Of a stretch of DNA of 51,046 bases, positions 1 through 51,046 are shown piece by piece. How positions within the stretch are numbered: the first letter of the stretch is position 1; each line of letters opens with the position of its first letter. Origin of the DNA: a virus. The stretch covers positions 1 through 51,046 of the IMG/VR virus record IMGVR_UViG_3300021247_000520; one strand, written 5' to 3'. The notes beneath the pieces are model-generated. The model was given only the letters and a program-made list of their open reading frames with translations, made no database searches and had not been told where the DNA came from. Both the position numbers and the translations under genes were made by a program.

Positions 1-173
1 TTTTTCATCTCTTTATCTTTGGTAAAAAATCGGTCTCCGACTATACTATTATTTCCTATCTGAAATGTTCCTCTAACTTTAATGTTAACATTTTTACCGA
101 ATTTAACATTGTTACCGATGTTAATTTCTTTCGCTTCTATAATAACACCTTTTTCTTTATCTTCGTATTTCAT
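1..173 (-). CDS. Hexapeptide-repeat acyltransferase, N-terminal part (runs off left edge)
   Basis: The frame opens with ATG at 173 and stays open to base 1, giving 57 residues of a longer protein. It shows isoleucine/valine-led hexapeptide steps (IGNNV, FGKNV, IGNNSIVGDR) typical of the left-handed beta-helix of acetyl/acyltransferases (known of the family). Its ATG overlaps the TGA of the preceding SDR gene in an ATGA junction, so the two are probably translationally coupled. Together with the neighbouring SDR, FabH and glycosyltransferases it probably acylates a sugar or lipid-linked precursor; the substrate is not evident. The C-terminus is outside the window. Confidence 0.6.
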   Translation of the reverse strand, partial: MKYEDKEKGVIIEAKEINIGNNVKFGKNVNIKVRGTFQIGNNSIVGDRFFTKDKEMK

Positions 174-817
174 ATGATTCCTCCGCTTACATTAATATTT
201 TGTCCAGTTACATATCCATTATCTATTAGAAATTTTATCGATTGGTATAATTCTTCTATAGTTCCCCATCGTCTACTCGGTATACCATTCATAACGTTAT
301 CTTTAAAAGAATCAGATATCCTACGCGTTAATCCTCCATCAAAATATCCTAGTTGTAAACTATTGCATGTGATATTTTTTTGAGCGTTTTCTATTGATAT
401 TGTTTTAGTTAGGCTATCTATAAATCCTTTGCATCCTGCATAAATTGAAGTTCCTACCACTGGATGATCTGCTAGTATCGAAGAAGCTAAGATAATTCTT
501 CCAAAATTGCTATCTCTCATTTTTGATACGCAACAAGAAACAATGTTAATAGTTCCAATAACATTAACGTCTACTTGTTTTGATATTTGAGAGTAATTAG
601 TTTCATTGTACTTGTGAATAAATGAATCATAATTATACGCACTCAAATTAATTACTATATCAAAGTGATTAAGATTAAAAAAGTCTTTTACTGATTCGTA
701 GTTAACGATATCGACATCTTTAGATGAGACACTAGTTACTAAATATTCTTTTTGTAAGTATGGTTTTAGTTGACTTCCTAGTCCGCCAGAACCTCCAAAT
801 AACACTATTTTTTTCAT
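170..817 (-). CDS. Short-chain dehydrogenase/reductase (SDR)
   Basis: The 215-residue protein has the classical SDR plan: an N-terminal dinucleotide-binding turn GGSGGLG (residues 8-14), a catalytic serine at 112/113 (ILASS), and the YxxxK pair Y126/K130 (YAGCK). The C-terminus ends in the SDR-like VTGQNINVSGG segment. It is an NAD(P)H-dependent oxidoreductase of FabG-like size, but the substrate cannot be told from sequence. It lies 20 bases after a glycosyltransferase gene and overlaps the acyltransferase that follows. With FabH nearby, either 3-oxoacyl reduction or nucleotide-sugar modification is possible. Confidence 0.8.
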   Translation of the reverse strand: MKKIVLFGGSGGLGSQLKPYLQKEYLVTSVSSKDVDIVNYESVKDFFNLNHFDIVINLSAYNYDSFIHKYNETNYSQISKQVDVNVIGTINIVSCCVSKMRDSNFGRIILASSILADHPVVGTSIYAGCKGFIDSLTKTISIENAQKNITCNSLQLGYFDGGLTRRISDSFKDNVMNGIPSRRWGTIEELYQSIKFLIDNGYVTGQNINVSGGII

Positions 818-836
818 TTTATTTTTATAGATACGA

Positions 837-1523
837 TTATTTAATGTCTACTTTACTAGACCAATTACTACTTTGTTTATTCATGTGACTAAGATAATAC
901 TTTTCGTCTTCTGGAAGATTATTTGGATCGTAATAGAAGGGAGCGTGTTTTACTATATATGGAACTCCTGCTCTTAGTGTATCATTACTCCAAGTGGGAA
1001 TAGTCCCTGGTGCATGTACTGCAAAAGTCGTGTCTATGGGATGAGGGTAGAGTTCTACGTCTCCATCTACAATTGCGTTAGTCCAATAGGTGGATTCATA
1101 ACTGTGTACCCAAGCATTTAAAGGATAGCTTAAGTCTATGTCATCTATTTTTATAGACATTCCTACTTTAGATTTGCCATGTTTTTTTGCATAAGATATT
1201 AGGTCTTCGATAAAGTCTTTAGGCGCAGATTCTACCGGTATTATGTCGCTATCGTTAAACACGTACCAATCAGACACAATCTCTTTGAACTTCGGATGAC
1301 CCATCAATACTAAGTCTCTGAATGCGTGACAAGAATTTTCTGTTACATCATTATGGAATACGTCAACTCCAGAAGTTTTATACCACTCTAGTAGAGGTAA
1401 ATATGTCGATTGGTTATCTATAACAACAATGTTTTCGTATCCTCTTGATCTAAGTGCTTCAACTTGCTCAACTAGTGGATTTAGTCTATCTCTATTTAAT
1501 ATTACTATGGGTGTACTTTTCAT
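837..1523 (-). CDS. GT-A fold glycosyltransferase-like protein
   Basis: This 228-residue protein begins with a PIVILNRDRLNPLVEQV segment resembling the nucleotide-sugar binding start of GT-A enzymes. A DSD triplet (about residues 91-93, in VFNDSDIIPV) fits the metal-binding DxD motif. I start at the methionine at 1523, because the longer frame to 1568 would overlap the FabH gene, which ends at 1529. It lies in a run of surface-sugar-type genes. The donor and acceptor are unknown. Confidence 0.65.
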   Translation of the reverse strand: MKSTPIVILNRDRLNPLVEQVEALRSRGYENIVVIDNQSTYLPLLEWYKTSGVDVFHNDVTENSCHAFRDLVLMGHPKFKEIVSDWYVFNDSDIIPVESAPKDFIEDLISYAKKHGKSKVGMSIKIDDIDLSYPLNAWVHSYESTYWTNAIVDGDVELYPHPIDTTFAVHAPGTIPTWSNDTLRAGVPYIVKHAPFYYDPNNLPEDEKYYLSHMNKQSSNWSSKVDIK

Positions 1524-1528
1524 ACTTT

Positions 1529-2464
1529 TTACTTTTCTAATTTTATTAATCCTGCTCCCCAAGTCCAACCTGATCCTATTGAAGCCAATAGTATTGTTTG
1601 TCCTTCTTTTATTTTATTTGATTTTATTGCGTCATGAAAAGCAATAGGTATTGAAGCTGCAGCTATATTTGCGTACTTGTCCATGACCGTAATTACCTTT
1701 TCAAAAGGGAAATTTACTTTATCACTAATAGTTTTAAGCATTTTAATACCTGGCTGATGAGGAACTAGATAATCGATATCTTCTAGACTCATATTAGCGT
1801 CACTTAAGATTTTAGTTATAGCTAATGGTAACTTAGATATTCCTGCTTCAAAAACTGCTTTTCCGTCCATCACAAATGTAGATCCTATTGGAGTGGCGAA
1901 TCCATCTTTTCCTCTACCGTCAGAATAAACTTGTGTAGATATCCATCCATTAACTGATTCTGTTAATACCATTGCTCCGGCTCCATCTCCAAAATACACG
2001 CAGTCTCTTGAGTTTGTGTCTGTTATTTTAGAATATGTTTCTGTTGCAACTAATAAGATATTTTTATAGGCTTTAGCTTCTATCAAAGGAGCAGCTATAT
2101 TTAAACCATATAAAAATCCAGTGCAGACAGAGTTTATGTCAAAGCACGGACAATCAATTTTTAATTTTTCAGCGATTATACAAGCGGTAGAAGGAGATAT
2201 TTTGTCTGGACTTGAGGTCGCTACTATCATTAAGTCTATGTCTTTTAAAGAAACTCCTGAATTTTCTATTGCACTTAGAGCTGCTTTATATCCTAAATCA
2301 GAAGACAGCTCTTCTGTTACCCATCGTCTCTGTTTTATTCCTAGATACTGTTCTGGCCAGGACTCATTAGTATTATATCTATTATAAAGATCCTTATTTG
2401 TGAGTACTTGATTAGGAACATACGATCCTACTCCTTCAATCCTAACCTTGTATTTTTTTATCAT
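1529..2464 (-). CDS. fabH: 3-oxoacyl-ACP synthase III family protein (FabH-like)
   Basis: The protein is 311 residues, the usual FabH length, and the complete catalytic triad is visible: C114 (SVCTGFLYG), H236 (VPHQPG) and N266 (NIAAAS). The family condenses acyl-CoA with malonyl-ACP, or in relatives catalyses other acyl transfers. A phage copy is unusual. It sits between a glycosyltransferase and a GT2 gene and four bases from the latter, so an acyl-sugar or lipid decoration role is more likely than bulk fatty-acid synthesis. That role is inference. Confidence 0.85.
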   Translation of the reverse strand: MIKKYKVRIEGVGSYVPNQVLTNKDLYNRYNTNESWPEQYLGIKQRRWVTEELSSDLGYKAALSAIENSGVSLKDIDLMIVATSSPDKISPSTACIIAEKLKIDCPCFDINSVCTGFLYGLNIAAPLIEAKAYKNILLVATETYSKITDTNSRDCVYFGDGAGAMVLTESVNGWISTQVYSDGRGKDGFATPIGSTFVMDGKAVFEAGISKLPLAITKILSDANMSLEDIDYLVPHQPGIKMLKTISDKVNFPFEKVITVMDKYANIAAASIPIAFHDAIKSNKIKEGQTILLASIGSGWTWGAGLIKLEK

Positions 2465-2468
2465 GAGT

Positions 2469-3311
2469 TTATAGTTTTTTTATCATTCCGTAAACGTCAA
2501 ACTCTGGCATTTTTCCCCACTTTTTTAACCAGTTCTGCGCGTTTTTAAACTCCGACTCTCTCTGTCTTTCAGAAGTTTTTCCGCTATTTTCTTCTAATCT
2601 GTGACTACCTCTCGCTCCAAAATGCCAAACTAAGGATTTAGATGTCAACACAAACTTATAGTTTTCGTTAAGCATCCTTAAAAATAGATCCATGTCTTCC
2701 CAACTAGTTGGAGAAAACAAAGAGTCATTTCCTCCTATAAAGTCCCAGTCTTTTTTTGATATTAATCCGCTAACGCCTTCTGCTTTTGGAATAGTAAAGT
2801 CGTTTAGTTCTACAAATTCTTTAGCGAACTCATCAAAGGTGGCTGAATCGAAATCGTTATAATATGCTCCAAAGGCTTCCTTAGGAACTATAACTGTACC
2901 TGGTCTTTGAGGGCTTCCGAACATGTCTGGTTCTACTCTGTGACTAAAAACCATTGTAGGTCCTATGTGCTTTTGCATTTCTTCATAACAAGCTAGATCC
3001 CAATCTTTAGTAACATAAAAGTCAGAGTGCAGAAACATTATATAGTCTGTAGTAACTTTCTCAGCACAAAAATTCATACCGCCTCCAATCCCTACAGCGT
3101 TATCATTTTTATCTATGTATATTGTTAACTTATACTTTTCGATATTATCTTTTAACCATTCATTAGTTCCATCTGTACAATTTTCTGCATGAATAATAAA
3201 TGGAGAATCAACAAAATAACTGTTATCCCTAACTGACTTAACCGCTAATTTTAAATAATTTAAGTTATTATATGTAGATATACAAAATGAAATAGGACTA
3301 TATTGTTTCAT
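2469..3311 (-). CDS. Family 2 glycosyltransferase
   Basis: The 280-residue protein starts with a GT2-type strand (ISFCISTYNN, residues 7-16) and has a D-containing metal site HSD at 95-97 and a later WEDMDLFLR segment like the acceptor/catalytic ED of GT2 enzymes. It probably transfers a sugar from a nucleotide donor in the host cytoplasm. Its start overlaps the end of the next upstream gene by 14 bases, so the two are co-translated. The acceptor is unknown. Confidence 0.8.
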   Translation of the reverse strand: MKQYSPISFCISTYNNLNYLKLAVKSVRDNSYFVDSPFIIHAENCTDGTNEWLKDNIEKYKLTIYIDKNDNAVGIGGGMNFCAEKVTTDYIMFLHSDFYVTKDWDLACYEEMQKHIGPTMVFSHRVEPDMFGSPQRPGTVIVPKEAFGAYYNDFDSATFDEFAKEFVELNDFTIPKAEGVSGLISKKDWDFIGGNDSLFSPTSWEDMDLFLRMLNENYKFVLTSKSLVWHFGARGSHRLEENSGKTSERQRESEFKNAQNWLKKWGKMPEFDVYGMIKKL

Positions 3312-3933
3312 AAAATTTATTTTGTTTTTCTTGTCTATCTATTTTTTTTGGATGATGCAAGCATAGATTTAATCTTTTATCGTCAGGAAGATAACTCATC
3401 CTTTTGTATCCAGATATGAACTCATGAACTTTTCTTTGCCACCTAATATCACTAGATCTTTTATACAGTCTCATTTGATAGTCTGGCCAATTCACTAGTC
3501 CTTCTTGATCTACGTTCCAATTCCACTGTTTGATATGATTATCTGTTAATCCTTCTACAGTGTTTTTTCTTGGTATTACAAATAGATCCACTTGATCGTT
3601 AGATTCTATAATCTCACAAATATTGTCTAAAAGAGTTTCATCAGGAAATTCGTCTGCGTCTATCTGAAAGATGAAGTCTTTGGTACAATGTGAGTTTGCG
3701 TTATTCTTGAAAGCTGCAAAGTCTTTGTTAAGCGGGAACTTTACCAGTTTAATTCCTGAGCTCATGTTCTGCTCTCGCGCTATTACCTCTAGTACTTGTT
3801 TGGTAACGTTAGAAGAGTCTACCTGAATCACTATTTCATCTTGAGATTTCATTTTCAAAACTAATAAAGAAATAAGTCTTTCTAACTCTTCGTGTTCGTT
3901 ACAAGCTGTGATGCAGTAAGATATCGAAACCAT
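3298..3933 (-). CDS. Family 2 glycosyltransferase (WaaE-like)
   Basis: This 211-residue protein has the GT2 opening ISYCITACNE and a clear DxD (DAD, residues 92-94, in FQIDADEFPDE). The later RLYKR and WQRKVHEF segments are reminiscent of the WaaE/KdtX branch that adds glucose to LPS inner core (family knowledge). It overlaps the following GT2 gene. Enzymes of this type in a phage could change a host surface glycan or modify phage DNA or virion. Confidence 0.8.
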   Translation of the reverse strand: MVSISYCITACNEHEELERLISLLVLKMKSQDEIVIQVDSSNVTKQVLEVIAREQNMSSGIKLVKFPLNKDFAAFKNNANSHCTKDFIFQIDADEFPDETLLDNICEIIESNDQVDLFVIPRKNTVEGLTDNHIKQWNWNVDQEGLVNWPDYQMRLYKRSSDIRWQRKVHEFISGYKRMSYLPDDKRLNLCLHHPKKIDRQEKQNKFYETI

Positions 3934-3944
3934 TTTTTATTATT

Positions 3945-4388
3945 TTAAATTTCCACTCCTATAAATTCCAGGGCCGAAAGGTAATCTCCTCCAAAGTCGG
4001 TTAGTGTACTTGAGTCTGATTTGTGAGTCTTGTCCTTAAACTTAGGATTCTTTTTTTCTTCTTTGGTAAGTTTAACGCTTTTAATAGCCGACCATTGAGC
4101 TTCTTCTGCAGAAGGTCCGTTTAAAAATACCGCGCCTTTGTCTTGAATGTTCACTACGTTTGGGTACCACACTCTTTTTAGATCGTCTATCTTTTTTGTG
4201 TCTACGTATAGTTGAGGCATCTCTTTTTCGTATTCTTCAAAATCGAAATCTTTCTCTATCATTAAATCGTTAGTGGCAAAACCACATCCCAAACAAAGAT
4301 AAGAATTATGAAATTCATTTATTGCTGTAGTATATACCGCGCCAACTTGTCCACAGTGAGGACAGTCAGTAAGTTTGTCGTTAGTCAT
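3945..4388 (-). CDS. Zinc-ribbon protein of unknown function
   Basis: The 147-residue protein has two CxxC knuckles, C9/C12 (CPHCG) and C32/C35 (CLGCG), spaced as a zinc ribbon at the N-terminus. The rest is acidic and lysine-rich with no recognised domain. Its ATG overlaps the end of the next upstream gene by 8 bases. A nucleic-acid or protein-binding role is possible but not shown. Confidence 0.6.
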   Translation of the reverse strand: MTNDKLTDCPHCGQVGAVYTTAINEFHNSYLCLGCGFATNDLMIEKDFDFEEYEKEMPQLYVDTKKIDDLKRVWYPNVVNIQDKGAVFLNGPSAEEAQWSAIKSVKLTKEEKKNPKFKDKTHKSDSSTLTDFGGDYLSALEFIGVEI

Positions 4389-4776
4389 TTAGTTGTTGTT
4401 TTTCTTTTTTACTTTCTGCGGTGCTATTTGTAAAGTATCCAAATCCTTCAGGATAATTTGTGTAATGCCAACATCCCATCTTATCATTCCATACAGTATT
4501 TGTGATAGTAGTACCAGGTATCGTACCAAAGATTTGTGAACCGGATCCTGATGCAGATATTGTTCCTGTTGTTGGCAAAGTCAAATTAGGATTATAGCTT
4601 GGCATCCAACTAGGATGATAATCGTCTATCTCAACATCTATTCCTGGATTATCATTGTAATCTTCTACCTCGTTTAAGACCTCCTTGATACGATCCCACT
4701 GCTTTGGCGTGGCAGTGAAATCGTTACAAGCTTCGGTGAATCCTTTAAGCCAAATTACAAAATCTCTTGAAGTCAT
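4381..4776 (-). CDS. Hypothetical phage protein, Gly/Ser/Thr-rich centre
   Basis: This 131-residue protein has an N-terminal helical part (FVIWLKGFTEACNDF) of a kind often seen in small phage proteins, then a low-complexity stretch rich in Gly, Ser and Thr, and a polar C-terminus. I do not recognise a domain. It lies six bases downstream of a glycosyltransferase gene and overlaps the zinc-ribbon gene. Confidence 0.55.
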   Translation of the reverse strand: MTSRDFVIWLKGFTEACNDFTATPKQWDRIKEVLNEVEDYNDNPGIDVEIDDYHPSWMPSYNPNLTLPTTGTISASGSGSQIFGTIPGTTITNTVWNDKMGCWHYTNYPEGFGYFTNSTAESKKEKQQLND

Positions 4777-4782
4777 AAAAAT

Positions 4783-6090
4783 TTATTTTACTGGTTGTAA
4801 CTTTGGAAGTTCTATTTTCTTAAGTTGCGGAAGTTTTAAAGCTTCTACTTTTGGAGCTTCTTCTAAGTAAGGTGCGAGAACATCTTTCATTCTGTCTAGA
4901 GAAAAATCTGTTTTGCTTTTACGGGCTTGTCTTTTGGCTTTTTCTACGTATTTTTCGTATTTAGAAAAAATATCTTTCATGTAAAACTCAGCCTGTTTTA
5001 AGTCTGCATAAAACCACTGGGACTCTGTAAGAATCATATTTTTTACAGCAGAAGACGAATGTATATTTTTAACGGACCCACCTACCATTGAAGTGTATTG
5101 GTTATCTAAAAAGTCTATGTGACCTGACCAAGCACTAGCGATGATTGGTTTTTTAACAACACTGAATTCTAATAGAGGTCTACCGTAGCCTTCGCCGTGT
5201 CCCAAATACACCATGGCCTTTACTTTTGGATGATTATACAGATTATTAATGTCTGAATCTTCAAGCTCTCCGTGTAGCAAATAGATATTTGGAATATCTT
5301 TAGAATCTATTGATTTTTTTACGTCATCTATCTTTTGTAAGATAGAATCCCTATCCATAATGCTAGCTGCGCCTCCAGAAGTTTTCAGTATTAATGCTGG
5401 TTTATCTTTTTTATCTTTGAAAGTTTCTAAAAAAGTTTTGATAGTTCCACCAACATTTTTTCTATCTTCTCCAAAATCTCCTTGCATCCAATGACCGACA
5501 AAAAGATAACAAAATTCTTCTTGTATTTTGTCAAGCTCTAAAACTAAATCTGTTTCTTCCAAATCTTCGTCTACTATCTCAAAGTATTGAGTCAAATCTA
5601 CGCCTTCAAATAACACTTCTACAGGCTTTTGTAAAGAAACTGTTCCTATATCTTTCCCCGATTGATCTTGTTGTTGAAATTTAGATTGTTCAAATACTGT
5701 TTTGGCATGATTAGAAGAAACTAAAGTTTTATTCATTCTATTTATTCCATCTATCCAACTAGGATCACAGATAGTAGTTTCTATACCAGCAGTGAATCCT
5801 ATATTATAGTTTCCTACTGGTTGAAATTCATTAGGCACAGTTAATTGCATCCAAATGTCAGGTTTCTTTTGTAATTGACCTGATCTATTAATAAGTGAAT
5901 CTAAAAATCCCCACTTTTCTTTATGATCTTTTATATATCCCCATGGAGTTTGTCCCCAACGTTGACTTAAGATTTCTATATGCCACTCTTTTCCTTTTAG
6001 TTCGTAAATGGCTTTTACTAGATCTCTAGCTCTACTTCCATAACCTGAGTATGTGTCTATTGGACACGATATTACGCAATACTGTTTCAT
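4783..6090 (-). CDS. GT4-type glycosyltransferase
   Basis: The protein is 435 residues with the two-domain GT-B layout. The C-terminal half carries the E-x7-E retaining-transferase signature, E300/E308 in HGEGYGRPLLE, followed by a short helix and the PIIAS strand. Near the N-terminus, PIDTYSGYGSRARDL looks like the glycine-rich acceptor loop. The gene starts two bases after the stop of another GT4-like gene, so they form a pair. They may build a disaccharide on one acceptor. Glucosylation of hydroxymethylcytosine is a possible alternative, given the hydroxymethylase-like gene at 12868-13515, but nothing in the sequence proves it. Confidence 0.75.
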   Translation of the reverse strand: MKQYCVISCPIDTYSGYGSRARDLVKAIYELKGKEWHIEILSQRWGQTPWGYIKDHKEKWGFLDSLINRSGQLQKKPDIWMQLTVPNEFQPVGNYNIGFTAGIETTICDPSWIDGINRMNKTLVSSNHAKTVFEQSKFQQQDQSGKDIGTVSLQKPVEVLFEGVDLTQYFEIVDEDLEETDLVLELDKIQEEFCYLFVGHWMQGDFGEDRKNVGGTIKTFLETFKDKKDKPALILKTSGGAASIMDRDSILQKIDDVKKSIDSKDIPNIYLLHGELEDSDINNLYNHPKVKAMVYLGHGEGYGRPLLEFSVVKKPIIASAWSGHIDFLDNQYTSMVGGSVKNIHSSSAVKNMILTESQWFYADLKQAEFYMKDIFSKYEKYVEKAKRQARKSKTDFSLDRMKDVLAPYLEEAPKVEALKLPQLKKIELPKLQPVK

Positions 6091-6091
6091 A

Positions 6092-7537
6092 TTAATATAC
6101 TAATGGGTGTTTAATTGCTTTTCTTTCTATTTTTTCGGTCTTAATTAGACTAAAAGATTTTTTTGGCTTAAAGTTTGTAAAAGTAGTGTCTATAGAGTTA
6201 ACTGCATTTTCACACATCATTCTAGCGCTCATCATAGACTCATCAGAAGTTACCCACTCTCTAGCTTTTAAACCTTTAGCTGCTCTATTTTCGGGACCTA
6301 GATTGTAAACTTGCTCGATAGCTTTTGCGACATCTCTAAAGTCACATCTGTCATCAAAAATATAAGGTGTAGGAATAGATCCAACAATACTCATATTATT
6401 AGGAAATACTGGTACTACCCACTCTCCGTGCTCTTTGTACTTTCCAAAATGGTTGGAAGGCGCTTTCTTAGATGGAGTAAACCACTTTCCTTTATCGTCA
6501 GTGAATCTCATCTGGTCTTGCATACCGCCTGTTACGTTACCAATGATCATTTTTCCTGCCATCATAGATTCAGTAAGACTCAATCCCCAACCTTCGTTAG
6601 ATGAGATTAGAGCTGTTACGTCAGCTATGTTATATAGGATATTCATGTCTGTTACTCCCAATCTTTCGTCTGAGAAATATACTTTCTGATATTCAGGATC
6701 ACACAAAAGATCTCTTACTACTGAAAGATCTGTACCATTTTCATCAGAAACTTGAGTGTGTAGAAGCAGAGCACATTTTTTAGCAGAGTTTTTACCAATC
6801 CTATCGCAGAATACAGAATATGCTGCAATTAGATCAGAAGTAGATTTCCTTCGTATGTTTCTAGCATTATAGAATACTACAAATTCGGGTTGATCTTTTC
6901 CAAAAAGACTTTGCTTTTTACTTTCAAGCTTAGCATAGTCTTCAACCATAAATTCGTTAATGGGATAGAAGTGTTTCTCGTTAATTCCGTGAGGAACGTA
7001 AGTCAATATTTTATCTTTAATTAAATCCTCTCCTAAAACCAATTCATTGATAAGCTTAGTCTGTTTTGAAATAGACATCAAACAGTCGCAAGACTCGTAA
7101 TAGGGTTTGTTATAAATTGGAGCAGGAAAATCGTCCCAAATATTCAAATAAATAATTGGCATTTTTTTGCGAACCTCATTCTCCATTTGAAACAACCAAA
7201 TCCAATACCTAGGATCTGTAAACATCATTAGCGCGTCTGGCTTTTCAATCTCTATAAGTTGTCTTAATAGCTCTGGGCTTCCGTATCCGTTTGTTGGATA
7301 AATGAAAACAGATGCATCTTGAATTCCTGCAACATTTCCTGTATCTTGAGATACGTCTAATTTTTTACCAGCTTCTGGGTGTTGCATTGCTCCACCTACG
7401 TTAACCCAATTGTAATGTCCTGATGTACCTATGACGATCTCTCTTGCCATTGTAGAGATACCTGAAGTCATACGAATATCATCACAAAGAAGGAGAATTT
7501 TCTTCCTTTTGTCTTTTTCGATGTAACCGTTATTCAT
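6092..7537 (-). CDS. GT4-type glycosyltransferase
   Basis: The 481-residue protein has the GT-B pattern: an N-terminal KILLLCDDIRMTSGIS segment, a linker VPHGIN at about 181-186 as in many GT4 enzymes, and the E-x7-E motif E315/E323 (SNEGWGLSLTES). The family uses nucleotide sugars with retention of configuration. It is the first gene after an RHH regulator and is followed two bases later by a second GT4-like gene. The acceptor is unknown. Confidence 0.75.
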   Translation of the reverse strand: MNNGYIEKDKRKKILLLCDDIRMTSGISTMAREIVIGTSGHYNWVNVGGAMQHPEAGKKLDVSQDTGNVAGIQDASVFIYPTNGYGSPELLRQLIEIEKPDALMMFTDPRYWIWLFQMENEVRKKMPIIYLNIWDDFPAPIYNKPYYESCDCLMSISKQTKLINELVLGEDLIKDKILTYVPHGINEKHFYPINEFMVEDYAKLESKKQSLFGKDQPEFVVFYNARNIRRKSTSDLIAAYSVFCDRIGKNSAKKCALLLHTQVSDENGTDLSVVRDLLCDPEYQKVYFSDERLGVTDMNILYNIADVTALISSNEGWGLSLTESMMAGKMIIGNVTGGMQDQMRFTDDKGKWFTPSKKAPSNHFGKYKEHGEWVVPVFPNNMSIVGSIPTPYIFDDRCDFRDVAKAIEQVYNLGPENRAAKGLKAREWVTSDESMMSARMMCENAVNSIDTTFTNFKPKKSFSLIKTEKIERKAIKHPLVY

Positions 7538-7545
7538 TATGTGTT

Positions 7546-7764
7546 TTATTTTATTGCGTTGATGATATCTGATCCTGTATAGTATGTGCTGTATCTTTCG
7601 TGAATCTTTTGTCTAAAGTTACTGTCTGTGATATACATAAAAATAGTTCTTTCTACTATCTCTTGTAGATTAATCTTTGATCTTACAGACATTATCTTGA
7701 AATCTTCGTATAAATTCTCCGGTATCTTTACCGAAGTAATTGTTCTTTTTACTGTATGCTTCAT
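7546..7764 (-). CDS. Ribbon-helix-helix DNA-binding protein (candidate)
   Basis: The 72-residue protein has an N-terminal strand VKRTITSVKIPENLYEDF followed by two helices, matching the Arc/CopG ribbon-helix-helix plan in which the strand binds the major groove. It precedes the two GT4 genes by nine bases and has its own promoter-like motif at 7778-7785, so it may regulate itself or the glycosyltransferase genes. That role is inference. Confidence 0.55.
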   Translation of the reverse strand: MKHTVKRTITSVKIPENLYEDFKIMSVRSKINLQEIVERTIFMYITDSNFRQKIHERYSTYYTGSDIINAIK

Positions 7765-7777
7765 TTAGTAGTTTATT

Positions 7778-7785
7778 ATAAATAT
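7778..7785 (-). promoter_or_regulatory. Candidate promoter motif ATATTTAT
   Basis: The coding strand reads ATATTTATAA 14 bases before the ATG of the RHH gene. A second, near-matching TATTTATAG lies just upstream. Confidence 0.45.
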
Positions 7786-7813
7786 CTATAAATACACTAA
7801 ATTTACATATACA

Positions 7814-8722
7814 TTAATTTTTCTTATCGCAAAGATCTGGCTTATTCGAATATGGACAATATTTACAACTTTTTGAGTTCTTCTCGTAAACTCTATCCAT
7901 GTTGTACTTCGCATCAGGTGTAAAGCAGTCTTTAACAAAGTTCTCTAGACTCTCGAATGCTTTCTTTACTTTTATCTTTCCGTTTGCTGGTGCGAACTCT
8001 TGCACTCTTGGTATAGCAAATTCTGTGTTCTCGTAGATCTTTCTCTTGATGATAAAGAACTTAACGTCGATCTTGTCTTCTGGCACTTCTAGTGCTTTGG
8101 AATAAAACTTCTTGTAGAACAGAATCTGATTGACTTTCTTTTCGTCTTTCTTTTCTTTATCTGACCAACCTCTGGTGCTGGTTTTGATATCGTATATAGT
8201 GTAAGAATCGTCGCTCTCGTTGTAGAGAATGAAATCTATGTAGCCCTGAAGAAGTACATTTGGCGAATATTCAGTGATAGATTGTAGAATGGGAATTTCT
8301 ATTCCTACAAGCTTGGTTCCTTTCTTAGAGAAATACTTTGATCTATGTTTTTTGAACCACTCTAAAGAAGCGAATCCATCTTCTACGAACTCTTTGAATT
8401 CTTCCTTAGTACAATAGTGTTCGTTCTTGTTTTGCTCGAGATCGTTCTTGTAGTTTTCAAGCATTCTTGCCTGAAAGTACTCTGCCAATCCCATCTCTTC
8501 CGCGGCTTTGATTGATTCATCGTACATCAATCTAAGAAACTCTTGCAAAGCTTCGTGCAAACTTGTACCATACAAAAGGTGTATTCCTGGTTTAAATATC
8601 TTTTGCTTCTTTACGTAAGCAAGATACCACTGATACTGACAGGAGCTGTACATCGAATATTGACTAAACGATACTGACTTCTGATACGCATAGTTAATTG
8701 ATATTTGATCTTTTTTCGCCAT
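7814..8722 (-). CDS. PD-(D/E)XK nuclease with Fe-S cysteines (RecB/Cas4 type)
   Basis: From the methionine at 8722 the protein is 302 residues. It has the RecB-family H motif (YGTSLHEAL), a GYIDF strand with the first metal-binding acid, and the IYDIKTS motif giving the D-x-K pair. The C-terminal CKYCPYSNKPDLC, with an earlier Cys near the N-terminus (SSCQYQW), matches the four-cysteine iron-sulfur site of Cas4/AddB-like nucleases. It probably acts on DNA ends during phage recombination or host DNA breakdown. The longer frame to 8761 would overlap the next gene by 68 bases; the 8722 start overlaps it by 29. Confidence 0.75.
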   Translation of the reverse strand: MAKKDQISINYAYQKSVSFSQYSMYSSCQYQWYLAYVKKQKIFKPGIHLLYGTSLHEALQEFLRLMYDESIKAAEEMGLAEYFQARMLENYKNDLEQNKNEHYCTKEEFKEFVEDGFASLEWFKKHRSKYFSKKGTKLVGIEIPILQSITEYSPNVLLQGYIDFILYNESDDSYTIYDIKTSTRGWSDKEKKDEKKVNQILFYKKFYSKALEVPEDKIDVKFFIIKRKIYENTEFAIPRVQEFAPANGKIKVKKAFESLENFVKDCFTPDAKYNMDRVYEKNSKSCKYCPYSNKPDLCDKKN

Positions 8723-8963
8723 CGACAACCTTTTTAATTCTTTCAATGTAATTCGCTGCATCCATAAGTTCCTCTTGAAGGTGTGTCAACCATTCGCTTA
8801 AGCTAAGGTCGTTTCTATCAAGAGTAACTCCGTACTTTTTCTTTCCTACTAAAGCTCTGTCGACTAACTTATCTATAACGCCGTCCACAATAGAGTCTGT
8901 TTTTCTAATAGTTCTACTATTGCTTTCGTTATACATTATAACCTCACCTTCTTTTTTATACAT
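8694..8963 (-). CDS. Small phage protein, MazG-like helical motif
   Basis: The 89-residue protein contains KKYGVTLDRNDLSLSEWL followed by a helix LQEELMDAANYIERI with an ExxxD-type acidic pattern. Proteins of this type recur in many phages and resemble a half-size nucleotide pyrophosphohydrolase, but the full metal site is not clear. The ATG at 8963 overlaps the preceding TAA by one base (TAATG), which supports this start. A second Met is at 8936. Confidence 0.6.
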   Translation of the reverse strand: MYKKEGEVIMYNESNSRTIRKTDSIVDGVIDKLVDRALVGKKKYGVTLDRNDLSLSEWLTHLQEELMDAANYIERIKKVVDGEKRSNIN

Positions 8964-9175
8964 TAGTCTTGTTTTATGGTGAACTCTTCATTGACTTTAC
9001 CGCACTGAGCGCAAATAAACGTAGGAACTGGGATTATAGAATCTTGTGGTTGTCCTGTCAAAAACTTACTAGCTTTCCTAAGAAACATGCCTTCAGTAAA
9101 AGTATTAGACCCGCAATGTTCGCACACTACTTCTGTTGTCTTGTCTACTGTAATATTCATCTGTGGTTGTTGCAT
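8963..9175 (-). CDS. Small zinc-ribbon protein
   Basis: This 70-residue protein has CEHCG near residue 18 and CAQCG near residue 55, two CxxC pairs that can hold one zinc. Proteins with this layout are common among uncharacterised phage genes. It is coupled to the following gene by a one-base overlap. The function is unknown. Confidence 0.6.
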   Translation of the reverse strand: MQQPQMNITVDKTTEVVCEHCGSNTFTEGMFLRKASKFLTGQPQDSIIPVPTFICAQCGKVNEEFTIKQD

Positions 9176-9185
9176 ACTTGTATTT

Positions 9186-9338
9186 TTATTGTATATCTTT
9201 TTTTTCTTGTTCTGTCCAATCTAGAAAGTCTTCTCCTTTGTATTTTGGGTGATTCTCCTTCATGTAGTCTATTCCACCTGCCCAAAGCCAACACAAAGAA
9301 ACTAATAATGCTATTGCTAATATAATCAATCCTATCAT
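9186..9338 (-). CDS. Small membrane protein (50 aa)
   Basis: The frame from ATG at 9338 to TAA at 9186 encodes 50 residues. An N-terminal hydrophobic segment (MIGLIILAIALLVSLCWLWA) is long enough to span the membrane, followed by a charged tail with DYMKENHPKY and a Lys/Glu end. It fits between two genes without overlap. The function is unknown; a holin-like or membrane-anchoring role is possible. Confidence 0.5.
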   Translation of the reverse strand: MIGLIILAIALLVSLCWLWAGGIDYMKENHPKYKGEDFLDWTEQEKKDIQ

Positions 9339-9357
9339 AATTTATCTTTTAAAGTTT

Positions 9358-9924
9358 CTAGTCCCACCAGCCTAAAATTCCGCTGCCATCGTACCACTTT
9401 TCAAAATCTCCATCTTTTTTAGGATCATAAGATTCGTAGTCTTGACCTTCAAGTATTGTCCAAAGCTCTTTCCACTGTTGTTTTTCTAATTCACGGGCTA
9501 ATGCATATACTTTTTTATTATGAGCTTTTTCTTCTTCATTAAGATTATCTGCGGAGAAGTCCCAATCATGAAGCGGACCTAGCTTTTCTTCTGCAAGCTC
9601 TAAACACTTAATATCCTCTCTGCCTTCTAAAATCTCTATGACTCTTTTCATTTTTACTATCTTCTTATCAAGAGTCTCTCTAACTTCTAATCCTTTATGC
9701 TCCATGCCTTTAACTTGAATTTGTAAAGATCTTTTAAGCATCATTAAGGTAAAGGTATAATCCCACCACCTGTGTTTATATAGCTCTTTGCGAAATAGGT
9801 AGATGTTTTTAAAAAACTGTGGTATATCGTCCGTAATAGTTCTGTAAGTTTTATACCACCAAGTGTTGTGACGTTTTAGTGTTTTTAAACTTTCAAAAAA
9901 ACTGTCAGCGAATTTAATTTCCAT
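9358..9924 (-). CDS. Hypothetical phage protein, Trp-rich
   Basis: The 188-residue protein is highly charged and rich in aromatic residues (NTWWYKTYR, HRWWDYTF, GILGWWD end). A central helix, LEVRETLDKKIVKMKRVIE, suggests a coiled coil. I recognise no catalytic motif. It lies directly downstream of the tmRNA. Confidence 0.55.
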   Translation of the reverse strand: MEIKFADSFFESLKTLKRHNTWWYKTYRTITDDIPQFFKNIYLFRKELYKHRWWDYTFTLMMLKRSLQIQVKGMEHKGLEVRETLDKKIVKMKRVIEILEGREDIKCLELAEEKLGPLHDWDFSADNLNEEEKAHNKKVYALARELEKQQWKELWTILEGQDYESYDPKKDGDFEKWYDGSGILGWWD

Positions 9925-9955
9925 AACTTATTATTTTTTCTTTGTTAAAAAAGTG

Positions 9956-10342
9956 TGGAGATAGGGAGAATCGAACTCCCGTCTCCGAAAGTGACAATAA
10001 TACTAACGTCTCACATGCTTAGATCTAAATTGCTTTTGATCAGTAAGAGGCCAACCGTGTAGGTCGGGGTCCACCACCTTGTTTTGAGAAAACTAGGAAA
10101 ACGACCCACAGTCCTTATTTAACGAGTCGATCGTGAATACTCGGAGTAGTTCTGTTCCTAGGTTACTCACCCGCTTGCGGACTAGGCTGCTAGAGCGTAA
10201 TCGGCGCCTACGAAGGCCATAAGGTCATCGAAGGTCATTGTTGACATTTCGTCAGTTATTGTTTGGTATCTTCTAAGGCAGTATACCCAAATGCCTGCAT
10301 GTAGTATCACCTCATCATCCGGATCGATACCATGTTATCCCC
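9956..10342 (-). ncRNA. ssrA: Transfer-messenger RNA (tmRNA), phage-encoded
   Basis: The RNA 5' end GGGGATA (10342-10336) pairs over seven positions with TATCTCC at the 3' end (9963-9957), forming a tRNA-like acceptor stem with one G-U pair. The T-arm GGGAG-TTCGATT-CTCCC is directly inside it. The internal reading frame ends GADYALAA then TAG (10208-10182), close to the bacteroidal tag GENNYALAA. A CCGC/GCGG hairpin surrounds the region after the stop, as helix 5 does in known tmRNAs. CCA is not encoded, since CAC follows the discriminator A. tmRNA with SmpB frees stalled ribosomes and tags the product for proteolysis. The resume codon is probably GGC at 10208, but the frame is open further upstream, so this is not certain. 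Confidence 0.93.
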
Positions 10343-10345
10343 AGA

Positions 10346-10582
10346 TTAGTATGTTTCTTTGCAAACTCTAATTCCTATTCCGAAAATAAGAAACTTAAAG
10401 CACACTCTCCACAAATCATATTGACAACCGCTAAAGAAGTCGTCGTCGTGATTGTGGACATATTCTACTGTTGGTAGAAAATAAATACGAGTGTTGGTAT
10501 TTTTTAGTCTGTATCTTGCAAAAATGGGTTCTACTTTCCAATCGATTGTAGGTTTTTTAACAGCGACCATTTTCTTTGCCAT
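10346..10582 (-). CDS. Hypothetical phage protein (78 aa)
   Basis: The protein has a basic N-terminus, a central RIYFLPTVEYVHNHDDDF segment and a hydrophobic C-terminal part (FKFLIFGIGIRV). It resembles small uncharacterised phage proteins with a YFLPT motif. The stop codon is only four bases before the tmRNA 5' end, so both may be on one transcript. Confidence 0.5.
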   Translation of the reverse strand: MAKKMVAVKKPTIDWKVEPIFARYRLKNTNTRIYFLPTVEYVHNHDDDFFSGCQYDLWRVCFKFLIFGIGIRVCKETY

Positions 10583-10636
10583 AACAGATGATTTATATGA
10601 AATTAATATAAAATTAAGAAATAAGGAAATTTTAGT

Positions 10637-11272
10637 TTACAGTGAGAATTTAAAACCTGTTATTTTTTCAATCTCTTCTAAAGTCACTTTTTTTGTGACT
10701 ATTCCCGTTTGCTTTTCTGTGACATTATTAAATATGTAACACTGATAAGCTTTATCTCTTTTTATATATATTACTTTCCAGCACTTTGTTGGTACTGATA
10801 CGCTACCTATTTTCTTTTGCTCTCCTATGTTTCCTGCCCATACCATAACAGAGTCTTTGTCTTTTGAGATCTCTCTTGTTAACATCTCTAAACTTTTCCA
10901 ATCTCCTGCGTTAAGCGAGTGGTACTGAGGCGACATATTAGAAAAGTAGAAGGACTCTTTTAGAACGCTTGGTCCCTCGCAAAGGTTATCTGCAGCAGGA
11001 CTCATGTGACCTCTATCCAATCCAGAGTTTTTATAATCTAGTCCTAAGTCAGTATCTTTTTGTAGCTTAGGATCCGGATAAAAATTGTCTATTCTTTTTA
11101 GTGGAACAGGACAAGTTACTTTTGCTTTTGTTACCCACCATGAAACTAACACTGGATACTTTAAGCTTTTAGAAAATACAGATGTGTAGTTTTGATTTTT
11201 TATTCTTACAGTGTCTTGCGAATAAGCAATGCTAAAAATAGAAAATAGTACGATAGTTAATATTACCCTCAT
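10637..11272 (-). CDS. Exported DNA/RNA non-specific endonuclease (NUC1 family)
   Basis: The 211-residue protein begins with a signal peptide (basic start, hydrophobic core VILTIVLFSIFSIAYS, likely cleavage after residue 18 or 19). The mature part carries DRGH at 86-89 within LDRGHMSPAADN, the beta-beta-alpha-metal nuclease signature with H89 as general base, and FSNMSPQ with the metal-binding Asn. Family members cut DNA and RNA without sequence preference. Export to the periplasm is surprising for a phage enzyme: it could degrade incoming DNA of competitors or salvage nucleotides. It has a promoter-like motif at 11284-11291. Confidence 0.85.
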   Translation of the reverse strand: MRVILTIVLFSIFSIAYSQDTVRIKNQNYTSVFSKSLKYPVLVSWWVTKAKVTCPVPLKRIDNFYPDPKLQKDTDLGLDYKNSGLDRGHMSPAADNLCEGPSVLKESFYFSNMSPQYHSLNAGDWKSLEMLTREISKDKDSVMVWAGNIGEQKKIGSVSVPTKCWKVIYIKRDKAYQCYIFNNVTEKQTGIVTKKVTLEEIEKITGFKFSL

Positions 11273-11283
11273 TAAGTTTTGAT

Positions 11284-11291
11284 ATAAATAT
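11284..11291 (-). promoter_or_regulatory. Candidate promoter motif ATATTTAT
   Basis: It lies 12 bases before the exported nuclease ATG, inside the palindrome GATATTTATATC. Confidence 0.45.
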
Positions 11292-11326
11292 CAAAAAGTG
11301 TAATATCAGCAAATTTTGATAGTCTT

Positions 11327-11575
11327 TTAAGAAAGATTAGATTTTAGTTGAGATTTGCTCATTGCTCCGCTATACTTAAAAAGTATCGAATCTCCGTTTA
11401 AGAGTATGGTAGTAGGAACCGCTCTAATTCCGTATTGCTCAGCTATTGCAGGATTTGTGTCTACATCTACGTATTCTACTGGAATTCCCATCTCATCCGT
11501 AACTTCTTTTAAAATCGGTTTGAAAGCTCCGCACGGACCGCACCAAGGAGCACTAACATAAATTACTCTTTTCAT
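11327..11575 (-). CDS. Thioredoxin/glutaredoxin-like protein
   Basis: The 82-residue protein has the thioredoxin active site WCGPC at residues 11-15 and the cis-proline loop VPTT at 54-57. It is shorter than a normal thioredoxin (about 105), as in compact phage redoxins. The likely role is electron supply to ribonucleotide reductase, encoded at 24200-26828. It starts inside the 3' end of the preceding gene, overlapping it by 23 bases. Confidence 0.85.
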   Translation of the reverse strand: MKRVIYVSAPWCGPCGAFKPILKEVTDEMGIPVEYVDVDTNPAIAEQYGIRAVPTTILLNGDSILFKYSGAMSKSQLKSNLS

Positions 11576-12047
11576 TTTTTTGGTTTAATAAGTATAAATA
11601 TAAATCGTCTATCGTTCCGTCAAAGTCTGCCATCAGATCCTCAAGATCTTCCTTGGTCATTTTAAACTCTTTGGACAGTCTTTTCTTTAAGCCATTGAAT
11701 CTTTTATCTTCCTCTTTGTGAGAGTCTTCCATGAGTCTCCTATAGCGTTCCATGTAAAGATTGATTCTGTCTATCCTGTCTTCTCCAATCTTCATATCTT
11801 TTACTTCGTCGTGCATCCTATATACTTCGTGTTGAGCTTGGTAAAAGTAGCTTGGATACTCGTAATCGCCGTTAAGTATTTTGAGTCGCATAGGAGCTTT
11901 CTCGTCCAACTCTTGAACGTCGTGATACCTTCTCCACCATTGAAAACGATTGTACTTTTTTTGCGATAAGTGATCAATCTTCTCTTCAAGTGACTCTCGA
12001 TCTAACAGTATTAGCTCTTCTTTAAAACTTTGCAAAATGTCGTTCAT
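11553..12047 (-). CDS. Hypothetical helical protein
   Basis: This 164-residue protein is almost entirely charged helix (EELILLDRESLEEKIDHL, later a long Arg/Glu helix) with a WWRRYHDV segment. I recognise no domain. Its end overlaps the thioredoxin start. Confidence 0.5.
   Translation of the reverse strand: MNDILQSFKEELILLDRESLEEKIDHLSQKKYNRFQWWRRYHDVQELDEKAPMRLKILNGDYEYPSYFYQAQHEVYRMHDEVKDMKIGEDRIDRINLYMERYRRLMEDSHKEEDKRFNGLKKRLSKEFKMTKEDLEDLMADFDGTIDDLYLYLLNQKNEKSNLC
11594..11601 (-). promoter_or_regulatory. Candidate promoter motif ATATTTAT
   Basis: It lies 19 bases before the thioredoxin ATG, inside the 3' end of the upstream coding region. Confidence 0.35.
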
Positions 12048-12109
12048 AACTTTTATTTATGTAAATGTACTTATTTCTTATGCTCTACGAAAGATTATTT
12101 TTGTAGTGA

Positions 12110-12757
12110 TTAATCATATCTTACTATTTTTTGTTTACTTATCCAATCTCTTATAGTTTTTCTGGTGACACCGTAATATTTAGATGCTTCTAATATAGAT
12201 CCACATATGAAACCTGATTCTAAGTCTATAATTCTTTTGCTATTAACATGAGGTTTTCCAAACTGAGGATTATTTTTTCCACTGCGCTGAATACTAAATA
12301 GCTCTTTTGTTTTTTCTGTGTGTTTTTTTCCAAACATGGGATTTTTATCTCCTAATGTTCGATTTTTCATTTGCAATATAGTATTTTCTGAATGTTTATG
12401 TCCTAAAGCGTGGTTATTTCCTTTTAGTGATTCTGTTATTTTATTTTTTGTTTCACTTGCTAATTTGCCTCCTCTACCAGGTTCTCTTATATTCAACATC
12501 TTGAGTCCACAATCTTTGTATTGTTGCCAATAAAATATTTCATAATTATCTAAAATAGTCTGTGATATATCATGAGGCAATTCATGAATAACTTCAAAAA
12601 TATGATTTTCCCATTCATATTTTAAAATAGAATTGTATAATTTTCTTTGGACTTTAGCTTTATTTTTAGAGTACATTTTTTTCCGATTATCTATATTATG
12701 ACTTTGTCCAATATAGATGCTATTGCTAGGAGAAGTTATTTTATATATTCCAACCAT
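12110..12757 (-). CDS. GIY-YIG homing endonuclease with NUMOD3 and NUMOD1 domains
   Basis: The 215-residue protein opens with a GIY-YIG nuclease domain: GIYKI at 3-7, YIGQS at 15-19, and an Arg in the following helix (NIDNRKKM). The middle has NUMOD3-type beads (NNHALGHKHSE, NPMFGKKHTE, NNPQFGKPH), and the C-terminus is a NUMOD1 helix-turn-helix (SILEASKYYGVTRKTIRDW). This is a free-standing mobile endonuclease that cuts alleles lacking it. It sits next to the hydroxymethylase gene and is preceded by a conserved leader at 12768-12866. The ATG directly follows the leader with no Shine-Dalgarno. Confidence 0.9.
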   Translation of the reverse strand: MVGIYKITSPSNSIYIGQSHNIDNRKKMYSKNKAKVQRKLYNSILKYEWENHIFEVIHELPHDISQTILDNYEIFYWQQYKDCGLKMLNIREPGRGGKLASETKNKITESLKGNNHALGHKHSENTILQMKNRTLGDKNPMFGKKHTEKTKELFSIQRSGKNNPQFGKPHVNSKRIIDLESGFICGSILEASKYYGVTRKTIRDWISKQKIVRYD

Positions 12758-12767
12758 AAAATAAAAA

Positions 12768-12866
12768 TGGTCCAGAAAACAAAGGAGCTACTACCTTCCT
12801 AGGTTTAGAGGACCAATAAGTTTATTAGATATATCTTGTAGTAGAAGATTAATCTAATATAAATAT
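12768..12866 (-). ncRNA. Kissing-loop leader RNA upstream of homing endonuclease, copy 1
   Basis: On the coding strand, hairpin A has an outer stem 12859-12852 with 12830-12823 and an inner stem ATCTT/AAGAT, closing a 7-nt loop CTACTAC (12844-12838). A second domain is closed by TGGTCC (12815-12810) with GGACCA (12773-12768). Inside it GTAGTAG (12794-12788) is flanked by AGGAAG and CTCCT, which pair with one bulge. The two 7-mers are exact reverse complements. The element starts at an ATATTTAT motif and ends 10 bases before the ATG through TTTTTATTTT. Its role (control of endonuclease expression, or mobility) is inference. Confidence 0.7.
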
Positions 12867-12867
12867 A

Positions 12868-13515
12868 TTAAAATTTATTCCATTGCTTTTCATATATGTG
12901 AAAATTAGTAATATGCCAATGCATTCTACCTACTTTGTATCCAGATCTTTCTGCTACGAGTTCCATTAATTTAGAAAAGCAATATTGATCATTTCCGAAT
13001 CCATACCATAAATCAATAGATCTAGCGAATACTGATAATTCTATTCGACCGTCTTGTACATAGAAGTTTAAGGCTAAATTACAAGGAGTATCGTACTTAT
13101 AAAGATCTAATTCTTCAATATCATAGTGAACTAATACTGCTCGTCTAGTGGTAGGATTTGTTTTTAATTCCTCTATCATTCTATCTAATTGATTATTTTT
13201 ATTCCAAAAATATCCATAATTAGATACAACGTTAGTAGTTCCAGGAATCATCATATTTTTCCATATCTTAGCTCTTTCAGATATTTCAAAAGCATCTCTA
13301 TTACCAGACAAATACCAATCAAATTCAAAATTTGCGTAGTCTTGATTAAATTTACGAGCTGGAGTAGTAATAACTGACTCTAAAGGATTCTCAATGGTAA
13401 AAGAGCTATTGAATATAGCTTTGGTGCCAGCAAAAGGTTTACCGTTAGCTTCTATGTAATGATAAGCTGTTTCGAATGCTGCAGTTGGAGTCTTAAAGTT
13501 ATTGTTTTGTATCAT
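12868..13515 (-). CDS. Thymidylate synthase family enzyme, probable dCMP hydroxymethylase
   Basis: The 215-residue protein shows the thymidylate synthase fold signatures: catalytic Cys145 (DTPCNLALNF), the phosphate/nucleotide motif RSIDLWYGFGND starting at R165, and the HITNFHIY segment. At the position of E. coli ThyA Asn177, which selects dUMP, this protein has D176. T4 gp42 dCMP hydroxymethylase has the same change (GFRND), and Asn-to-Asp is the known switch from uracil to cytosine. It therefore probably makes 5-hydroxymethyl-dCMP. The next gene downstream in transcription is a homing endonuclease; the neighbour upstream is dCMP deaminase, overlapping by 17 bases. Confidence 0.75.
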   Translation of the reverse strand: MIQNNNFKTPTAAFETAYHYIEANGKPFAGTKAIFNSSFTIENPLESVITTPARKFNQDYANFEFDWYLSGNRDAFEISERAKIWKNMMIPGTTNVVSNYGYFWNKNNQLDRMIEELKTNPTTRRAVLVHYDIEELDLYKYDTPCNLALNFYVQDGRIELSVFARSIDLWYGFGNDQYCFSKLMELVAERSGYKVGRMHWHITNFHIYEKQWNKF

Positions 13516-13951
13516 ACTGTTCTACTGAAATGAATTGTTTTAAAAAATCTACGCCTTCTAAGTTTCTGTACTTAGTCAAATATACTACTCTTTTTATTCC
13601 TGATTGTAAAATAAGTTTCGAGCAATCTAAACAAGGAGACAGGGTTAGATATAAAGTTCCACCATTTACAGAAGTTCCGTTCTTGGCAGCTTTTAGTATG
13701 GCATTAACTTCTCCGTGGATCACGTGAGGTAGAGTTACGTTATCTTTTTCGCAATCATTATCTAATCCTGCAGGAGTTCCGTTATACCCAAAAGATATTA
13801 TGTTTCCCTCCTTCACCAAAACTGCGCCGACTTTAAATCGGACGCAGTGTGAAAGAGTAGAGACCTCATTTGCTATATTCATAAAAACTGAGTCCAGTCT
13901 TTTCTGCTTGTTAGCGCGAAGAATCATAGTTTCTTTGATGCTTGGTGTCAT
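13499..13951 (-). CDS. dCMP deaminase
   Basis: The 150-residue protein has the zinc-dependent cytidine/deoxycytidylate deaminase motifs HGEVNAI (H79, catalytic E81) and PCLDC (C107/C110). It converts dCMP to dUMP for dTTP synthesis. It competes for the same substrate as the putative dCMP hydroxymethylase whose gene it overlaps, so together they would set the flow between thymine and modified cytosine. Length and motifs match the T4 Cd family. Confidence 0.9.
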   Translation of the reverse strand: MTPSIKETMILRANKQKRLDSVFMNIANEVSTLSHCVRFKVGAVLVKEGNIISFGYNGTPAGLDNDCEKDNVTLPHVIHGEVNAILKAAKNGTSVNGGTLYLTLSPCLDCSKLILQSGIKRVVYLTKYRNLEGVDFLKQFISVEQYDTKQ

Positions 13952-13954
13952 AAC

Positions 13955-14260
13955 CTATAGCGATTCTTTTACAAAAGTTCCACCGACCATAGTACCTTTA
14001 CGCTTAGCGATAACATCGTATGCTGAATTGATACAGTCTTCGATCTTTTTGCCTTTAAGAGCCGCTAGGTTGGTAAGAACTACTACGCAGTCTCCGATAG
14101 CATCGATAAACTCTTCTTCATCGTTCTTTAGGATTGCTTTGGCCAATTCTCCTGCCTCTTCTTGCAATTTGATGTATTGAGTCTTTGCATCTCCTTTTTC
14201 GTAAATTCCCCTTTCTTGTGCCCAGTCTCTGATTGATTGAAATTCGTTACTTAACGTCAT
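13955..14260 (-). CDS. MazG-like nucleotide pyrophosphohydrolase
   Basis: The protein is 101 residues. Its helices carry the MazG metal-binding acids: KLQEEAGELAKAI gives the ExxE pair and EEEFIDAIGDCVV the ExxD pair. Family members hydrolyse (d)NTPs to monophosphates. Placed beside dCMP deaminase and the hydroxymethylase, it may recycle host or unmodified dNTPs. It overlaps the upstream gene by 14 bases. Confidence 0.85.
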   Translation of the reverse strand: MTLSNEFQSIRDWAQERGIYEKGDAKTQYIKLQEEAGELAKAILKNDEEEFIDAIGDCVVVLTNLAALKGKKIEDCINSAYDVIAKRKGTMVGGTFVKESL

Positions 14261-14531
14261 TTTGTTTTTCTTTTATGTGATTATCTAATGCTCCTAAATA
14301 CGCGACTGCGTCTAAGAGGTTATCTTCCTTGTAATTGTAAGAGTGCCTAGAAAGCTTGAGAGCTACTAACGCGGCATACATATCTTCACCAGTAATATCT
14401 TTACCAGTCATGCCTCTCATGATCATAGCAGCTCTGTCCATCCCTTCAGAAAACGGGCCATACATGCGAGACTTTTCTTCTGATCGCTTGTTTACTATAT
14501 TATTTGCTTCTTCTAATATGTTCATAACCAA
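14247..14531 (-). CDS. Small phage protein (DUF6378-like)
   Basis: The 94-residue protein reads LEEANNIVNKRSEEKSRMYG, then a segment on either side of GKDITGEDMYAALVALKLSR, and ends DNLLDAVAYLGAL. This pattern (YG, helix of hydrophobic residues with K-SR, DN-D-A-Y) is shared with an uncharacterised phage family I recall as DUF6378. It resembles the MazG helical fold and lies next to MazG. The function is unknown. Confidence 0.6.
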   Translation of the reverse strand: MVMNILEEANNIVNKRSEEKSRMYGPFSEGMDRAAMIMRGMTGKDITGEDMYAALVALKLSRHSYNYKEDNLLDAVAYLGALDNHIKEKQNDVK

Positions 14532-14542
14532 ATCTACTAAAA

Positions 14543-15427
14543 TTAATTGACATATTTGCTGATATCTCGGTGGTCACCCCAGGGGCGATCAGAGTCTAAA
14601 TCTTCGGTCTTTATGTTTGGCTTTGGCATGTTTGCTGCCACGTTCCAAAACCAATCTCCAGGCTTACCGTGTTCTTTAAGCAGTTCCCAACCTTTTGCAT
14701 CGTAAGTTCTAATGCAGTCAAACGGTGGTATGATCTTTGCTTCTTTTAAGAACGGTTTCGAGTGAGTGTAAAACTTAGCTCTACCAAGTTCTCCGTCTTG
14801 AATGTTTCTTGCTACTGCTACAGCATGAAATTCAGTATTCGGTAGAGCGATCTGTAAGCTTCTAGATAAAACTCCAGTAGACATAACAGACCACATAGTT
14901 TTTATGTCTGTGTCTTTGAAGTTATCGTAAAACACTCGAACTCCTCCAGCTACCACCATCTCGTGTTTAAGACCAAAAGGTAAAAATTTGGCTCCTATCT
15001 TTTCTGCGAACTGCTTTGCCCAAATGTTTGCTGTAGGCATTGCAGGTATTCTCAAAAAGATTGGAATTCCTCCGTATTCTATAGCTGTCCTCTGGTGCTC
15101 AGAGGCTTCTTTGGACGCAGGCATAATTAAGTAAAGTTTCTTATTATACTTCTTTGCAAGATAGCACAGTGAGAACGGGGCGTATCCGGTCCGCGGAGCG
15201 CAATAAACTAGTGCATCCTCCTTTATTTGCGAGATAAAGAAGTCTGCCATTTTTGCTTTGGTTCCGTAAAGAAACTCACCATCATCTATTACTTTGAATC
15301 CTTCGATGTCTTTTACCGTAAAGGTAAAATCGTGTTTGTAGTCTTTGGTAAGATCTAAGTAGTATTCTAAAGATCTTCCGTTTGCAAGATCTAGGTTAGA
15401 ATCTCCCTTTGTTTTATTTAAGTACAT
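14543..15427 (-). CDS. PLP-dependent fold type II enzyme-like protein
   Basis: The 294-residue protein resembles the ACC deaminase/threonine synthase fold. GTKAKM (K57 as the probable PLP-lysine) is followed by a helix and ALVYCAPRTGYAPFS, then LYLIMPASKEASEHQRTA with GGIPIFLR, then SVMSTGVLSRSLQIA in the place of the glycine-rich phosphate loop. The usual SNHG motif is changed, so activity is uncertain. It overlaps its upstream neighbour by 10 bases. A role in amino-acid or base modification is possible. Not a known core phage gene. Confidence 0.55.
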   Translation of the reverse strand: MYLNKTKGDSNLDLANGRSLEYYLDLTKDYKHDFTFTVKDIEGFKVIDDGEFLYGTKAKMADFFISQIKEDALVYCAPRTGYAPFSLCYLAKKYNKKLYLIMPASKEASEHQRTAIEYGGIPIFLRIPAMPTANIWAKQFAEKIGAKFLPFGLKHEMVVAGGVRVFYDNFKDTDIKTMWSVMSTGVLSRSLQIALPNTEFHAVAVARNIQDGELGRAKFYTHSKPFLKEAKIIPPFDCIRTYDAKGWELLKEHGKPGDWFWNVAANMPKPNIKTEDLDSDRPWGDHRDISKYVN

Positions 15428-15672
15428 GTGTTTTCTATTTCTTTTTTAATTTCTTTAGCGTATTCAAAATCATCTCTTTCTAATGCTTCTTCGAGTTCTT
15501 TATTTAACCACTCTTTGATATTTAGAGGATACATTTTATGAGCTATTTCCCCAAATATTTTGGCTAGCGTTTTTTCTGCATGATCTCCGTATTGATCTGC
15601 GGCTATTTTAAATTCTTCTAATTCTTGCTCGTATTGTTTTACGAACTCTCTATATTTTTGATTGAGCGTCAT
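15418..15672 (-). CDS. Hypothetical helical protein (84 aa)
   Basis: This protein is a run of acidic and lysine-rich helices (KYREFVKQYEQELEEF, LNKELEEALERDDFEYAKEI) with no recognised domain. It overlaps both neighbours by 4-10 bases and is thus co-translated with the SGNH-like and PLP-like genes. It may be an accessory to one of them. Confidence 0.5.
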   Translation of the reverse strand: MTLNQKYREFVKQYEQELEEFKIAADQYGDHAEKTLAKIFGEIAHKMYPLNIKEWLNKELEEALERDDFEYAKEIKKEIENTCT

Positions 15673-16601
15673 GACACTATTTCGTTTAGGAAAGGATAGT
15701 GCTTTGGCTTGAGGTGAACTGATTGTTTCATTTCTAAAATATCTAGCATTTTAGTACCATCATTATCTACCCACTCATCTGGCCACTGAATTGTTTTAAG
15801 TCCTGAATTGTTCATAATTCTATTCGCTGTATCTCTAAGACGTTGACGCTCTTCTCTTGTTCCGAAGAACGGTTGTTTTTTATACAATCCTGTGCCGGGT
15901 ATCTTTCTTGATTCGTGCTCTACTGGAAGTAAGTTTACTAAAGTTACATTGTTAAGTTGTTTAGCAAACTCTATATACCTTCTAAATAGATCTCCACTAG
16001 CTGCTGCAGGATTTTCTTGTCTCATTAGATGGAATCTAAGATCTATATTACCAAAATAAAGAACCACTTCATCAAATAATTCGTTCATCAATTCAGGAGT
16101 GTTGCGTTTCAAAAATCCGTGTAGAGTTCTTCCTGGTGTAAAGTTTAAACCGTATGCTGGTCTCCATACTGATAGAGCGTGAGAGTCTCCAACCACGCAC
16201 TTTCTAGTTTTGTTTCCGTACCAATTAAACAGATCTATGAAATTACCTGATGGGAAGTTTACGTCTTCGATTTTAAGTCTCTTGTTGAATCCTTCAAAGT
16301 CAAACTGGTTGTTAATAAACTTTACAATTCCCTTATAGTTTCCTATAGCTTTCATCTTTTCGTAATGCAACGGTTGAGGACCTCCAGGAACGTTAAAAGA
16401 TCCAGGAACAAAGTTAACCCCTTCACAAACAAATAGAGCATCGTAATCTTGCCAAGTTTCAGGAGAAACATTAACATCCACTTGATCATCACGAAAGAAA
16501 TCTTTTACCATTTTTGTAGCGATGAGACCATAACCCCCTCCTTGGGAATTAGTAGTGGAACCAACGTTCCCCATCATACTTACTAGTGCGTATTTTGCCA
16601 T
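15669..16601 (-). CDS. SGNH-hydrolase-like protein
   Basis: The 310-residue protein has CVVGDSHALSVW, which matches the GDSx/GDSH block I region of SGNH hydrolases. Near the C-terminus, SVHLKPKHYPFL could supply the catalytic His, and VVLYFGNIDLRFH supplies an Asn-containing block III-like strand. If active it would be an esterase or related hydrolase. An N-terminal GNVGSTTNSQGGGYG glycine-rich stretch is unexplained. It is first in a short operon with the helical and PLP-like genes, with a promoter-like motif at 16615-16622. Confidence 0.5.
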   Translation of the reverse strand: MAKYALVSMMGNVGSTTNSQGGGYGLIATKMVKDFFRDDQVDVNVSPETWQDYDALFVCEGVNFVPGSFNVPGGPQPLHYEKMKAIGNYKGIVKFINNQFDFEGFNKRLKIEDVNFPSGNFIDLFNWYGNKTRKCVVGDSHALSVWRPAYGLNFTPGRTLHGFLKRNTPELMNELFDEVVLYFGNIDLRFHLMRQENPAAASGDLFRRYIEFAKQLNNVTLVNLLPVEHESRKIPGTGLYKKQPFFGTREERQRLRDTANRIMNNSGLKTIQWPDEWVDNDGTKMLDILEMKQSVHLKPKHYPFLNEIVS

Positions 16602-16614
16602 AACCTTATTTTCT

Positions 16615-16622
16615 ATAAATAT
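16615..16622 (-). promoter_or_regulatory. Candidate promoter motif ATATTTAT
   Basis: It lies 14 bases before the SGNH-like gene ATG, in GTATATTTATAGAAAA, downstream of the terminator at 16664-16694. Confidence 0.45.
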
Positions 16623-16663
16623 ACATAATTCCTAGGCCCTTTGGAAATTTATAAACCAAGTGA

Positions 16664-16694
16664 CATAAAAAAGCCCTCGATTAAAGGGCTTTTC
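16664..16694 (-). terminator. Rho-independent terminator
   Basis: The coding strand shows AAGCCCT paired with AGGGCTT (16691-16671) around a short loop, followed by TTTTTTAT. It directly follows the 90-residue gene ending at 16704 and precedes the promoter-like motif of the next operon. Confidence 0.8.
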
Positions 16695-16703
16695 ACTTAT
16701 TTT

Positions 16704-16976
16704 TTATTTTACTTTACTCATGACATCGTCAAATTGATCTTCTAAATCGTATGAATCAATTTTTCCGCCTAAGTAAACATCAATTGCATCTTTAACCATA
16801 TTAATGCCTTTTTGCTTTACTTCTAACTCATTACCTTCTGAGTCCATATGATATTTAACCCATGCATCTAGAGCGTCCTCTAGTTTCCTATCTATTTTTT
16901 CTGGTGATGCATCAAATATTTCATTAACACCCGCAATCTTCTGTAGCTTTTGTACTTCGTTGAGTTGTATTTTCAT
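16704..16976 (-). CDS. Small protein with MKIQLNEVQKLQ leader
   Basis: The 90-residue protein has an N-terminus MKIQLNEVQKLQKIAGVNE almost the same in plan as the start of the neighbouring 39-residue gene, then an acidic helical body. By analogy with T4 internal proteins, whose N-terminal targeting peptide ends in a prohead-protease site (L/I-x-E), the VNE at about residues 17-19 could be a cleavage site. This is inference; no enzyme motif is visible. Confidence 0.5.
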   Translation of the reverse strand: MKIQLNEVQKLQKIAGVNEIFDASPEKIDRKLEDALDAWVKYHMDSEGNELEVKQKGINMVKDAIDVYLGGKIDSYDLEDQFDDVMSKVK

Positions 16977-16995
16977 AAGTTATTTTTTTAGAGAC

Positions 16996-17115
16996 TTAAT
17001 TCGCAACGTCGACCTCTGTAGCGTCAAATGGAGGCGGTTCTGAGTGTATAATTTCGTTAATATTTTCTTTTCGTACACAAGATATCTTTTGCGTTTCGTT
17101 AAGTTGCATTTTCAT
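16996..17115 (-). CDS. Very small protein with MKMQLNETQK leader (39 aa)
   Basis: The frame is open up to 17184, but I start at 17115 because this Met begins the sequence MKMQLNETQK, matching the MKIQLNEVQK start of the next gene, and because a promoter-like motif sits five bases upstream. After the leader, ENINE could be a prohead-protease-type site. The remaining tail is only about 18 residues, so this may be a remnant truncated when the HNH gene at 17129 inserted next to it. Confidence 0.4.
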   Translation of the reverse strand: MKMQLNETQKISCVRKENINEIIHSEPPPFDATEVDVAN

Positions 17116-17119
17116 ATCA

Positions 17120-17127
17120 ATAAATAT
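17120..17127 (-). promoter_or_regulatory. Candidate promoter motif ATATTTAT
   Basis: It lies between the HNH gene stop (17129) and the small leader-peptide gene start (17115). Confidence 0.4.
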
Positions 17128-17128
17128 C

Positions 17129-17770
17129 TTATTTTTTCTTACAATTGTCAAAGTGATAACGTAGCATAACTGGAGCTCCTCCAACTAATCCGCAATGGGG
17201 ACATTCTTTTTTGGGCTTAGGAACTCTTGCTTTAGGTCTTGGTTTGGATATTGCTATTCTAACTCTCTCAACGACTTCTTTATCAAACATTGGATTATTT
17301 TTCTTCATCCTTTCAGACTGCTCCGGAAATTTCTTTCCGTAGTTGGGATTATTTTCTCCTAGTTTACCATACATTGGATTTTTAGTTCCTCTATTATCGA
17401 CTGTAAAGTAACCTATCTTTCCATACATAGGGTTTTTAGATCCTAAAAAAAGTTTTGATAGATAATCTGCATGAAGTTTTCTAAATCTTTCATAAGTTCT
17501 ACTAGATATTTTATAATCTCTTTTGTGATTATCACTTTTTGTATTACTCATCATCCAAACCGCATTGACTAATTTTTTGTGTTCTGGATAAATTTCACAT
17601 AGCAACAAATGACAGAGAAAGTGTTCTCTAGCAGTTAATTCAACTATATTTTCTATTTTATCAGGTCCTCCAATGCATTTTGGAATTATGTGATGTTTTT
17701 CTACGTAGCCTTCTAATTTTCTTGTTTTTGCTTTTTCAATGATACTCTCGTAAATTCTACTGTAATTCAT
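17129..17770 (-). CDS. HNH homing endonuclease with NUMOD3 beads and C-terminal zinc finger
   Basis: The 213-residue protein has an HNH core (EKHHIIPKCIGG, then an Asn in the ENIVEL turn and the REHFLCH helix). It then has NUMOD3-type repeats (SKNPMYGK, TKNPMYGK, ENNPNYGK), and ends with a CPHCGLVGG...RYHFDNC zinc finger. The same finger ends the GIY-YIG enzyme at 20572. It lies downstream of a kissing-loop leader (17781-17884), next to groEL. This is a free-standing homing endonuclease. Confidence 0.88.
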   Translation of the reverse strand: MNYSRIYESIIEKAKTRKLEGYVEKHHIIPKCIGGPDKIENIVELTAREHFLCHLLLCEIYPEHKKLVNAVWMMSNTKSDNHKRDYKISSRTYERFRKLHADYLSKLFLGSKNPMYGKIGYFTVDNRGTKNPMYGKLGENNPNYGKKFPEQSERMKKNNPMFDKEVVERVRIAISKPRPKARVPKPKKECPHCGLVGGAPVMLRYHFDNCKKK

Positions 17771-17780
17771 AAAATAAAAA

Positions 17781-17884
17781 TGGACTCAGAGGAAGTAAAG
17801 GTCCCGGAATGACCGATACTCCGTGAGTCCAAGAAGTTTATTATAGATAGTTAATTCCGGTAACTTTCTATCTATAATAAATAT
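17781..17884 (-). ncRNA. Kissing-loop leader RNA upstream of homing endonuclease, copy 2
   Basis: Hairpin A on the coding strand has stem TTATAGAT/ATCTATAA (17877-17870 with 17848-17841) and inner stem AGTTA/TAACT, closing the loop CCGGAAT (17860-17854). The second domain is closed by the 8-bp pair TGGACTCA/TGAGTCCA (17831-17824 with 17788-17781). It contains hairpin GGTC-ATTCCGG-GACC (17814-17800), whose loop is the exact complement of loop A. An ATATTTAT motif begins the element, and ATTTTTATTTT leads into the ATG at 17770. Confidence 0.75.
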
Positions 17885-17891
17885 GTACGAA

Positions 17892-19517
17892 TTACATTCC
17901 CATCATTCCTGACATGGGATCGGAAGATTTGTCATCTTTATCTTTATGTTCAAAAATAATAGATTCGACAGTCAATATTGTTCCTGCTACAGAAGCTGCA
18001 TTTATAAGCGCAGTCATTACTACTTTAGCGGGATCTATGATACCGGCTTCAAAAGCGTCTACTATTTTATGATTTTTTGCATCATAAACTTCTCCTTCTT
18101 CTTTTGGAATATTATCCCACCAATTTTCTATACCCGCATTTAACAGGATTTTTTTAAATGGTGCTTGTATAGCCTGTCTTACAATATCTCTAGCCACAGA
18201 AACATTATCATTGCTCTCCGCTCTATGATTTAAAGCAACTTTGTAAAGAGTAATCCCTCCGCCTGGTACAATGCCATCAGCTAAAGCAGCTTTCGTTGCT
18301 AGAAGAGAGTCCTCAACCCTATCTTTTTTCTCTTTAATTTCAATGTCAGAGTTACCACCTACGTTGATGATAGCTACTCCACCTACGATCTTACCAAGCC
18401 TTTCTTGAAGCTTCTCTTTCTCGTAGAAAGAAGTTGCGTTGTCAATCTGGTCTTTGATTTCTACTGCTCTTGCTTCGATTGCCTCTTCTGATCCTTTACC
18501 GTCTACGATAGTAGTTTCGTCTTTGGAAACTGTAGCGATTCTAGCAGATCCAAGAAATTGATCGAATTGGGAAGCTGTGATCTTGTCCAGTTTGTGTCCC
18601 TTGTCTTTAGAGATAACTTGACCTCCAGTGAGGATTGCGATGTCTTCCAAGATCAGAGTCTTTCTTTCTCCAAAATCTGGTGCTTTTACTGCGCAAACTT
18701 GAACGATTCCCCTCATCTTATTAACGATCAAAGTTGCCAATGCTTCGTCTCCGATGTCTTCTGAAATAATCAAGAGCGGACGATTCTCAGAATTTGCTTT
18801 GGTAAGTACTTGCAACAACTCTTGAGCTGTAGAGATACGACCATCGTAAAGAAGAACGTAAGGATTGTCAAGACCAGCTTGCATTGTGGTATTGTTAGTT
18901 ACGAAGTACGGAGACTTGTATCCCCTATCGAACTGCATACCCTCAACGATTTCAAGACTTGTCTCTCCTGTTTTTGACTCTTCGATTGTTACTACTCCTT
19001 CGCGACCAACTGCATCGATAGCAGAGGCAATTAGGTTACCGACTTCTTCGTCGTTGTTACCAGAAATGGTCGCTACCTGTTTGATCTGCTCTTCAGTAGA
19101 TACGTCGATGGCTGACTGCTTGATTTCGTGAACTACTTCTGTAATGATCTTGTCGATCTCGTTCTTGATCGCTACTGCGTTTGATCCTTGCCTGATTTCT
19201 TTCAATCCTGCTTTGATCATCTCTGTTGCGATAAGCGTAGAAGTGGTTGTACCGTCTCCAGCTTCGTTAGCAGACTTGATAGATACTTGCTTCACCAATT
19301 GGGCTCCAAGATCTTCGATATCGTTTTCTAGCTTGTGAAACGCTTTTGCTACTGATACGCCATCTTTTGTTACTTTGACTTCTCCGCTCTGTTCTCTGAT
19401 CAACACTGTACGACCACCTGGTCCGAGAGTTGATGATACAGACGCGTTAAGCTTTTCTACTCCTGAGAGTAGCTTTTCTTTTAATTCTTGTCCGAACACA
19501 TTTTTTGTTACACTCAT
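17892..19517 (-). CDS. groL: GroEL chaperonin, 60 kDa subunit
   Basis: The protein is full length at 541 residues. The ATP site is intact ([14 protein letters not shown] near 87, [11 protein letters not shown] with the catalytic Asp, and DGIVPGGG), and the C-terminus ends MSGMMGM like the flexible tail of bacterial GroEL. It forms the folding chamber with GroES, encoded three bases upstream. Phage copies of GroEL are rare, and finding it with its own GroES is rarer. It probably helps fold the large tail or capsid proteins. The 3' quarter of the gene looks more AT-rich than the rest. Confidence 0.97.
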
Positions 19518-19519
19518 AA

Positions 19520-19816
19520 TTAGTTATTTTCGATTACTGCTAAAATTTCTGTTTCTTTGATAAGGATATAATCTTCACCGTCTTGAGAAATAGTCATAGA
19601 TCCCATTTTTGGAATAACTACTTTGTCTCCAACTTTAACCTTAGTCTTGTAATAAGATCCTTGGTGCCAATTGTACGTGTCTGATACTTCTACTACGATT
19701 CCCATTTCAGGCTTTTCTTTTCCCATGTCAGGAATTACGATCTGTCCGTAAGTCTGTTCTTCCTCTTCTAGTTTTTTGAGGACGATGATACCGTTTAGCG
19801 GTTTGATGTTACTCAT
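19520..19816 (-). CDS. groS: GroES co-chaperonin
   Basis: The 98-residue protein is the usual GroES size. It has the N-terminal IKPLNGIIVLKKLEEEE strand, a mobile loop around QTYGQIVIP that would contact GroEL, VKVGDKVVIPKMG, and the C-terminal YILIKETEILAVIE. It caps the GroEL ring. It is read in one operon with GroEL and follows a 63-residue gene by three bases. T4 makes only a GroES analogue (gp31), so this phage differs by having both partners. Confidence 0.95.
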   Translation of the reverse strand: MSNIKPLNGIIVLKKLEEEEQTYGQIVIPDMGKEKPEMGIVVEVSDTYNWHQGSYYKTKVKVGDKVVIPKMGSMTISQDGEDYILIKETEILAVIENN

Positions 19817-19819
19817 TTT

Positions 19820-20011
19820 TTATTCGTTTATAATTTCTAAATCTTGTACTGTATCACAAAAGTATAACAATCCTTCTTTACGAAAAACTATATCTACGTG
19901 GAGAAGCTCTTTTAAACCATCTACGTTTTTGATGTGTTCTTCTTTAAAAGTACGCATTACTCTAAATAGAGATTCGTTTACCTTTATGAAATTTGTGGGT
20001 ATTGAAAACAT
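19820..20011 (-). CDS. Hypothetical protein in chaperone operon (63 aa)
   Basis: This small protein (IPTNFIKVNESLFRVM..., RKEGLLYFCDTVQDLEI) has no recognised domain. It is located between Hsp20 and GroES with only three bases to GroES, so it is co-expressed with the folding genes. Confidence 0.5.
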   Translation of the reverse strand: MFSIPTNFIKVNESLFRVMRTFKEEHIKNVDGLKELLHVDIVFRKEGLLYFCDTVQDLEIINE

Positions 20012-20020
20012 AACTAAGGT

Positions 20021-20520
20021 TGTGAGTAGGCCTGTTTTTTTACTTGATTTTTATTTGTTTTACTGCTTTGCCTTCTGCAGTTGGGACACTTATAATAAGT
20101 AGTCCTTTGTCTAAGGAAGCACCCAACTTACTTAAATCAAATTTAGTCGAAATCTTCCAAGTGAGATTAAAAGAAGATCTCTTAATACCTCGATAAATTG
20201 GAGATTCCTCAGGTCTGTTGGGTTTTTCGTAAGTGATTCGTAATTGGTCTCCGTCGACAATGATACTAATATCGCTTTTGTCGAGGCCTACCGCGGCTAC
20301 TTCAAATCGAATGCCGTCTTCTGTTTCAAAAATGTCTACTGGATGTGATATTTTCTGCGTAATTGCAGAAAAGTGAGGTGCTGATTCGAAAAGGTCTTTC
20401 CAGAGCAAGTCAAATGGATCTAGCTCAAATGGTCTTAATATTCCCATTATGTTTAGTTTTGTGTTCCCTTACGGTGAACGGTTTTTAATATTTGTTTTCG
20501 TAACTAGAGGCCTACTCACA
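20021..20520. repeat. 13-bp inverted repeat flanking the hsp20 gene
   Basis: TGTGAGTAGGCCT at 20021-20033 is repeated as its exact reverse complement at 20508-20520. One arm lies in the leader of the Hsp20 gene and the other directly behind its stop. In the transcript the two arms could pair around the whole coding region; as DNA they could mark a cassette border. Confidence 0.7.
20040..20447 (-). CDS. Small heat-shock protein (Hsp20/alpha-crystallin)
   Basis: The 135-residue protein has the alpha-crystallin strands PVDIFETEDGIRFEVAAVGL, DISIIVDGDQLRITYEKP and the later LGASLDKGLLIISVP, matching the A-x-L/G-x-L type end motif of the family. It holds unfolded proteins for refolding by GroEL. 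Phage Hsp20 genes are known from T4-like cyanophages. It is the first gene of the chaperone operon, with a promoter-like motif at 20538-20545 and a 13-bp inverted repeat on both sides. Confidence 0.9.
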   Translation of the reverse strand: MGILRPFELDPFDLLWKDLFESAPHFSAITQKISHPVDIFETEDGIRFEVAAVGLDKSDISIIVDGDQLRITYEKPNRPEESPIYRGIKRSSFNLTWKISTKFDLSKLGASLDKGLLIISVPTAEGKAVKQIKIK

Positions 20521-20537
20521 GTACCTCTTTGTTATCT

Positions 20538-20545
20538 ATAAATAT
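20538..20545 (-). promoter_or_regulatory. Candidate promoter motif ATATTTAT
   Basis: It lies 91 bases before the Hsp20 ATG, in TATATATTTATAGATAAC. The 60-base stretch that follows contains one arm of the inverted repeat. Confidence 0.45.
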
Positions 20546-20571
20546 ATATAACTTTTAGAAAATGAAAAACT

Positions 20572-21216
20572 TTATCTTCTAAGTGCTTTACAGTTCATAA
20601 AATGATATCTAGTCATATTAGCAACGCCTCCAACTTTAGAACAGTGAGGACATGTTGATACTTTACCTTTTAAAGCTACGCTCTTTTTAATTTTTGTTTC
20701 AACTCTATTTTGAGAAATTTTTCCAGATTCACTCTTTTTTAATTTCACTTCTGGTCGATTCTGAACTTCTTTTTGTACTTTTTTTAAAGATTCACTTTTA
20801 AGTTTCTTCGTGCTCTCTAAATTTTGAAAAATTTTAGCTGATTCACTCTTTTTTAGTTTTGTGATTTCAGAATCTTTTTTTCCTTTTCTAGCTATACTCA
20901 TTTTTAACTTCGTCTCTTCTCCAAGTCTTCCACTTTTGCTTTTTGTACTTGTGTATACGCAGTTTAATCCTTTTTTTACACAATCGTACAACTCTTGATA
21001 GTGTCTTTCTAGTCTATTAATTTCAGTCTCTTCGCATTCTTCCAATATCAAGAATTCATGATTATTCCAACCATAATCCAATATAGATGCGTACAGTTTA
21101 GTTTGCAGTTTACAATTTATATTTTTATACTCTTTAAGTCTTCTATCTAAATCTAAGCTCTTACCTATATAAACTGCTCCAATAGGGTTTGTTATTTTGT
21201 AAATTCCAGAAGCCAT
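20572..21216 (-). CDS. GIY-YIG homing endonuclease with C-terminal zinc finger
   Basis: I start at the Met at 21216 (MASGIYKI), because it follows the conserved leader and gives the normal GIY-YIG start; the frame itself continues to 21234. GIYKI and VYIGKSLDLDRRL form the nuclease core. The middle is built of repeated KxKKSESxKxxQN units that replace NUMOD3 beads. The C-terminal CPHCSKVGG...RYHFMNC finger is nearly the same as in the HNH enzyme at 17129. It is located between hsp20 and polA. Confidence 0.9.
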   Translation of the reverse strand: MASGIYKITNPIGAVYIGKSLDLDRRLKEYKNINCKLQTKLYASILDYGWNNHEFLILEECEETEINRLERHYQELYDCVKKGLNCVYTSTKSKSGRLGEETKLKMSIARKGKKDSEITKLKKSESAKIFQNLESTKKLKSESLKKVQKEVQNRPEVKLKKSESGKISQNRVETKIKKSVALKGKVSTCPHCSKVGGVANMTRYHFMNCKALRR

Positions 21217-21226
21217 AAAATAAAAA

Positions 21227-21328
21227 TGATCCAAGAAGAAATAGCGTTTGCGACCCGCTAAATCCTAATGGATCAATATTTTTAATGTAGATTACTAGTC
21301 GCAATAGTATTCTATCTACAATAAATAT
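21227..21328 (-). ncRNA. Kissing-loop leader RNA upstream of homing endonuclease, copy 3
   Basis: Hairpin A has stem TGTAGAT/ATCTACA (21320-21314 with 21292-21286) and inner stem TACTA/TAGTA, closing loop TTGCGAC (21304-21298). The second domain is closed by TGATCC/GGATCA (21275-21270 with 21232-21227). It contains hairpin TAGCG/CGCTA (21260-21256 with 21246-21242), whose loop includes GTCGCAA (21254-21248), the exact complement of loop A. ATATTTAT is at 21328-21321 and ATTTTTATTTT leads into the ATG at 21216. Confidence 0.75.
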
Positions 21329-21330
21329 CA

Positions 21331-23634
21331 TCAATGTCCGTCTTTGAAATTTTTTGTTATTTGCGGAACTGCAACCAATTCAATGCTTAATTTAACAGTG
21401 TTTTCCATTTTTTCTTGAACTATAGCCTTAGCTTCATCTGCTCTAGAATCTTCTACTTCCATAAGTAGCTGATCATGGATTTGTGCACACACCCAACCAT
21501 TTATTCCTCGATTTTTAAATTCTCTATTTATAGCAATTGCTGATCTATTAACTATTGATGCTGCTAAAGACTGAATTTGAAAATTCATACAATTATTAAT
21601 TCCATTAACATAATCTCTCTTAACGCTTTTTATGGCTTCTACTCCATGTTCTCGTTCTAGTTGTTTTACGAAGTTATAGTCCAACATACCATCTCCTACT
21701 TTATCGTAAATAGCTTTTACTTTTGGAAGGTGACGAATTCGACCTAGTTGATTTTTTATAGAGCCTTGACTTTTAGTAAAGTCTTTTGAATCTTCCATCC
21801 ACTTTTTTAATTCAGGAAATCCATTTAAGTATCCATCTACCAATACTTTAGCTTCTTTTGTACTAACTCCTATATTCTTTCCTAATGCGTAAGCTCCCAT
21901 TCCATAAGGAATTCCTAAAGAATAAGCTTTAGCTTTATTTCTAAGTTGAGGAGCTACTTTTTTTAGAAAGTTATTTGCCTTTTTGTCAGCTGAGTACTCA
22001 TTTAATTTTTCTGTTTTTATCGCAATAGTAGAATAAAAGTCCCAGTTATTTCTAAAGATATCTTTAAGACCTTCGTCTCCAGATACATGAGAAAACACTT
22101 TTGGTTCGAGAGACTCATAATCGCAATCTATAAACACATTAGTGTGTTCTGGTATAAAAAACTCTCGAACTCGATTATTATATCTTAAGACTATAGGATC
22201 GTCTTCTCCCTCTTCTTTAGGTCTAGGTAGTTGTTGCATATCTGACCCATATCTTCCTGATACCGTAGCATGTTGTTTGTAATATGCGTAATATCGACCA
22301 TTCTCAGATCTCTCTAAAAATCTATCTACGTAAGTGGACTTTATCTTTAGCAATCTGTTATAGATTCTAAGGTTTTTTGCCCAGTCGTGCTTGTCTGCGA
22401 TGGATTGTATAAGATCGTCATCAAACTGTGGCTTGCCTTTCTTGGTTTGAGAAAGAGGTTTTATTCCCAGTGCTCCAAAAGCGATTTCACCTAATTGATC
22501 TTTTGACTGGATGTTGAAGTAAAGTCCATCGTTTTGTTCTTTCCACATTTCTAAACTAATCTTAGTGGCTAACGTGCTATCTAAGTACTTTTGATCTCCC
22601 GTAACTAAAAACTCTTTAAGATCACCGTCAGGCATAGATCTTATGTTAGCCTCGTTTAGATTGAACTTTCCAGTTTTTTCAGACTTAGGAAATTCTATGT
22701 CTAGAGCATTCATGTATCTATTGATCCACGCTCCTTTGTTAGTAAATGGATAAGCTTCAGTTGCTTTGATAATCACCCAGAGCTTCGTTTCTTGCTTAGA
22801 CATTAGTTGATTTGTTACTTCATCTAAGTATCTTTTCATCGTCTCCTGTATCTCTGTATTAGTCTTGGAGACTAACTCCATATCAAGCCTAACTCCCTTT
22901 TGTTCCATAGGAATAGTAACTTCCTTATAGAGCGGCATTACTTCGTCTTCAAAGAAAAGCTTATCGAGATCTTCTTCGTACAGTTTCTTTATAAAGTGAT
23001 TGTAGAGTCTTAGAGTTAAGTCCGTATCGGCAATGGCGTACTTTGCAAGTATGCTTAGATCAGCTTTCCAAATCTCGTAATTGTCTTTAGTAATAGATCC
23101 TCCGTTTGCTTTGATAGAAGTCTTAAGCTCTATCTGTTCTTCGTTAGCTTCTTTCTCTACGTCTAAACCGATATCTTTCTGAATGGACTTTGCCAATTCT
23201 TTGAGACCGAAAGGCTTTCCTGATCCGAATCCTGCGCCTTCCTCTTGAACTGTATGTACTAATAAAAGAGTATCGGCGTGTAAGCTAGAAAGTAGATCTA
23301 CTCCATAGAAGTTCTTTACGAACGGACCATCGAAAGCAAAGTTGTGTGCAATTATCTTTTTGCCAATAAGAAACGTAAGATACTTTTTTGCTAGATCGTG
23401 AGATAGAATGTCTTCTATGTAATTATCTACCAATTCTCCGTTAGAGAGAACCATCGTTGGAAGATAGTAACCTTGTCCTACTTCTGTAGAGACAGAAAAA
23501 CCAATTATTTTACCAGTCCTCGTGTTAAGACTATTGGTTTCTATATCGAAAGATACGATCTCTTTGTCTTTTACGTGAGCGATCATATCTTTAAACTTGG
23601 ACATACTGTCCACTAACACATAACTTTTTTCCAT
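21331..23634 (-). CDS. polA: Family A DNA polymerase with 3'-5' exonuclease
   Basis: The protein is 767 residues. The N-terminal DEDD proofreading domain is visible (FDIETNSL, AHNFAFDG, IADTDLTLRLY). Polymerase motif A is DCDYESLEP (catalytic D503 or D505), motif B RNKAKAYSLGIPYG (from about 565) and motif C IHDQLLMEV (about 719-727), where the usual HDE reads HDQ. No 5'-3' exonuclease domain is attached; a separate one is at 29134. It is the main replicative polymerase candidate. The 3' kilobase next to the homing endonuclease looks clearly more AT-rich than the rest. Confidence 0.93.
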   Translation of the reverse strand: MEKSYVLVDSMSKFKDMIAHVKDKEIVSFDIETNSLNTRTGKIIGFSVSTEVGQGYYLPTMVLSNGELVDNYIEDILSHDLAKKYLTFLIGKKIIAHNFAFDGPFVKNFYGVDLLSSLHADTLLLVHTVQEEGAGFGSGKPFGLKELAKSIQKDIGLDVEKEANEEQIELKTSIKANGGSITKDNYEIWKADLSILAKYAIADTDLTLRLYNHFIKKLYEEDLDKLFFEDEVMPLYKEVTIPMEQKGVRLDMELVSKTNTEIQETMKRYLDEVTNQLMSKQETKLWVIIKATEAYPFTNKGAWINRYMNALDIEFPKSEKTGKFNLNEANIRSMPDGDLKEFLVTGDQKYLDSTLATKISLEMWKEQNDGLYFNIQSKDQLGEIAFGALGIKPLSQTKKGKPQFDDDLIQSIADKHDWAKNLRIYNRLLKIKSTYVDRFLERSENGRYYAYYKQHATVSGRYGSDMQQLPRPKEEGEDDPIVLRYNNRVREFFIPEHTNVFIDCDYESLEPKVFSHVSGDEGLKDIFRNNWDFYSTIAIKTEKLNEYSADKKANNFLKKVAPQLRNKAKAYSLGIPYGMGAYALGKNIGVSTKEAKVLVDGYLNGFPELKKWMEDSKDFTKSQGSIKNQLGRIRHLPKVKAIYDKVGDGMLDYNFVKQLEREHGVEAIKSVKRDYVNGINNCMNFQIQSLAASIVNRSAIAINREFKNRGINGWVCAQIHDQLLMEVEDSRADEAKAIVQEKMENTVKLSIELVAVPQITKNFKDGH

Positions 23635-23637
23635 AAA

Positions 23638-23805
23638 CTACTTTTTTTTGTAAGGTACCTTCTTATTCAGGGTATTTCTACGTCTTTCGCATCCACAATC
23701 TTCTTTACCAAGTAACTTAGCAATCTTTTTAGCAAGAATATCTATGCCAAAGAAATGAGTTATCTTAGCGATTGTATCTCCTAATCCTTTACTTTTTGAT
23801 GTCAT
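23638..23805 (-). CDS. Small basic protein (55 aa)
   Basis: The frame from ATG at 23805 to TAG at 23638 encodes a 55-residue protein with an N-terminal amphipathic helix (LGDTIAKITHFFGIDILA), a DCGCERRR cluster and a lysine-rich end. It overlaps the preceding gene by 17 bases and ends three bases before polA begins, which fits tight operon packing. The function is unknown; DNA binding is possible. Confidence 0.6.
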   Translation of the reverse strand: MTSKSKGLGDTIAKITHFFGIDILAKKIAKLLGKEDCGCERRRNTLNKKVPYKKK

Positions 23806-23989
23806 TGATCTTTTGTTCTAGTTCTTTTACTTCTTTTCCGAAAGTTCCTACCAATATCGCCATTTGAGTCCAAACTTGATCTATTTGGTCTTTAAGCTTA
23901 TAAATAGATCTCCATTGAAAGACTTGTACTATCATTAGTATACCGATAATCGATAGGTAAACTGTTTCAGGCGTAACTGTTAGTGTCAT
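23789..23989 (-). CDS. Small membrane protein with coiled coil (66 aa)
   Basis: Residues about 9-28 form a hydrophobic helix (VYLSIIGILMIVQVFQW), followed by a charged coiled coil (KLKDQIDQVW, EVKELEQKINDIKK). This layout is typical of phage membrane accessory proteins such as spanin or holin partners, but the position among replication genes does not help. The function is unknown. Confidence 0.5.
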   Translation of the reverse strand: MTLTVTPETVYLSIIGILMIVQVFQWRSIYKLKDQIDQVWTQMAILVGTFGKEVKELEQKINDIKK

Positions 23990-24016
23990 ATATGTAACCT
24001 TTTATGTAAATATAAA

Positions 24017-24199
24017 CTAATCCTCTGATTCTGACTGTTTTATCTCTGCAGTCCCCTTGACCCACTTTGGATCAAAGGGGCAGTGAATGCACTCTTTACC
24101 ACAGCAGTAACCTCTAATTTTGTGATAAAGTTCTGTCATAACTATTCTACCATCGTGCAAATAGTAGTGAACTCCCTCTATGAACGGTGTCGTAATCAT
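24017..24199 (-). CDS. Small cysteine-cluster protein (DUF5522-like)
   Basis: The 60-residue protein has RGYCCGKECIHCPF, which matches the CC-G-x-x-C-x-H-C-P pattern of the uncharacterised DUF5522 family. The four cysteines could bind a metal or iron-sulfur cluster. It begins directly after the ribonucleotide reductase large subunit stop, with ATG one base away, so it is co-expressed with it. Confidence 0.6.
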   Translation of the reverse strand: MITTPFIEGVHYYLHDGRIVMTELYHKIRGYCCGKECIHCPFDPKWVKGTAEIKQSESED

Positions 24200-25849
24200 T
24201 TACGCTTCACATGATACGCAATTCAGTATATCTCTGGTAAAAGCTTGCGCTGCGTTTACTGAGTACTGATAATATAATGCTTTGATTCCAAGTTCTTCCG
24301 CTTCTAATATAAGAGCGTTTACGTCTTTGGTAGGAATAGAAGGATGTACCATCAAGTTAAGAGACTGACCCTGATCGATATACTTTTGACGCTGAGAAGC
24401 TTGAATAATAACTTCTCGTTGAGAAATTTCTGCGAATGTCTTAAACACAAGCTTTTCGTGATCGCTCAAGAAATCCAAGTGCTGTACGCTTCCAGCGTTC
24501 ATAAGAATGCTGTTCCATACCTCTTGAGTGTTCTTTCCTTTCTCTTCAAGTATCTTTTCTAGGTGAGCGTTCTTTACCGTAAATTTAATCTTAGCAAGAT
24601 CTTTTATGTAATAGTTTGCTTTTGCTGGTTCGTTAGACTCTGAAACTTGGCCTAAGATGAATGCTGAAGACTTTGTTGGTGCATCTGCGTTTAAGGTAGT
24701 GTTTCTTCTTCCGTATCCCTTAAGCATTTCAGGTTCTCCAAACATTTCTGCAAGTTCTGCTGACGCTTTATAAGATTCCTCTTTTATGAATTTGGCGATC
24801 TTTACGTTGTATAGTTTTGCTTCTAATGATTCAAATGCAATCATCTTGCTTTGCAAGTAACTGTGCCATCCCAATCTGCCAAGACCCAAAGCTCTGTGCT
24901 TTTTTGCGAATGTCACTGCTCTTTCCATGAATTTTATTTCGGAAGCTTTTTCGATAAACTCTTCCATCACAGTATCTAAGAAATAAACCATCAGCTTAAC
25001 TGCGTCTGTTTCGTACCACTCATCGAAGTGCAGTAGATTCATAGAAGACAAACAACACACGAAAGACTCATCTTCGTTAGAAGGCAGCATAATCTCTGAA
25101 CATAGATTAGACGCGTAGATTTTTCTGTTCTTGTCTTTGTATACGTCTACGGTGTTATTGTTAGCGTTGTCCGTAAACTGAATGTACGGGTAACCGAACT
25201 CTGCTCTAATTTGAAGTACTTTTGCCCACACTTTTCTTTTTTGAGCATCACCTTCTTTCATCTCTTTTAACCATTGACTTGGAACACACACACCGAAAGA
25301 TAGATCTTGTATTGGACTTCCTTCGCCTCTAATGGTTAAGAATTCCATGATGTCTTCGTGATCGATGTCTAAGTAAGCAGCAAAGTTACCTCTTCTTGTT
25401 TTTCCTTGACTCACTACTGTTATCAACTTATCGAACAGTTGCATTTGATGAACAGCTCCTGCTGATTGACCGTTATCCTTTATTTCAGATCCTCTTGGTC
25501 TTAGCTTTCCAAAATATGCAGAAGTTCCTCCGCCCATCTTAGTCATCATTCCAACTTCTGCTATGTTGTGTAGGATGCTTTCCATGTTATCGTCTACGTA
25601 AGATCCGAAGCAAGAAATGGGAAGTCCTCTGTTAGTTCCGTAGTTTGTCCATACTGGAGTAGAAAGACTGTACCAACCTTTTTGAATGTTTTCTTTGAAT
25701 CGCTTTCCGAAGTCTTTTATGCCGAGTCTCCTTTCAGCTTCTGCGCATATAATATCAACTCTTTCATCTAAGCTTTGTCCGACCAATAAATAATCTCTCT
25801 CTAAAAAAGTCTGACTCTCAGCGGTTAACCACCTGTATTTATTTTCCAT
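24200..25849 (-). CDS. nrdA: Ribonucleotide reductase class I, large subunit
   Basis: The 549-residue protein carries the class I alpha signatures: SCFGSYVD with the first redox Cys, NLCSEIMLP with the thiyl-radical Cys and catalytic Glu, the partner Cys in FVCCLSSMNL, and a C-terminal CVSC pair that takes electrons from thioredoxin. It is shorter than E. coli NrdA (about 760), and no N-terminal ATP-cone is visible, so overall allosteric shut-off may be missing. It pairs with the small subunit four bases upstream. Confidence 0.93.
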   Translation of the reverse strand: MENKYRWLTAESQTFLERDYLLVGQSLDERVDIICAEAERRLGIKDFGKRFKENIQKGWYSLSTPVWTNYGTNRGLPISCFGSYVDDNMESILHNIAEVGMMTKMGGGTSAYFGKLRPRGSEIKDNGQSAGAVHQMQLFDKLITVVSQGKTRRGNFAAYLDIDHEDIMEFLTIRGEGSPIQDLSFGVCVPSQWLKEMKEGDAQKRKVWAKVLQIRAEFGYPYIQFTDNANNNTVDVYKDKNRKIYASNLCSEIMLPSNEDESFVCCLSSMNLLHFDEWYETDAVKLMVYFLDTVMEEFIEKASEIKFMERAVTFAKKHRALGLGRLGWHSYLQSKMIAFESLEAKLYNVKIAKFIKEESYKASAELAEMFGEPEMLKGYGRRNTTLNADAPTKSSAFILGQVSESNEPAKANYYIKDLAKIKFTVKNAHLEKILEEKGKNTQEVWNSILMNAGSVQHLDFLSDHEKLVFKTFAEISQREVIIQASQRQKYIDQGQSLNLMVHPSIPTKDVNALILEAEELGIKALYYQYSVNAAQAFTRDILNCVSCEA

Positions 25850-25853
25850 CGTC

Positions 25854-26828
25854 TTAGAATAAATCGTTTTCTGTTATGCTTTTTGTTTTCTTTGAATATG
25901 ACACTGGTTTTTTGTTAAAGAAGTCAGTGTTTACTTCTGCGTAAATTTCTTCATCGAACCATTGAAGTTGTTTTACTAGTTCCTCGTTTATTTCGAATAT
26001 CTTTTCTCCACCAATCATTTCTAAAGACGCGTTAAACCTAGTTTTTATGTATTCTTTGATTACGTCTTTTGGAATAAAGTCTACTTCTCCCTCTTGAAAA
26101 ATCCAATCGATGATTTGGCTTTCTGCTTCGTTAGCTTTCTTACAAGCTCTGTATATCTTGTGATAAAACTCTTCGTTAAACCAATCTGGGTGTTCTTTCT
26201 TTACTTGATTAATGATGTAAGTTCCAAGCAAAGCGTGTATCGCTTCTTCTTTTTGAGTAGCTTGTACAACGTTATCTATGTCTTTAAGAACGTTCTTGTG
26301 CTTGTTAAATGCCTTGATAACAGCAAACTGGCTGAATAGACTTACGTTCTCAATGAACAAAGAGAATAGCGCTAATGTTAGCGTATAGTTTTCGTTTGTG
26401 TTGTCGGATGCTCCTTTTAGATATTTTGTCAAGTAATCCACACGACCCTGTATAACTGGCTCCTGTAAAAGAAGTTCAAAGTCACCGTTAAGGTTGAGTA
26501 CTTCTAACAAGTGAGAATATGCTCTTTCGTGACGCACTTCAGACTCTGCAAAAGTTGCACCTACAGCATTGAACTCAGGCTTGGGAAACCTGTCATAAAG
26601 CTTACCCCAGAACGCTTTTACGCTTACTTCTATTTGAGAGATGGCGAGTAAAGTATTTTTTACTGCGTTCTTCTCTTTAGCATCAAGTTTTGTGTGAAAA
26701 TCGTGGATATCGCTTTGGAAATTCCATTCTGTGTGGATCCAATAACTGTGGTTGATAGCGTCAACGTAACTAAGCACTTCAGGGTACTCAAATGGCTTAA
26801 AATTAACTCGCTTCTTAAAAATACTCAT
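25854..26828 (-). CDS. nrdB: Ribonucleotide reductase class I, small subunit
   Basis: The 324-residue protein has the ferritin-like diiron motifs ESEVRHERAYSHLL and KEEAIHALLG, plus a helix FIENVSLFSQFAVI. It generates the radical that activates the large subunit. Gene order beta-alpha is tight, with four bases between. It follows a 113-base gap holding a promoter-like motif and a small hairpin, so it is probably the start of a transcription unit. Confidence 0.93.
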   Translation of the reverse strand: MSIFKKRVNFKPFEYPEVLSYVDAINHSYWIHTEWNFQSDIHDFHTKLDAKEKNAVKNTLLAISQIEVSVKAFWGKLYDRFPKPEFNAVGATFAESEVRHERAYSHLLEVLNLNGDFELLLQEPVIQGRVDYLTKYLKGASDNTNENYTLTLALFSLFIENVSLFSQFAVIKAFNKHKNVLKDIDNVVQATQKEEAIHALLGTYIINQVKKEHPDWFNEEFYHKIYRACKKANEAESQIIDWIFQEGEVDFIPKDVIKEYIKTRFNASLEMIGGEKIFEINEELVKQLQWFDEEIYAEVNTDFFNKKPVSYSKKTKSITENDLF

Positions 26829-26849
26829 CTTTGTACAATAGTTTTAACT

Positions 26850-26870
26850 GTGGAATTTTATAGTTTCCAC
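26850..26870 (-). promoter_or_regulatory. Small hairpin in nrdB leader
   Basis: GTGGAA and TTCCAC (6 bp) enclose a nine-base AT-rich loop, 22 to 42 bases before the nrdB start. It may affect translation or mRNA stability; no terminator-like U-run follows. Confidence 0.35.
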
Positions 26871-26917
26871 CAGGGTTTTTATCAATAAATTTTACTAAAT
26901 ATCTAACTTCTGGAGCA

Positions 26918-26925
26918 ATAAATAT
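26918..26925 (-). promoter_or_regulatory. Candidate promoter motif ATATTTAT
   Basis: It lies 89 bases before nrdB in the gap behind the DnaB gene, in CGGATATTTATTGC. Confidence 0.45.
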
Positions 26926-26941
26926 CCGTGTAAGTAGATCA

Positions 26942-28315
26942 TTATAATCCTAGTTCAAAGAACTTTGATTTTAGATACTGTTTTTCGTCTGTAGAAAAAT
27001 TAGACTTATTTACTGGCTTCATTTGATCCGAGGCGTTAGATAATTCCTCTTCTCCGAGTTCCGAATTCTCTATCAGTATGTTTCCGTTAGACGTGTTTAT
27101 TTTTGCTCCGTAAGTCATACCGTCTTGACCAAATCGATTCTTCATGATGTGCATCCTTGCTGTACCGCTTGCTTTGTCCTTTCTTTTCCTTGACCAAGAC
27201 ATGATAAAGTCTGCGATCATGATCTTACCGTAAGATCCTGCGGCTTTGTCTCCCTCGATCACATCGTCGTTAGCTCCTGCTCTGTTTACCTGAGACACTG
27301 TCCACACCGGCATTTTAAACTGCCTTGCCATTCCTTTAGTTGCTGTATACACGTCGTCGATCTCGTCTCTTCTTTCTGAAGATCTGCTTTTTGACTTAAG
27401 TAAATCTACGTAATCTATGATGATTAGATCAGGTGTTTTTCCTAGTGTGATACATTTTTGTATGTGAGACTCGATAGTAGATATCGTAGTCTTTCCCATT
27501 GGATATTCCTTAACGGTTAGTTTTCCTGGTAGTTTTTCAATCGCTTTTTCTATTTCTGGTCTGTGCAAGTGAATCTGTTGAAAATCAATGCCAGTGAATA
27601 TAGAATCGTATCTTTTACCTACATACTCTTGAGAAAGTTCTAGTGTATAGTGGTTAACGTTATAACCAAGTTTGACTGCTTCAGCTCCAAGATTAATAAG
27701 GATCCATGATTTTCCTGCTCCTGGACTACCGAATACAATTCCAAAATCTCCGCTACCGAGTCCACCCATAAGAAGCTCATTAACTTTAGGCCAAGGAGTT
27801 CCCATTGGTCTGCGATCTTCGTTTCTGTATCGACTTTCGATGTCCTTTTCGTATTCCATTCCGATAAGCTTATCTTGACCAGATTTTAGAGCTCTATCGA
27901 TTATGGTTCTAATATCGTCGTATTGTCCTCGACCAAGCAAGTCTACTGAGGTTAATAATGCTTTCTTTAACTGTTGGTTTTTACAGAAGTTACTAAACTC
28001 CTCTTCTACGTAAACCCTATCGTCATTGGAGCTCTTCAGAGCTTCTCTGAGCTGTTCAGCTACACTTACCTTTAGTACTTCATTGTCCATCTTTTTAACC
28101 TCGATGGATAAGTACTCAGGCGTTGGATTAGTGTGATACTTCTGAAAATAGGAAAGAGTGTGTTTAATGATCCACTGATGACTTGGATTATCGAATTCTT
28201 CTGGATCTAATACGTCTACGATGTTTTGTAGGAATTCTTTGTGCTTTAGTAAGCTAGAGATAACCTTAATTTGAAAACCGTTGCCATAACTATTTAACGT
28301 GTTCAGCACTGCCAT
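26942..28315 (-). CDS. DnaB-like replicative helicase
   Basis: The 457-residue protein has an N-terminal DnaB-type helical domain, Walker A GSPGAGKS at 196-203, Walker B in LIIIDYVDLL near 305, and the later VSQVNRAG and DFIMSWSRKRK segments of the RecA-like DnaB core. It unwinds DNA at the fork as a hexamer. No primase domain is attached. A homing endonuclease gene separates it from the flap nuclease gene. Confidence 0.92.
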   Translation of the reverse strand: MAVLNTLNSYGNGFQIKVISSLLKHKEFLQNIVDVLDPEEFDNPSHQWIIKHTLSYFQKYHTNPTPEYLSIEVKKMDNEVLKVSVAEQLREALKSSNDDRVYVEEEFSNFCKNQQLKKALLTSVDLLGRGQYDDIRTIIDRALKSGQDKLIGMEYEKDIESRYRNEDRRPMGTPWPKVNELLMGGLGSGDFGIVFGSPGAGKSWILINLGAEAVKLGYNVNHYTLELSQEYVGKRYDSIFTGIDFQQIHLHRPEIEKAIEKLPGKLTVKEYPMGKTTISTIESHIQKCITLGKTPDLIIIDYVDLLKSKSRSSERRDEIDDVYTATKGMARQFKMPVWTVSQVNRAGANDDVIEGDKAAGSYGKIMIADFIMSWSRKRKDKASGTARMHIMKNRFGQDGMTYGAKINTSNGNILIENSELGEEELSNASDQMKPVNKSNFSTDEKQYLKSKFFELGL

Positions 28316-28327
28316 AACTTTTTGTTT

Positions 28328-29119
28328 TTAATTTTTATACTTCCAAATATATCCTCCTGCGGATTTTCTTTTTCCTAAACAAACTTGATCTATATGAAAA
28401 ATGTTTAGTTCTGTCTTAGCGTTTATTATACAATTCCAAGATTTTATGAAATTGCCTTGTAAATCAAATTGATCTACTTTTTTTGCTCTAGGATTATTCT
28501 CTTTTTGCTTAGACTCTTTCATTTTTTTGCGAGATTCTTCATTTTTCATAGGATGTCTATCACTATTCATATATGATTTTATAGTGCTAACGAATTTTTC
28601 GCTTTGTTTTTTTCCCCACATTGGAGTGCCCTCTCCTTTTTTTCCATACCAATATGCATTGCTTCCTGAAAATTTATCACTATGTTTAATTTTGCGTTCT
28701 TTAGTCCACTTTGATTTTATTTTTTCAGATACATACTGCGGTCTTCCTTTTTTCCATCCATCGTCTATGTAATTTGATAGATCTTTATCGTTTATAAACT
28801 TTGATTTCTCTTCTTTATAAATTGATATTTTTCCATAATTGTAACTACTATACTCCCCTCCATCTGTTAAATTAACTAACGAGCCCAATCCCAAATCTTT
28901 TCTACCATATTTTTTAACAAGATCTCTTTCTATTTGTCCTGCTTCTTCTATAGTAATATTTTCTGCAACTATTTCTACTAAAATTTGAGATTCACTTATT
29001 ACATTTTGCCAATCTATAGATCTTCCATGAAATACTTCTGATCTTTGTCGGGTCTTACCTATTCCTACATAAAATATTTCATTAGTGTCCAATCTTCGAT
29101 GTTGATATACAATTGCCAT
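28328..29119 (-). CDS. GIY-YIG-type homing endonuclease (YQHRR variant) with NUMOD1
   Basis: The 263-residue protein begins VYQHRRLDTNEIFYVGIGK, a divergent GIY-YIG start in which VYQHR replaces GIY and YVG replaces YIG. The middle has NUMOD3-type beads (SNAYWYGKKGEG, TPMWGKKQSE) and the C-terminus is a NUMOD1-like block (VDQFDLQGNFIKSW ... SAGGYIWKYKN). It is a paralogue of the enzyme at 43738. It sits between helicase and flap nuclease genes and lacks the kissing-loop leader. Confidence 0.82.
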   Translation of the reverse strand: MAIVYQHRRLDTNEIFYVGIGKTRQRSEVFHGRSIDWQNVISESQILVEIVAENITIEEAGQIERDLVKKYGRKDLGLGSLVNLTDGGEYSSYNYGKISIYKEEKSKFINDKDLSNYIDDGWKKGRPQYVSEKIKSKWTKERKIKHSDKFSGSNAYWYGKKGEGTPMWGKKQSEKFVSTIKSYMNSDRHPMKNEESRKKMKESKQKENNPRAKKVDQFDLQGNFIKSWNCIINAKTELNIFHIDQVCLGKRKSAGGYIWKYKN

Positions 29120-29126
29120 TTTTATT

Positions 29127-29134
29127 ATAAATAT
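29127..29134 (-). promoter_or_regulatory. Candidate promoter motif ATATTTAT
   Basis: It lies eight bases before the homing endonuclease ATG and overlaps the last base of the upstream gene. Confidence 0.4.
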
Positions 29135-30171
29135 TACTTATATCGGCTAAGATTGTGAAAATTAGTAAAAATCCAATTTTGTAAGTTGTTTATCGCTCCA
29201 CCTAAACCATCTTCGTCATACATCTTCATAAACTCTTTAGAATCTAACGTTTTGCAAGGATTATCGATCATGTTGTGTATATCAACTATAGAATCTTCTG
29301 GTATGTTTGGATTTCTTAGGTCCATCAACTTCTCGTTTATTCTTAGTTGGTACTCGTAATTTTTTATACTCGCAAAGTTTTTTCCTTCTGTCTTTTTTGC
29401 TTTGTCTATAATCTCGTCTAGAGTAATTACTTCGTCGTCTTTTAATTCAGGATACATTTTGGCAAGCGTCTTTTGACCGATACCTTTTACTCCTGGAACG
29501 TTATCTCCATTATCACCGAGTATTACCTTTTGCATTAAGAAATTATTTGGAGAAGAATCGTACTCTTTAATTATAGTCTTCTCGTCGTAAAACTTTTTCT
29601 TCGTAGGCGAATATACGGAAATTCTTTCAGATACTAACTGTAAATAGTCTCGGTCGCTTGATACTATCGTAACGTTTCCTTCTAGCTTGGTAGCAATGTA
29701 TCCTATAACGTCGTCTGCTTCTATTTTGTCTACCGATAGTAGATCTACTGGCAAACACTTTAAGTAGTCTACGAGTCTTGTAAGCTGATTGGTGATGGCT
29801 TCTGACTCTTGTTGTTGGTTATCGAAAAGATCCCAATTGGTAACTCTTCTCACTCCTCTGTTAGCTTTGTATTCTGGGTATAGGTATCTTTTGTTTGTTG
29901 ATCCGCCTTTACCGTCAAAGACTAAGATAACCCTGGTGGGTCTAACTAGATTGATCGTGTATGATAGCGATCTTAAAAATCCAGTTAGACCTCCAATGTG
30001 GTTACCAGAGGGATTAAGGTGACGAATAACAGTAAAAGATCTTAGAAAGCTATTCAAAGAATCCACTATTAGGACTCTATCGTTTACTGATAGTTCTTTC
30101 TCTTGCACAACTTCCTTTATTGACTCTTTATTGCCTAAAGAATCAAATAGCTTTTTCTGTTCTGGTGTCAT
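29134..30171 (-). CDS. 5'-3' exonuclease / flap endonuclease (T4 RNase H type)
   Basis: The 345-residue protein has the FEN/5'-nuclease motifs: VLIVDSLNSF, VFDGKGGSTNKRYLYPEYKA (arch region), EADDVIGYIA, VSSDRDYLQL, and GDNGDNVPGVKGIGQKTL (helix-hairpin-helix with metal acids). It removes RNA primers and flaps on the lagging strand, replacing the domain missing from the phage polymerase. It follows UvsX by one base. Confidence 0.92.
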   Translation of the reverse strand: MTPEQKKLFDSLGNKESIKEVVQEKELSVNDRVLIVDSLNSFLRSFTVIRHLNPSGNHIGGLTGFLRSLSYTINLVRPTRVILVFDGKGGSTNKRYLYPEYKANRGVRRVTNWDLFDNQQQESEAITNQLTRLVDYLKCLPVDLLSVDKIEADDVIGYIATKLEGNVTIVSSDRDYLQLVSERISVYSPTKKKFYDEKTIIKEYDSSPNNFLMQKVILGDNGDNVPGVKGIGQKTLAKMYPELKDDEVITLDEIIDKAKKTEGKNFASIKNYEYQLRINEKLMDLRNPNIPEDSIVDIHNMIDNPCKTLDSKEFMKMYDEDGLGGAINNLQNWIFTNFHNLSRYK

Positions 30172-30172
30172 A

Positions 30173-31246
30173 TTAATCTTCTTTATCGAAAATGTCTGCG
30201 TTAGATGTAGAGTCTTCTACTTCCACTACGTCAAATGTTGCGCTGCCTAAAATCTTACTCCATTCGCTGCTGTGAGCTTTCTTGTACTTTTCTAGTTCGT
30301 TTGGAGTGTCTTTGATGAATCCATGAACGGTCATGATAACTTTGCTAACTGCTGTAACTCCTGTGATGTGATTCTTATCGCAACTAACTTTGGTTCTTTT
30401 TGCGAACTCTACTTCCTTACCGTTCTTTGTAGCCTTGATCTTGTTTGTGCCCGCTGATACGATGTTACCGAATGTGATAACCATAGAAGAATCAAAGTAC
30501 ATTGTGTTTCCACCTTTGTTATTCATTTTTGGTTGACTCATAATGGTCTCAGGTTTCGCTACCCAAATCTTGTTGATCGCTACAAGTGTGTTCGTATAAG
30601 GTTGGCTTTCCTTTCTTGAAAGGATGATTCTCTGATTGATAAAGTTACCAAACTGTTGAGACATCGCTCCTGCGTTCCACTCGTTGTTATTGCTCGACTT
30701 TTCGATACTCATCTTACAAGGAATAGATCCTACAGAGTCCCAAAAGAAACAAAGATCGAATGGAAGATTACCTTTTTTCTGTTCGTCTAAGATGTCTGCA
30801 ATAAATGCAGCTACGTCTTCGATACAGTTTAGTTTTTCTCTATCAATAAAGATAAAGTTGCCTTTGTAATCGTTAACTACTCCGTCTGAATCTGATACTT
30901 CTTCGTAATGAAGTCCCATTTGCCTTGCATGTTCCCAACTCCACTTCATCTCTGTGATAATAAAGACTGGGAGTATTCCCATCTTCTGGCAGGAAACTGC
31001 CGCCTCAAGTAAGGCGGTAGTTTTTCCTGTGTCAGAATGTCCTCTAAGTAGAGTAATGTGTCCAATAGGAATACCAGGCACTTGTAAACCATCACTGAAA
31101 GCTTCAGAAAGCGGAATCCATCTTTGATCTTTGAATTTTACAGAGGTAGAAGATAGATTTTTTGATCTCTTAAAGCTGTCTAGATTGAAGCTTGAGTTAA
31201 TCGCGCTAGACAGCTTTGCGTTTAAACTTTCGTTCGCTTTTGCCAT
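30173..31246 (-). CDS. uvsX: RecA/UvsX-like recombinase
   Basis: The 357-residue protein has Walker A GHSDTGKT at 69-76, a Walker-B-like CFFWDSVGSIP strand and a conserved ALVAINKIW-type strand, in the order of UvsX rather than host RecA. It catalyses strand exchange for repair and recombination-dependent replication. The gp32-like gene lies 12 bases upstream, the same functional pairing as in T4. Confidence 0.9.
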   Translation of the reverse strand: MAKANESLNAKLSSAINSSFNLDSFKRSKNLSSTSVKFKDQRWIPLSEAFSDGLQVPGIPIGHITLLRGHSDTGKTTALLEAAVSCQKMGILPVFIITEMKWSWEHARQMGLHYEEVSDSDGVVNDYKGNFIFIDREKLNCIEDVAAFIADILDEQKKGNLPFDLCFFWDSVGSIPCKMSIEKSSNNNEWNAGAMSQQFGNFINQRIILSRKESQPYTNTLVAINKIWVAKPETIMSQPKMNNKGGNTMYFDSSMVITFGNIVSAGTNKIKATKNGKEVEFAKRTKVSCDKNHITGVTAVSKVIMTVHGFIKDTPNELEKYKKAHSSEWSKILGSATFDVVEVEDSTSNADIFDKED

Positions 31247-31258
31247 GTTTTTGGTTTA

Positions 31259-32089
31259 TTAGAATGAGAACAGATCGTCGATCTTAGATTCTAGATCAGA
31301 CTTTTTGGTACTTAAAGTAAAAGCTGGATTGATTTGAGCTGTAGGAGCTGGTGTTTCGCCTTCCCATGGAAGATCTCCTGCTGGGGCTTGCTTAACTTCT
31401 ACGCTATCTGCTTGTGCTTTAATTTCCTCTTCTGGGTTAAGATAAGTCAAAAGAGCTGATTTCATTTCGTCGTACGAAAACTTCTTGAAAAGTTCCATAG
31501 GATTTGGTTGAGTGTTCAGCCACAATTTAACTTGCTCTGCGTTGTCAGAAAGTGGAGTAATTTTGGTTCTGATACGTACGGTCGATGTGTTGTACATAAG
31601 ACCTGTAGTTTCTTTACCTTGTGTTTCGACTGTGAGATCACGGCCTTCGATAGGATCTGTAAAATCTCCTACGTCTTCGTCTTCTGCGATTGCAAGAAGA
31701 TCCATGTAAACTTGCTTACCAAATTCCCAAAGCCTAACGCCTTTGTCTTCTTCTCCTCGAACGATTACTGGTACGAATACCCTCATCTTTGGTTCAAGCT
31801 TTTTAGCTAGCTGCCAATTGTCCTTTTCTGAAGATTGCCTAAGCTTCTTTGTAAACTCTAGGATCGGATCAGCTTCGCCATAGTTAGAAAGTGCAGGCAT
31901 CATACGATTTGAAATTTCGTAATACACATACATCTCTTTGAATGGATTCGATCTATCGTACAACGATGGTACGATCCTTATCGAATGCTTACCGATGCTC
32001 GGTCTCCAAATGGTTTGGGATTTGTCTTTGTTCTGGCCTTTTGGGTTTTGAAGAGTGGCCAGCCTCTTCTTTAAGAGACTTATATCCAT
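31259..32089 (-). CDS. Single-stranded DNA-binding protein (gp32-like)
   Basis: The 276-residue protein shows the T4 gp32 pattern: N-terminal LKKRLATLQ, core HSIRIVPSLYDRSNPFKEMYVYY, FVPVIVRGEEDKGVRLWEFGKQV, and an acidic C-terminus ending IDDLFSF, which recruits partners. No cysteine is present, so the zinc site of T4 gp32 is missing. It binds ssDNA during replication and recombination, next to UvsX. Confidence 0.88.
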   Translation of the reverse strand: MDISLLKKRLATLQNPKGQNKDKSQTIWRPSIGKHSIRIVPSLYDRSNPFKEMYVYYEISNRMMPALSNYGEADPILEFTKKLRQSSEKDNWQLAKKLEPKMRVFVPVIVRGEEDKGVRLWEFGKQVYMDLLAIAEDEDVGDFTDPIEGRDLTVETQGKETTGLMYNTSTVRIRTKITPLSDNAEQVKLWLNTQPNPMELFKKFSYDEMKSALLTYLNPEEEIKAQADSVEVKQAPAGDLPWEGETPAPTAQINPAFTLSTKKSDLESKIDDLFSF

Positions 32090-32143
32090 AATATAACTGT
32101 TTTAACAAATCTACTGATTCTTTTAGAAAGAATGCAATTTATT

Positions 32144-32575
32144 TTACAAGTTCACAATTTTGTGAATCGCGGTGTTGAGCTTCCTCAAGCTTCCGTCGGG
32201 CTGTGTAAGCAACACCGAATTTTTATACTCCTGCCAATCGATTTGATAAGAGTTATCCAATACCCCGTTATTTTTAGATTTCACGATAGAGTTTAGCGCG
32301 TTTATAGTGTATAACGTGTTTGTTTCTTTTTTTCTGTGTAGCAAGATGGTGTTTGGCAATATCTTCGTACTCGGTCCGTCCACTTCTATGTTGTAGGTAC
32401 ACAGATATTCTTCAGATTCTGGAGAAGACAAAACAAATATCTTGTTGTAGAGTATTTTGTACTCTCTAACGATTTCGTAAAGTCTGTTGTCCAGATCTTC
32501 CTTTTTAGAAAAACTGCAAAAAAGTCGATTCATCAAGGAATCTTGAGTTAAGTTTATAATCTTGTAATTGTCCAT
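32144..32575 (-). CDS. Hypothetical protein (143 aa)
   Basis: The protein has mixed helix and strand (NLTQDSLMNRLFCSF, LDNRLYEIVREYKILYNKIF) without a recognised domain. It lies between the gp32-like gene and a divergent polymerase-like gene, 30 bases downstream of the latter, so a replication accessory role is possible but unproved. Confidence 0.5.
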   Translation of the reverse strand: MDNYKIINLTQDSLMNRLFCSFSKKEDLDNRLYEIVREYKILYNKIFVLSSPESEEYLCTYNIEVDGPSTKILPNTILLHRKKETNTLYTINALNSIVKSKNNGVLDNSYQIDWQEYKNSVLLTQPDGSLRKLNTAIHKIVNL

Positions 32576-32592
32576 AACCTATTTTAGTAGTT

Positions 32593-32600
32593 ATAAATAT
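32593..32600 (-). promoter_or_regulatory. Candidate promoter motif ATATTTAT
   Basis: It lies 17 bases before the 143-residue gene ATG, in AAATATTTATAACTAC. Confidence 0.45.
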
Positions 32601-32605
32601 TTGGT

Positions 32606-33916
32606 TTATTGTGTAAACGAGTAATCTTTACCATATACGTGCTTTACTGGGAATCCGTCCTCTTGGAGAATGTCTTTTATCGCTATTAATGTGTCTTTTC
32701 CGTCTTCAGAAGAGAAATCGAAAAGAAAAGCATCGTATGTAATAAGAACTAACTTTGTTTTTTTGTTTGATAAATAATCTTTGATCTTTATTATTTTTTC
32801 TACGTTTGTCTTGGTTTCTAAGTTCTGCAAGATATAGTTAAACAGTTTGTACTTTGTTATCGTACTGTGGTATTTTACCACTCTTCCTGTCGGTAAAGAA
32901 TAAGATCTTTGAGCTTTGTACTTTTTCCACTCTGTTTCTACGTATTCACTAAGCTTTGAAAAGAATCCTATGTGTTGGTACTGAGGATCTACTCCGCCGT
33001 AGAGTTGCCTAAACGTGATGACCTTCGCTTGCTTGTACTCTTCGTCTGTTACTTCGTTTGTAGGCTTATTGAAGTACTGACCGGCTATTATTTTGTGTAG
33101 AGATTCTGAGTTTGGCTGCGTTTCACTTACTAGTTTGGCAATTAGTCTCAAGTGATAGGAATCAAAATCAAATTCAACAAAGAAGTCCTGAGTGGGAACA
33201 AAACAACTTCTATATCCTCCTTCTTTGGGTATCGCTAGAAAGTTTATGCCGCCGAAAGAGTTTGTTGGTCTTCCTGTGATGTTGTATAAGTTATAGCTAG
33301 AATATGCAACGCTGTCTCTGATGACTGTAGAGCTGTTTGGAAGCTGATATACTTTGTTAATGTATTCTTCTTTTACGCCTATTCCGTTATTCTCTACGTG
33401 TCCGTATGCGTCTAGGATAAGATTGTCGAACGTATTGTCTAGCTCCAATCCCATTAAGTACTTTATCTCATCGTAAAAGCACTCACACTTCTCGTAGTGC
33501 TTAGAAATAGGAATGATGTAGTCTATGTTTACTAAGTCTGACTTATTTTGATAGAATGATCTGTGAAACTGAGTGTTGCAGTCTAGCTCTTTAATTTCGT
33601 TCTTAGAGTCTAAGCTTACCAAGTTTAAGTCTATGCAATTAGATACAGATAAATGGTAAGAGTGATACTTCTTGTCTATGAGGTATATCGTCTCGTGTTT
33701 GCTTAGGAACGCATTTATAGATTCTATATATAAAGAGAAGCTTTCTGAGTGGCTTATCGCTAGTATGTATCCCTTTTCACCGTTATTGTAGTAAACCAAG
33801 CTTGGTTGAGCCAGTTTTGAGTGATAAGTAGAATTATTGCATATTAGCTGTATAAAAGCCTTTTTCGTGGCTTCTAATCCTTCTAACTGTTCTTGTTTTT
33901 CTACAATATAATACAT
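32606..33916 (-). CDS. Divergent family A DNA polymerase-like protein
   Basis: The C-terminal half of this 436-residue protein keeps the outline of a family A polymerase: motif A FVEFDFDSYHLRLIAK (246-261; D250 aligned to the catalytic Asp, His255 instead of Glu), motif B QAKVITFRQLYGG (296-308; K and Y kept) and motif C LVLITYDAFLFDF (389-401; Y-D-A instead of H-D-E). NITGRPTN at about 212 fits the template-contact TGR segment. The N-terminal half has no visible DEDD motifs. It is a second such gene beside the full polymerase at 21331. It may be an inactive or specialised polymerase. Confidence 0.7.
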   Translation of the reverse strand: MYYIVEKQEQLEGLEATKKAFIQLICNNSTYHSKLAQPSLVYYNNGEKGYILAISHSESFSLYIESINAFLSKHETIYLIDKKYHSYHLSVSNCIDLNLVSLDSKNEIKELDCNTQFHRSFYQNKSDLVNIDYIIPISKHYEKCECFYDEIKYLMGLELDNTFDNLILDAYGHVENNGIGVKEEYINKVYQLPNSSTVIRDSVAYSSYNLYNITGRPTNSFGGINFLAIPKEGGYRSCFVPTQDFFVEFDFDSYHLRLIAKLVSETQPNSESLHKIIAGQYFNKPTNEVTDEEYKQAKVITFRQLYGGVDPQYQHIGFFSKLSEYVETEWKKYKAQRSYSLPTGRVVKYHSTITKYKLFNYILQNLETKTNVEKIIKIKDYLSNKKTKLVLITYDAFLFDFSSEDGKDTLIAIKDILQEDGFPVKHVYGKDYSFTQ

Positions 33917-33935
33917 TACAACCTTTATTAATACA

Positions 33936-33943
33936 AATATACA
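33936..33943 (-). promoter_or_regulatory. Candidate promoter TATATTTG (host-like -7 box)
   Basis: The gap between the virion and replication modules has TATATTTG on the coding strand about 20 bases before the ATG at 33916. This matches the Bacteroidota -7 consensus TAnnTTTG exactly. A clear -33 TTTG is not seen. Confidence 0.4.
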
Positions 33944-33972
33944 TTAATATTCGTATCTCTTATTGTATATGT

Positions 33973-34620
33973 CTATAGTGTAGGCTTTGCAAATTTTGTG
34001 TAATCTCCACCTATGAAATCGGTAATACCGAGAAAGGTTTTATTTGCGTTTTCTACCAATCTTTTGTTTGTGTCTATTATTCCGACTCTAGTGTCATACT
34101 GATTAACTCTTACAGATTCTAGAGGACCTGTTAATTTCCACAGTATTTGAAGAACTAAGTAATCAGATACATCATAATCTACTGTTCCATTTACGAAGTT
34201 GGCGTATTCGTCGTTGGATATTTCTATTACAAATCCTTTGTCGTTTACTCTTTTTGTAAAAGACCTCAGTAAATATCCTTTCTTGTAGTCTCCTTCATTA
34301 GCAAATGGAAAATATGAATTCGGTGCTCCGGTATTTCTTTGCTTGTTCGCTCTTACGGATAAACTAGGAGTTTTATCTACGAATTGTTGTTTTAGATCTT
34401 TTGGAAAACCAGAAGAATTTAGATAGTTTGAATTTGAAGTTTCGCTTATTGTTCTTAATTCTTCATTAGGACCAACTATAGGATTTGCTCCACTAAACTT
34501 TCTTCCATCATAAGTTATGTAATACTTACCTTTGTAAGGCCCGTTTGAAGTTTTAAACTCACTACCGTTGGTAATAAGATCGGTTTTTATTCTGAATGAT
34601 GGATAGTATCTAAGTGACAT
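33973..34620 (-). CDS. Putative virion protein
   Basis: The 215-residue protein (LRYYPSFRIKTDLITNGSEF, YKGKYYITYDGRKFSGANP) is rich in aromatic residues and predicted strands. It is last in the tail/baseplate operon, 14 bases after the hub gene. I do not recognise it, but the position suggests a baseplate or hub component. Confidence 0.55.
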   Translation of the reverse strand: MSLRYYPSFRIKTDLITNGSEFKTSNGPYKGKYYITYDGRKFSGANPIVGPNEELRTISETSNSNYLNSSGFPKDLKQQFVDKTPSLSVRANKQRNTGAPNSYFPFANEGDYKKGYLLRSFTKRVNDKGFVIEISNDEYANFVNGTVDYDVSDYLVLQILWKLTGPLESVRVNQYDTRVGIIDTNKRLVENANKTFLGITDFIGGDYTKFAKPTL

Positions 34621-34634
34621 GTCTTTATTTTAAT

Positions 34635-37600
34635 TTATCCGAATAATGACTTACCTATAAGTTTATAGTTAGTTATTGCGTAATCATAATTTTTAGTATC
34701 TCTACCTTTTATAGGTTTTCCGTTGCTATCATAAAATAAAGATCTATCTGCGGCAGTAAAATACAAATAAGTTTTAGGCACGGTCGATAGTAGATTAACT
34801 GCAGCACCATATATACTATTAGCGGCTGATGAATTAGGACCAGTTTTAAAATTACTAGTATTTCTTCCTGTTACGGATTCAAATTGATTTTTACCCCTAA
34901 GTTGACCGTATACTGTTTTACCGTAATTTCCATAATTTGTTCTTACTCTATTAAGTATTACTCCCATTACGTAAGCCTCTTCTATTTGTTTTCTAGAAGC
35001 TTCTGCAAAAGTTGCGGATACTAATTCTGACCAAGCTGCATCTGTTAACGTGCTTTCTAAATAAGATTCTGCTGATGCTTTAGCTTGTTCATTTGAAGCT
35101 ACAAAATAAGTATTTGCGTATTCTCCGCTTTCTAAAGAGATTGGTAGTGTTGTTTTAAATGCTCTAGCTGGAGCGAATTCTGTTCTTAGTGAATCTTGTA
35201 CGAAGTCCTGTCTTTTTTTCAAAAACATCATGTTAGCTCTAACATTACTTAACCAGTGATTTCCGTCTATTGTTTGATCTAAACCAACTACTACAAATCC
35301 TACTGTATTCGTTTTATCTGATTCTCCGTAAGGATCTCTTAAACTTAGATCGTAAGTGTATGGTAAAAATTCTTTAGATATGGTGAAAGCTTGCCCCATT
35401 CCAAGTCCTGCAAGTCCATCGGTTGAGAAATTTAAGCTTACTGGAATTATAGCAGAAGATCTAGATCCTTTCTCAGCACCCTTTATCTTTGACATTCTTT
35501 CTATAAAATAGTTTGTTGCATGACTTACGCTTGATTCAGCCGGAGTGGTATCGCTATAATAAGTTTCTATCGCTTTGTTAAATTGTATGGCAGAATTTAT
35601 CATAGCGTTTGTTGGAAGAGACGCTGTTACTTGTAATTCTCCACGATCTGCTATATATCTATCTGTGTATCCAAGATTGTAGAATCCAAAGCTATCAGAA
35701 GTTTTTGATAAACTTGAAAGACCAGGTGCTGTTGAATTCGCTGATATGGCTATCATATTTGATAACTTACTAGAGACATCAGTTCTTATTTCTAAGGTTC
35801 TAGCCAAAGATCCTAATCCAAAAAGAGGAAATTCTGTCTTATTCGATATATCAATATAATCTTTTTCAATATTTGGAGTCATTTGATCGTCTGTGATGTG
35901 CATCGTATTTCCAGCATCATCGTAAGCCAATCTAAACATGTTAAAATCTCCCAAATACTTGTTTACATCAAAAAGTATTTGCTCTATAAACTCCTTGGCG
36001 TATATGTCGTTAGATTGGTCTTGTTTGGTATAACTAGAAACCATTTTTAACAAATAATCGGTGCTGATCAGGACATTCATAGTTTTACCTCTATATGCTT
36101 CCGTTTTATCAGTGGAATCAATTATTTTAAACTTAGGTAAACTTGTAGAAAGTCTATCTCCAACTTCTTTATCCTCTGGTTTATAGATTGGAGTTCTTAC
36201 TTCATCAGATCCTGATGGGGCTTTTATAAAGTCTCCATCTATTACGGAAGGTTCAATTATAGCTCTAAAGTCTGAGTTGAATCCTTCAAAAGGGATTAGT
36301 ATGTCGTAAGGATTAGTAGAAAGTTGTTTTGCATTAGACAGGCATATATTTGTTTTAGGATTGAAATCAAAGTAGACTAGTGGAGTCGTATTTTTTTCTT
36401 GTTTTTTAACATCATAAATATTACAAATATGGTTGATTATCATTATTACGAATCCTAACTTTAAGTAAACAGGATGATTTACCTGAGTTCCCTCAAATAC
36501 TCCTGCGTTATACTTGTAAGGTATAGTATAGGTAGTCATGAGTTCTGAGTAATTTACCCAAGCTGAATTTTCGTATAGTTTGTTAGAAGTGGTTTTATTT
36601 CCCATCAAAGAAAAATTAAATCCAAACTTGGATCTAAGTTTTATCATTTTATCCGCCTCTAAACTCGCGTTTATTTGCTGATCATATTCATCACACTCGC
36701 TTTTTATCTTAGCTGGATTGATTTCGAACTCTTTCGTTTTAGGATTGATCTCTCCAATCAAATCATCTAAGATATTAGAAAAAATACCCGCCTCAAATAA
36801 TTTTTTAGTGAATATATCATAGTGTTTTCTACGCGTTAAGTCTAAAACCGACACTAAACTATTTGTTTCTATTCCAGACTTTATAGAATTATCTAATGAG
36901 TATAGTTGTATTGTTCTTACTATTACCTCGAAAGCAGATTGATATTTTAAGGCTTCACTTTTTTGTATTTCACTAATACTCAATGGAGGCTGAGAATCAT
37001 TTGTCTGCTGTGTTTCAGAGGGTTGAGGTCCTACCGTGTCTTTTGGTATAGTCTTGCCTATAAAGTCAATAGGTTCTTTTACATCTGATGGAACAGAGAA
37101 ACTTTTTATGAAATCGCTGTTATCAAAAGTCAGTGTCACTGGAACAAGAAATTGTACATTTTCTTCCGCTATTGATCCTGGCACAACTGTTTTTCTTCCT
37201 AAATCGTCTATTTTTTCTGTTTCATTAATAGATACTTTTACAGTTCTTATAAAAGGAACGTTAAACGTTATGCTTGTTTTAGTTTTTATCGGTTTTACGT
37301 CGATATCTAATATTTCGTATTCGTTATCAGCATTTAATACGCTTATAAGTTGTTTTGTAAAAGTTGGAGTATCTATGTATTCGTAAGCGGCGTTAGTATA
37401 AGTTAATAATCCTCCGTATTCAGTATTTGTATAAGAAGCTATTATATTTCTTTTATTTGAATATCCCCATAAATTTCTTTTTATTGATATCTCATAATCA
37501 AGTCCGTTAGTTGACACATAATTTATTGTTGTATTCGCAGTATCATTGTTTTTTTGTAGTTCCGTAAGTTGTTTCTCTCCATCATTAAGAGGATTAATAG

Positions 37601-38930
37601 CTTGATACGTAAAAGTTAAAGCTTTTAGGATCGCGGTCGGTATAGATTTTATTACGTCTTTCGCTGATTCTAAATACTCTCCTGATATTTCCCAAATTCT
37701 AGGATCACTTAGATCAATAGGTTTTCCTTGTAATTTTGAGCTTTTTAATTTTGTAAGTAGATCTGGAGATAATTTTATCTTAAAATTTTTTGCTTGATCT
37801 GTTGCAATAAACCCTTTTAGTCTTCTAATGAAGTAAACCCAGCCATATCCAGTGGTGTTAAACGAAAAATCTGCTTTATCTAAGTTTACTGGTACGGATG
37901 CTGGATACGATACTTGACCACCGCCTGGATTTTTTGGATTTGTATTAGAATCGTATTTTAAATAATTTCTTATGAATTCTTCGCCAGTTTTACCTACTTC
38001 TGCCGGTGGAGTATCGACTTTATTTTGAGCGTCCGATAATGCTTTTTTTCTAGCCTGATCCTCTTCGTAAATTGTAATTAAAGTCTGAACTAATTGCTTT
38101 ACTATGGCTTCTTGAATATCAGGTAGTATCCTGGGATTATTCATTTTTATTCCGCTAGCTAAAACGCCTAAAGCCATGAGCTTTATAGTGCAATCGTATC
38201 CACCTTCTTGATTGTAGGTAAAATTAAAATTAGTTACTAATCCTAACATTGCATCATAGTTTCCTTGGGAATCTATTATGTTTTTTGAAATTTTATTATA
38301 GATTGTCTCTTTTGTTAATCCATCTGCAAAAGGATCTATACTAAAACGTTCACTGGATTCTACTTTGGTTCCTCCGCTTTCGTAATAAGAAGTGTGACCC
38401 CATTCTAAAAAAAGAGTGTATCCTAACTTAAAAAATAAAGCGTCTATGATATCCAATTGATCCTTATCCCATACTTTTATTTGTATGTCCGCCGATCTTA
38501 TTGATCCCATCTTTCCTTGCGTAGTGACTTTTACGCTTGTGACACCGGGCATGGGACGATATCCGTACTTAGTTGTTTCTTTAAAACCGTCTGTGACGTT
38601 ATAAGCTTGATCTAATCCGCCTCTTTGAAAATAAGAAGATCTATTGTTATATATCGAAGTTCCTCCTTGTAATACGAACTTCTTTGCTAGATCTGATTTA
38701 TCGCTTAACGCCAATCCCATATCGCTAAAATGGGATCTATCTTGGTATTTAGTTATATCTACAGAAGACACCAGTCTTATCCAAGCTGTTTTATTTCCTT
38801 GATAAATAATATTATCAGTGTCTCTTTTATCCGCGCTCATTTGCTTAGATCTCTCATTAAGCTGGTTCATTAACCACTGATTTATGGGTACTCCCATAGC
38901 ATTGCTAACTCTTCCACCTTCTAATCCCAT
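34635..38930 (-). CDS. Baseplate hub protein with C-terminal cell-wall hydrolase
   Basis: This 1431-residue protein is the largest in the window. The N-terminal region contains YGYRPMPGVTSVKVTTQ, the ADIQIKVWDKDQLDIIDAL strand and GYTLFLEWGH, a pattern typical of large-phage baseplate/hub proteins. The last about 125 residues (from 1308) match a SleB-like hydrolase: FAEAS with the probable catalytic Glu, VMGVILNRVR, YGKTVYGQL and NQFESV. It would pierce the periplasm and cut peptidoglycan during infection, comparable in role to T4 gp5. Four bases separate it from the LysM-like gene. Confidence 0.78.
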   Translation of the reverse strand: MGLEGGRVSNAMGVPINQWLMNQLNERSKQMSADKRDTDNIIYQGNKTAWIRLVSSVDITKYQDRSHFSDMGLALSDKSDLAKKFVLQGGTSIYNNRSSYFQRGGLDQAYNVTDGFKETTKYGYRPMPGVTSVKVTTQGKMGSIRSADIQIKVWDKDQLDIIDALFFKLGYTLFLEWGHTSYYESGGTKVESSERFSIDPFADGLTKETIYNKISKNIIDSQGNYDAMLGLVTNFNFTYNQEGGYDCTIKLMALGVLASGIKMNNPRILPDIQEAIVKQLVQTLITIYEEDQARKKALSDAQNKVDTPPAEVGKTGEEFIRNYLKYDSNTNPKNPGGGQVSYPASVPVNLDKADFSFNTTGYGWVYFIRRLKGFIATDQAKNFKIKLSPDLLTKLKSSKLQGKPIDLSDPRIWEISGEYLESAKDVIKSIPTAILKALTFTYQAINPLNDGEKQLTELQKNNDTANTTINYVSTNGLDYEISIKRNLWGYSNKRNIIASYTNTEYGGLLTYTNAAYEYIDTPTFTKQLISVLNADNEYEILDIDVKPIKTKTSITFNVPFIRTVKVSINETEKIDDLGRKTVVPGSIAEENVQFLVPVTLTFDNSDFIKSFSVPSDVKEPIDFIGKTIPKDTVGPQPSETQQTNDSQPPLSISEIQKSEALKYQSAFEVIVRTIQLYSLDNSIKSGIETNSLVSVLDLTRRKHYDIFTKKLFEAGIFSNILDDLIGEINPKTKEFEINPAKIKSECDEYDQQINASLEADKMIKLRSKFGFNFSLMGNKTTSNKLYENSAWVNYSELMTTYTIPYKYNAGVFEGTQVNHPVYLKLGFVIMIINHICNIYDVKKQEKNTTPLVYFDFNPKTNICLSNAKQLSTNPYDILIPFEGFNSDFRAIIEPSVIDGDFIKAPSGSDEVRTPIYKPEDKEVGDRLSTSLPKFKIIDSTDKTEAYRGKTMNVLISTDYLLKMVSSYTKQDQSNDIYAKEFIEQILFDVNKYLGDFNMFRLAYDDAGNTMHITDDQMTPNIEKDYIDISNKTEFPLFGLGSLARTLEIRTDVSSKLSNMIAISANSTAPGLSSLSKTSDSFGFYNLGYTDRYIADRGELQVTASLPTNAMINSAIQFNKAIETYYSDTTPAESSVSHATNYFIERMSKIKGAEKGSRSSAIIPVSLNFSTDGLAGLGMGQAFTISKEFLPYTYDLSLRDPYGESDKTNTVGFVVVGLDQTIDGNHWLSNVRANMMFLKKRQDFVQDSLRTEFAPARAFKTTLPISLESGEYANTYFVASNEQAKASAESYLESTLTDAAWSELVSATFAEASRKQIEEAYVMGVILNRVRTNYGNYGKTVYGQLRGKNQFESVTGRNTSNFKTGPNSSAANSIYGAAVNLLSTVPKTYLYFTAADRSLFYDSNGKPIKGRDTKNYDYAITNYKLIGKSLFG

Positions 38931-38932
38931 AA

Positions 38933-39238
38933 CTATCTTATTATATTAATTACTTTGTATGAATCTAGTATTGTACGAATGTCTGTTGGAATTCTAAGTT
39001 GTAATCCAACTGGTGGATACAAAGAATCTCCAGGTAACGCGTTAGCCGAGGCTATTATCCACCATAGGCTCGAATCTCCGTAGAAATTATTAGCTAGCAA
39101 ATCAAGTCTATCTCCCAAAGTCGTGATCACGTAGTTATCGTCTTCTGTGTATTCTACATCTGGATATAGATTGTTAAGATAGTACTGACTTCCTGTGCTA
39201 TTATACTTTGTTAACGTTATATTTTGATACCTATTCAT
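38933..39238 (-). CDS. LysM-domain baseplate protein (gp53-like)
   Basis: The 101-residue protein has the LysM-type motif TTLGDRLDLLANNFYGDSSL with WWIIASANAL, then LRIPTD, as in T4 gp53 and tail protein X homologues. These connect hub and tube at the baseplate. It lies between the hub gene and another baseplate gene. Confidence 0.78.
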   Translation of the reverse strand: MNRYQNITLTKYNSTGSQYYLNNLYPDVEYTEDDNYVITTLGDRLDLLANNFYGDSSLWWIIASANALPGDSLYPPVGLQLRIPTDIRTILDSYKVINIIR

Positions 39239-39246
39239 GTTATGTG

Positions 39247-41085
39247 TTATCGGCCTTGACTAAATGCTTCAAAGAAATTTCCAGTTCTCCAATCTTTTTC
39301 TAATGGACTTTCAAAAAGTTTAGCTTTTTTTACCGGATCATATTTTAAAGTTTTAGCTACTATCTGCTCTGTTTGATTCGCGGTATTAATCGGTGTAGTT
39401 GACACGCTATCTTTTTCTACAGAAGTTGGAGCTTTGTTAACTGTTTCGTATCCTTTAATACTTAAATAATCTTCTAAGCTATCAGTCATGAATGGAACGT
39501 TATCGTGTGCATCATTAATTCTTCTAGGCACAAAATCCTGTATAGGTTTAAATGAACACTGTACATTGATAACTTGAGGAAGCTGTTTTATATCATCGCT
39601 TTGTTCGTAATTTATTTCCCATGGTGCGTTATCGTCTACCGTAATACTTACGTTTTCTATCATTCCTGCTACCCTATATAAATAGTCTCCGATGGTTAAT
39701 CTGACTATGGGGGCTCTCATTATATTGTATTTAGGAGAATAGTCTGGGTATACTTGAGATATCAAATGATTCAATTTTGTGTATAGAGGTTTTAATTCAG
39801 TTCTAGATTGAACTGCAATTTTAAATGAAAATCCAATAGTCCTTGAAACTCCTTGATAAGTATAAAAATCTTCTCCTCTACCTTGATATTTAAAAGCGTT
39901 TATAGAAGCTTGATGATTATCAGTAAATCCACTTAACATCGCCCTAAAAAATATCGCCCAAGACTCTCTAGGATTATCGTTATTTATTGCTTCAAAAACA
40001 AACTTAATAATATCTTTAGTATCTTTACTATTAGTTAATTCCCATGGCGTATTTTTATTATCGAATTTAAAAGATTTTAGTTTGTTTAGCGCGTCTCCCT
40101 GTCCTCTAACAGTGAGATTATATATCTGTTCTCTTGACTCTATTTTTTTTATGTTATCGCTGCTTTCTGCTTTTCTATAATCTTGTATATTTTTACTTCT
40201 TACTCCGTTAACCGTAGTGTTTAGATTTTGATTGATTATTGTGTCATAGGTCATCGATAAGTTAGAAATAACAGCAATGCTATTCTCTAATCCCGCAACT
40301 GTTCCAATAAGCTCAATGGTATTAGGTTTTGCAGCGGCTCTACTGGTGTCAGAATCTTTAGACCTTCTAATTGTAGTGGCTCCAATGCCGTACACTGATC
40401 CTGGTCCTCCAAGATACTGAAACAATATGTTTCTATTGAACGATATTCCTAACTTGTTAACCATATTAGGATCTACAGCAACACTTGAACTTCTAGTGTT
40501 CAACTTTAGGTTGCGAAGAATAAGTAACCTATTAGTCTTTGATTCGTTGTTTACGTTTTGAGCTCCAACAATATCTTTGTAATACTTGGAGGCCAAATCT
40601 ATAGGAAAAATACCGGCTCTAGGCAAGTGAGTTCCTGTTCCTTGCAATCCAACTTGAGTTAGCGTGTTTACTCCTTTATTGTAAATTCTAGTGTTTTCTA
40701 GAAGTCCTGGAATTAGATTGCTTCCTGGTACTACTTGAAATGAATTTCCTGTTTCTATTTTTGGGTTAGAAAGATTTAATCCTATCTGCTTTTTTAAAAA
40801 TGCGTCGCCTCTAGGTTTGCTTTCAAAAAACTTCTTTATTCTGCTTTTGTCTATTTGACTTGATACAGTAAACGTTTGAGTTCCAATACCGAATTTTAAT
40901 GATCCTCCTCTTATAGGATAATCTGGGTTGGATCTATTATTGCTATAAAAATCTAATATAGATTTAGGAGTCCCCGCATCTTCTATAGGAAATTGAATAA
41001 AAGGTTGCCCAGACCATCCACCTCCAGGTTGATCACCTCCATATTTTAGGCTTTTTAAATTTGTCTTTAAGTCAATTAGTGGCAT
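39247..41085 (-). CDS. Baseplate/tail structural protein
   Basis: The 612-residue protein has a C-terminal part (FSFKIAVQSRTELKPLYTKL, then MRAPIVRLTIGDYLYRVAGM and NAPWEI) of a kind shared by many large-phage baseplate proteins. The N-terminal half is polar and strand-rich. It lies between tape measure and LysM gene, the normal place of hub and tube-initiator proteins. The exact T4 equivalent is not clear. Confidence 0.65.
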   Translation of the reverse strand: MPLIDLKTNLKSLKYGGDQPGGGWSGQPFIQFPIEDAGTPKSILDFYSNNRSNPDYPIRGGSLKFGIGTQTFTVSSQIDKSRIKKFFESKPRGDAFLKKQIGLNLSNPKIETGNSFQVVPGSNLIPGLLENTRIYNKGVNTLTQVGLQGTGTHLPRAGIFPIDLASKYYKDIVGAQNVNNESKTNRLLILRNLKLNTRSSSVAVDPNMVNKLGISFNRNILFQYLGGPGSVYGIGATTIRRSKDSDTSRAAAKPNTIELIGTVAGLENSIAVISNLSMTYDTIINQNLNTTVNGVRSKNIQDYRKAESSDNIKKIESREQIYNLTVRGQGDALNKLKSFKFDNKNTPWELTNSKDTKDIIKFVFEAINNDNPRESWAIFFRAMLSGFTDNHQASINAFKYQGRGEDFYTYQGVSRTIGFSFKIAVQSRTELKPLYTKLNHLISQVYPDYSPKYNIMRAPIVRLTIGDYLYRVAGMIENVSITVDDNAPWEINYEQSDDIKQLPQVINVQCSFKPIQDFVPRRINDAHDNVPFMTDSLEDYLSIKGYETVNKAPTSVEKDSVSTTPINTANQTEQIVAKTLKYDPVKKAKLFESPLEKDWRTGNFFEAFSQGR

Positions 41086-41111
41086 TTCTTTTTATTAATG
41101 TTTTCCTATGT

Positions 41112-43385
41112 TCAAATTTTTCCTGTTGATGTTTCTAGTTGAGGATTCGATTTGATCGTGCCTATAGTAACAGAGGCTAATTTCTGATCAGATACAACAA
41201 GATTAGCTGTTATGGTAGTAGACTCTCCAGAAGGTCTTCCCATTTTTGTTGATGGAGCTTCATTTGTTTTGCCTGTTCCACCTTTTCCAGATTCTACCTT
41301 TTCTTTTGCAGAGATCATGCTTAAGTCTCCTCCCATAGATCCTATTCTATCAGCGACTCTAGCAGTTGTTTCTTGTATTATATCTCCTCGATCCAACCAC
41401 TTATCTTTATCGGTGAATGGAAGACGCGCTACGAATCTGGCAACGTCAGCTAATAATTCTCCTGAAAATTTAATAAAGCTTGATATCGCATCTCTTATAG
41501 TTCCTATTATACCCCGTATTGTTTCTGGATTAGACAGCTTTTCTACAAATTTTTCTATTTTGTTTATGATTCCAGTATTTTCTACAAAATCAGATATGGA
41601 TTGTTTTATTTTATCAATAAATGCTGCAATTTTTTCTTGAATACTTGCATTTACTAAACTCTGATAGTTTTCTTTTCCCATTGCTTCTGATAAAGCCGTT
41701 TGATTTTTATATTTTGCGAGTCCTATTTTAAGTTGCTCACGCGCATTATCAGTATCTTTTGCTCCAAGTATTGATAGCATCTCTTGCTTCTTAAGCATGT
41801 CACCCATTTGATCCCTGCTCATTCCCATAGCGCCTGCAAGAGCTTCCTGCTGAATTCTGTTCATCTTCATGAAATCAGCTGTAGATCCAACTTGTTTGTT
41901 TATTTCTGCAGCAGCTCCAGCAAGATCGTTGTCTAAGAATAGCTCCCTTGCTTTTGCAAGATTGATATCTTTACCTGTTAAAAGTTGAGCTTCAAATTCT
42001 TTGCTTATGCTAGATTCAAAATCTAAGAAAGAATCCGCCATGGAATCTAGTTGCTTTAACTCAAGTCCCATAGATTTTACTGTCAATAAAGACTTAGTTA
42101 ACTCTGCTGGATATTTTGAGAATTGTAATCCTAGAACTCCTCCAAGACTTGAGGCTTCTTTTAATATTTTTTTATTTTCGAACTGAATTCCTGTGGCCTG
42201 TTTTAGACCTTTGACTTGAGCAAATACAGATTTTACTATAGATTCGTTAGATTTTCCATTTATCAAAGAAGATTCTGTTATAGAAGCGATAGTGTCTGCT
42301 TCTATTCCAGCTATATCTTTTAGCTTTATATTTGTTGCAAGATTCTCAGTAGATATTTGATTGGTAACTCCTAGAGCACTTACCATATCCATTTGTGCTT
42401 CTACTAGTTTTTGAGTATTTACAAAAAGATCTCCGTTAGCTACGTTGATGTCAGCGTACTGCATCTTAAGCTTACGAGCCTCTTGAGTAGACATGTTCAT
42501 AGCTCTAGCGAACTTCACGGTCTTGTCTTGAATTCCAGTAATGTAATCAAATACAGACTTAAGTCCTGATACCATTCCCCCGATAGCGCCTCCTATTATA
42601 GGAATTAGAGTTAGTGGATCAGTAAAAGCTTCTTTAATTCCTCCGCCTGCTGCTTTTGCGAGGCCTCCTAATTTATCTCCAAAAGATAGTTTTTTGTTTT
42701 CAACTTCTAATTGTCTGGCTTTTAAAACCATCTCTTCGTAATACTGAGATCCTACTCCTAATTTATCTGCGAATAGTTTAAAAGTCTTGCCTGTAAACCC
42801 TATAGAAGAGTTTATTTTTTTCTCAGTAGATAATTGGTCTTTTAGTCTATCTCCTGTTTCTTCGTATAGTTCATTAGACTTTTTAGCTTGCGCATAAGAA
42901 AGCTGATCTAGGTTTAGTGTAGAACTTTTTAATTCTATTTGTTGATCTATACTTTTTATAGCTCCTAATAAAGAATTAGCTTTAGCAGTATCTCCTGATC
43001 TTTGGGCTTCTAGTAAATCTTTTTCTTTTTTAGATCTTATTTGTATAGCGCCTAGGTATTTCTCTGCTTCTTTTGTTTGATCAACACTTAATTTTGTTTG
43101 TAAATCAGCTAATTTTTGAGTAGTAGTAAATCTACTTATCTGATTTTCTCGCATTTGTTTTTCTACATCTTTGGTATTGATCGTAGTTTGATTTATGCTA
43201 CTTAACTTAGCTCCTAATTTATCATAATTTTTTATAGACTTTTCTAATTCTTTAACACTGTCTTTTAATAAGTTGTTATAATCTCCTTGGAGTTTTAGTG
43301 CTTCTTTTAAAGCTAATAACGTATCTTTAGCTTCAACTTTATTTTGAGGTGTTCCACCTTGTGGATTGTTTTGAGATAGAGACAT
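41112..43385 (-). CDS. Tail tape measure protein
   Basis: The 757-residue protein begins with a long charged coiled coil (LKDSVKELEKSIKNYDKL), has a hydrophobic glycine-rich segment near 260 (LIPIIGGAIGGMVSGL) and continues with helical repeats. Such proteins fill the tube and set tail length. It follows the small gp51-position gene and precedes the baseplate genes. At about 0.15 nm per residue the tail would be roughly 110 nm; this is an estimate from family behaviour. Confidence 0.75.
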   Translation of the reverse strand: MSLSQNNPQGGTPQNKVEAKDTLLALKEALKLQGDYNNLLKDSVKELEKSIKNYDKLGAKLSSINQTTINTKDVEKQMRENQISRFTTTQKLADLQTKLSVDQTKEAEKYLGAIQIRSKKEKDLLEAQRSGDTAKANSLLGAIKSIDQQIELKSSTLNLDQLSYAQAKKSNELYEETGDRLKDQLSTEKKINSSIGFTGKTFKLFADKLGVGSQYYEEMVLKARQLEVENKKLSFGDKLGGLAKAAGGGIKEAFTDPLTLIPIIGGAIGGMVSGLKSVFDYITGIQDKTVKFARAMNMSTQEARKLKMQYADINVANGDLFVNTQKLVEAQMDMVSALGVTNQISTENLATNIKLKDIAGIEADTIASITESSLINGKSNESIVKSVFAQVKGLKQATGIQFENKKILKEASSLGGVLGLQFSKYPAELTKSLLTVKSMGLELKQLDSMADSFLDFESSISKEFEAQLLTGKDINLAKARELFLDNDLAGAAAEINKQVGSTADFMKMNRIQQEALAGAMGMSRDQMGDMLKKQEMLSILGAKDTDNAREQLKIGLAKYKNQTALSEAMGKENYQSLVNASIQEKIAAFIDKIKQSISDFVENTGIINKIEKFVEKLSNPETIRGIIGTIRDAISSFIKFSGELLADVARFVARLPFTDKDKWLDRGDIIQETTARVADRIGSMGGDLSMISAKEKVESGKGGTGKTNEAPSTKMGRPSGESTTITANLVVSDQKLASVTIGTIKSNPQLETSTGKI

Positions 43386-43402
43386 TTACTTTGTGTATAG
43401 AG

Positions 43403-43410
43403 ATAAATAT
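43403..43410 (-). promoter_or_regulatory. Candidate promoter motif ATATTTAT
   Basis: It lies in the 25-base gap before the tape measure ATG, 18 bases upstream of it. Confidence 0.4.
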
Positions 43411-43731
43411 TTACTTCTTGGATTTTACCTTAGAAACAAAATCAAAGTCTTTAGAAACCTGTTTAACATGCTCAGGAATCTTAAACTTATTCATATCTGT
43501 ATTCTCTGTTACTTTGTTGGATTCCTGATCTCTTATATCTTTTACTTTTTTCAAATATTCGTTTATCTTCTTAAGGTTAAACCTACGGTGAGGAACCGGC
43601 ATATTCCACACTTCGAAGTAGCCGAAGCCTCCGCCACCGTGATAGGTTAACTCGAAGACTTCGGTCATAAACTCTGGTCTGTATTCAGGACCAGGGAACA
43701 TCGGAAGTATTTTTCTATATGTATCATCCAT
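43411..43731 (-). CDS. Putative baseplate assembly protein (gp51-position)
   Basis: The 106-residue protein has FELTYHGGGGFGYFEVWNMP and VPHRRFNLKKINEYL. This resembles a small protein that follows the gp26-like gene in T4-related phages and acts in baseplate hub assembly. A homing endonuclease gene now separates it from gp26. The assignment rests mainly on order and a loose pattern. Confidence 0.5.
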   Translation of the reverse strand: MDDTYRKILPMFPGPEYRPEFMTEVFELTYHGGGGFGYFEVWNMPVPHRRFNLKKINEYLKKVKDIRDQESNKVTENTDMNKFKIPEHVKQVSKDFDFVSKVKSKK

Positions 43732-43737
43732 GCAAAA

Positions 43738-44298
43738 CTATTTTTTATACTTCCAAATATACTTTCCCGCGGTTTTTAATTTTCCATTACAACATTTGCT
43801 TATACTACTAGTTGCGATTCCAGTGTGTCTATAAGCTTCTTGTACGCTATAAAAAGATCTAATTAGTTTTTGCTCTAAACAATACTGATCTACTGGAATT
43901 ACTTTGACTAATTTTAGTTTTTCAGAAACTTTTTTTGCGATATGCGGATTTTTCATTACGTTTTTTTCTCCAACATTAGCAAAAGAAATTTTGTCCTTTG
44001 ATTGCTTAGACAAAATAATTCCAGTTCCTCCTTCTCCACCATCAGTCATATTAACTAGTGGACCTAAGTTTAGATCTTTTCTACCTATATCGAATATTAA
44101 TCCTTTTTCTATTTTGCAAGCTTCTTTCCAAGAACATCCTTCTATAAGTATATCGACTTCGAATCCATGCTTTTTTACTATTCTTAACCAGTGAATATTT
44201 CTATGTTTAAAGCAAAGCGGTCTAGTTTTTATTTTAGCTATTCCTACATAAAAAACTTCGTTAGTATCTAATCTTCTATGTTGATATACATAAGCCAT
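43738..44298 (-). CDS. GIY-YIG-type homing endonuclease (YQHRR variant)
   Basis: The 186-residue protein starts VYQHRRLDTNEVFYVGIAK and contains GRKDLNLGPLVNMTDGGEGG, matching the enzyme at 28328 across the nuclease part. NUMOD3 beads are mostly missing; the C-terminal NUMOD1 block (VDQYCLEQKLIRSFYSVQEA ... TAGKYIWKYKK) is present. Its ATG overlaps the stop of the gp26-like gene by one base, so it has inserted exactly at the gene junction and uses coupled translation. Confidence 0.85.
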   Translation of the reverse strand: MAYVYQHRRLDTNEVFYVGIAKIKTRPLCFKHRNIHWLRIVKKHGFEVDILIEGCSWKEACKIEKGLIFDIGRKDLNLGPLVNMTDGGEGGTGIILSKQSKDKISFANVGEKNVMKNPHIAKKVSEKLKLVKVIPVDQYCLEQKLIRSFYSVQEAYRHTGIATSSISKCCNGKLKTAGKYIWKYKK

Positions 44299-45065
44299 TA
44301 TAATCCAGATCCTGGGAAGAAAAACTCAGCGCCCATCGGCAAATCTGTATCTATCTCTGTTCCATCTTTCAATGTGAATTGGACTGATGTATCTATGTCT
44401 GGTGTGATCTTGGCTATATATTTTCTTAACTCTATAGAATCTCTAGATAGTAAATGACCGCCGTCAACAAAATCTCGAACAGCTTTTGCTGAAAACTCTC
44501 CATCTACTGATGTTACTTGATGTTTTAATCTCGTGCTGAGTAATCCAAGTTCTTGACCAAGATTCTTTTTTACTCCCTTTATCTCTTCATCGATTTTCTT
44601 ATCGTCAGATACAGTAAGAATTTTAAATGTGAGTTCAATTTTAGAGTAAGGAAGCACAAATACAAATTCGTTTTTGTTTTGAAACTTAGATAAATCTACT
44701 TCTTTGTACTTGAGATCTTGAAGATCTATCGTAACTTGCTCTTCTTCTGAAGTGTTTGGATTACGATACTTAAAAGTGTAATCTTTTCCGTAAGCTAGGA
44801 TCCTCGCGGCGATCAAAAGTCCGTTTCTATCACCAAGGGTTAAATCTTCGTAACTGAATTCTGTTTTGATAAGAGACTTTAACATCTTTTCAATAGCTAA
44901 ACCCTGTCTTAGTAAGTTAACGTTGGTTAGAATATCTTCTTCTTTAGCGGTCATGTATTTCATTTCTACTTGACCCGTAGATAATGCGTTTTCTTTTGCG
45001 TAAATGAGACCTTTCGAAGGCAAATCGATCATTTCTGATGGAACCGTGAATTTTGTTTCGGACAT
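44298..45065 (-). CDS. T4 gp26-like baseplate hub assembly protein
   Basis: The 255-residue protein carries the signature of the T4 baseplate protein family: LPSKGLIYAKENALSTGQVE followed by MKYMTAKEEDILTN, NLLRQGLAIEKMLKSLI and an AARILAYGKDY region. It acts in hub assembly at the tail tip. It lies between tube and tape measure genes, interrupted by homing endonuclease genes on both sides. Confidence 0.82.
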   Translation of the reverse strand: MSETKFTVPSEMIDLPSKGLIYAKENALSTGQVEMKYMTAKEEDILTNVNLLRQGLAIEKMLKSLIKTEFSYEDLTLGDRNGLLIAARILAYGKDYTFKYRNPNTSEEEQVTIDLQDLKYKEVDLSKFQNKNEFVFVLPYSKIELTFKILTVSDDKKIDEEIKGVKKNLGQELGLLSTRLKHQVTSVDGEFSAKAVRDFVDGGHLLSRDSIELRKYIAKITPDIDTSVQFTLKDGTEIDTDLPMGAEFFFPGSGL

Positions 45066-45083
45066 AAAATTAATTATTTATTT

Positions 45084-45091
45084 ATAAATAT
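45084..45091 (-). promoter_or_regulatory. Candidate promoter motif ATATTTAT
   Basis: It lies 19 bases before the gp26-like ATG, in GTATATTTATAAATAAA, downstream of the terminator at 45110-45140. Confidence 0.45.
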
Positions 45092-45109
45092 ACACAACAC
45101 TAGATTATT

Positions 45110-45140
45110 ACACAAAAAAAAGACCGCAGTGTTGCGGTCT
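45110..45140 (-). terminator. Rho-independent terminator
   Basis: The coding strand reads GACCGCA-ACAC-TGCGGTC followed by eight T. The stem begins at the stop codon of the HNH gene at 45139, so it ends that transcript before the gp26-like gene. Confidence 0.85.
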
Positions 45141-45822
45141 ATTTGTAGTATATTTTGTGATCTTGAAGGAATTGATAGTATTTGCTTCTTGAAGATTTTT
45201 TTTTGGGATTGCTTCCGTATTTAGATCCGTTTAAGACTTCGTGAAAAATACTGCAATTCATATTTAGCTTATTCGCTAATTGAAGCGCAGATCCAGCTTC
45301 TATTTTTTCTCCTGTTATTTTATTCTCGCAAACTACAATTCCTTTACTAGCTCTTGATTCTTCTCCTGTTTTTCCTAATTTAGATCTTGTTGCGGCTACA
45401 GATATATTTTTTCTTTGTTCTTCAGTAGGTATCCAATTCTTTTTTCCTCCTAATCCATTTTTATTTCCAATCATTTGAACTGACCTAAGTTTTTTCCACT
45501 CTCCACTTTTTTTTCTCTTCCATAATTTCATTAAAGCTTTTCTAGCAGTAGCGTACTCTTCTTCGGTTAATTCTATATCTCCGCTATACGTCATTCTATG
45601 AAAAGCCCATAACATTTTTTCTCCATATATCGAGTGATCTTTAAATGCATCTGCTAAATACTTGTGCACACGATAGTGTTCTTCGGGAGTCAATAAAACT
45701 GTTGAGCTATTTTTATTAAATGATTGAGGAACTATGTGATGAGCTTCATAGTATTCTCCTTTTCCCTTTTCTCTATTTTCTGATAAGGCTTGTCTTACGA
45801 TTTTAAAATACTCCGTTAACAT
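45139..45822 (-). CDS. HNH homing endonuclease
   Basis: The 227-residue protein has the HNH core EAHHIVPQSFNKNSSTV with LLTPEEHYRVHKYL, then a basic helical linker and a C-terminal HTH-like part (GSALQLANKLNMNCSIFHEVL). It lies between tube and gp26 genes, separated on both sides by terminator-like hairpins. Its ATG lies at the end of the U-run of the upstream hairpin (45826-45861), an unusual start context. Confidence 0.85.
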   Translation of the reverse strand: MLTEYFKIVRQALSENREKGKGEYYEAHHIVPQSFNKNSSTVLLTPEEHYRVHKYLADAFKDHSIYGEKMLWAFHRMTYSGDIELTEEEYATARKALMKLWKRKKSGEWKKLRSVQMIGNKNGLGGKKNWIPTEEQRKNISVAATRSKLGKTGEESRASKGIVVCENKITGEKIEAGSALQLANKLNMNCSIFHEVLNGSKYGSNPKKKSSRSKYYQFLQDHKIYYK

Positions 45823-45825
45823 AAA

Positions 45826-45861
45826 AAAACCTCTGCTTTATTATAAATATGCAGAGGTTTT
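45826..45861 (-). terminator. Terminator-like hairpin carrying a promoter motif in its loop
   Basis: AAAACCTCTGC and GCAGAGGTTTT pair over 11 bases around a 14-base loop that contains ATATTTAT (45850-45843). A U-run follows, and the ATG of the HNH gene is at its end. It can terminate the tail-tube transcript and start the HNH transcript, or hide the HNH start. Confidence 0.65.
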
Positions 45862-45882
45862 AGTAAATTAATAATTGAGAAT

Positions 45883-45890
45883 ATAAATAT
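45883..45890 (-). promoter_or_regulatory. Candidate promoter motif ATATTTAT
   Basis: It lies in the palindrome GAATATTTATATTC between the tail tube gene and the hairpin before the HNH gene. Confidence 0.35.
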
Positions 45891-45905
45891 TCTAATAATT
45901 GAGCA

Positions 45906-46391
45906 TCAGTAGTTCAAAATACAGTAATCCATTCCGATAGACATCGTCAATTCAGTAGGATCTGTGGTAGCCCAATCGTAAGATCCGAAAGAAGCTTCCT
46001 TGATGAATGCACCTTTGATGATCCACTCCGATACGATATCTCCAACTGGTCCTATGATTGATAGGTTCAAGTCTTTCTTGTAAAAGTCGGAGTATCCATC
46101 GCGGCCTGTTACCGATTCGTGATGCAAACGTACCCACTCCATAATTGCTTGTTGGCCTGAAGGGGAGATAGGATTGTAAAGGGATAGAGTCATGTCTTTC
46201 CACTCTGCTTTTCCTTTAAGCTTGCGATACACGTTGATGTGGTCTAGTTTGATTTCACCAAGAGTAACGCCTGGAGCATCCGCTTTCTTAATCATGTAAG
46301 AAGGAATACCGTCTATGTACATTACGAACCTGTTCGATACCGTTGGCTCGAAGGCCGTAAACATTATTTCTGAAGGATCCAATACTGGCAT
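45906..46391 (-). CDS. Tail tube protein (gp19-like)
   Basis: The 161-residue protein matches the T4 gp19 family: PTVSNRFVMYIDGIPSYMIK, DHINVYRKLKGKAEWKDMTL, and SPSGQQAIMEWVRLHHE. It forms the inner tube under the sheath, encoded 688 bases upstream. Two promoter-like or hairpin elements surround it, as needed for high expression of a major virion protein. Confidence 0.88.
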   Translation of the reverse strand: MPVLDPSEIMFTAFEPTVSNRFVMYIDGIPSYMIKKADAPGVTLGEIKLDHINVYRKLKGKAEWKDMTLSLYNPISPSGQQAIMEWVRLHHESVTGRDGYSDFYKKDLNLSIIGPVGDIVSEWIIKGAFIKEASFGSYDWATTDPTELTMSIGMDYCILNY

Positions 46392-46406
46392 CTCTGTTAA
46401 TTTTTT

Positions 46407-46429
46407 GTTCTTTTATAAATATGCAGAAC
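46407..46429 (-). promoter_or_regulatory. Candidate promoter motif ATATTTAT within a small hairpin
   Basis: GTTCT and AGAAC enclose GCATATTTATAAA (octamer at 46422-46415), 24 bases before the tail tube ATG. The string CTGCATATTTATAA is shared with the hairpin at 45826-45861. Confidence 0.45.
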
Positions 46430-47056
46430 TTATTTTTTCTTAGCGGCTTCTGCCTTCTTTTTGGCGTCTGCAGCTAGTGTTTTCTTTTTTGCGTCTTCAG
46501 CCTTTTTATCATCAGCTATTTTGGCTTCTTCTTTTTCTTTAGCTTCTATCTTTTTCTTAGCCGCTATTTTAGCCTCTTTTTCTTTAACTTTCTTTTTAGA
46601 AGCGTCTTTTACTGCTTCCATCAAAGTTTCTAGATCAAGTACTTCTTCAAGTTCGTGTACTTCGTCTACTGGAGCTGCTTCTCCGCCTAAATCAACATTA
46701 GCTTCTTTTGCTGCCGCTGCAAGTTCTGCTTGCTTTGCTGGTTTCAATTTTTGCATAATTGCCTTATATGCGGCTTCTATTTTTGGACCAGCGATTAGCG
46801 CGCCTGCTACCATTCCGACTAAAGTTACGCCTGCAATAAAGGGATCGATTTGCGCGATCTTATCAATTCCAGGTATGGCGCTCAATACGTCCATTGCTCC
46901 TTGAGCCTTTGGATCGAACTCTTGCAAGTTCTCTTCTTCCATAGCTTCTTCGTGTCCGTAGTTGCCCTCTTCCATTTTACCAAGTTCTGCTTGGATGGAT
47001 TCGTATAGGTGTTTTGGTACCCTAATTCTAACTTTTGTATTTTCTGTAAGTTTCAT
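46430..47056 (-). CDS. Ala/Lys-rich protein with membrane-like segment
   Basis: The 208-residue protein has an N-terminal KVRIRVPKHLYESIQAEL helix, an acidic stretch, a hydrophobic segment near 73-93 (FIAGVTLVGMVAGALIAG), and a C-terminal third that is a long Lys/Ala/Glu helix. It lies between the sheath and tube genes. LQE near residue 46 would fit a prohead-protease-type site, so it may be a packaged or virion-associated protein. The function is unknown. Confidence 0.5.
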   Translation of the reverse strand: MKLTENTKVRIRVPKHLYESIQAELGKMEEGNYGHEEAMEEENLQEFDPKAQGAMDVLSAIPGIDKIAQIDPFIAGVTLVGMVAGALIAGPKIEAAYKAIMQKLKPAKQAELAAAAKEANVDLGGEAAPVDEVHELEEVLDLETLMEAVKDASKKKVKEKEAKIAAKKKIEAKEKEEAKIADDKKAEDAKKKTLAADAKKKAEAAKKK

Positions 47057-47078
47057 TTTTATTGTTTGTTATGTTTTG

Positions 47079-48845
47079 TTATCCTCCGAAAGAAGTTCCT
47101 GTCGGCAATACGTTGAAATCAAGTTGGATAAATTCCGCAACCCTTGTAGGTTGTAGGTATATCGTTCCAACCAATTGGTTCCTATCGATTACGTCTGGAG
47201 TGTTGTTTGTTTCGTCCATTACAACTTGGAAAGAGTAGAGACCCTGACGCTGCTGTACTGTTTCAAGGTATGGATTAACTTGGTTTAAGAAGTTGTTCCT
47301 TGTTACTTGAGTGTTTGGTTCGAATACGATTGTTTCTCCAATTTCTCTGATGTACCTCTTAAGTGCGATTAACAACCTTCTAACGTTTACCCTGTCAAGA
47401 GCAGATGCTTTGGATTGAAGAGTCTTTTGACCGTATATTACAGTTCCAACTCCTGGGAATGTTGCGATTGGGTTAACTTTTCCACTGTAAAGTGTGTTTC
47501 TATTATCCACGCTTAACCTTCTTTCTGGCCTAAGCACTGTAGACATTCCACCGCGATTAAGACCGGCTGGTGCGAACCATTCGGCGCTTACCTTATCGTT
47601 GTATTCGTATACTGCTGGTACCAAAGTAGAGGCAGGAACAAAGTTAACTTTTCCAGTCTCTCTGCTAGAGATTTGTACCCATGGCCAATATGTTGCTCCG
47701 TAAGAGTTATCGTAAGTCTGTGATTTTGCAACTGCTTCTGAAATTGACTGTCCGTAACAAGTAGTATCAACTACTGCTATGGCGTCTCCTCTTCCTTGAG
47801 CTAGAGCTAGTACACTGTTTACAACACTATTTGCGTTTTGCATGTTCATTCCAGGAACGTAGATTACATTGAAATCGTAAGCGTCTTGGTTTTTAAGCAA
47901 ACTGATCGCCACTTCATAGTTTTCTACAAATACTCCCTGAACGTTATCTGCTGAATTTGCTACTGTTGCGCTAGTTGTCTTAATGTTCTCAAACATGTTA
48001 AGAGCAGCCTTCTGATAGCATCCCCAAATAGCTCCAGTAGCGCTTCCGAAAGTTCCGTACTGAGATCCTGATCCAGCTTGTGGTAAAGAAGCAGTATATT
48101 GAGCGTAAGCAGATCCGTATTGATTTAGATATCCTGGCGTAGGTAAGTTTACTTGTTTTACTCTTACGTACCTTGATTTGTTAGGATAAGATCCAGTAAT
48201 TTGTAAGTAGTGACTTCCGTCTTCTTCAACTGCAGTTTCTTTAGTATCTCCTATCACGTAAGTGATAAAGTTGTTCTGATTAGGATCTAGGGAAATGTTG
48301 TTCCATGTTTCTAAAACAGTCTTGTTCTGGTCATAGTCATCGCCTCTTCTGATAATAAGACTAAAAAGTCCTGATCCAGAATCTACGTTTGTTACTTCCC
48401 ACCTAATATTTGCGGAAGATCCTGAAGGTAACGCACCCCTAACTACTGCAGAGAGTTGACCGTTATTGTTCATTACTTCACCTTCTGTGATTGTTTCCAA
48501 TACAAAAGAAGGCTTATTGCTTCCTAAAAAAGAAGCTATAGAAGCCGTAGCTGAAGTGTAAGATCCAGAAGCAACACGAGTTACCAAAAGAGAATCGCCA
48601 CCTTGCTCAAAGTAATTGAGGGCAGCGATTGAAGTTAGATATTCGTAAGGCGCGCCTCCAGAAACGAAAGCTGCACCGAATATAGCTTTATATTCAGAAT
48701 AAGAAGTTACAAGTGTCGGATAGTCTACAGGACCTGTTACAGTTGGTCCGAGTATCGCAGCGCCTGCTGCTATTGGTCCTTGCGTTATTTGAGAAAGATC
48801 GTTCTCGGATACGAAGACTCCGGGTGATATGAGAGTTTCTGCCAT
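47079..48845 (-). CDS. Tail sheath protein
   Basis: The 588-residue protein has the contractile sheath opening LISPGVFVSENDLS, GPVDYPTLVTSYSEYKAIFG, a variable middle, and the conserved C-terminal domain with WPWVQISSRETG, LNRGGMSTVLRPERRL, PGVGTVIYGQKTL and VNVRRLLIALKRYI. This defines the phage as a myovirus. The promoter-like motif is 22 bases before the ATG. Confidence 0.95.
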   Translation of the reverse strand: MAETLISPGVFVSENDLSQITQGPIAAGAAILGPTVTGPVDYPTLVTSYSEYKAIFGAAFVSGGAPYEYLTSIAALNYFEQGGDSLLVTRVASGSYTSATASIASFLGSNKPSFVLETITEGEVMNNNGQLSAVVRGALPSGSSANIRWEVTNVDSGSGLFSLIIRRGDDYDQNKTVLETWNNISLDPNQNNFITYVIGDTKETAVEEDGSHYLQITGSYPNKSRYVRVKQVNLPTPGYLNQYGSAYAQYTASLPQAGSGSQYGTFGSATGAIWGCYQKAALNMFENIKTTSATVANSADNVQGVFVENYEVAISLLKNQDAYDFNVIYVPGMNMQNANSVVNSVLALAQGRGDAIAVVDTTCYGQSISEAVAKSQTYDNSYGATYWPWVQISSRETGKVNFVPASTLVPAVYEYNDKVSAEWFAPAGLNRGGMSTVLRPERRLSVDNRNTLYSGKVNPIATFPGVGTVIYGQKTLQSKASALDRVNVRRLLIALKRYIREIGETIVFEPNTQVTRNNFLNQVNPYLETVQQRQGLYSFQVVMDETNNTPDVIDRNQLVGTIYLQPTRVAEFIQLDFNVLPTGTSFGG

Positions 48846-48866
48846 TTATATTGTTTTTATCTAGCA

Positions 48867-48874
48867 ATAAATAT
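48867..48874 (-). promoter_or_regulatory. Candidate promoter motif ATATTTAT
   Basis: It lies 22 bases before the tail sheath ATG, in CGATATTTATTGC. Confidence 0.45.
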
Positions 48875-48898
48875 CGAAACTTTATTCAAAACACTTTT

Positions 48899-49141
48899 TT
48901 AAACTGTAGTGTATTCTCCAGTTTCTAAATTAATGTTTATGTTTCCGTAACTGTCTTTAAGTTCTGCGAAAAGTTTCGATTCCTCTTCCCTTAATAGCTT
49001 AATTTTTGATTTTACGCTGTCCGCGTCTATTTCGATAAGAGTCTTTTGATACTCTAATTCTCCCAAGAAGGATGCGTATTCTAAAGCGTCTTTTTTGATT
49101 AGGGCGATCTTTTGTAGTTCTGTGTCTGTAACCTGTGGCAT
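48899..49141 (-). CDS. Coiled-coil protein (80 aa)
   Basis: The protein is nearly all charged helix (LQKIALIKKDALEYASF, KSKIKLLREEESKLFAEL) with a short strand end. Similar small coiled-coil proteins stand before sheath genes in related phages. Its ATG overlaps the stop of the upstream gene by one base. The function is unknown. Confidence 0.55.
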   Translation of the reverse strand: MPQVTDTELQKIALIKKDALEYASFLGELEYQKTLIEIDADSVKSKIKLLREEESKLFAELKDSYGNININLETGEYTTV

Positions 49142-49371
49142 TATTTTTCCTTTTTAGTTGATTTTTTAGATTTTGGCTTTTTTTCTTTTACTTCTGCCTT
49201 TTTTTCGATAGCTTCTTTTTTCGGCTTAAGAGTCAACTCTTTTTTTGCCGGAGCTACTGGTTCGATTACTTCGATTGGAGCTTGTTCTACAACCTCAACT
49301 TTTCTTTTTTTAACGATAGCGAAAGCGATAACTGCTGCCGCTACTAGAGCTAATACAATTAGTAGTGTCAT
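49141..49371 (-). CDS. Small membrane protein with lysine-rich tail (76 aa)
   Basis: Residues 2-20 form a membrane helix (TLLIVLALVAAAVIAFAIV) followed by KKRK and a Lys/Glu/Pro-rich tail. It is coupled to the next gene by a one-base overlap. The function is unknown. Confidence 0.55.
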   Translation of the reverse strand: MTLLIVLALVAAAVIAFAIVKKRKVEVVEQAPIEVIEPVAPAKKELTLKPKKEAIEKKAEVKEKKPKSKKSTKKEK

Positions 49372-49383
49372 ACTTTTTTATTT

Positions 49384-49391
49384 ATAAATAT
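49384..49391 (-). promoter_or_regulatory. Candidate promoter motif ATATTTAT
   Basis: It lies 13 bases before the small membrane protein ATG, in GTATATTTATAAATAAA. Confidence 0.45.
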
Positions 49392-49462
49392 ACGTAAATA
49401 AAGTCAATAACTTTTGGGTAGAATATTTTTGAAAATATTTTACTATCGATCTAGCCTACAGA

Positions 49463-51046
49463 CTACGGAGTTTTAAAATTTGGATCCGATACTAACAGTC
49501 CAGTTGGAGTTAGTGGAGGAGTTATTTTGCTATTTTTAGATATAGAATTTGGAGATTGATTTGTATATCTAATTCCTCTATTTGTGGTTTTTGCAACATT
49601 CGTTTTTGTAGTATACGGAAGTATTAATTGAAGAGGTCTTGACAATACACATCCTGAAGTTATAACATTTGTAGCTATTCTCTCAAAAGAATCTGTAAAT
49701 TCTACAGTGTATTGTCCAACAGCTGTAGCGCAAGAAACAGAGCAAGGGGTAGAAGGTGTTCCTGTAAAGAATTGGTTCATTGTAATGGTTTTTGCAGCTG
49801 TTACAACAATATTTTTTACAGGACATTTATGAAAATCAACTATATACGTATTATCTGTAAGATTTACTGTAACATTTTTAAGTGGGTTATCACCACTTGT
49901 ATATTTTAAAGCATTATTTAATACTCCTGGGGTATAGTTTAAAATATTGTTAGCAAATGTAACATTACCATCGATTGTCAATGGACATCCAATAGGTCCG
50001 CCAGTTGTTGTAATAAGACCAGATTTAGCTATAATTTCAGCAGTACCTGTAATATTTGTAGCAGTTATGCCTCCAAAAACAATTACAGATTCATTTGTAT
50101 TTTTATTTATTGAACAGTTAGGAACTCCTGAAAATAAACCATTAACTGTTAAATTAGATGTTAATTTAATATTAGACACTCCATCTGCTCCCAAATAAAC
50201 ATTATTAAAAATAATACCATTTAAGTTTAATGTAGCACTATTGCTAGGGGCAAAGCCTGTTCCTGGAACTATGGTAACATTTCCACTTATATAAGTCATT
50301 GTTTTAGTTCCGTATGAGAAATTACTTATAGTAACATCTCCTTGTATATCCAAATCGAGACTAAACGCTCCTCCACTATTGGTTAATGTACCGCCTGTAG
50401 CAATATGTTTGGCTGTACCTGTTGGTCTAGAATTATTTACAGAAGTGATACCTCCTGCACACGTAACCGTTTCATTAGTTGTAGAATTTATTATAGGCGC
50501 AATTGCACTAGGAACTGACCATAAACCAGCTAAAGATAAATTAGACGTTAATGTAGTAGTAGTAGCCGTAGTCCATGTAATACCTCCCCATATCATTCCA
50601 TTGGTGTTTAACGTACAAGCTCCTGTAACATTCAATGTACTACCTGTAGTAATAGGAGTTCCGCTTATATACCTAAGAGTTCCTGTGCCATAATAAACGT
50701 TTCCACTAATTGTTGGATTGCCATTAAAAGTTAAATTTGACGTAACTGTTGAAGCTCCTGACCAACTGCCAGAAGATAGTACAACTGTAGCAGTTCCTGA
50801 TAATCCTGCATTTACAGTAAGACCTCCATTTATATTAAATGATTGACTAACTGCGCTATTTATCACAGTCGCTCCTGAAATTGTAACAAGACCTCCCGTA
50901 CTAAAGTCAGTTGAAAGCGTTTTAGTTCCACCTGATAATATCATAGGAACTAGCATATTATTTCCTACGTTAAACGATATGGTTTGCGTTGAGTTTGGCA
51001 GTGTTATATTTCCACTAGCGACTGGTGTGATTGTTCCACTTGTGTA
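49463..51046 (-). CDS. Repetitive beta-strand protein, possible fibre or adhesin (open at right edge)
   Basis: The reading frame continues past Met at 50956 to the end of the window, so the start is outside. At least 528 residues are visible, rich in Thr, Ser, Asn, Gly and Val, with units of about 110 residues that repeat features such as LTSNL(S/T), a TNE(T/S)V..GGIT strand, a GTA(K/E)..A..G turn and a final GDVT/GNVTF segment. This fits a beta-solenoid. Very few charged residues are present until the C-terminus. A tail fibre, capsid surface or host-adhesion role is possible; no family is recognised. Confidence 0.6.
   Translation of the reverse strand, partial: YTSGTITPVASGNITLPNSTQTISFNVGNNMLVPMILSGGTKTLSTDFSTGGLVTISGATVINSAVSQSFNINGGLTVNAGLSGTATVVLSSGSWSGASTVTSNLTFNGNPTISGNVYYGTGTLRYISGTPITTGSTLNVTGACTLNTNGMIWGGITWTTATTTTLTSNLSLAGLWSVPSAIAPIINSTTNETVTCAGGITSVNNSRPTGTAKHIATGGTLTNSGGAFSLDLDIQGDVTISNFSYGTKTMTYISGNVTIVPGTGFAPSNSATLNLNGIIFNNVYLGADGVSNIKLTSNLTVNGLFSGVPNCSINKNTNESVIVFGGITATNITGTAEIIAKSGLITTTGGPIGCPLTIDGNVTFANNILNYTPGVLNNALKYTSGDNPLKNVTVNLTDNTYIVDFHKCPVKNIVVTAAKTITMNQFFTGTPSTPCSVSCATAVGQYTVEFTDSFERIATNVITSGCVLSRPLQLILPYTTKTNVAKTTNRGIRYTNQSPNSISKNSKITPPLTPTGLLVSDPNFKTP

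Follow-up and report, generated by a model that had tools for sequence, protein, structure and literature searches.

A one-piece tmRNA with a long, peptide-conserved tag in a T4-type phage, member of a lineage known to date from viruses alone

tmRNA releases ribosomes that have become stuck and, by means of a tag, marks the unfinished proteins for destruction. A gene of this kind in a virus raises the questions of whether it is a working tmRNA of the phage itself and whether its tag does the same work as the tag of the host. Both are addressed here for an IMG/VR virus record of 51,046 bases, possibly a fragment, which was analysed over its whole length and is referred to below as the window.

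The locus encodes a genuine phage tmRNA, whose features are collected in Table 1. ARAGORN identified this one tmRNA in the window and no other tRNA or tmRNA. The Rfam model RF00023, the sole Rfam match in the window, covers positions 9953-10342 at full length (model positions 1-374) with 66 bits, above the gathering cut-off of 47, and an E-value of 1.3e-23. Full-length matches in most sampled Bacteroidota genomes score higher (106-200 bits). The original prediction had described a phage-encoded tmRNA with a seven-pair acceptor stem and a T-arm, and all three elements are present. The gene shares with other one-piece tmRNAs the common architecture, the G3-U70 pair, the T-arm, the resume codon, a tag followed by a stop and the YALAA end, and differs in this from the permuted, two-piece tmRNA of phage Melnitz (PMC9004378).

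Table 1. Coordinates of the tmRNA gene, its tRNA-like domain and its tag in the window
Feature	Position	Strand	Evidence
tmRNA (ssrA), one-piece	9955..10342	-	ARAGORN; Rfam RF00023, 66 bits
Acceptor stem, 5' strand GGGGATA	10336..10342	-	7/7 pairs with 9957-9963, G3-U70
Acceptor stem, 3' strand TATCTCC, then ACAC	9957..9963	-	sequence
T-arm GGGAGTTCGATTCTCCC	9964..9980	-	sequence; compensatory changes in T stem
Frame of the tag, from GAC (resume codon) to TAG (stop), DEMSTMTFDDLMAFVGADYALAA	10182..10253	-	ARAGORN; pN/pS and frame tests
Proximal tag segment STMTFDDLMAF, outside the search pattern	10212..10244	-	pN/pS 0.30, 0/300 column permutations as low
C-terminal DYALAA-stop, ClpX-type degron end	10182..10202	-	DYA[x]AA-stop pattern: one exact window match, 0 in 100 shuffles

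Relatives of the gene support the tRNA-like domain. G3-U70, the alanine identity pair, is present in 77 of 78 relatives and acceptor pairs 4-7 show compensatory two-sided changes; among 16 close relatives compensatory change was found at 21 of the 74 pairs of the consensus, most of these being in helix 2 and the T-arm. The pseudoknot region (PK1-PK4) was aligned by the Rfam model, the consensus folding being by a method that cannot model pseudoknots. Single-strand folding was uninformative (z of -1.2). The 3' end of the gene is ACAC and CCA is not encoded, so that CCA must be added; about 30 of the 78 distinct relatives encode it.

The surroundings are those of a T4-type phage. Structural genes comprise tail sheath, tube, baseplate hub and baseplate wedge; DNA polymerase, DnaB helicase, a UvsX-like recombinase and single-strand binding protein represent replication, and ribonucleotide reductase, thymidylate synthase and GroEL are also present. 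Judged by the tail sheath, the closest isolate is Flavobacterium phage immuto (48.6% identity), in which no tmRNA match was found. Of the 78 relatives, 20 have a promoter of Bacteroidota type upstream of the tmRNA (0.017 expected per locus), and none was found upstream of the window copy. The host of this phage is likely a member of Bacteroidota. Other genes of the window are a FabH-like ketoacyl synthase, a short-chain dehydrogenase and several glycosyltransferases (together at 1529-2464, 170-817, 2469-3311 and 4783-7537), perhaps for surface modification, and four predicted homing-type endonucleases in 51 kb (12110-12757, 17129-17770, 43738-44298 and 45139-45822). A general link between tmRNA and an adjacent endonuclease gene was ruled out, as ARAGORN identified a tmRNA in only 5 of 80 loci fetched with the endonuclease.

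The full tag called by ARAGORN has 23 residues. GADYALAA, originally given as the tag, is its true end but only its end, in a gene that lies on the minus strand. The likeness to the bacteroidal GENNYALAA holds for the last five residues, the other 18 being without counterpart in the sampled Bacteroidota tags. Cellular tmRNAs from 29 Bacteroidota genomes have tags of 9-10 residues, such as GENNYALAA, DNNYSYRLAA and ANDYSYAMAA, many of them with the YALAA end of the phage tag; the commonest length in the tmRNA database is 10 (PMC11915505). The tmRNA of Bacillus phage G, also phage-encoded, has a tag of 13 residues by ARAGORN. Greater length is found in Mesoplasma florum, whose 27-residue tag is specifically recognised by Mf-Lon (PMC9097571). 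This tag has a central hydrophobic segment and a NYAFA end, a likeness to the phage tag that was judged by eye; the former is read by Lon in a mollicute, whereas the latter is known here from its sequence.

The search pattern fixed the last nine residues of the tag, and the test of selection was therefore limited to codons -20 to -10 (the proximal segment in Table 1). Over 46 distinct sequences the pN/pS of these codons was 0.30, while the other two frames gave 1.0 and 2.4; column permutations, a null that ignores phylogeny, had a mean of 1.23 and none of 300 was as low. The consensus of the segment is S-[ST]-[MFW]-T-F-[ED]-D-x-M-[AS]-F-V-G. Its S, T, D, M and F positions are common to 39 distinct tag peptides while third positions vary, in 10 of the 11 codons. 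The N-terminus of the tag varies in length in codon-sized steps with the frame kept, and the tag motif was absent from every other protein of the fetched loci. As judged from these codon patterns, the tag frame is kept under purifying selection and the proximal half is conserved as a peptide. Long tags of this kind, about twice the length of those of the likely hosts, probably do more than the usual short tag.

Two readings of the tag compete with a selected peptide determinant. According to one, the codons are conserved for RNA structure and not through selection on the peptide. RNA hairpins do overlap the last tag codons, so that conservation at the tag end is not purely at the peptide level, and in the consensus fold some stretches within the 3' half of the tag are base-paired. 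This explanation is nevertheless unlikely for the tag as a whole, as entropy is highest at third positions (0.78 versus 0.32 and 0.11 at the other codon positions), amino-acid exchanges are mostly conservative and pN/pS lies far under the values that column permutation yields. In the commonest sister tag (type II) the codon test gave a less clear result, with a ratio of 0.62 and 10 of 200 permutations as low. In the other reading, possible but rather doubtful, trans-translation and its ClpXP tag are of the ordinary kind, and the additional residues form a flexible spacer or an initiation handle for the protease, with no specific partner. It agrees with a C-terminus that stays YA[LV]AA among relatives and with the long tags of quite different sequence in sister phage tmRNAs, which would fit a requirement for length. 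Against it stands the proximal block, in which the peptide is near-invariant at S, T, D, M and F although synonymous sites do vary; a segment that acted as a spacer only would be expected to drift. The reading preferred here, with good though not full confidence, is that of a working one-piece tmRNA with a composite tag: an end of ClpXP type and, ahead of it, a further conserved segment that probably acts as a determinant for a protease or an adaptor.

The same tag type is widespread among viruses. A pattern scan for VGADYAxAA-stop identified tmRNAs with this ending in at least 120 IMG/VR contigs, and all 120 listed matches fit the profile of the VGADYAxAA tmRNA family with more than 100 bits each. 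Seven tmRNAs that were located by way of adjacent genes, independently of the tag, share the tag type, which is thus not an artefact of the search pattern. GADYAxAA-stop gave three matches in about 85,000 cellular species, none of them a tmRNA by ARAGORN, and no paper on GADYALAA, GADYAVAA or FVGADYA was found in the open PMC literature. Searches of isolate phages with the tmRNA by blastn returned no match, or short ones mostly to phage tRNA genes. Short tag peptides had no matches by tblastn, and neither had a control, the tag of mycobacteriophage Bxz1, an isolate phage with its own tmRNA, so that this search is without a positive control. The gene is dispensable, as seven loci of related phages (L087-L093) are without it. 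A boxA-like leader, GTT[CA]TTT[AG]A, lies within 28 bases of the tmRNA 5' end in 35 of 78 relatives (0.002 expected per locus) and is missing from the window copy; it was ruled out as a virus-specific element, being also found before 7 of the 29 cellular Bacteroidota tmRNAs. The rarity of tmRNA genes in phages, as first stated, is fair for isolates (2.3% of genomes; PMC9004378), but the contigs counted here, a number that gives no frequency, suggest that tmRNA is perhaps commoner in uncultivated phages than the isolate-based figure implies.

A wider lineage was retrieved with a tag-independent RNA pattern, CGGG N5-22 CCTAGGAACAGAA, which is present in at least 120 IMG/VR viral contigs and in none of 395 Bacteroidota genomes. 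Besides some short cellular-type tags, this pattern brought in sister viral tmRNAs with other long tags of 20-32 residues: GNVLDKMATIGLIREDAAVVA, GETFAKLSAIGLIREESVVAA, GNTSIWDVINGFVGAPATEVEYAVAA and others with about 30 residues and an LLAA end, the likeness between viral tag types being judged by eye. In a tree built without the tag codons, viral types I and II group with a support of 96, and a single branch sets the 29 cellular Bacteroidota rows apart on one side; support for this deep split is weak (55-57) and some viral rows have long branches. That the tmRNA belongs to a large lineage so far seen only in viruses is well supported by these scans, and the restriction to viruses is not proven, given a limited cellular sample. 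Within the lineage, the pseudoknot segment that follows CCTAGGAACAGAA comes in two dissimilar forms among close relatives (alignment A1, columns 201-260; for example the window versus L004, L174 and L182), which suggests module exchange.

These data also bear on two explanations of the gene as a whole. A decoy that titrates SmpB and inhibits the host tmRNA, comparable to the mycobacteriophage DS6A gene that consists of a tRNA-like domain only, has parallels in reported phage tmRNA-like decoys (PMC4131195), and is very unlikely here, where a complete mRNA-like domain is present and purifying selection acts on its frame. A recent pickup of a host ssrA, the remnant of an attachment site, or a cellular contig misbinned as virus might be considered with ssrA being a common integration target (PMC9004378). 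Such an origin is barely credible: genes for phage structure and replication flank the tmRNA, a context that already refutes most of it. The tmRNA lineage also stands apart from the 29 Bacteroidota tmRNAs, its RNA motif is absent from the 395 Bacteroidota genomes scanned, and its tag occurs in no cellular tmRNA scanned (about 85,000 genomes). What sets the locus apart is a tag that is both elongated and conserved as a peptide, in a lineage known to date from viruses alone, the tmRNA itself being of a known kind.

Partner genes were searched in the related phage records. The original prediction that no SmpB gene is visible in the window extends to related records: none was found in the 20 records with the VGADYAxAA tag type (24 records searched), and host SmpB is therefore assumed. 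SmpB was identified in three sister records only (G002, G003 and G006), all of them large phages with a tail sheath gene. Ribosome-rescue genes, with tmRNA and SmpB among them, also occur in huge phages (PMC7162821). In one of the three, a contractile-tailed phage record of 203 kb (G006:C1:171073-171947; L222, L217), a tmRNA with the long tag GNVYNNMETAGILATSNVAVA has its SmpB gene 46 bases downstream. The 484 kb uncultured phage LR756508 (W04:C1) contains a tmRNA with a very long possible tag, positions 92434-92880 and 414804-414915 being noted (L328, L332); its second gene, of 112 bases, looks like a tRNA-like domain only. Lon was not found in 20 phage records, so that any Lon role would rest on the host. 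ClpP-like genes some 3.6 kb from the tmRNA in five records suggested a dedicated protease. This is not claimed, since the product examined is most similar to head-maturation proteases and the gene order is common to four of these records (L342, L343, L345 and L346, with the ClpP-like gene about 3.5-4 kb upstream).

Under the preferred reading, host AlaRS would charge the phage tmRNA after CCA addition by the host, and, in the infected cell, host SmpB and EF-Tu would bring the charged RNA to ribosomes that have halted on broken mRNAs. Translation would resume at GAC, the stalled protein gaining the 23-residue tag. Charging, SmpB delivery and tagging are drawn from the established tmRNA pathway together with the intact features of the gene. 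The YALAA end would suit host ClpXP, and the proximal segment would most likely be a second recognition element, for a non-ClpX protease or an adaptor, this being the least certain step. The Lon role for the long M. florum tag is the nearest precedent known to us for a selected proximal segment. The phage may thereby decide what becomes of tagged proteins without depending on the short tag of the host.

A broader and tentative proposal is that a virus-only tmRNA lineage arose in phages, its long tags sending rescued proteins to another fate than the host tag does, through a conserved docking segment and a specific partner (another protease, an adaptor or a phage factor). If so, the phage would take over the outcome of host trans-translation. 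The difference between this tag and those of the likely hosts makes the question of which protease or partner reads it a testable one. Long tags selected as peptides, in a lineage that seems restricted to viruses, point to a function of the tag beyond ribosome release.

Follow-up and report, generated by a model that had tools for sequence, protein, structure and literature searches.

Why a phage with a standard DNA polymerase should also carry a strongly altered relative of the same enzyme family is the question raised by an open reading frame of 436 codons in IMG/VR record IMGVR_UViG_3300021247_000520, of which we analyzed the whole 51,046-nt stretch (hereafter, the window). The frame runs from ATG to stop on the minus strand at 32606-33916, co-directional with its neighbors, and the plus strand across the same interval is rich in stops. 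A preliminary description, made from the sequence alone, took its product for a second, highly divergent family A polymerase beside a standard one, and both attributions are borne out, the former by agreeing Pfam, phmmer, and fold matches and the latter by matches to DNA_pol_A and DNA_pol_A_exo1.

32606-33916, minus strand: divPolA1, divergent second family A DNA polymerase, 436 aa (Pfam, immuto gp001, AF2 model, fold match)
33542-33916, minus strand: N-terminal degenerate 3'-5' exonuclease-like domain of divPolA1, about residues 1-125 (fold alignment; carboxylates not conserved)
21331-23634, minus strand: ordinary PolA with exonuclease and polymerase, probable replicase (Pfam; immuto gp199)

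Family membership and predicted fold

The Pfam family DNA_pol_A matches the divergent protein with 36.9 bits against a curated cut-off of 34.3 (E = 2.8e-9), and phmmer matches it to the Klenow fragment (E = 2.8e-4), so that its resemblance to a polymerase is not a matter of chance. The ordinary PolA gives E values of 1.2e-66 for DNA_pol_A and 1.6e-11 for DNA_pol_A_exo1 and is 53% identical over its full length to gp199 of Flavobacterium phage immuto; its motif C is HDQ, not HDE, and it has Leu at the position of Klenow Phe762. That the second gene arose by recent duplication of the PolA gene in this phage was considered and rejected, as the two proteins show no significant similarity and hhalign of their profiles gives an E value of 0.15.

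In the text of Yutin et al. 2024 (PMC11348598), a family named divPolA1 is described from phage immuto and its relatives (14 genomes of 155-190 kb) as having a palm that keeps its catalytic residues, an exonuclease domain that is inactivated, and a shortened thumb, and as occurring beside a regular DNA polymerase, with conserved replication genes downstream. The window protein is homologous to immuto gp001 (35.5% identity, 99% of the query, E = 4e-73) and has the palm Asp residues, the degenerate exonuclease domain, and the short thumb, while its phage also encodes a regular polymerase and has replication genes downstream. As every published feature is present, the protein almost certainly belongs to divPolA1, and our finding mainly confirms and extends a described family.

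Among 50,697 phage records, relatives were found in immuto (full length) and, at lower coverage, in an uncultured 484-kb phage and Microcystis phage Mel-JY01, and at least 585 IMG/VR stretches, from at least 600 candidates, encode one. The gene also lies on contigs filed as metagenome-assembled genomes of Winogradskyella, Rickettsiaceae, Nitrosopelagicus, and Flammeovirgaceae (L092-L096), which are probably phage contigs binned with their hosts or in error. Relative to the published account, as far as its text extends, what is added here is that the family is much commoner and includes the 484-kb and Microcystis phages, together with an invariance test free of motif-retrieval bias, a strict pairing with a small neighboring gene (orf143), and a census of primases and polymerases.

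An AF2 model of divPolA1, built from a 47-sequence alignment, has a mean pLDDT of 94.1 and a pTM of 0.91. The top Foldseek matches to this model are all Pol I-type polymerases (E of about 1e-18), and VIA-align 2 places residues 1-436 onto the Pol I large fragments of M. smegmatis and Bacillus (Z 27.0, rmsd 3.9, 403-412 aligned), so the palm fold, on which the preliminary description had staked its case, was found in the structure comparison. The fold matches listed are DNA polymerases I, Pol theta, and the apicoplast polymerase; T7-type RNA polymerase is not among them, which excludes nothing. As judged from sequence and model, divPolA1 has the architecture of a Pol I large fragment in which the exonuclease domain is degenerate, the thumb almost absent, and the palm and fingers intact, the core residues Asp250, Asp395, Lys298, Phe302, Tyr306, and Gln364 all being in place.

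In the fold alignment, residue 1 falls at the beginning of the Pol I large fragment (Bst residue 300), and about 125 N-terminal residues match its exonuclease domain. Exonuclease carboxylates are not conserved as a set among 93 divPolA1 relatives: with equivalences judged by eye, the only near-invariant acids are E58 and D96, there is no DxE motif, and the putative D424 position is occupied by H85, which is variable. The earlier statement that the N-terminal half lacks a recognizable exonuclease is correct by sequence and has to be amended by the model, which shows a shrunken exonuclease-type domain. The thumb is reduced to 11 residues (191-202), compared with about 95 in Klenow, in a profile alignment of which one flanking anchor is weak, and the model has no long helix pair at residues 190-199, in agreement with thumb loss.

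Active-site residues and selection

33143-33178, minus strand: motif A, residues 247-258, VEFDFDSYHLRL, with catalytic Asp250 and His255 for Glu710 (alignments of relatives)
32993-33037, minus strand: motif B/O-helix, residues 294-308, YKQAKVITFRQLYGG, with K298, F302, and Y306 invariant (alignments, Klenow profile alignment)
32711-32746, minus strand: motif C, residues 391-402, LITYDAFLFDFS, with catalytic Asp395 and Ala396 for Glu883 (alignments of relatives)

The outlines of motifs A, B, and C were all located, and the substitutions reported for them in the preliminary description were found as given. Motif A reads EFDFDSYHLRL (D250-F-D-S-Y-H255), with His in place of the usual Glu at the Klenow Glu710 position, and motif C reads ITYDAFLFDF, so that Tyr394-Asp395-Ala396 stands where Klenow has His881-Asp882-Glu883; one Asp is kept in each of these motifs (Asp250 and Asp395).

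D250, H255, K298, F302, Y306, and Q364 are identical in 93/93 aligned relatives, and D395 is present in all 91 that reach its column, while position 396 holds Ser in 71, Ala in 20, and Glu in none. Most of these loci had been fetched by motif A or motif C patterns, which makes such conservation partly circular. Because of this bias, invariance was retested on 47 new relatives retrieved only via the neighboring gene orf143, in which D250 and H255 are kept in 44/44, K298, F302, Y306, and Q364 in 46/46, and D395 and D400 in 47/47, whereas D252 and Y294 vary. The catalytic residues hold across members down to 23-35% identity, and the Glu steric gate (Klenow E710) is absent throughout, with His255 in every divPolA1 sequence that has the column.

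Pairwise dN/dS values of 0.035-0.13 among close pairs, together with the invariant residues, rule out a pseudogene or decay, and divPolA1 is under strong purifying selection. Of the possible functions offered in the preliminary description, that of an accessory enzyme is favored, and the same observations disfavor both a clamp-like structural partner and a protein in the act of changing function.

A characterized phage enzyme shows how far such an active site may be altered. In Pol I, Glu710 acts as the ribose gate, and in the PolA of Thermus phage Tt72 the native residue at the position of Glu883 is Ser; Ala there leaves 76% of its activity, Ala at the Glu710 equivalent (E389A) leaves 35%, and Ala at either catalytic Asp leaves 4% (PMC9324360). 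Since Tt72 tolerates changes at both Glu positions, the altered motifs of divPolA1 are not evidence of a dead enzyme, nor does His255 place it outside family A, the Glu710 equivalent being dispensable. The invariant catalytic residues argue for a live enzyme, and from sequence and analogy we consider divPolA1 probably an active polymerase. In divPolA1, the equivalents of Glu710, Glu883, Arg754, and His881 are all replaced together, and we know of no characterized polymerase that has been tested with these four changes combined.

Partner gene, replication neighborhood, and main polymerases

32144-32575, minus strand: orf143, 143 aa, directly downstream of divPolA1 (conserved pairing; model)
31259-32089, minus strand: gp32-type single-stranded DNA-binding protein (Pfam gp32 1.5e-11, phrog_1192 4.8e-18; 49/50 loci)
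30173-31246, minus strand: UvsX/RecA-like recombinase (phrog_97 3.3e-15; 40/42 loci)
29134-30171, minus strand: free-standing 5'-3' exonuclease of Pol I N-domain/flap nuclease type (Pfam 5_3_exonuc_N 1.8e-31; 34/34 loci)
26942-28315, minus strand: DnaB-type replicative helicase (phrog_19 1.7e-75, DnaB_C 1.1e-20; 30/30 loci)

The closest associate of divPolA1 is orf143, which adjoins it in 81/82 loci with enough flank and, among the 50,697 phage records, occurs only in those with divPolA1. An independent scan with orf143 motifs found divPolA1 just upstream on the same strand in 77/77 loci with room upstream, the spacing between the two genes being -7 to 94 bases in 74 cases. In immuto the pair corresponds to gp001 and gp002. 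Orf143 is better conserved than its partner (48.5% versus 35.5% identity to immuto) and acidic (median pI 5.7), has an invariant core, HRKK...NTLYTINALN, and is modeled with a pLDDT of 90.7. No Pfam or PHROG family was found for the window protein and no match worth noting in a PDB sequence search, and the best fold match, the polyomavirus T-antigen origin-binding domain (Z 5.3), is below an informative level. A discussion of orf143 was not found in the text of Yutin et al. 2024 (PMC11348598), its neighborhood figure excepted. Our guess is that orf143 substitutes for the missing thumb of divPolA1.

The counts listed above refer to loci with enough flank and to gene order downstream of divPolA1; upstream of it, the loci compared have tail genes. 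In immuto the order is divPolA1, one or more small genes, the gp32-type SSB, recombinase, 5'-3' exonuclease, DnaB, and ribonucleotide reductase, as in the window, and a second, ordinary PolA lies elsewhere in the genome. A scan for promoters and terminators gave nothing above chance.

Several other genes of the window are recorded here in their own right. A 1,431-aa protein upstream of divPolA1 (34635-38930, minus strand) is kept in 46/48 loci and has a weak C-terminal match to a cell wall hydrolase (PF07486, 9.6e-5, under the cut-off). Probable homing endonucleases of GIY-YIG and HNH types lie at 12110-12757, 17129-17770, 20572-21234, 45139-45822, and 28328-29119 (minus strand), the last inside the replication operon between the DnaB and 5'-3' exonuclease genes. 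A phage GroEL (17892-19816, minus strand; phrog_5725, 1.5e-144) is encoded close to the ordinary PolA, an arrangement shared with immuto, with a small open reading frame in the GroES position just upstream, and the product of 14543-15427 (minus strand) matches phrog_7093, "threonine dehydratase" (1.1e-26), and has no Pfam match.

All nine records of at least 136 kb that were examined encode a full-size PolA or PolB: an ordinary PolA in immuto and the relatives G001, G002, and G003, and PolB in Mel-JY01 (where it adjoins clamp-loader genes), the 484-kb phage, G017, G018, and G019. Neither was found in the 111-kb fragment G020, which is incomplete. A DnaG-type primase is present in 8/8 examined records of at least 158 kb. 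These enzymes being present, divPolA1 is neither the primase nor the only replicase, and both primase replacement as a main role, given DnaG in all near-complete relatives, and sole replicase, given a full PolA or PolB in every examined record of at least 136 kb, were rejected. A search of 10 relatives gave no ATP-dependent ligase; to complete Okazaki fragments, a ligase of the host or of another type would thus be required.

The PolB carriers fall in two places on a small tree with weak support at key nodes, which fits the view, put forward in the text of Yutin et al. 2024 (PMC11348598), that the main polymerase is exchanged. As a side observation, the 484-kb phage (LR756508.1, the record behind L008; record positions 47415-48068, 241441-242250, and 260623-266900) encodes divPolA1, PolB in two open reading frames, and a PolC-type polymerase, that is, three polymerase families in one phage.

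Proposed role and comparison with known systems

Our results lead us to propose that divPolA1 is a catalytically active accessory polymerase that does not proofread and serves to replace primers and fill gaps, a reading to which, as a whole mechanism, we give a probability of roughly 55%. With proofreading lost, the thumb gone, and the 5'-3' exonuclease, SSB, recombinase, and helicase fixed as neighbors, short gap filling is the most economical role, as inferred from the gene neighborhood. The enzyme would be catalytically active, with a sugar gate altered by His in place of Glu710, would not proofread, and, with no thumb to hold the duplex, would work slowly and distributively; the role of replicase would fall to the ordinary PolA or PolB. 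The neighboring 5'-3' exonuclease may remove RNA primers or flaps, leaving short gaps that divPolA1 would fill, and divPolA1 may also act at UvsX-driven recombination or repair intermediates. Recruitment would be via gp32 or DnaB and the obligatory partner orf143, which may stand in for the thumb. The two jobs of Pol I, 5' exonuclease and gap filling, would then be divided between two separate genes within a single replication operon. We further speculate, with little confidence, that divPolA1, as a thumbless, gate-altered core, and orf143, as a small thumb-replacing protein of no recognized family, are the obligate subunits of one polymerase of new design, used for a replication step beyond the reach of the replaceable PolA or PolB, and that this polymerase may tolerate or prefer ribonucleotides.

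Among the alternatives, the one that fares best, unlikely though it seems to us, is a translesion or recombination polymerase that works mainly on UvsX-made D-loops and damaged templates instead of replacing primers. Lack of proofreading, distinctness from the replicase, and a UvsX gene close downstream in 40/42 loci would all suit such an enzyme, but the 5'-3' exonuclease (34/34) and DnaB (30/30) fit lagging-strand work equally, and no feature specific to lesion bypass was identified in divPolA1.

We think it rather improbable that divPolA1 is dead or nearly so, its polymerase fold being retained only to give the replisome a clamp-like or tethering scaffold. Loss of Glu883, one of several changed active-site side chains that might suggest this, is tolerated in the active Tt72 PolA (PMC9324360). 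Loss of the exonuclease and thumb, the obligate small partner, and the fixed operon position are also compatible with a structural subunit, but a dead fold would not need the metal-binding Asp residues and the dNTP-binding Lys, Phe, and Tyr that are invariant here.

T7-type RNA polymerases lack both Glu residues that mark DNA polymerases, and their motif C is HDS. A PolA turned primase or RNA polymerase, making primers or using ribonucleotides, could be read from the Ser or Ala at position 396, which resembles that motif, from the grouping with SSB and DnaB, and from the invariant His255 at what in Pol I is the ribose gate (PMC9324360), but it is the least probable reading, as the DnaG-type primase in 8/8 records of at least 158 kb already covers the function and the best structural matches among those listed in a general fold search are DNA polymerases.

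A whole group of large aquatic phages thus retains a stripped-down second polymerase in a fixed operon while the main polymerase family varies between relatives, which suggests a division of labor in phage replication. The strict pairing of divPolA1 with orf143 offers a concrete protein pair to test, and for polymerase chemistry the family represents a natural active site without both marker glutamates, the rest of which is under strong selection.

With the large fragment of bacterial Pol I (Klenow, Bst, M. smegmatis), divPolA1 shares the fold, motifs A, B, and C, both catalytic Asp residues, and the O-helix residues, but it is about 140 residues shorter, its thumb is nearly deleted, E710 is replaced by H, E883 by A or S, and H881 by Y, and R754 is lost; unlike in bacterial DNA polymerase I, the 5'-3' exonuclease is encoded by a separate gene. 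The Tt72 polymerase is an active phage PolA that likewise lacks Glu883, having Ser there, but unlike divPolA1 it retains the Glu710 equivalent together with strong 3'-5' exonuclease activity (PMC9324360). The divPolA2 of barbaviruses, in the text of Yutin et al. 2024 (PMC11348598), likewise accompanies a regular polymerase as a second, divergent PolA and has no exonuclease activity, but its N-terminal globular domain is unrelated and resembles no known domain, and its gene contexts vary, whereas the window protein lacks such a domain, its N terminus matching the Pol I exonuclease domain from residue 1 in the fold alignment, and has a fixed context. The closest known system is the divPolA1 of immuto, as described in that text, with full-length homology, the same domain changes, a regular polymerase alongside, and the same replication operon, from which the window phage differs as a distinct lineage (35.5% identity to gp001) and in no categorical respect.
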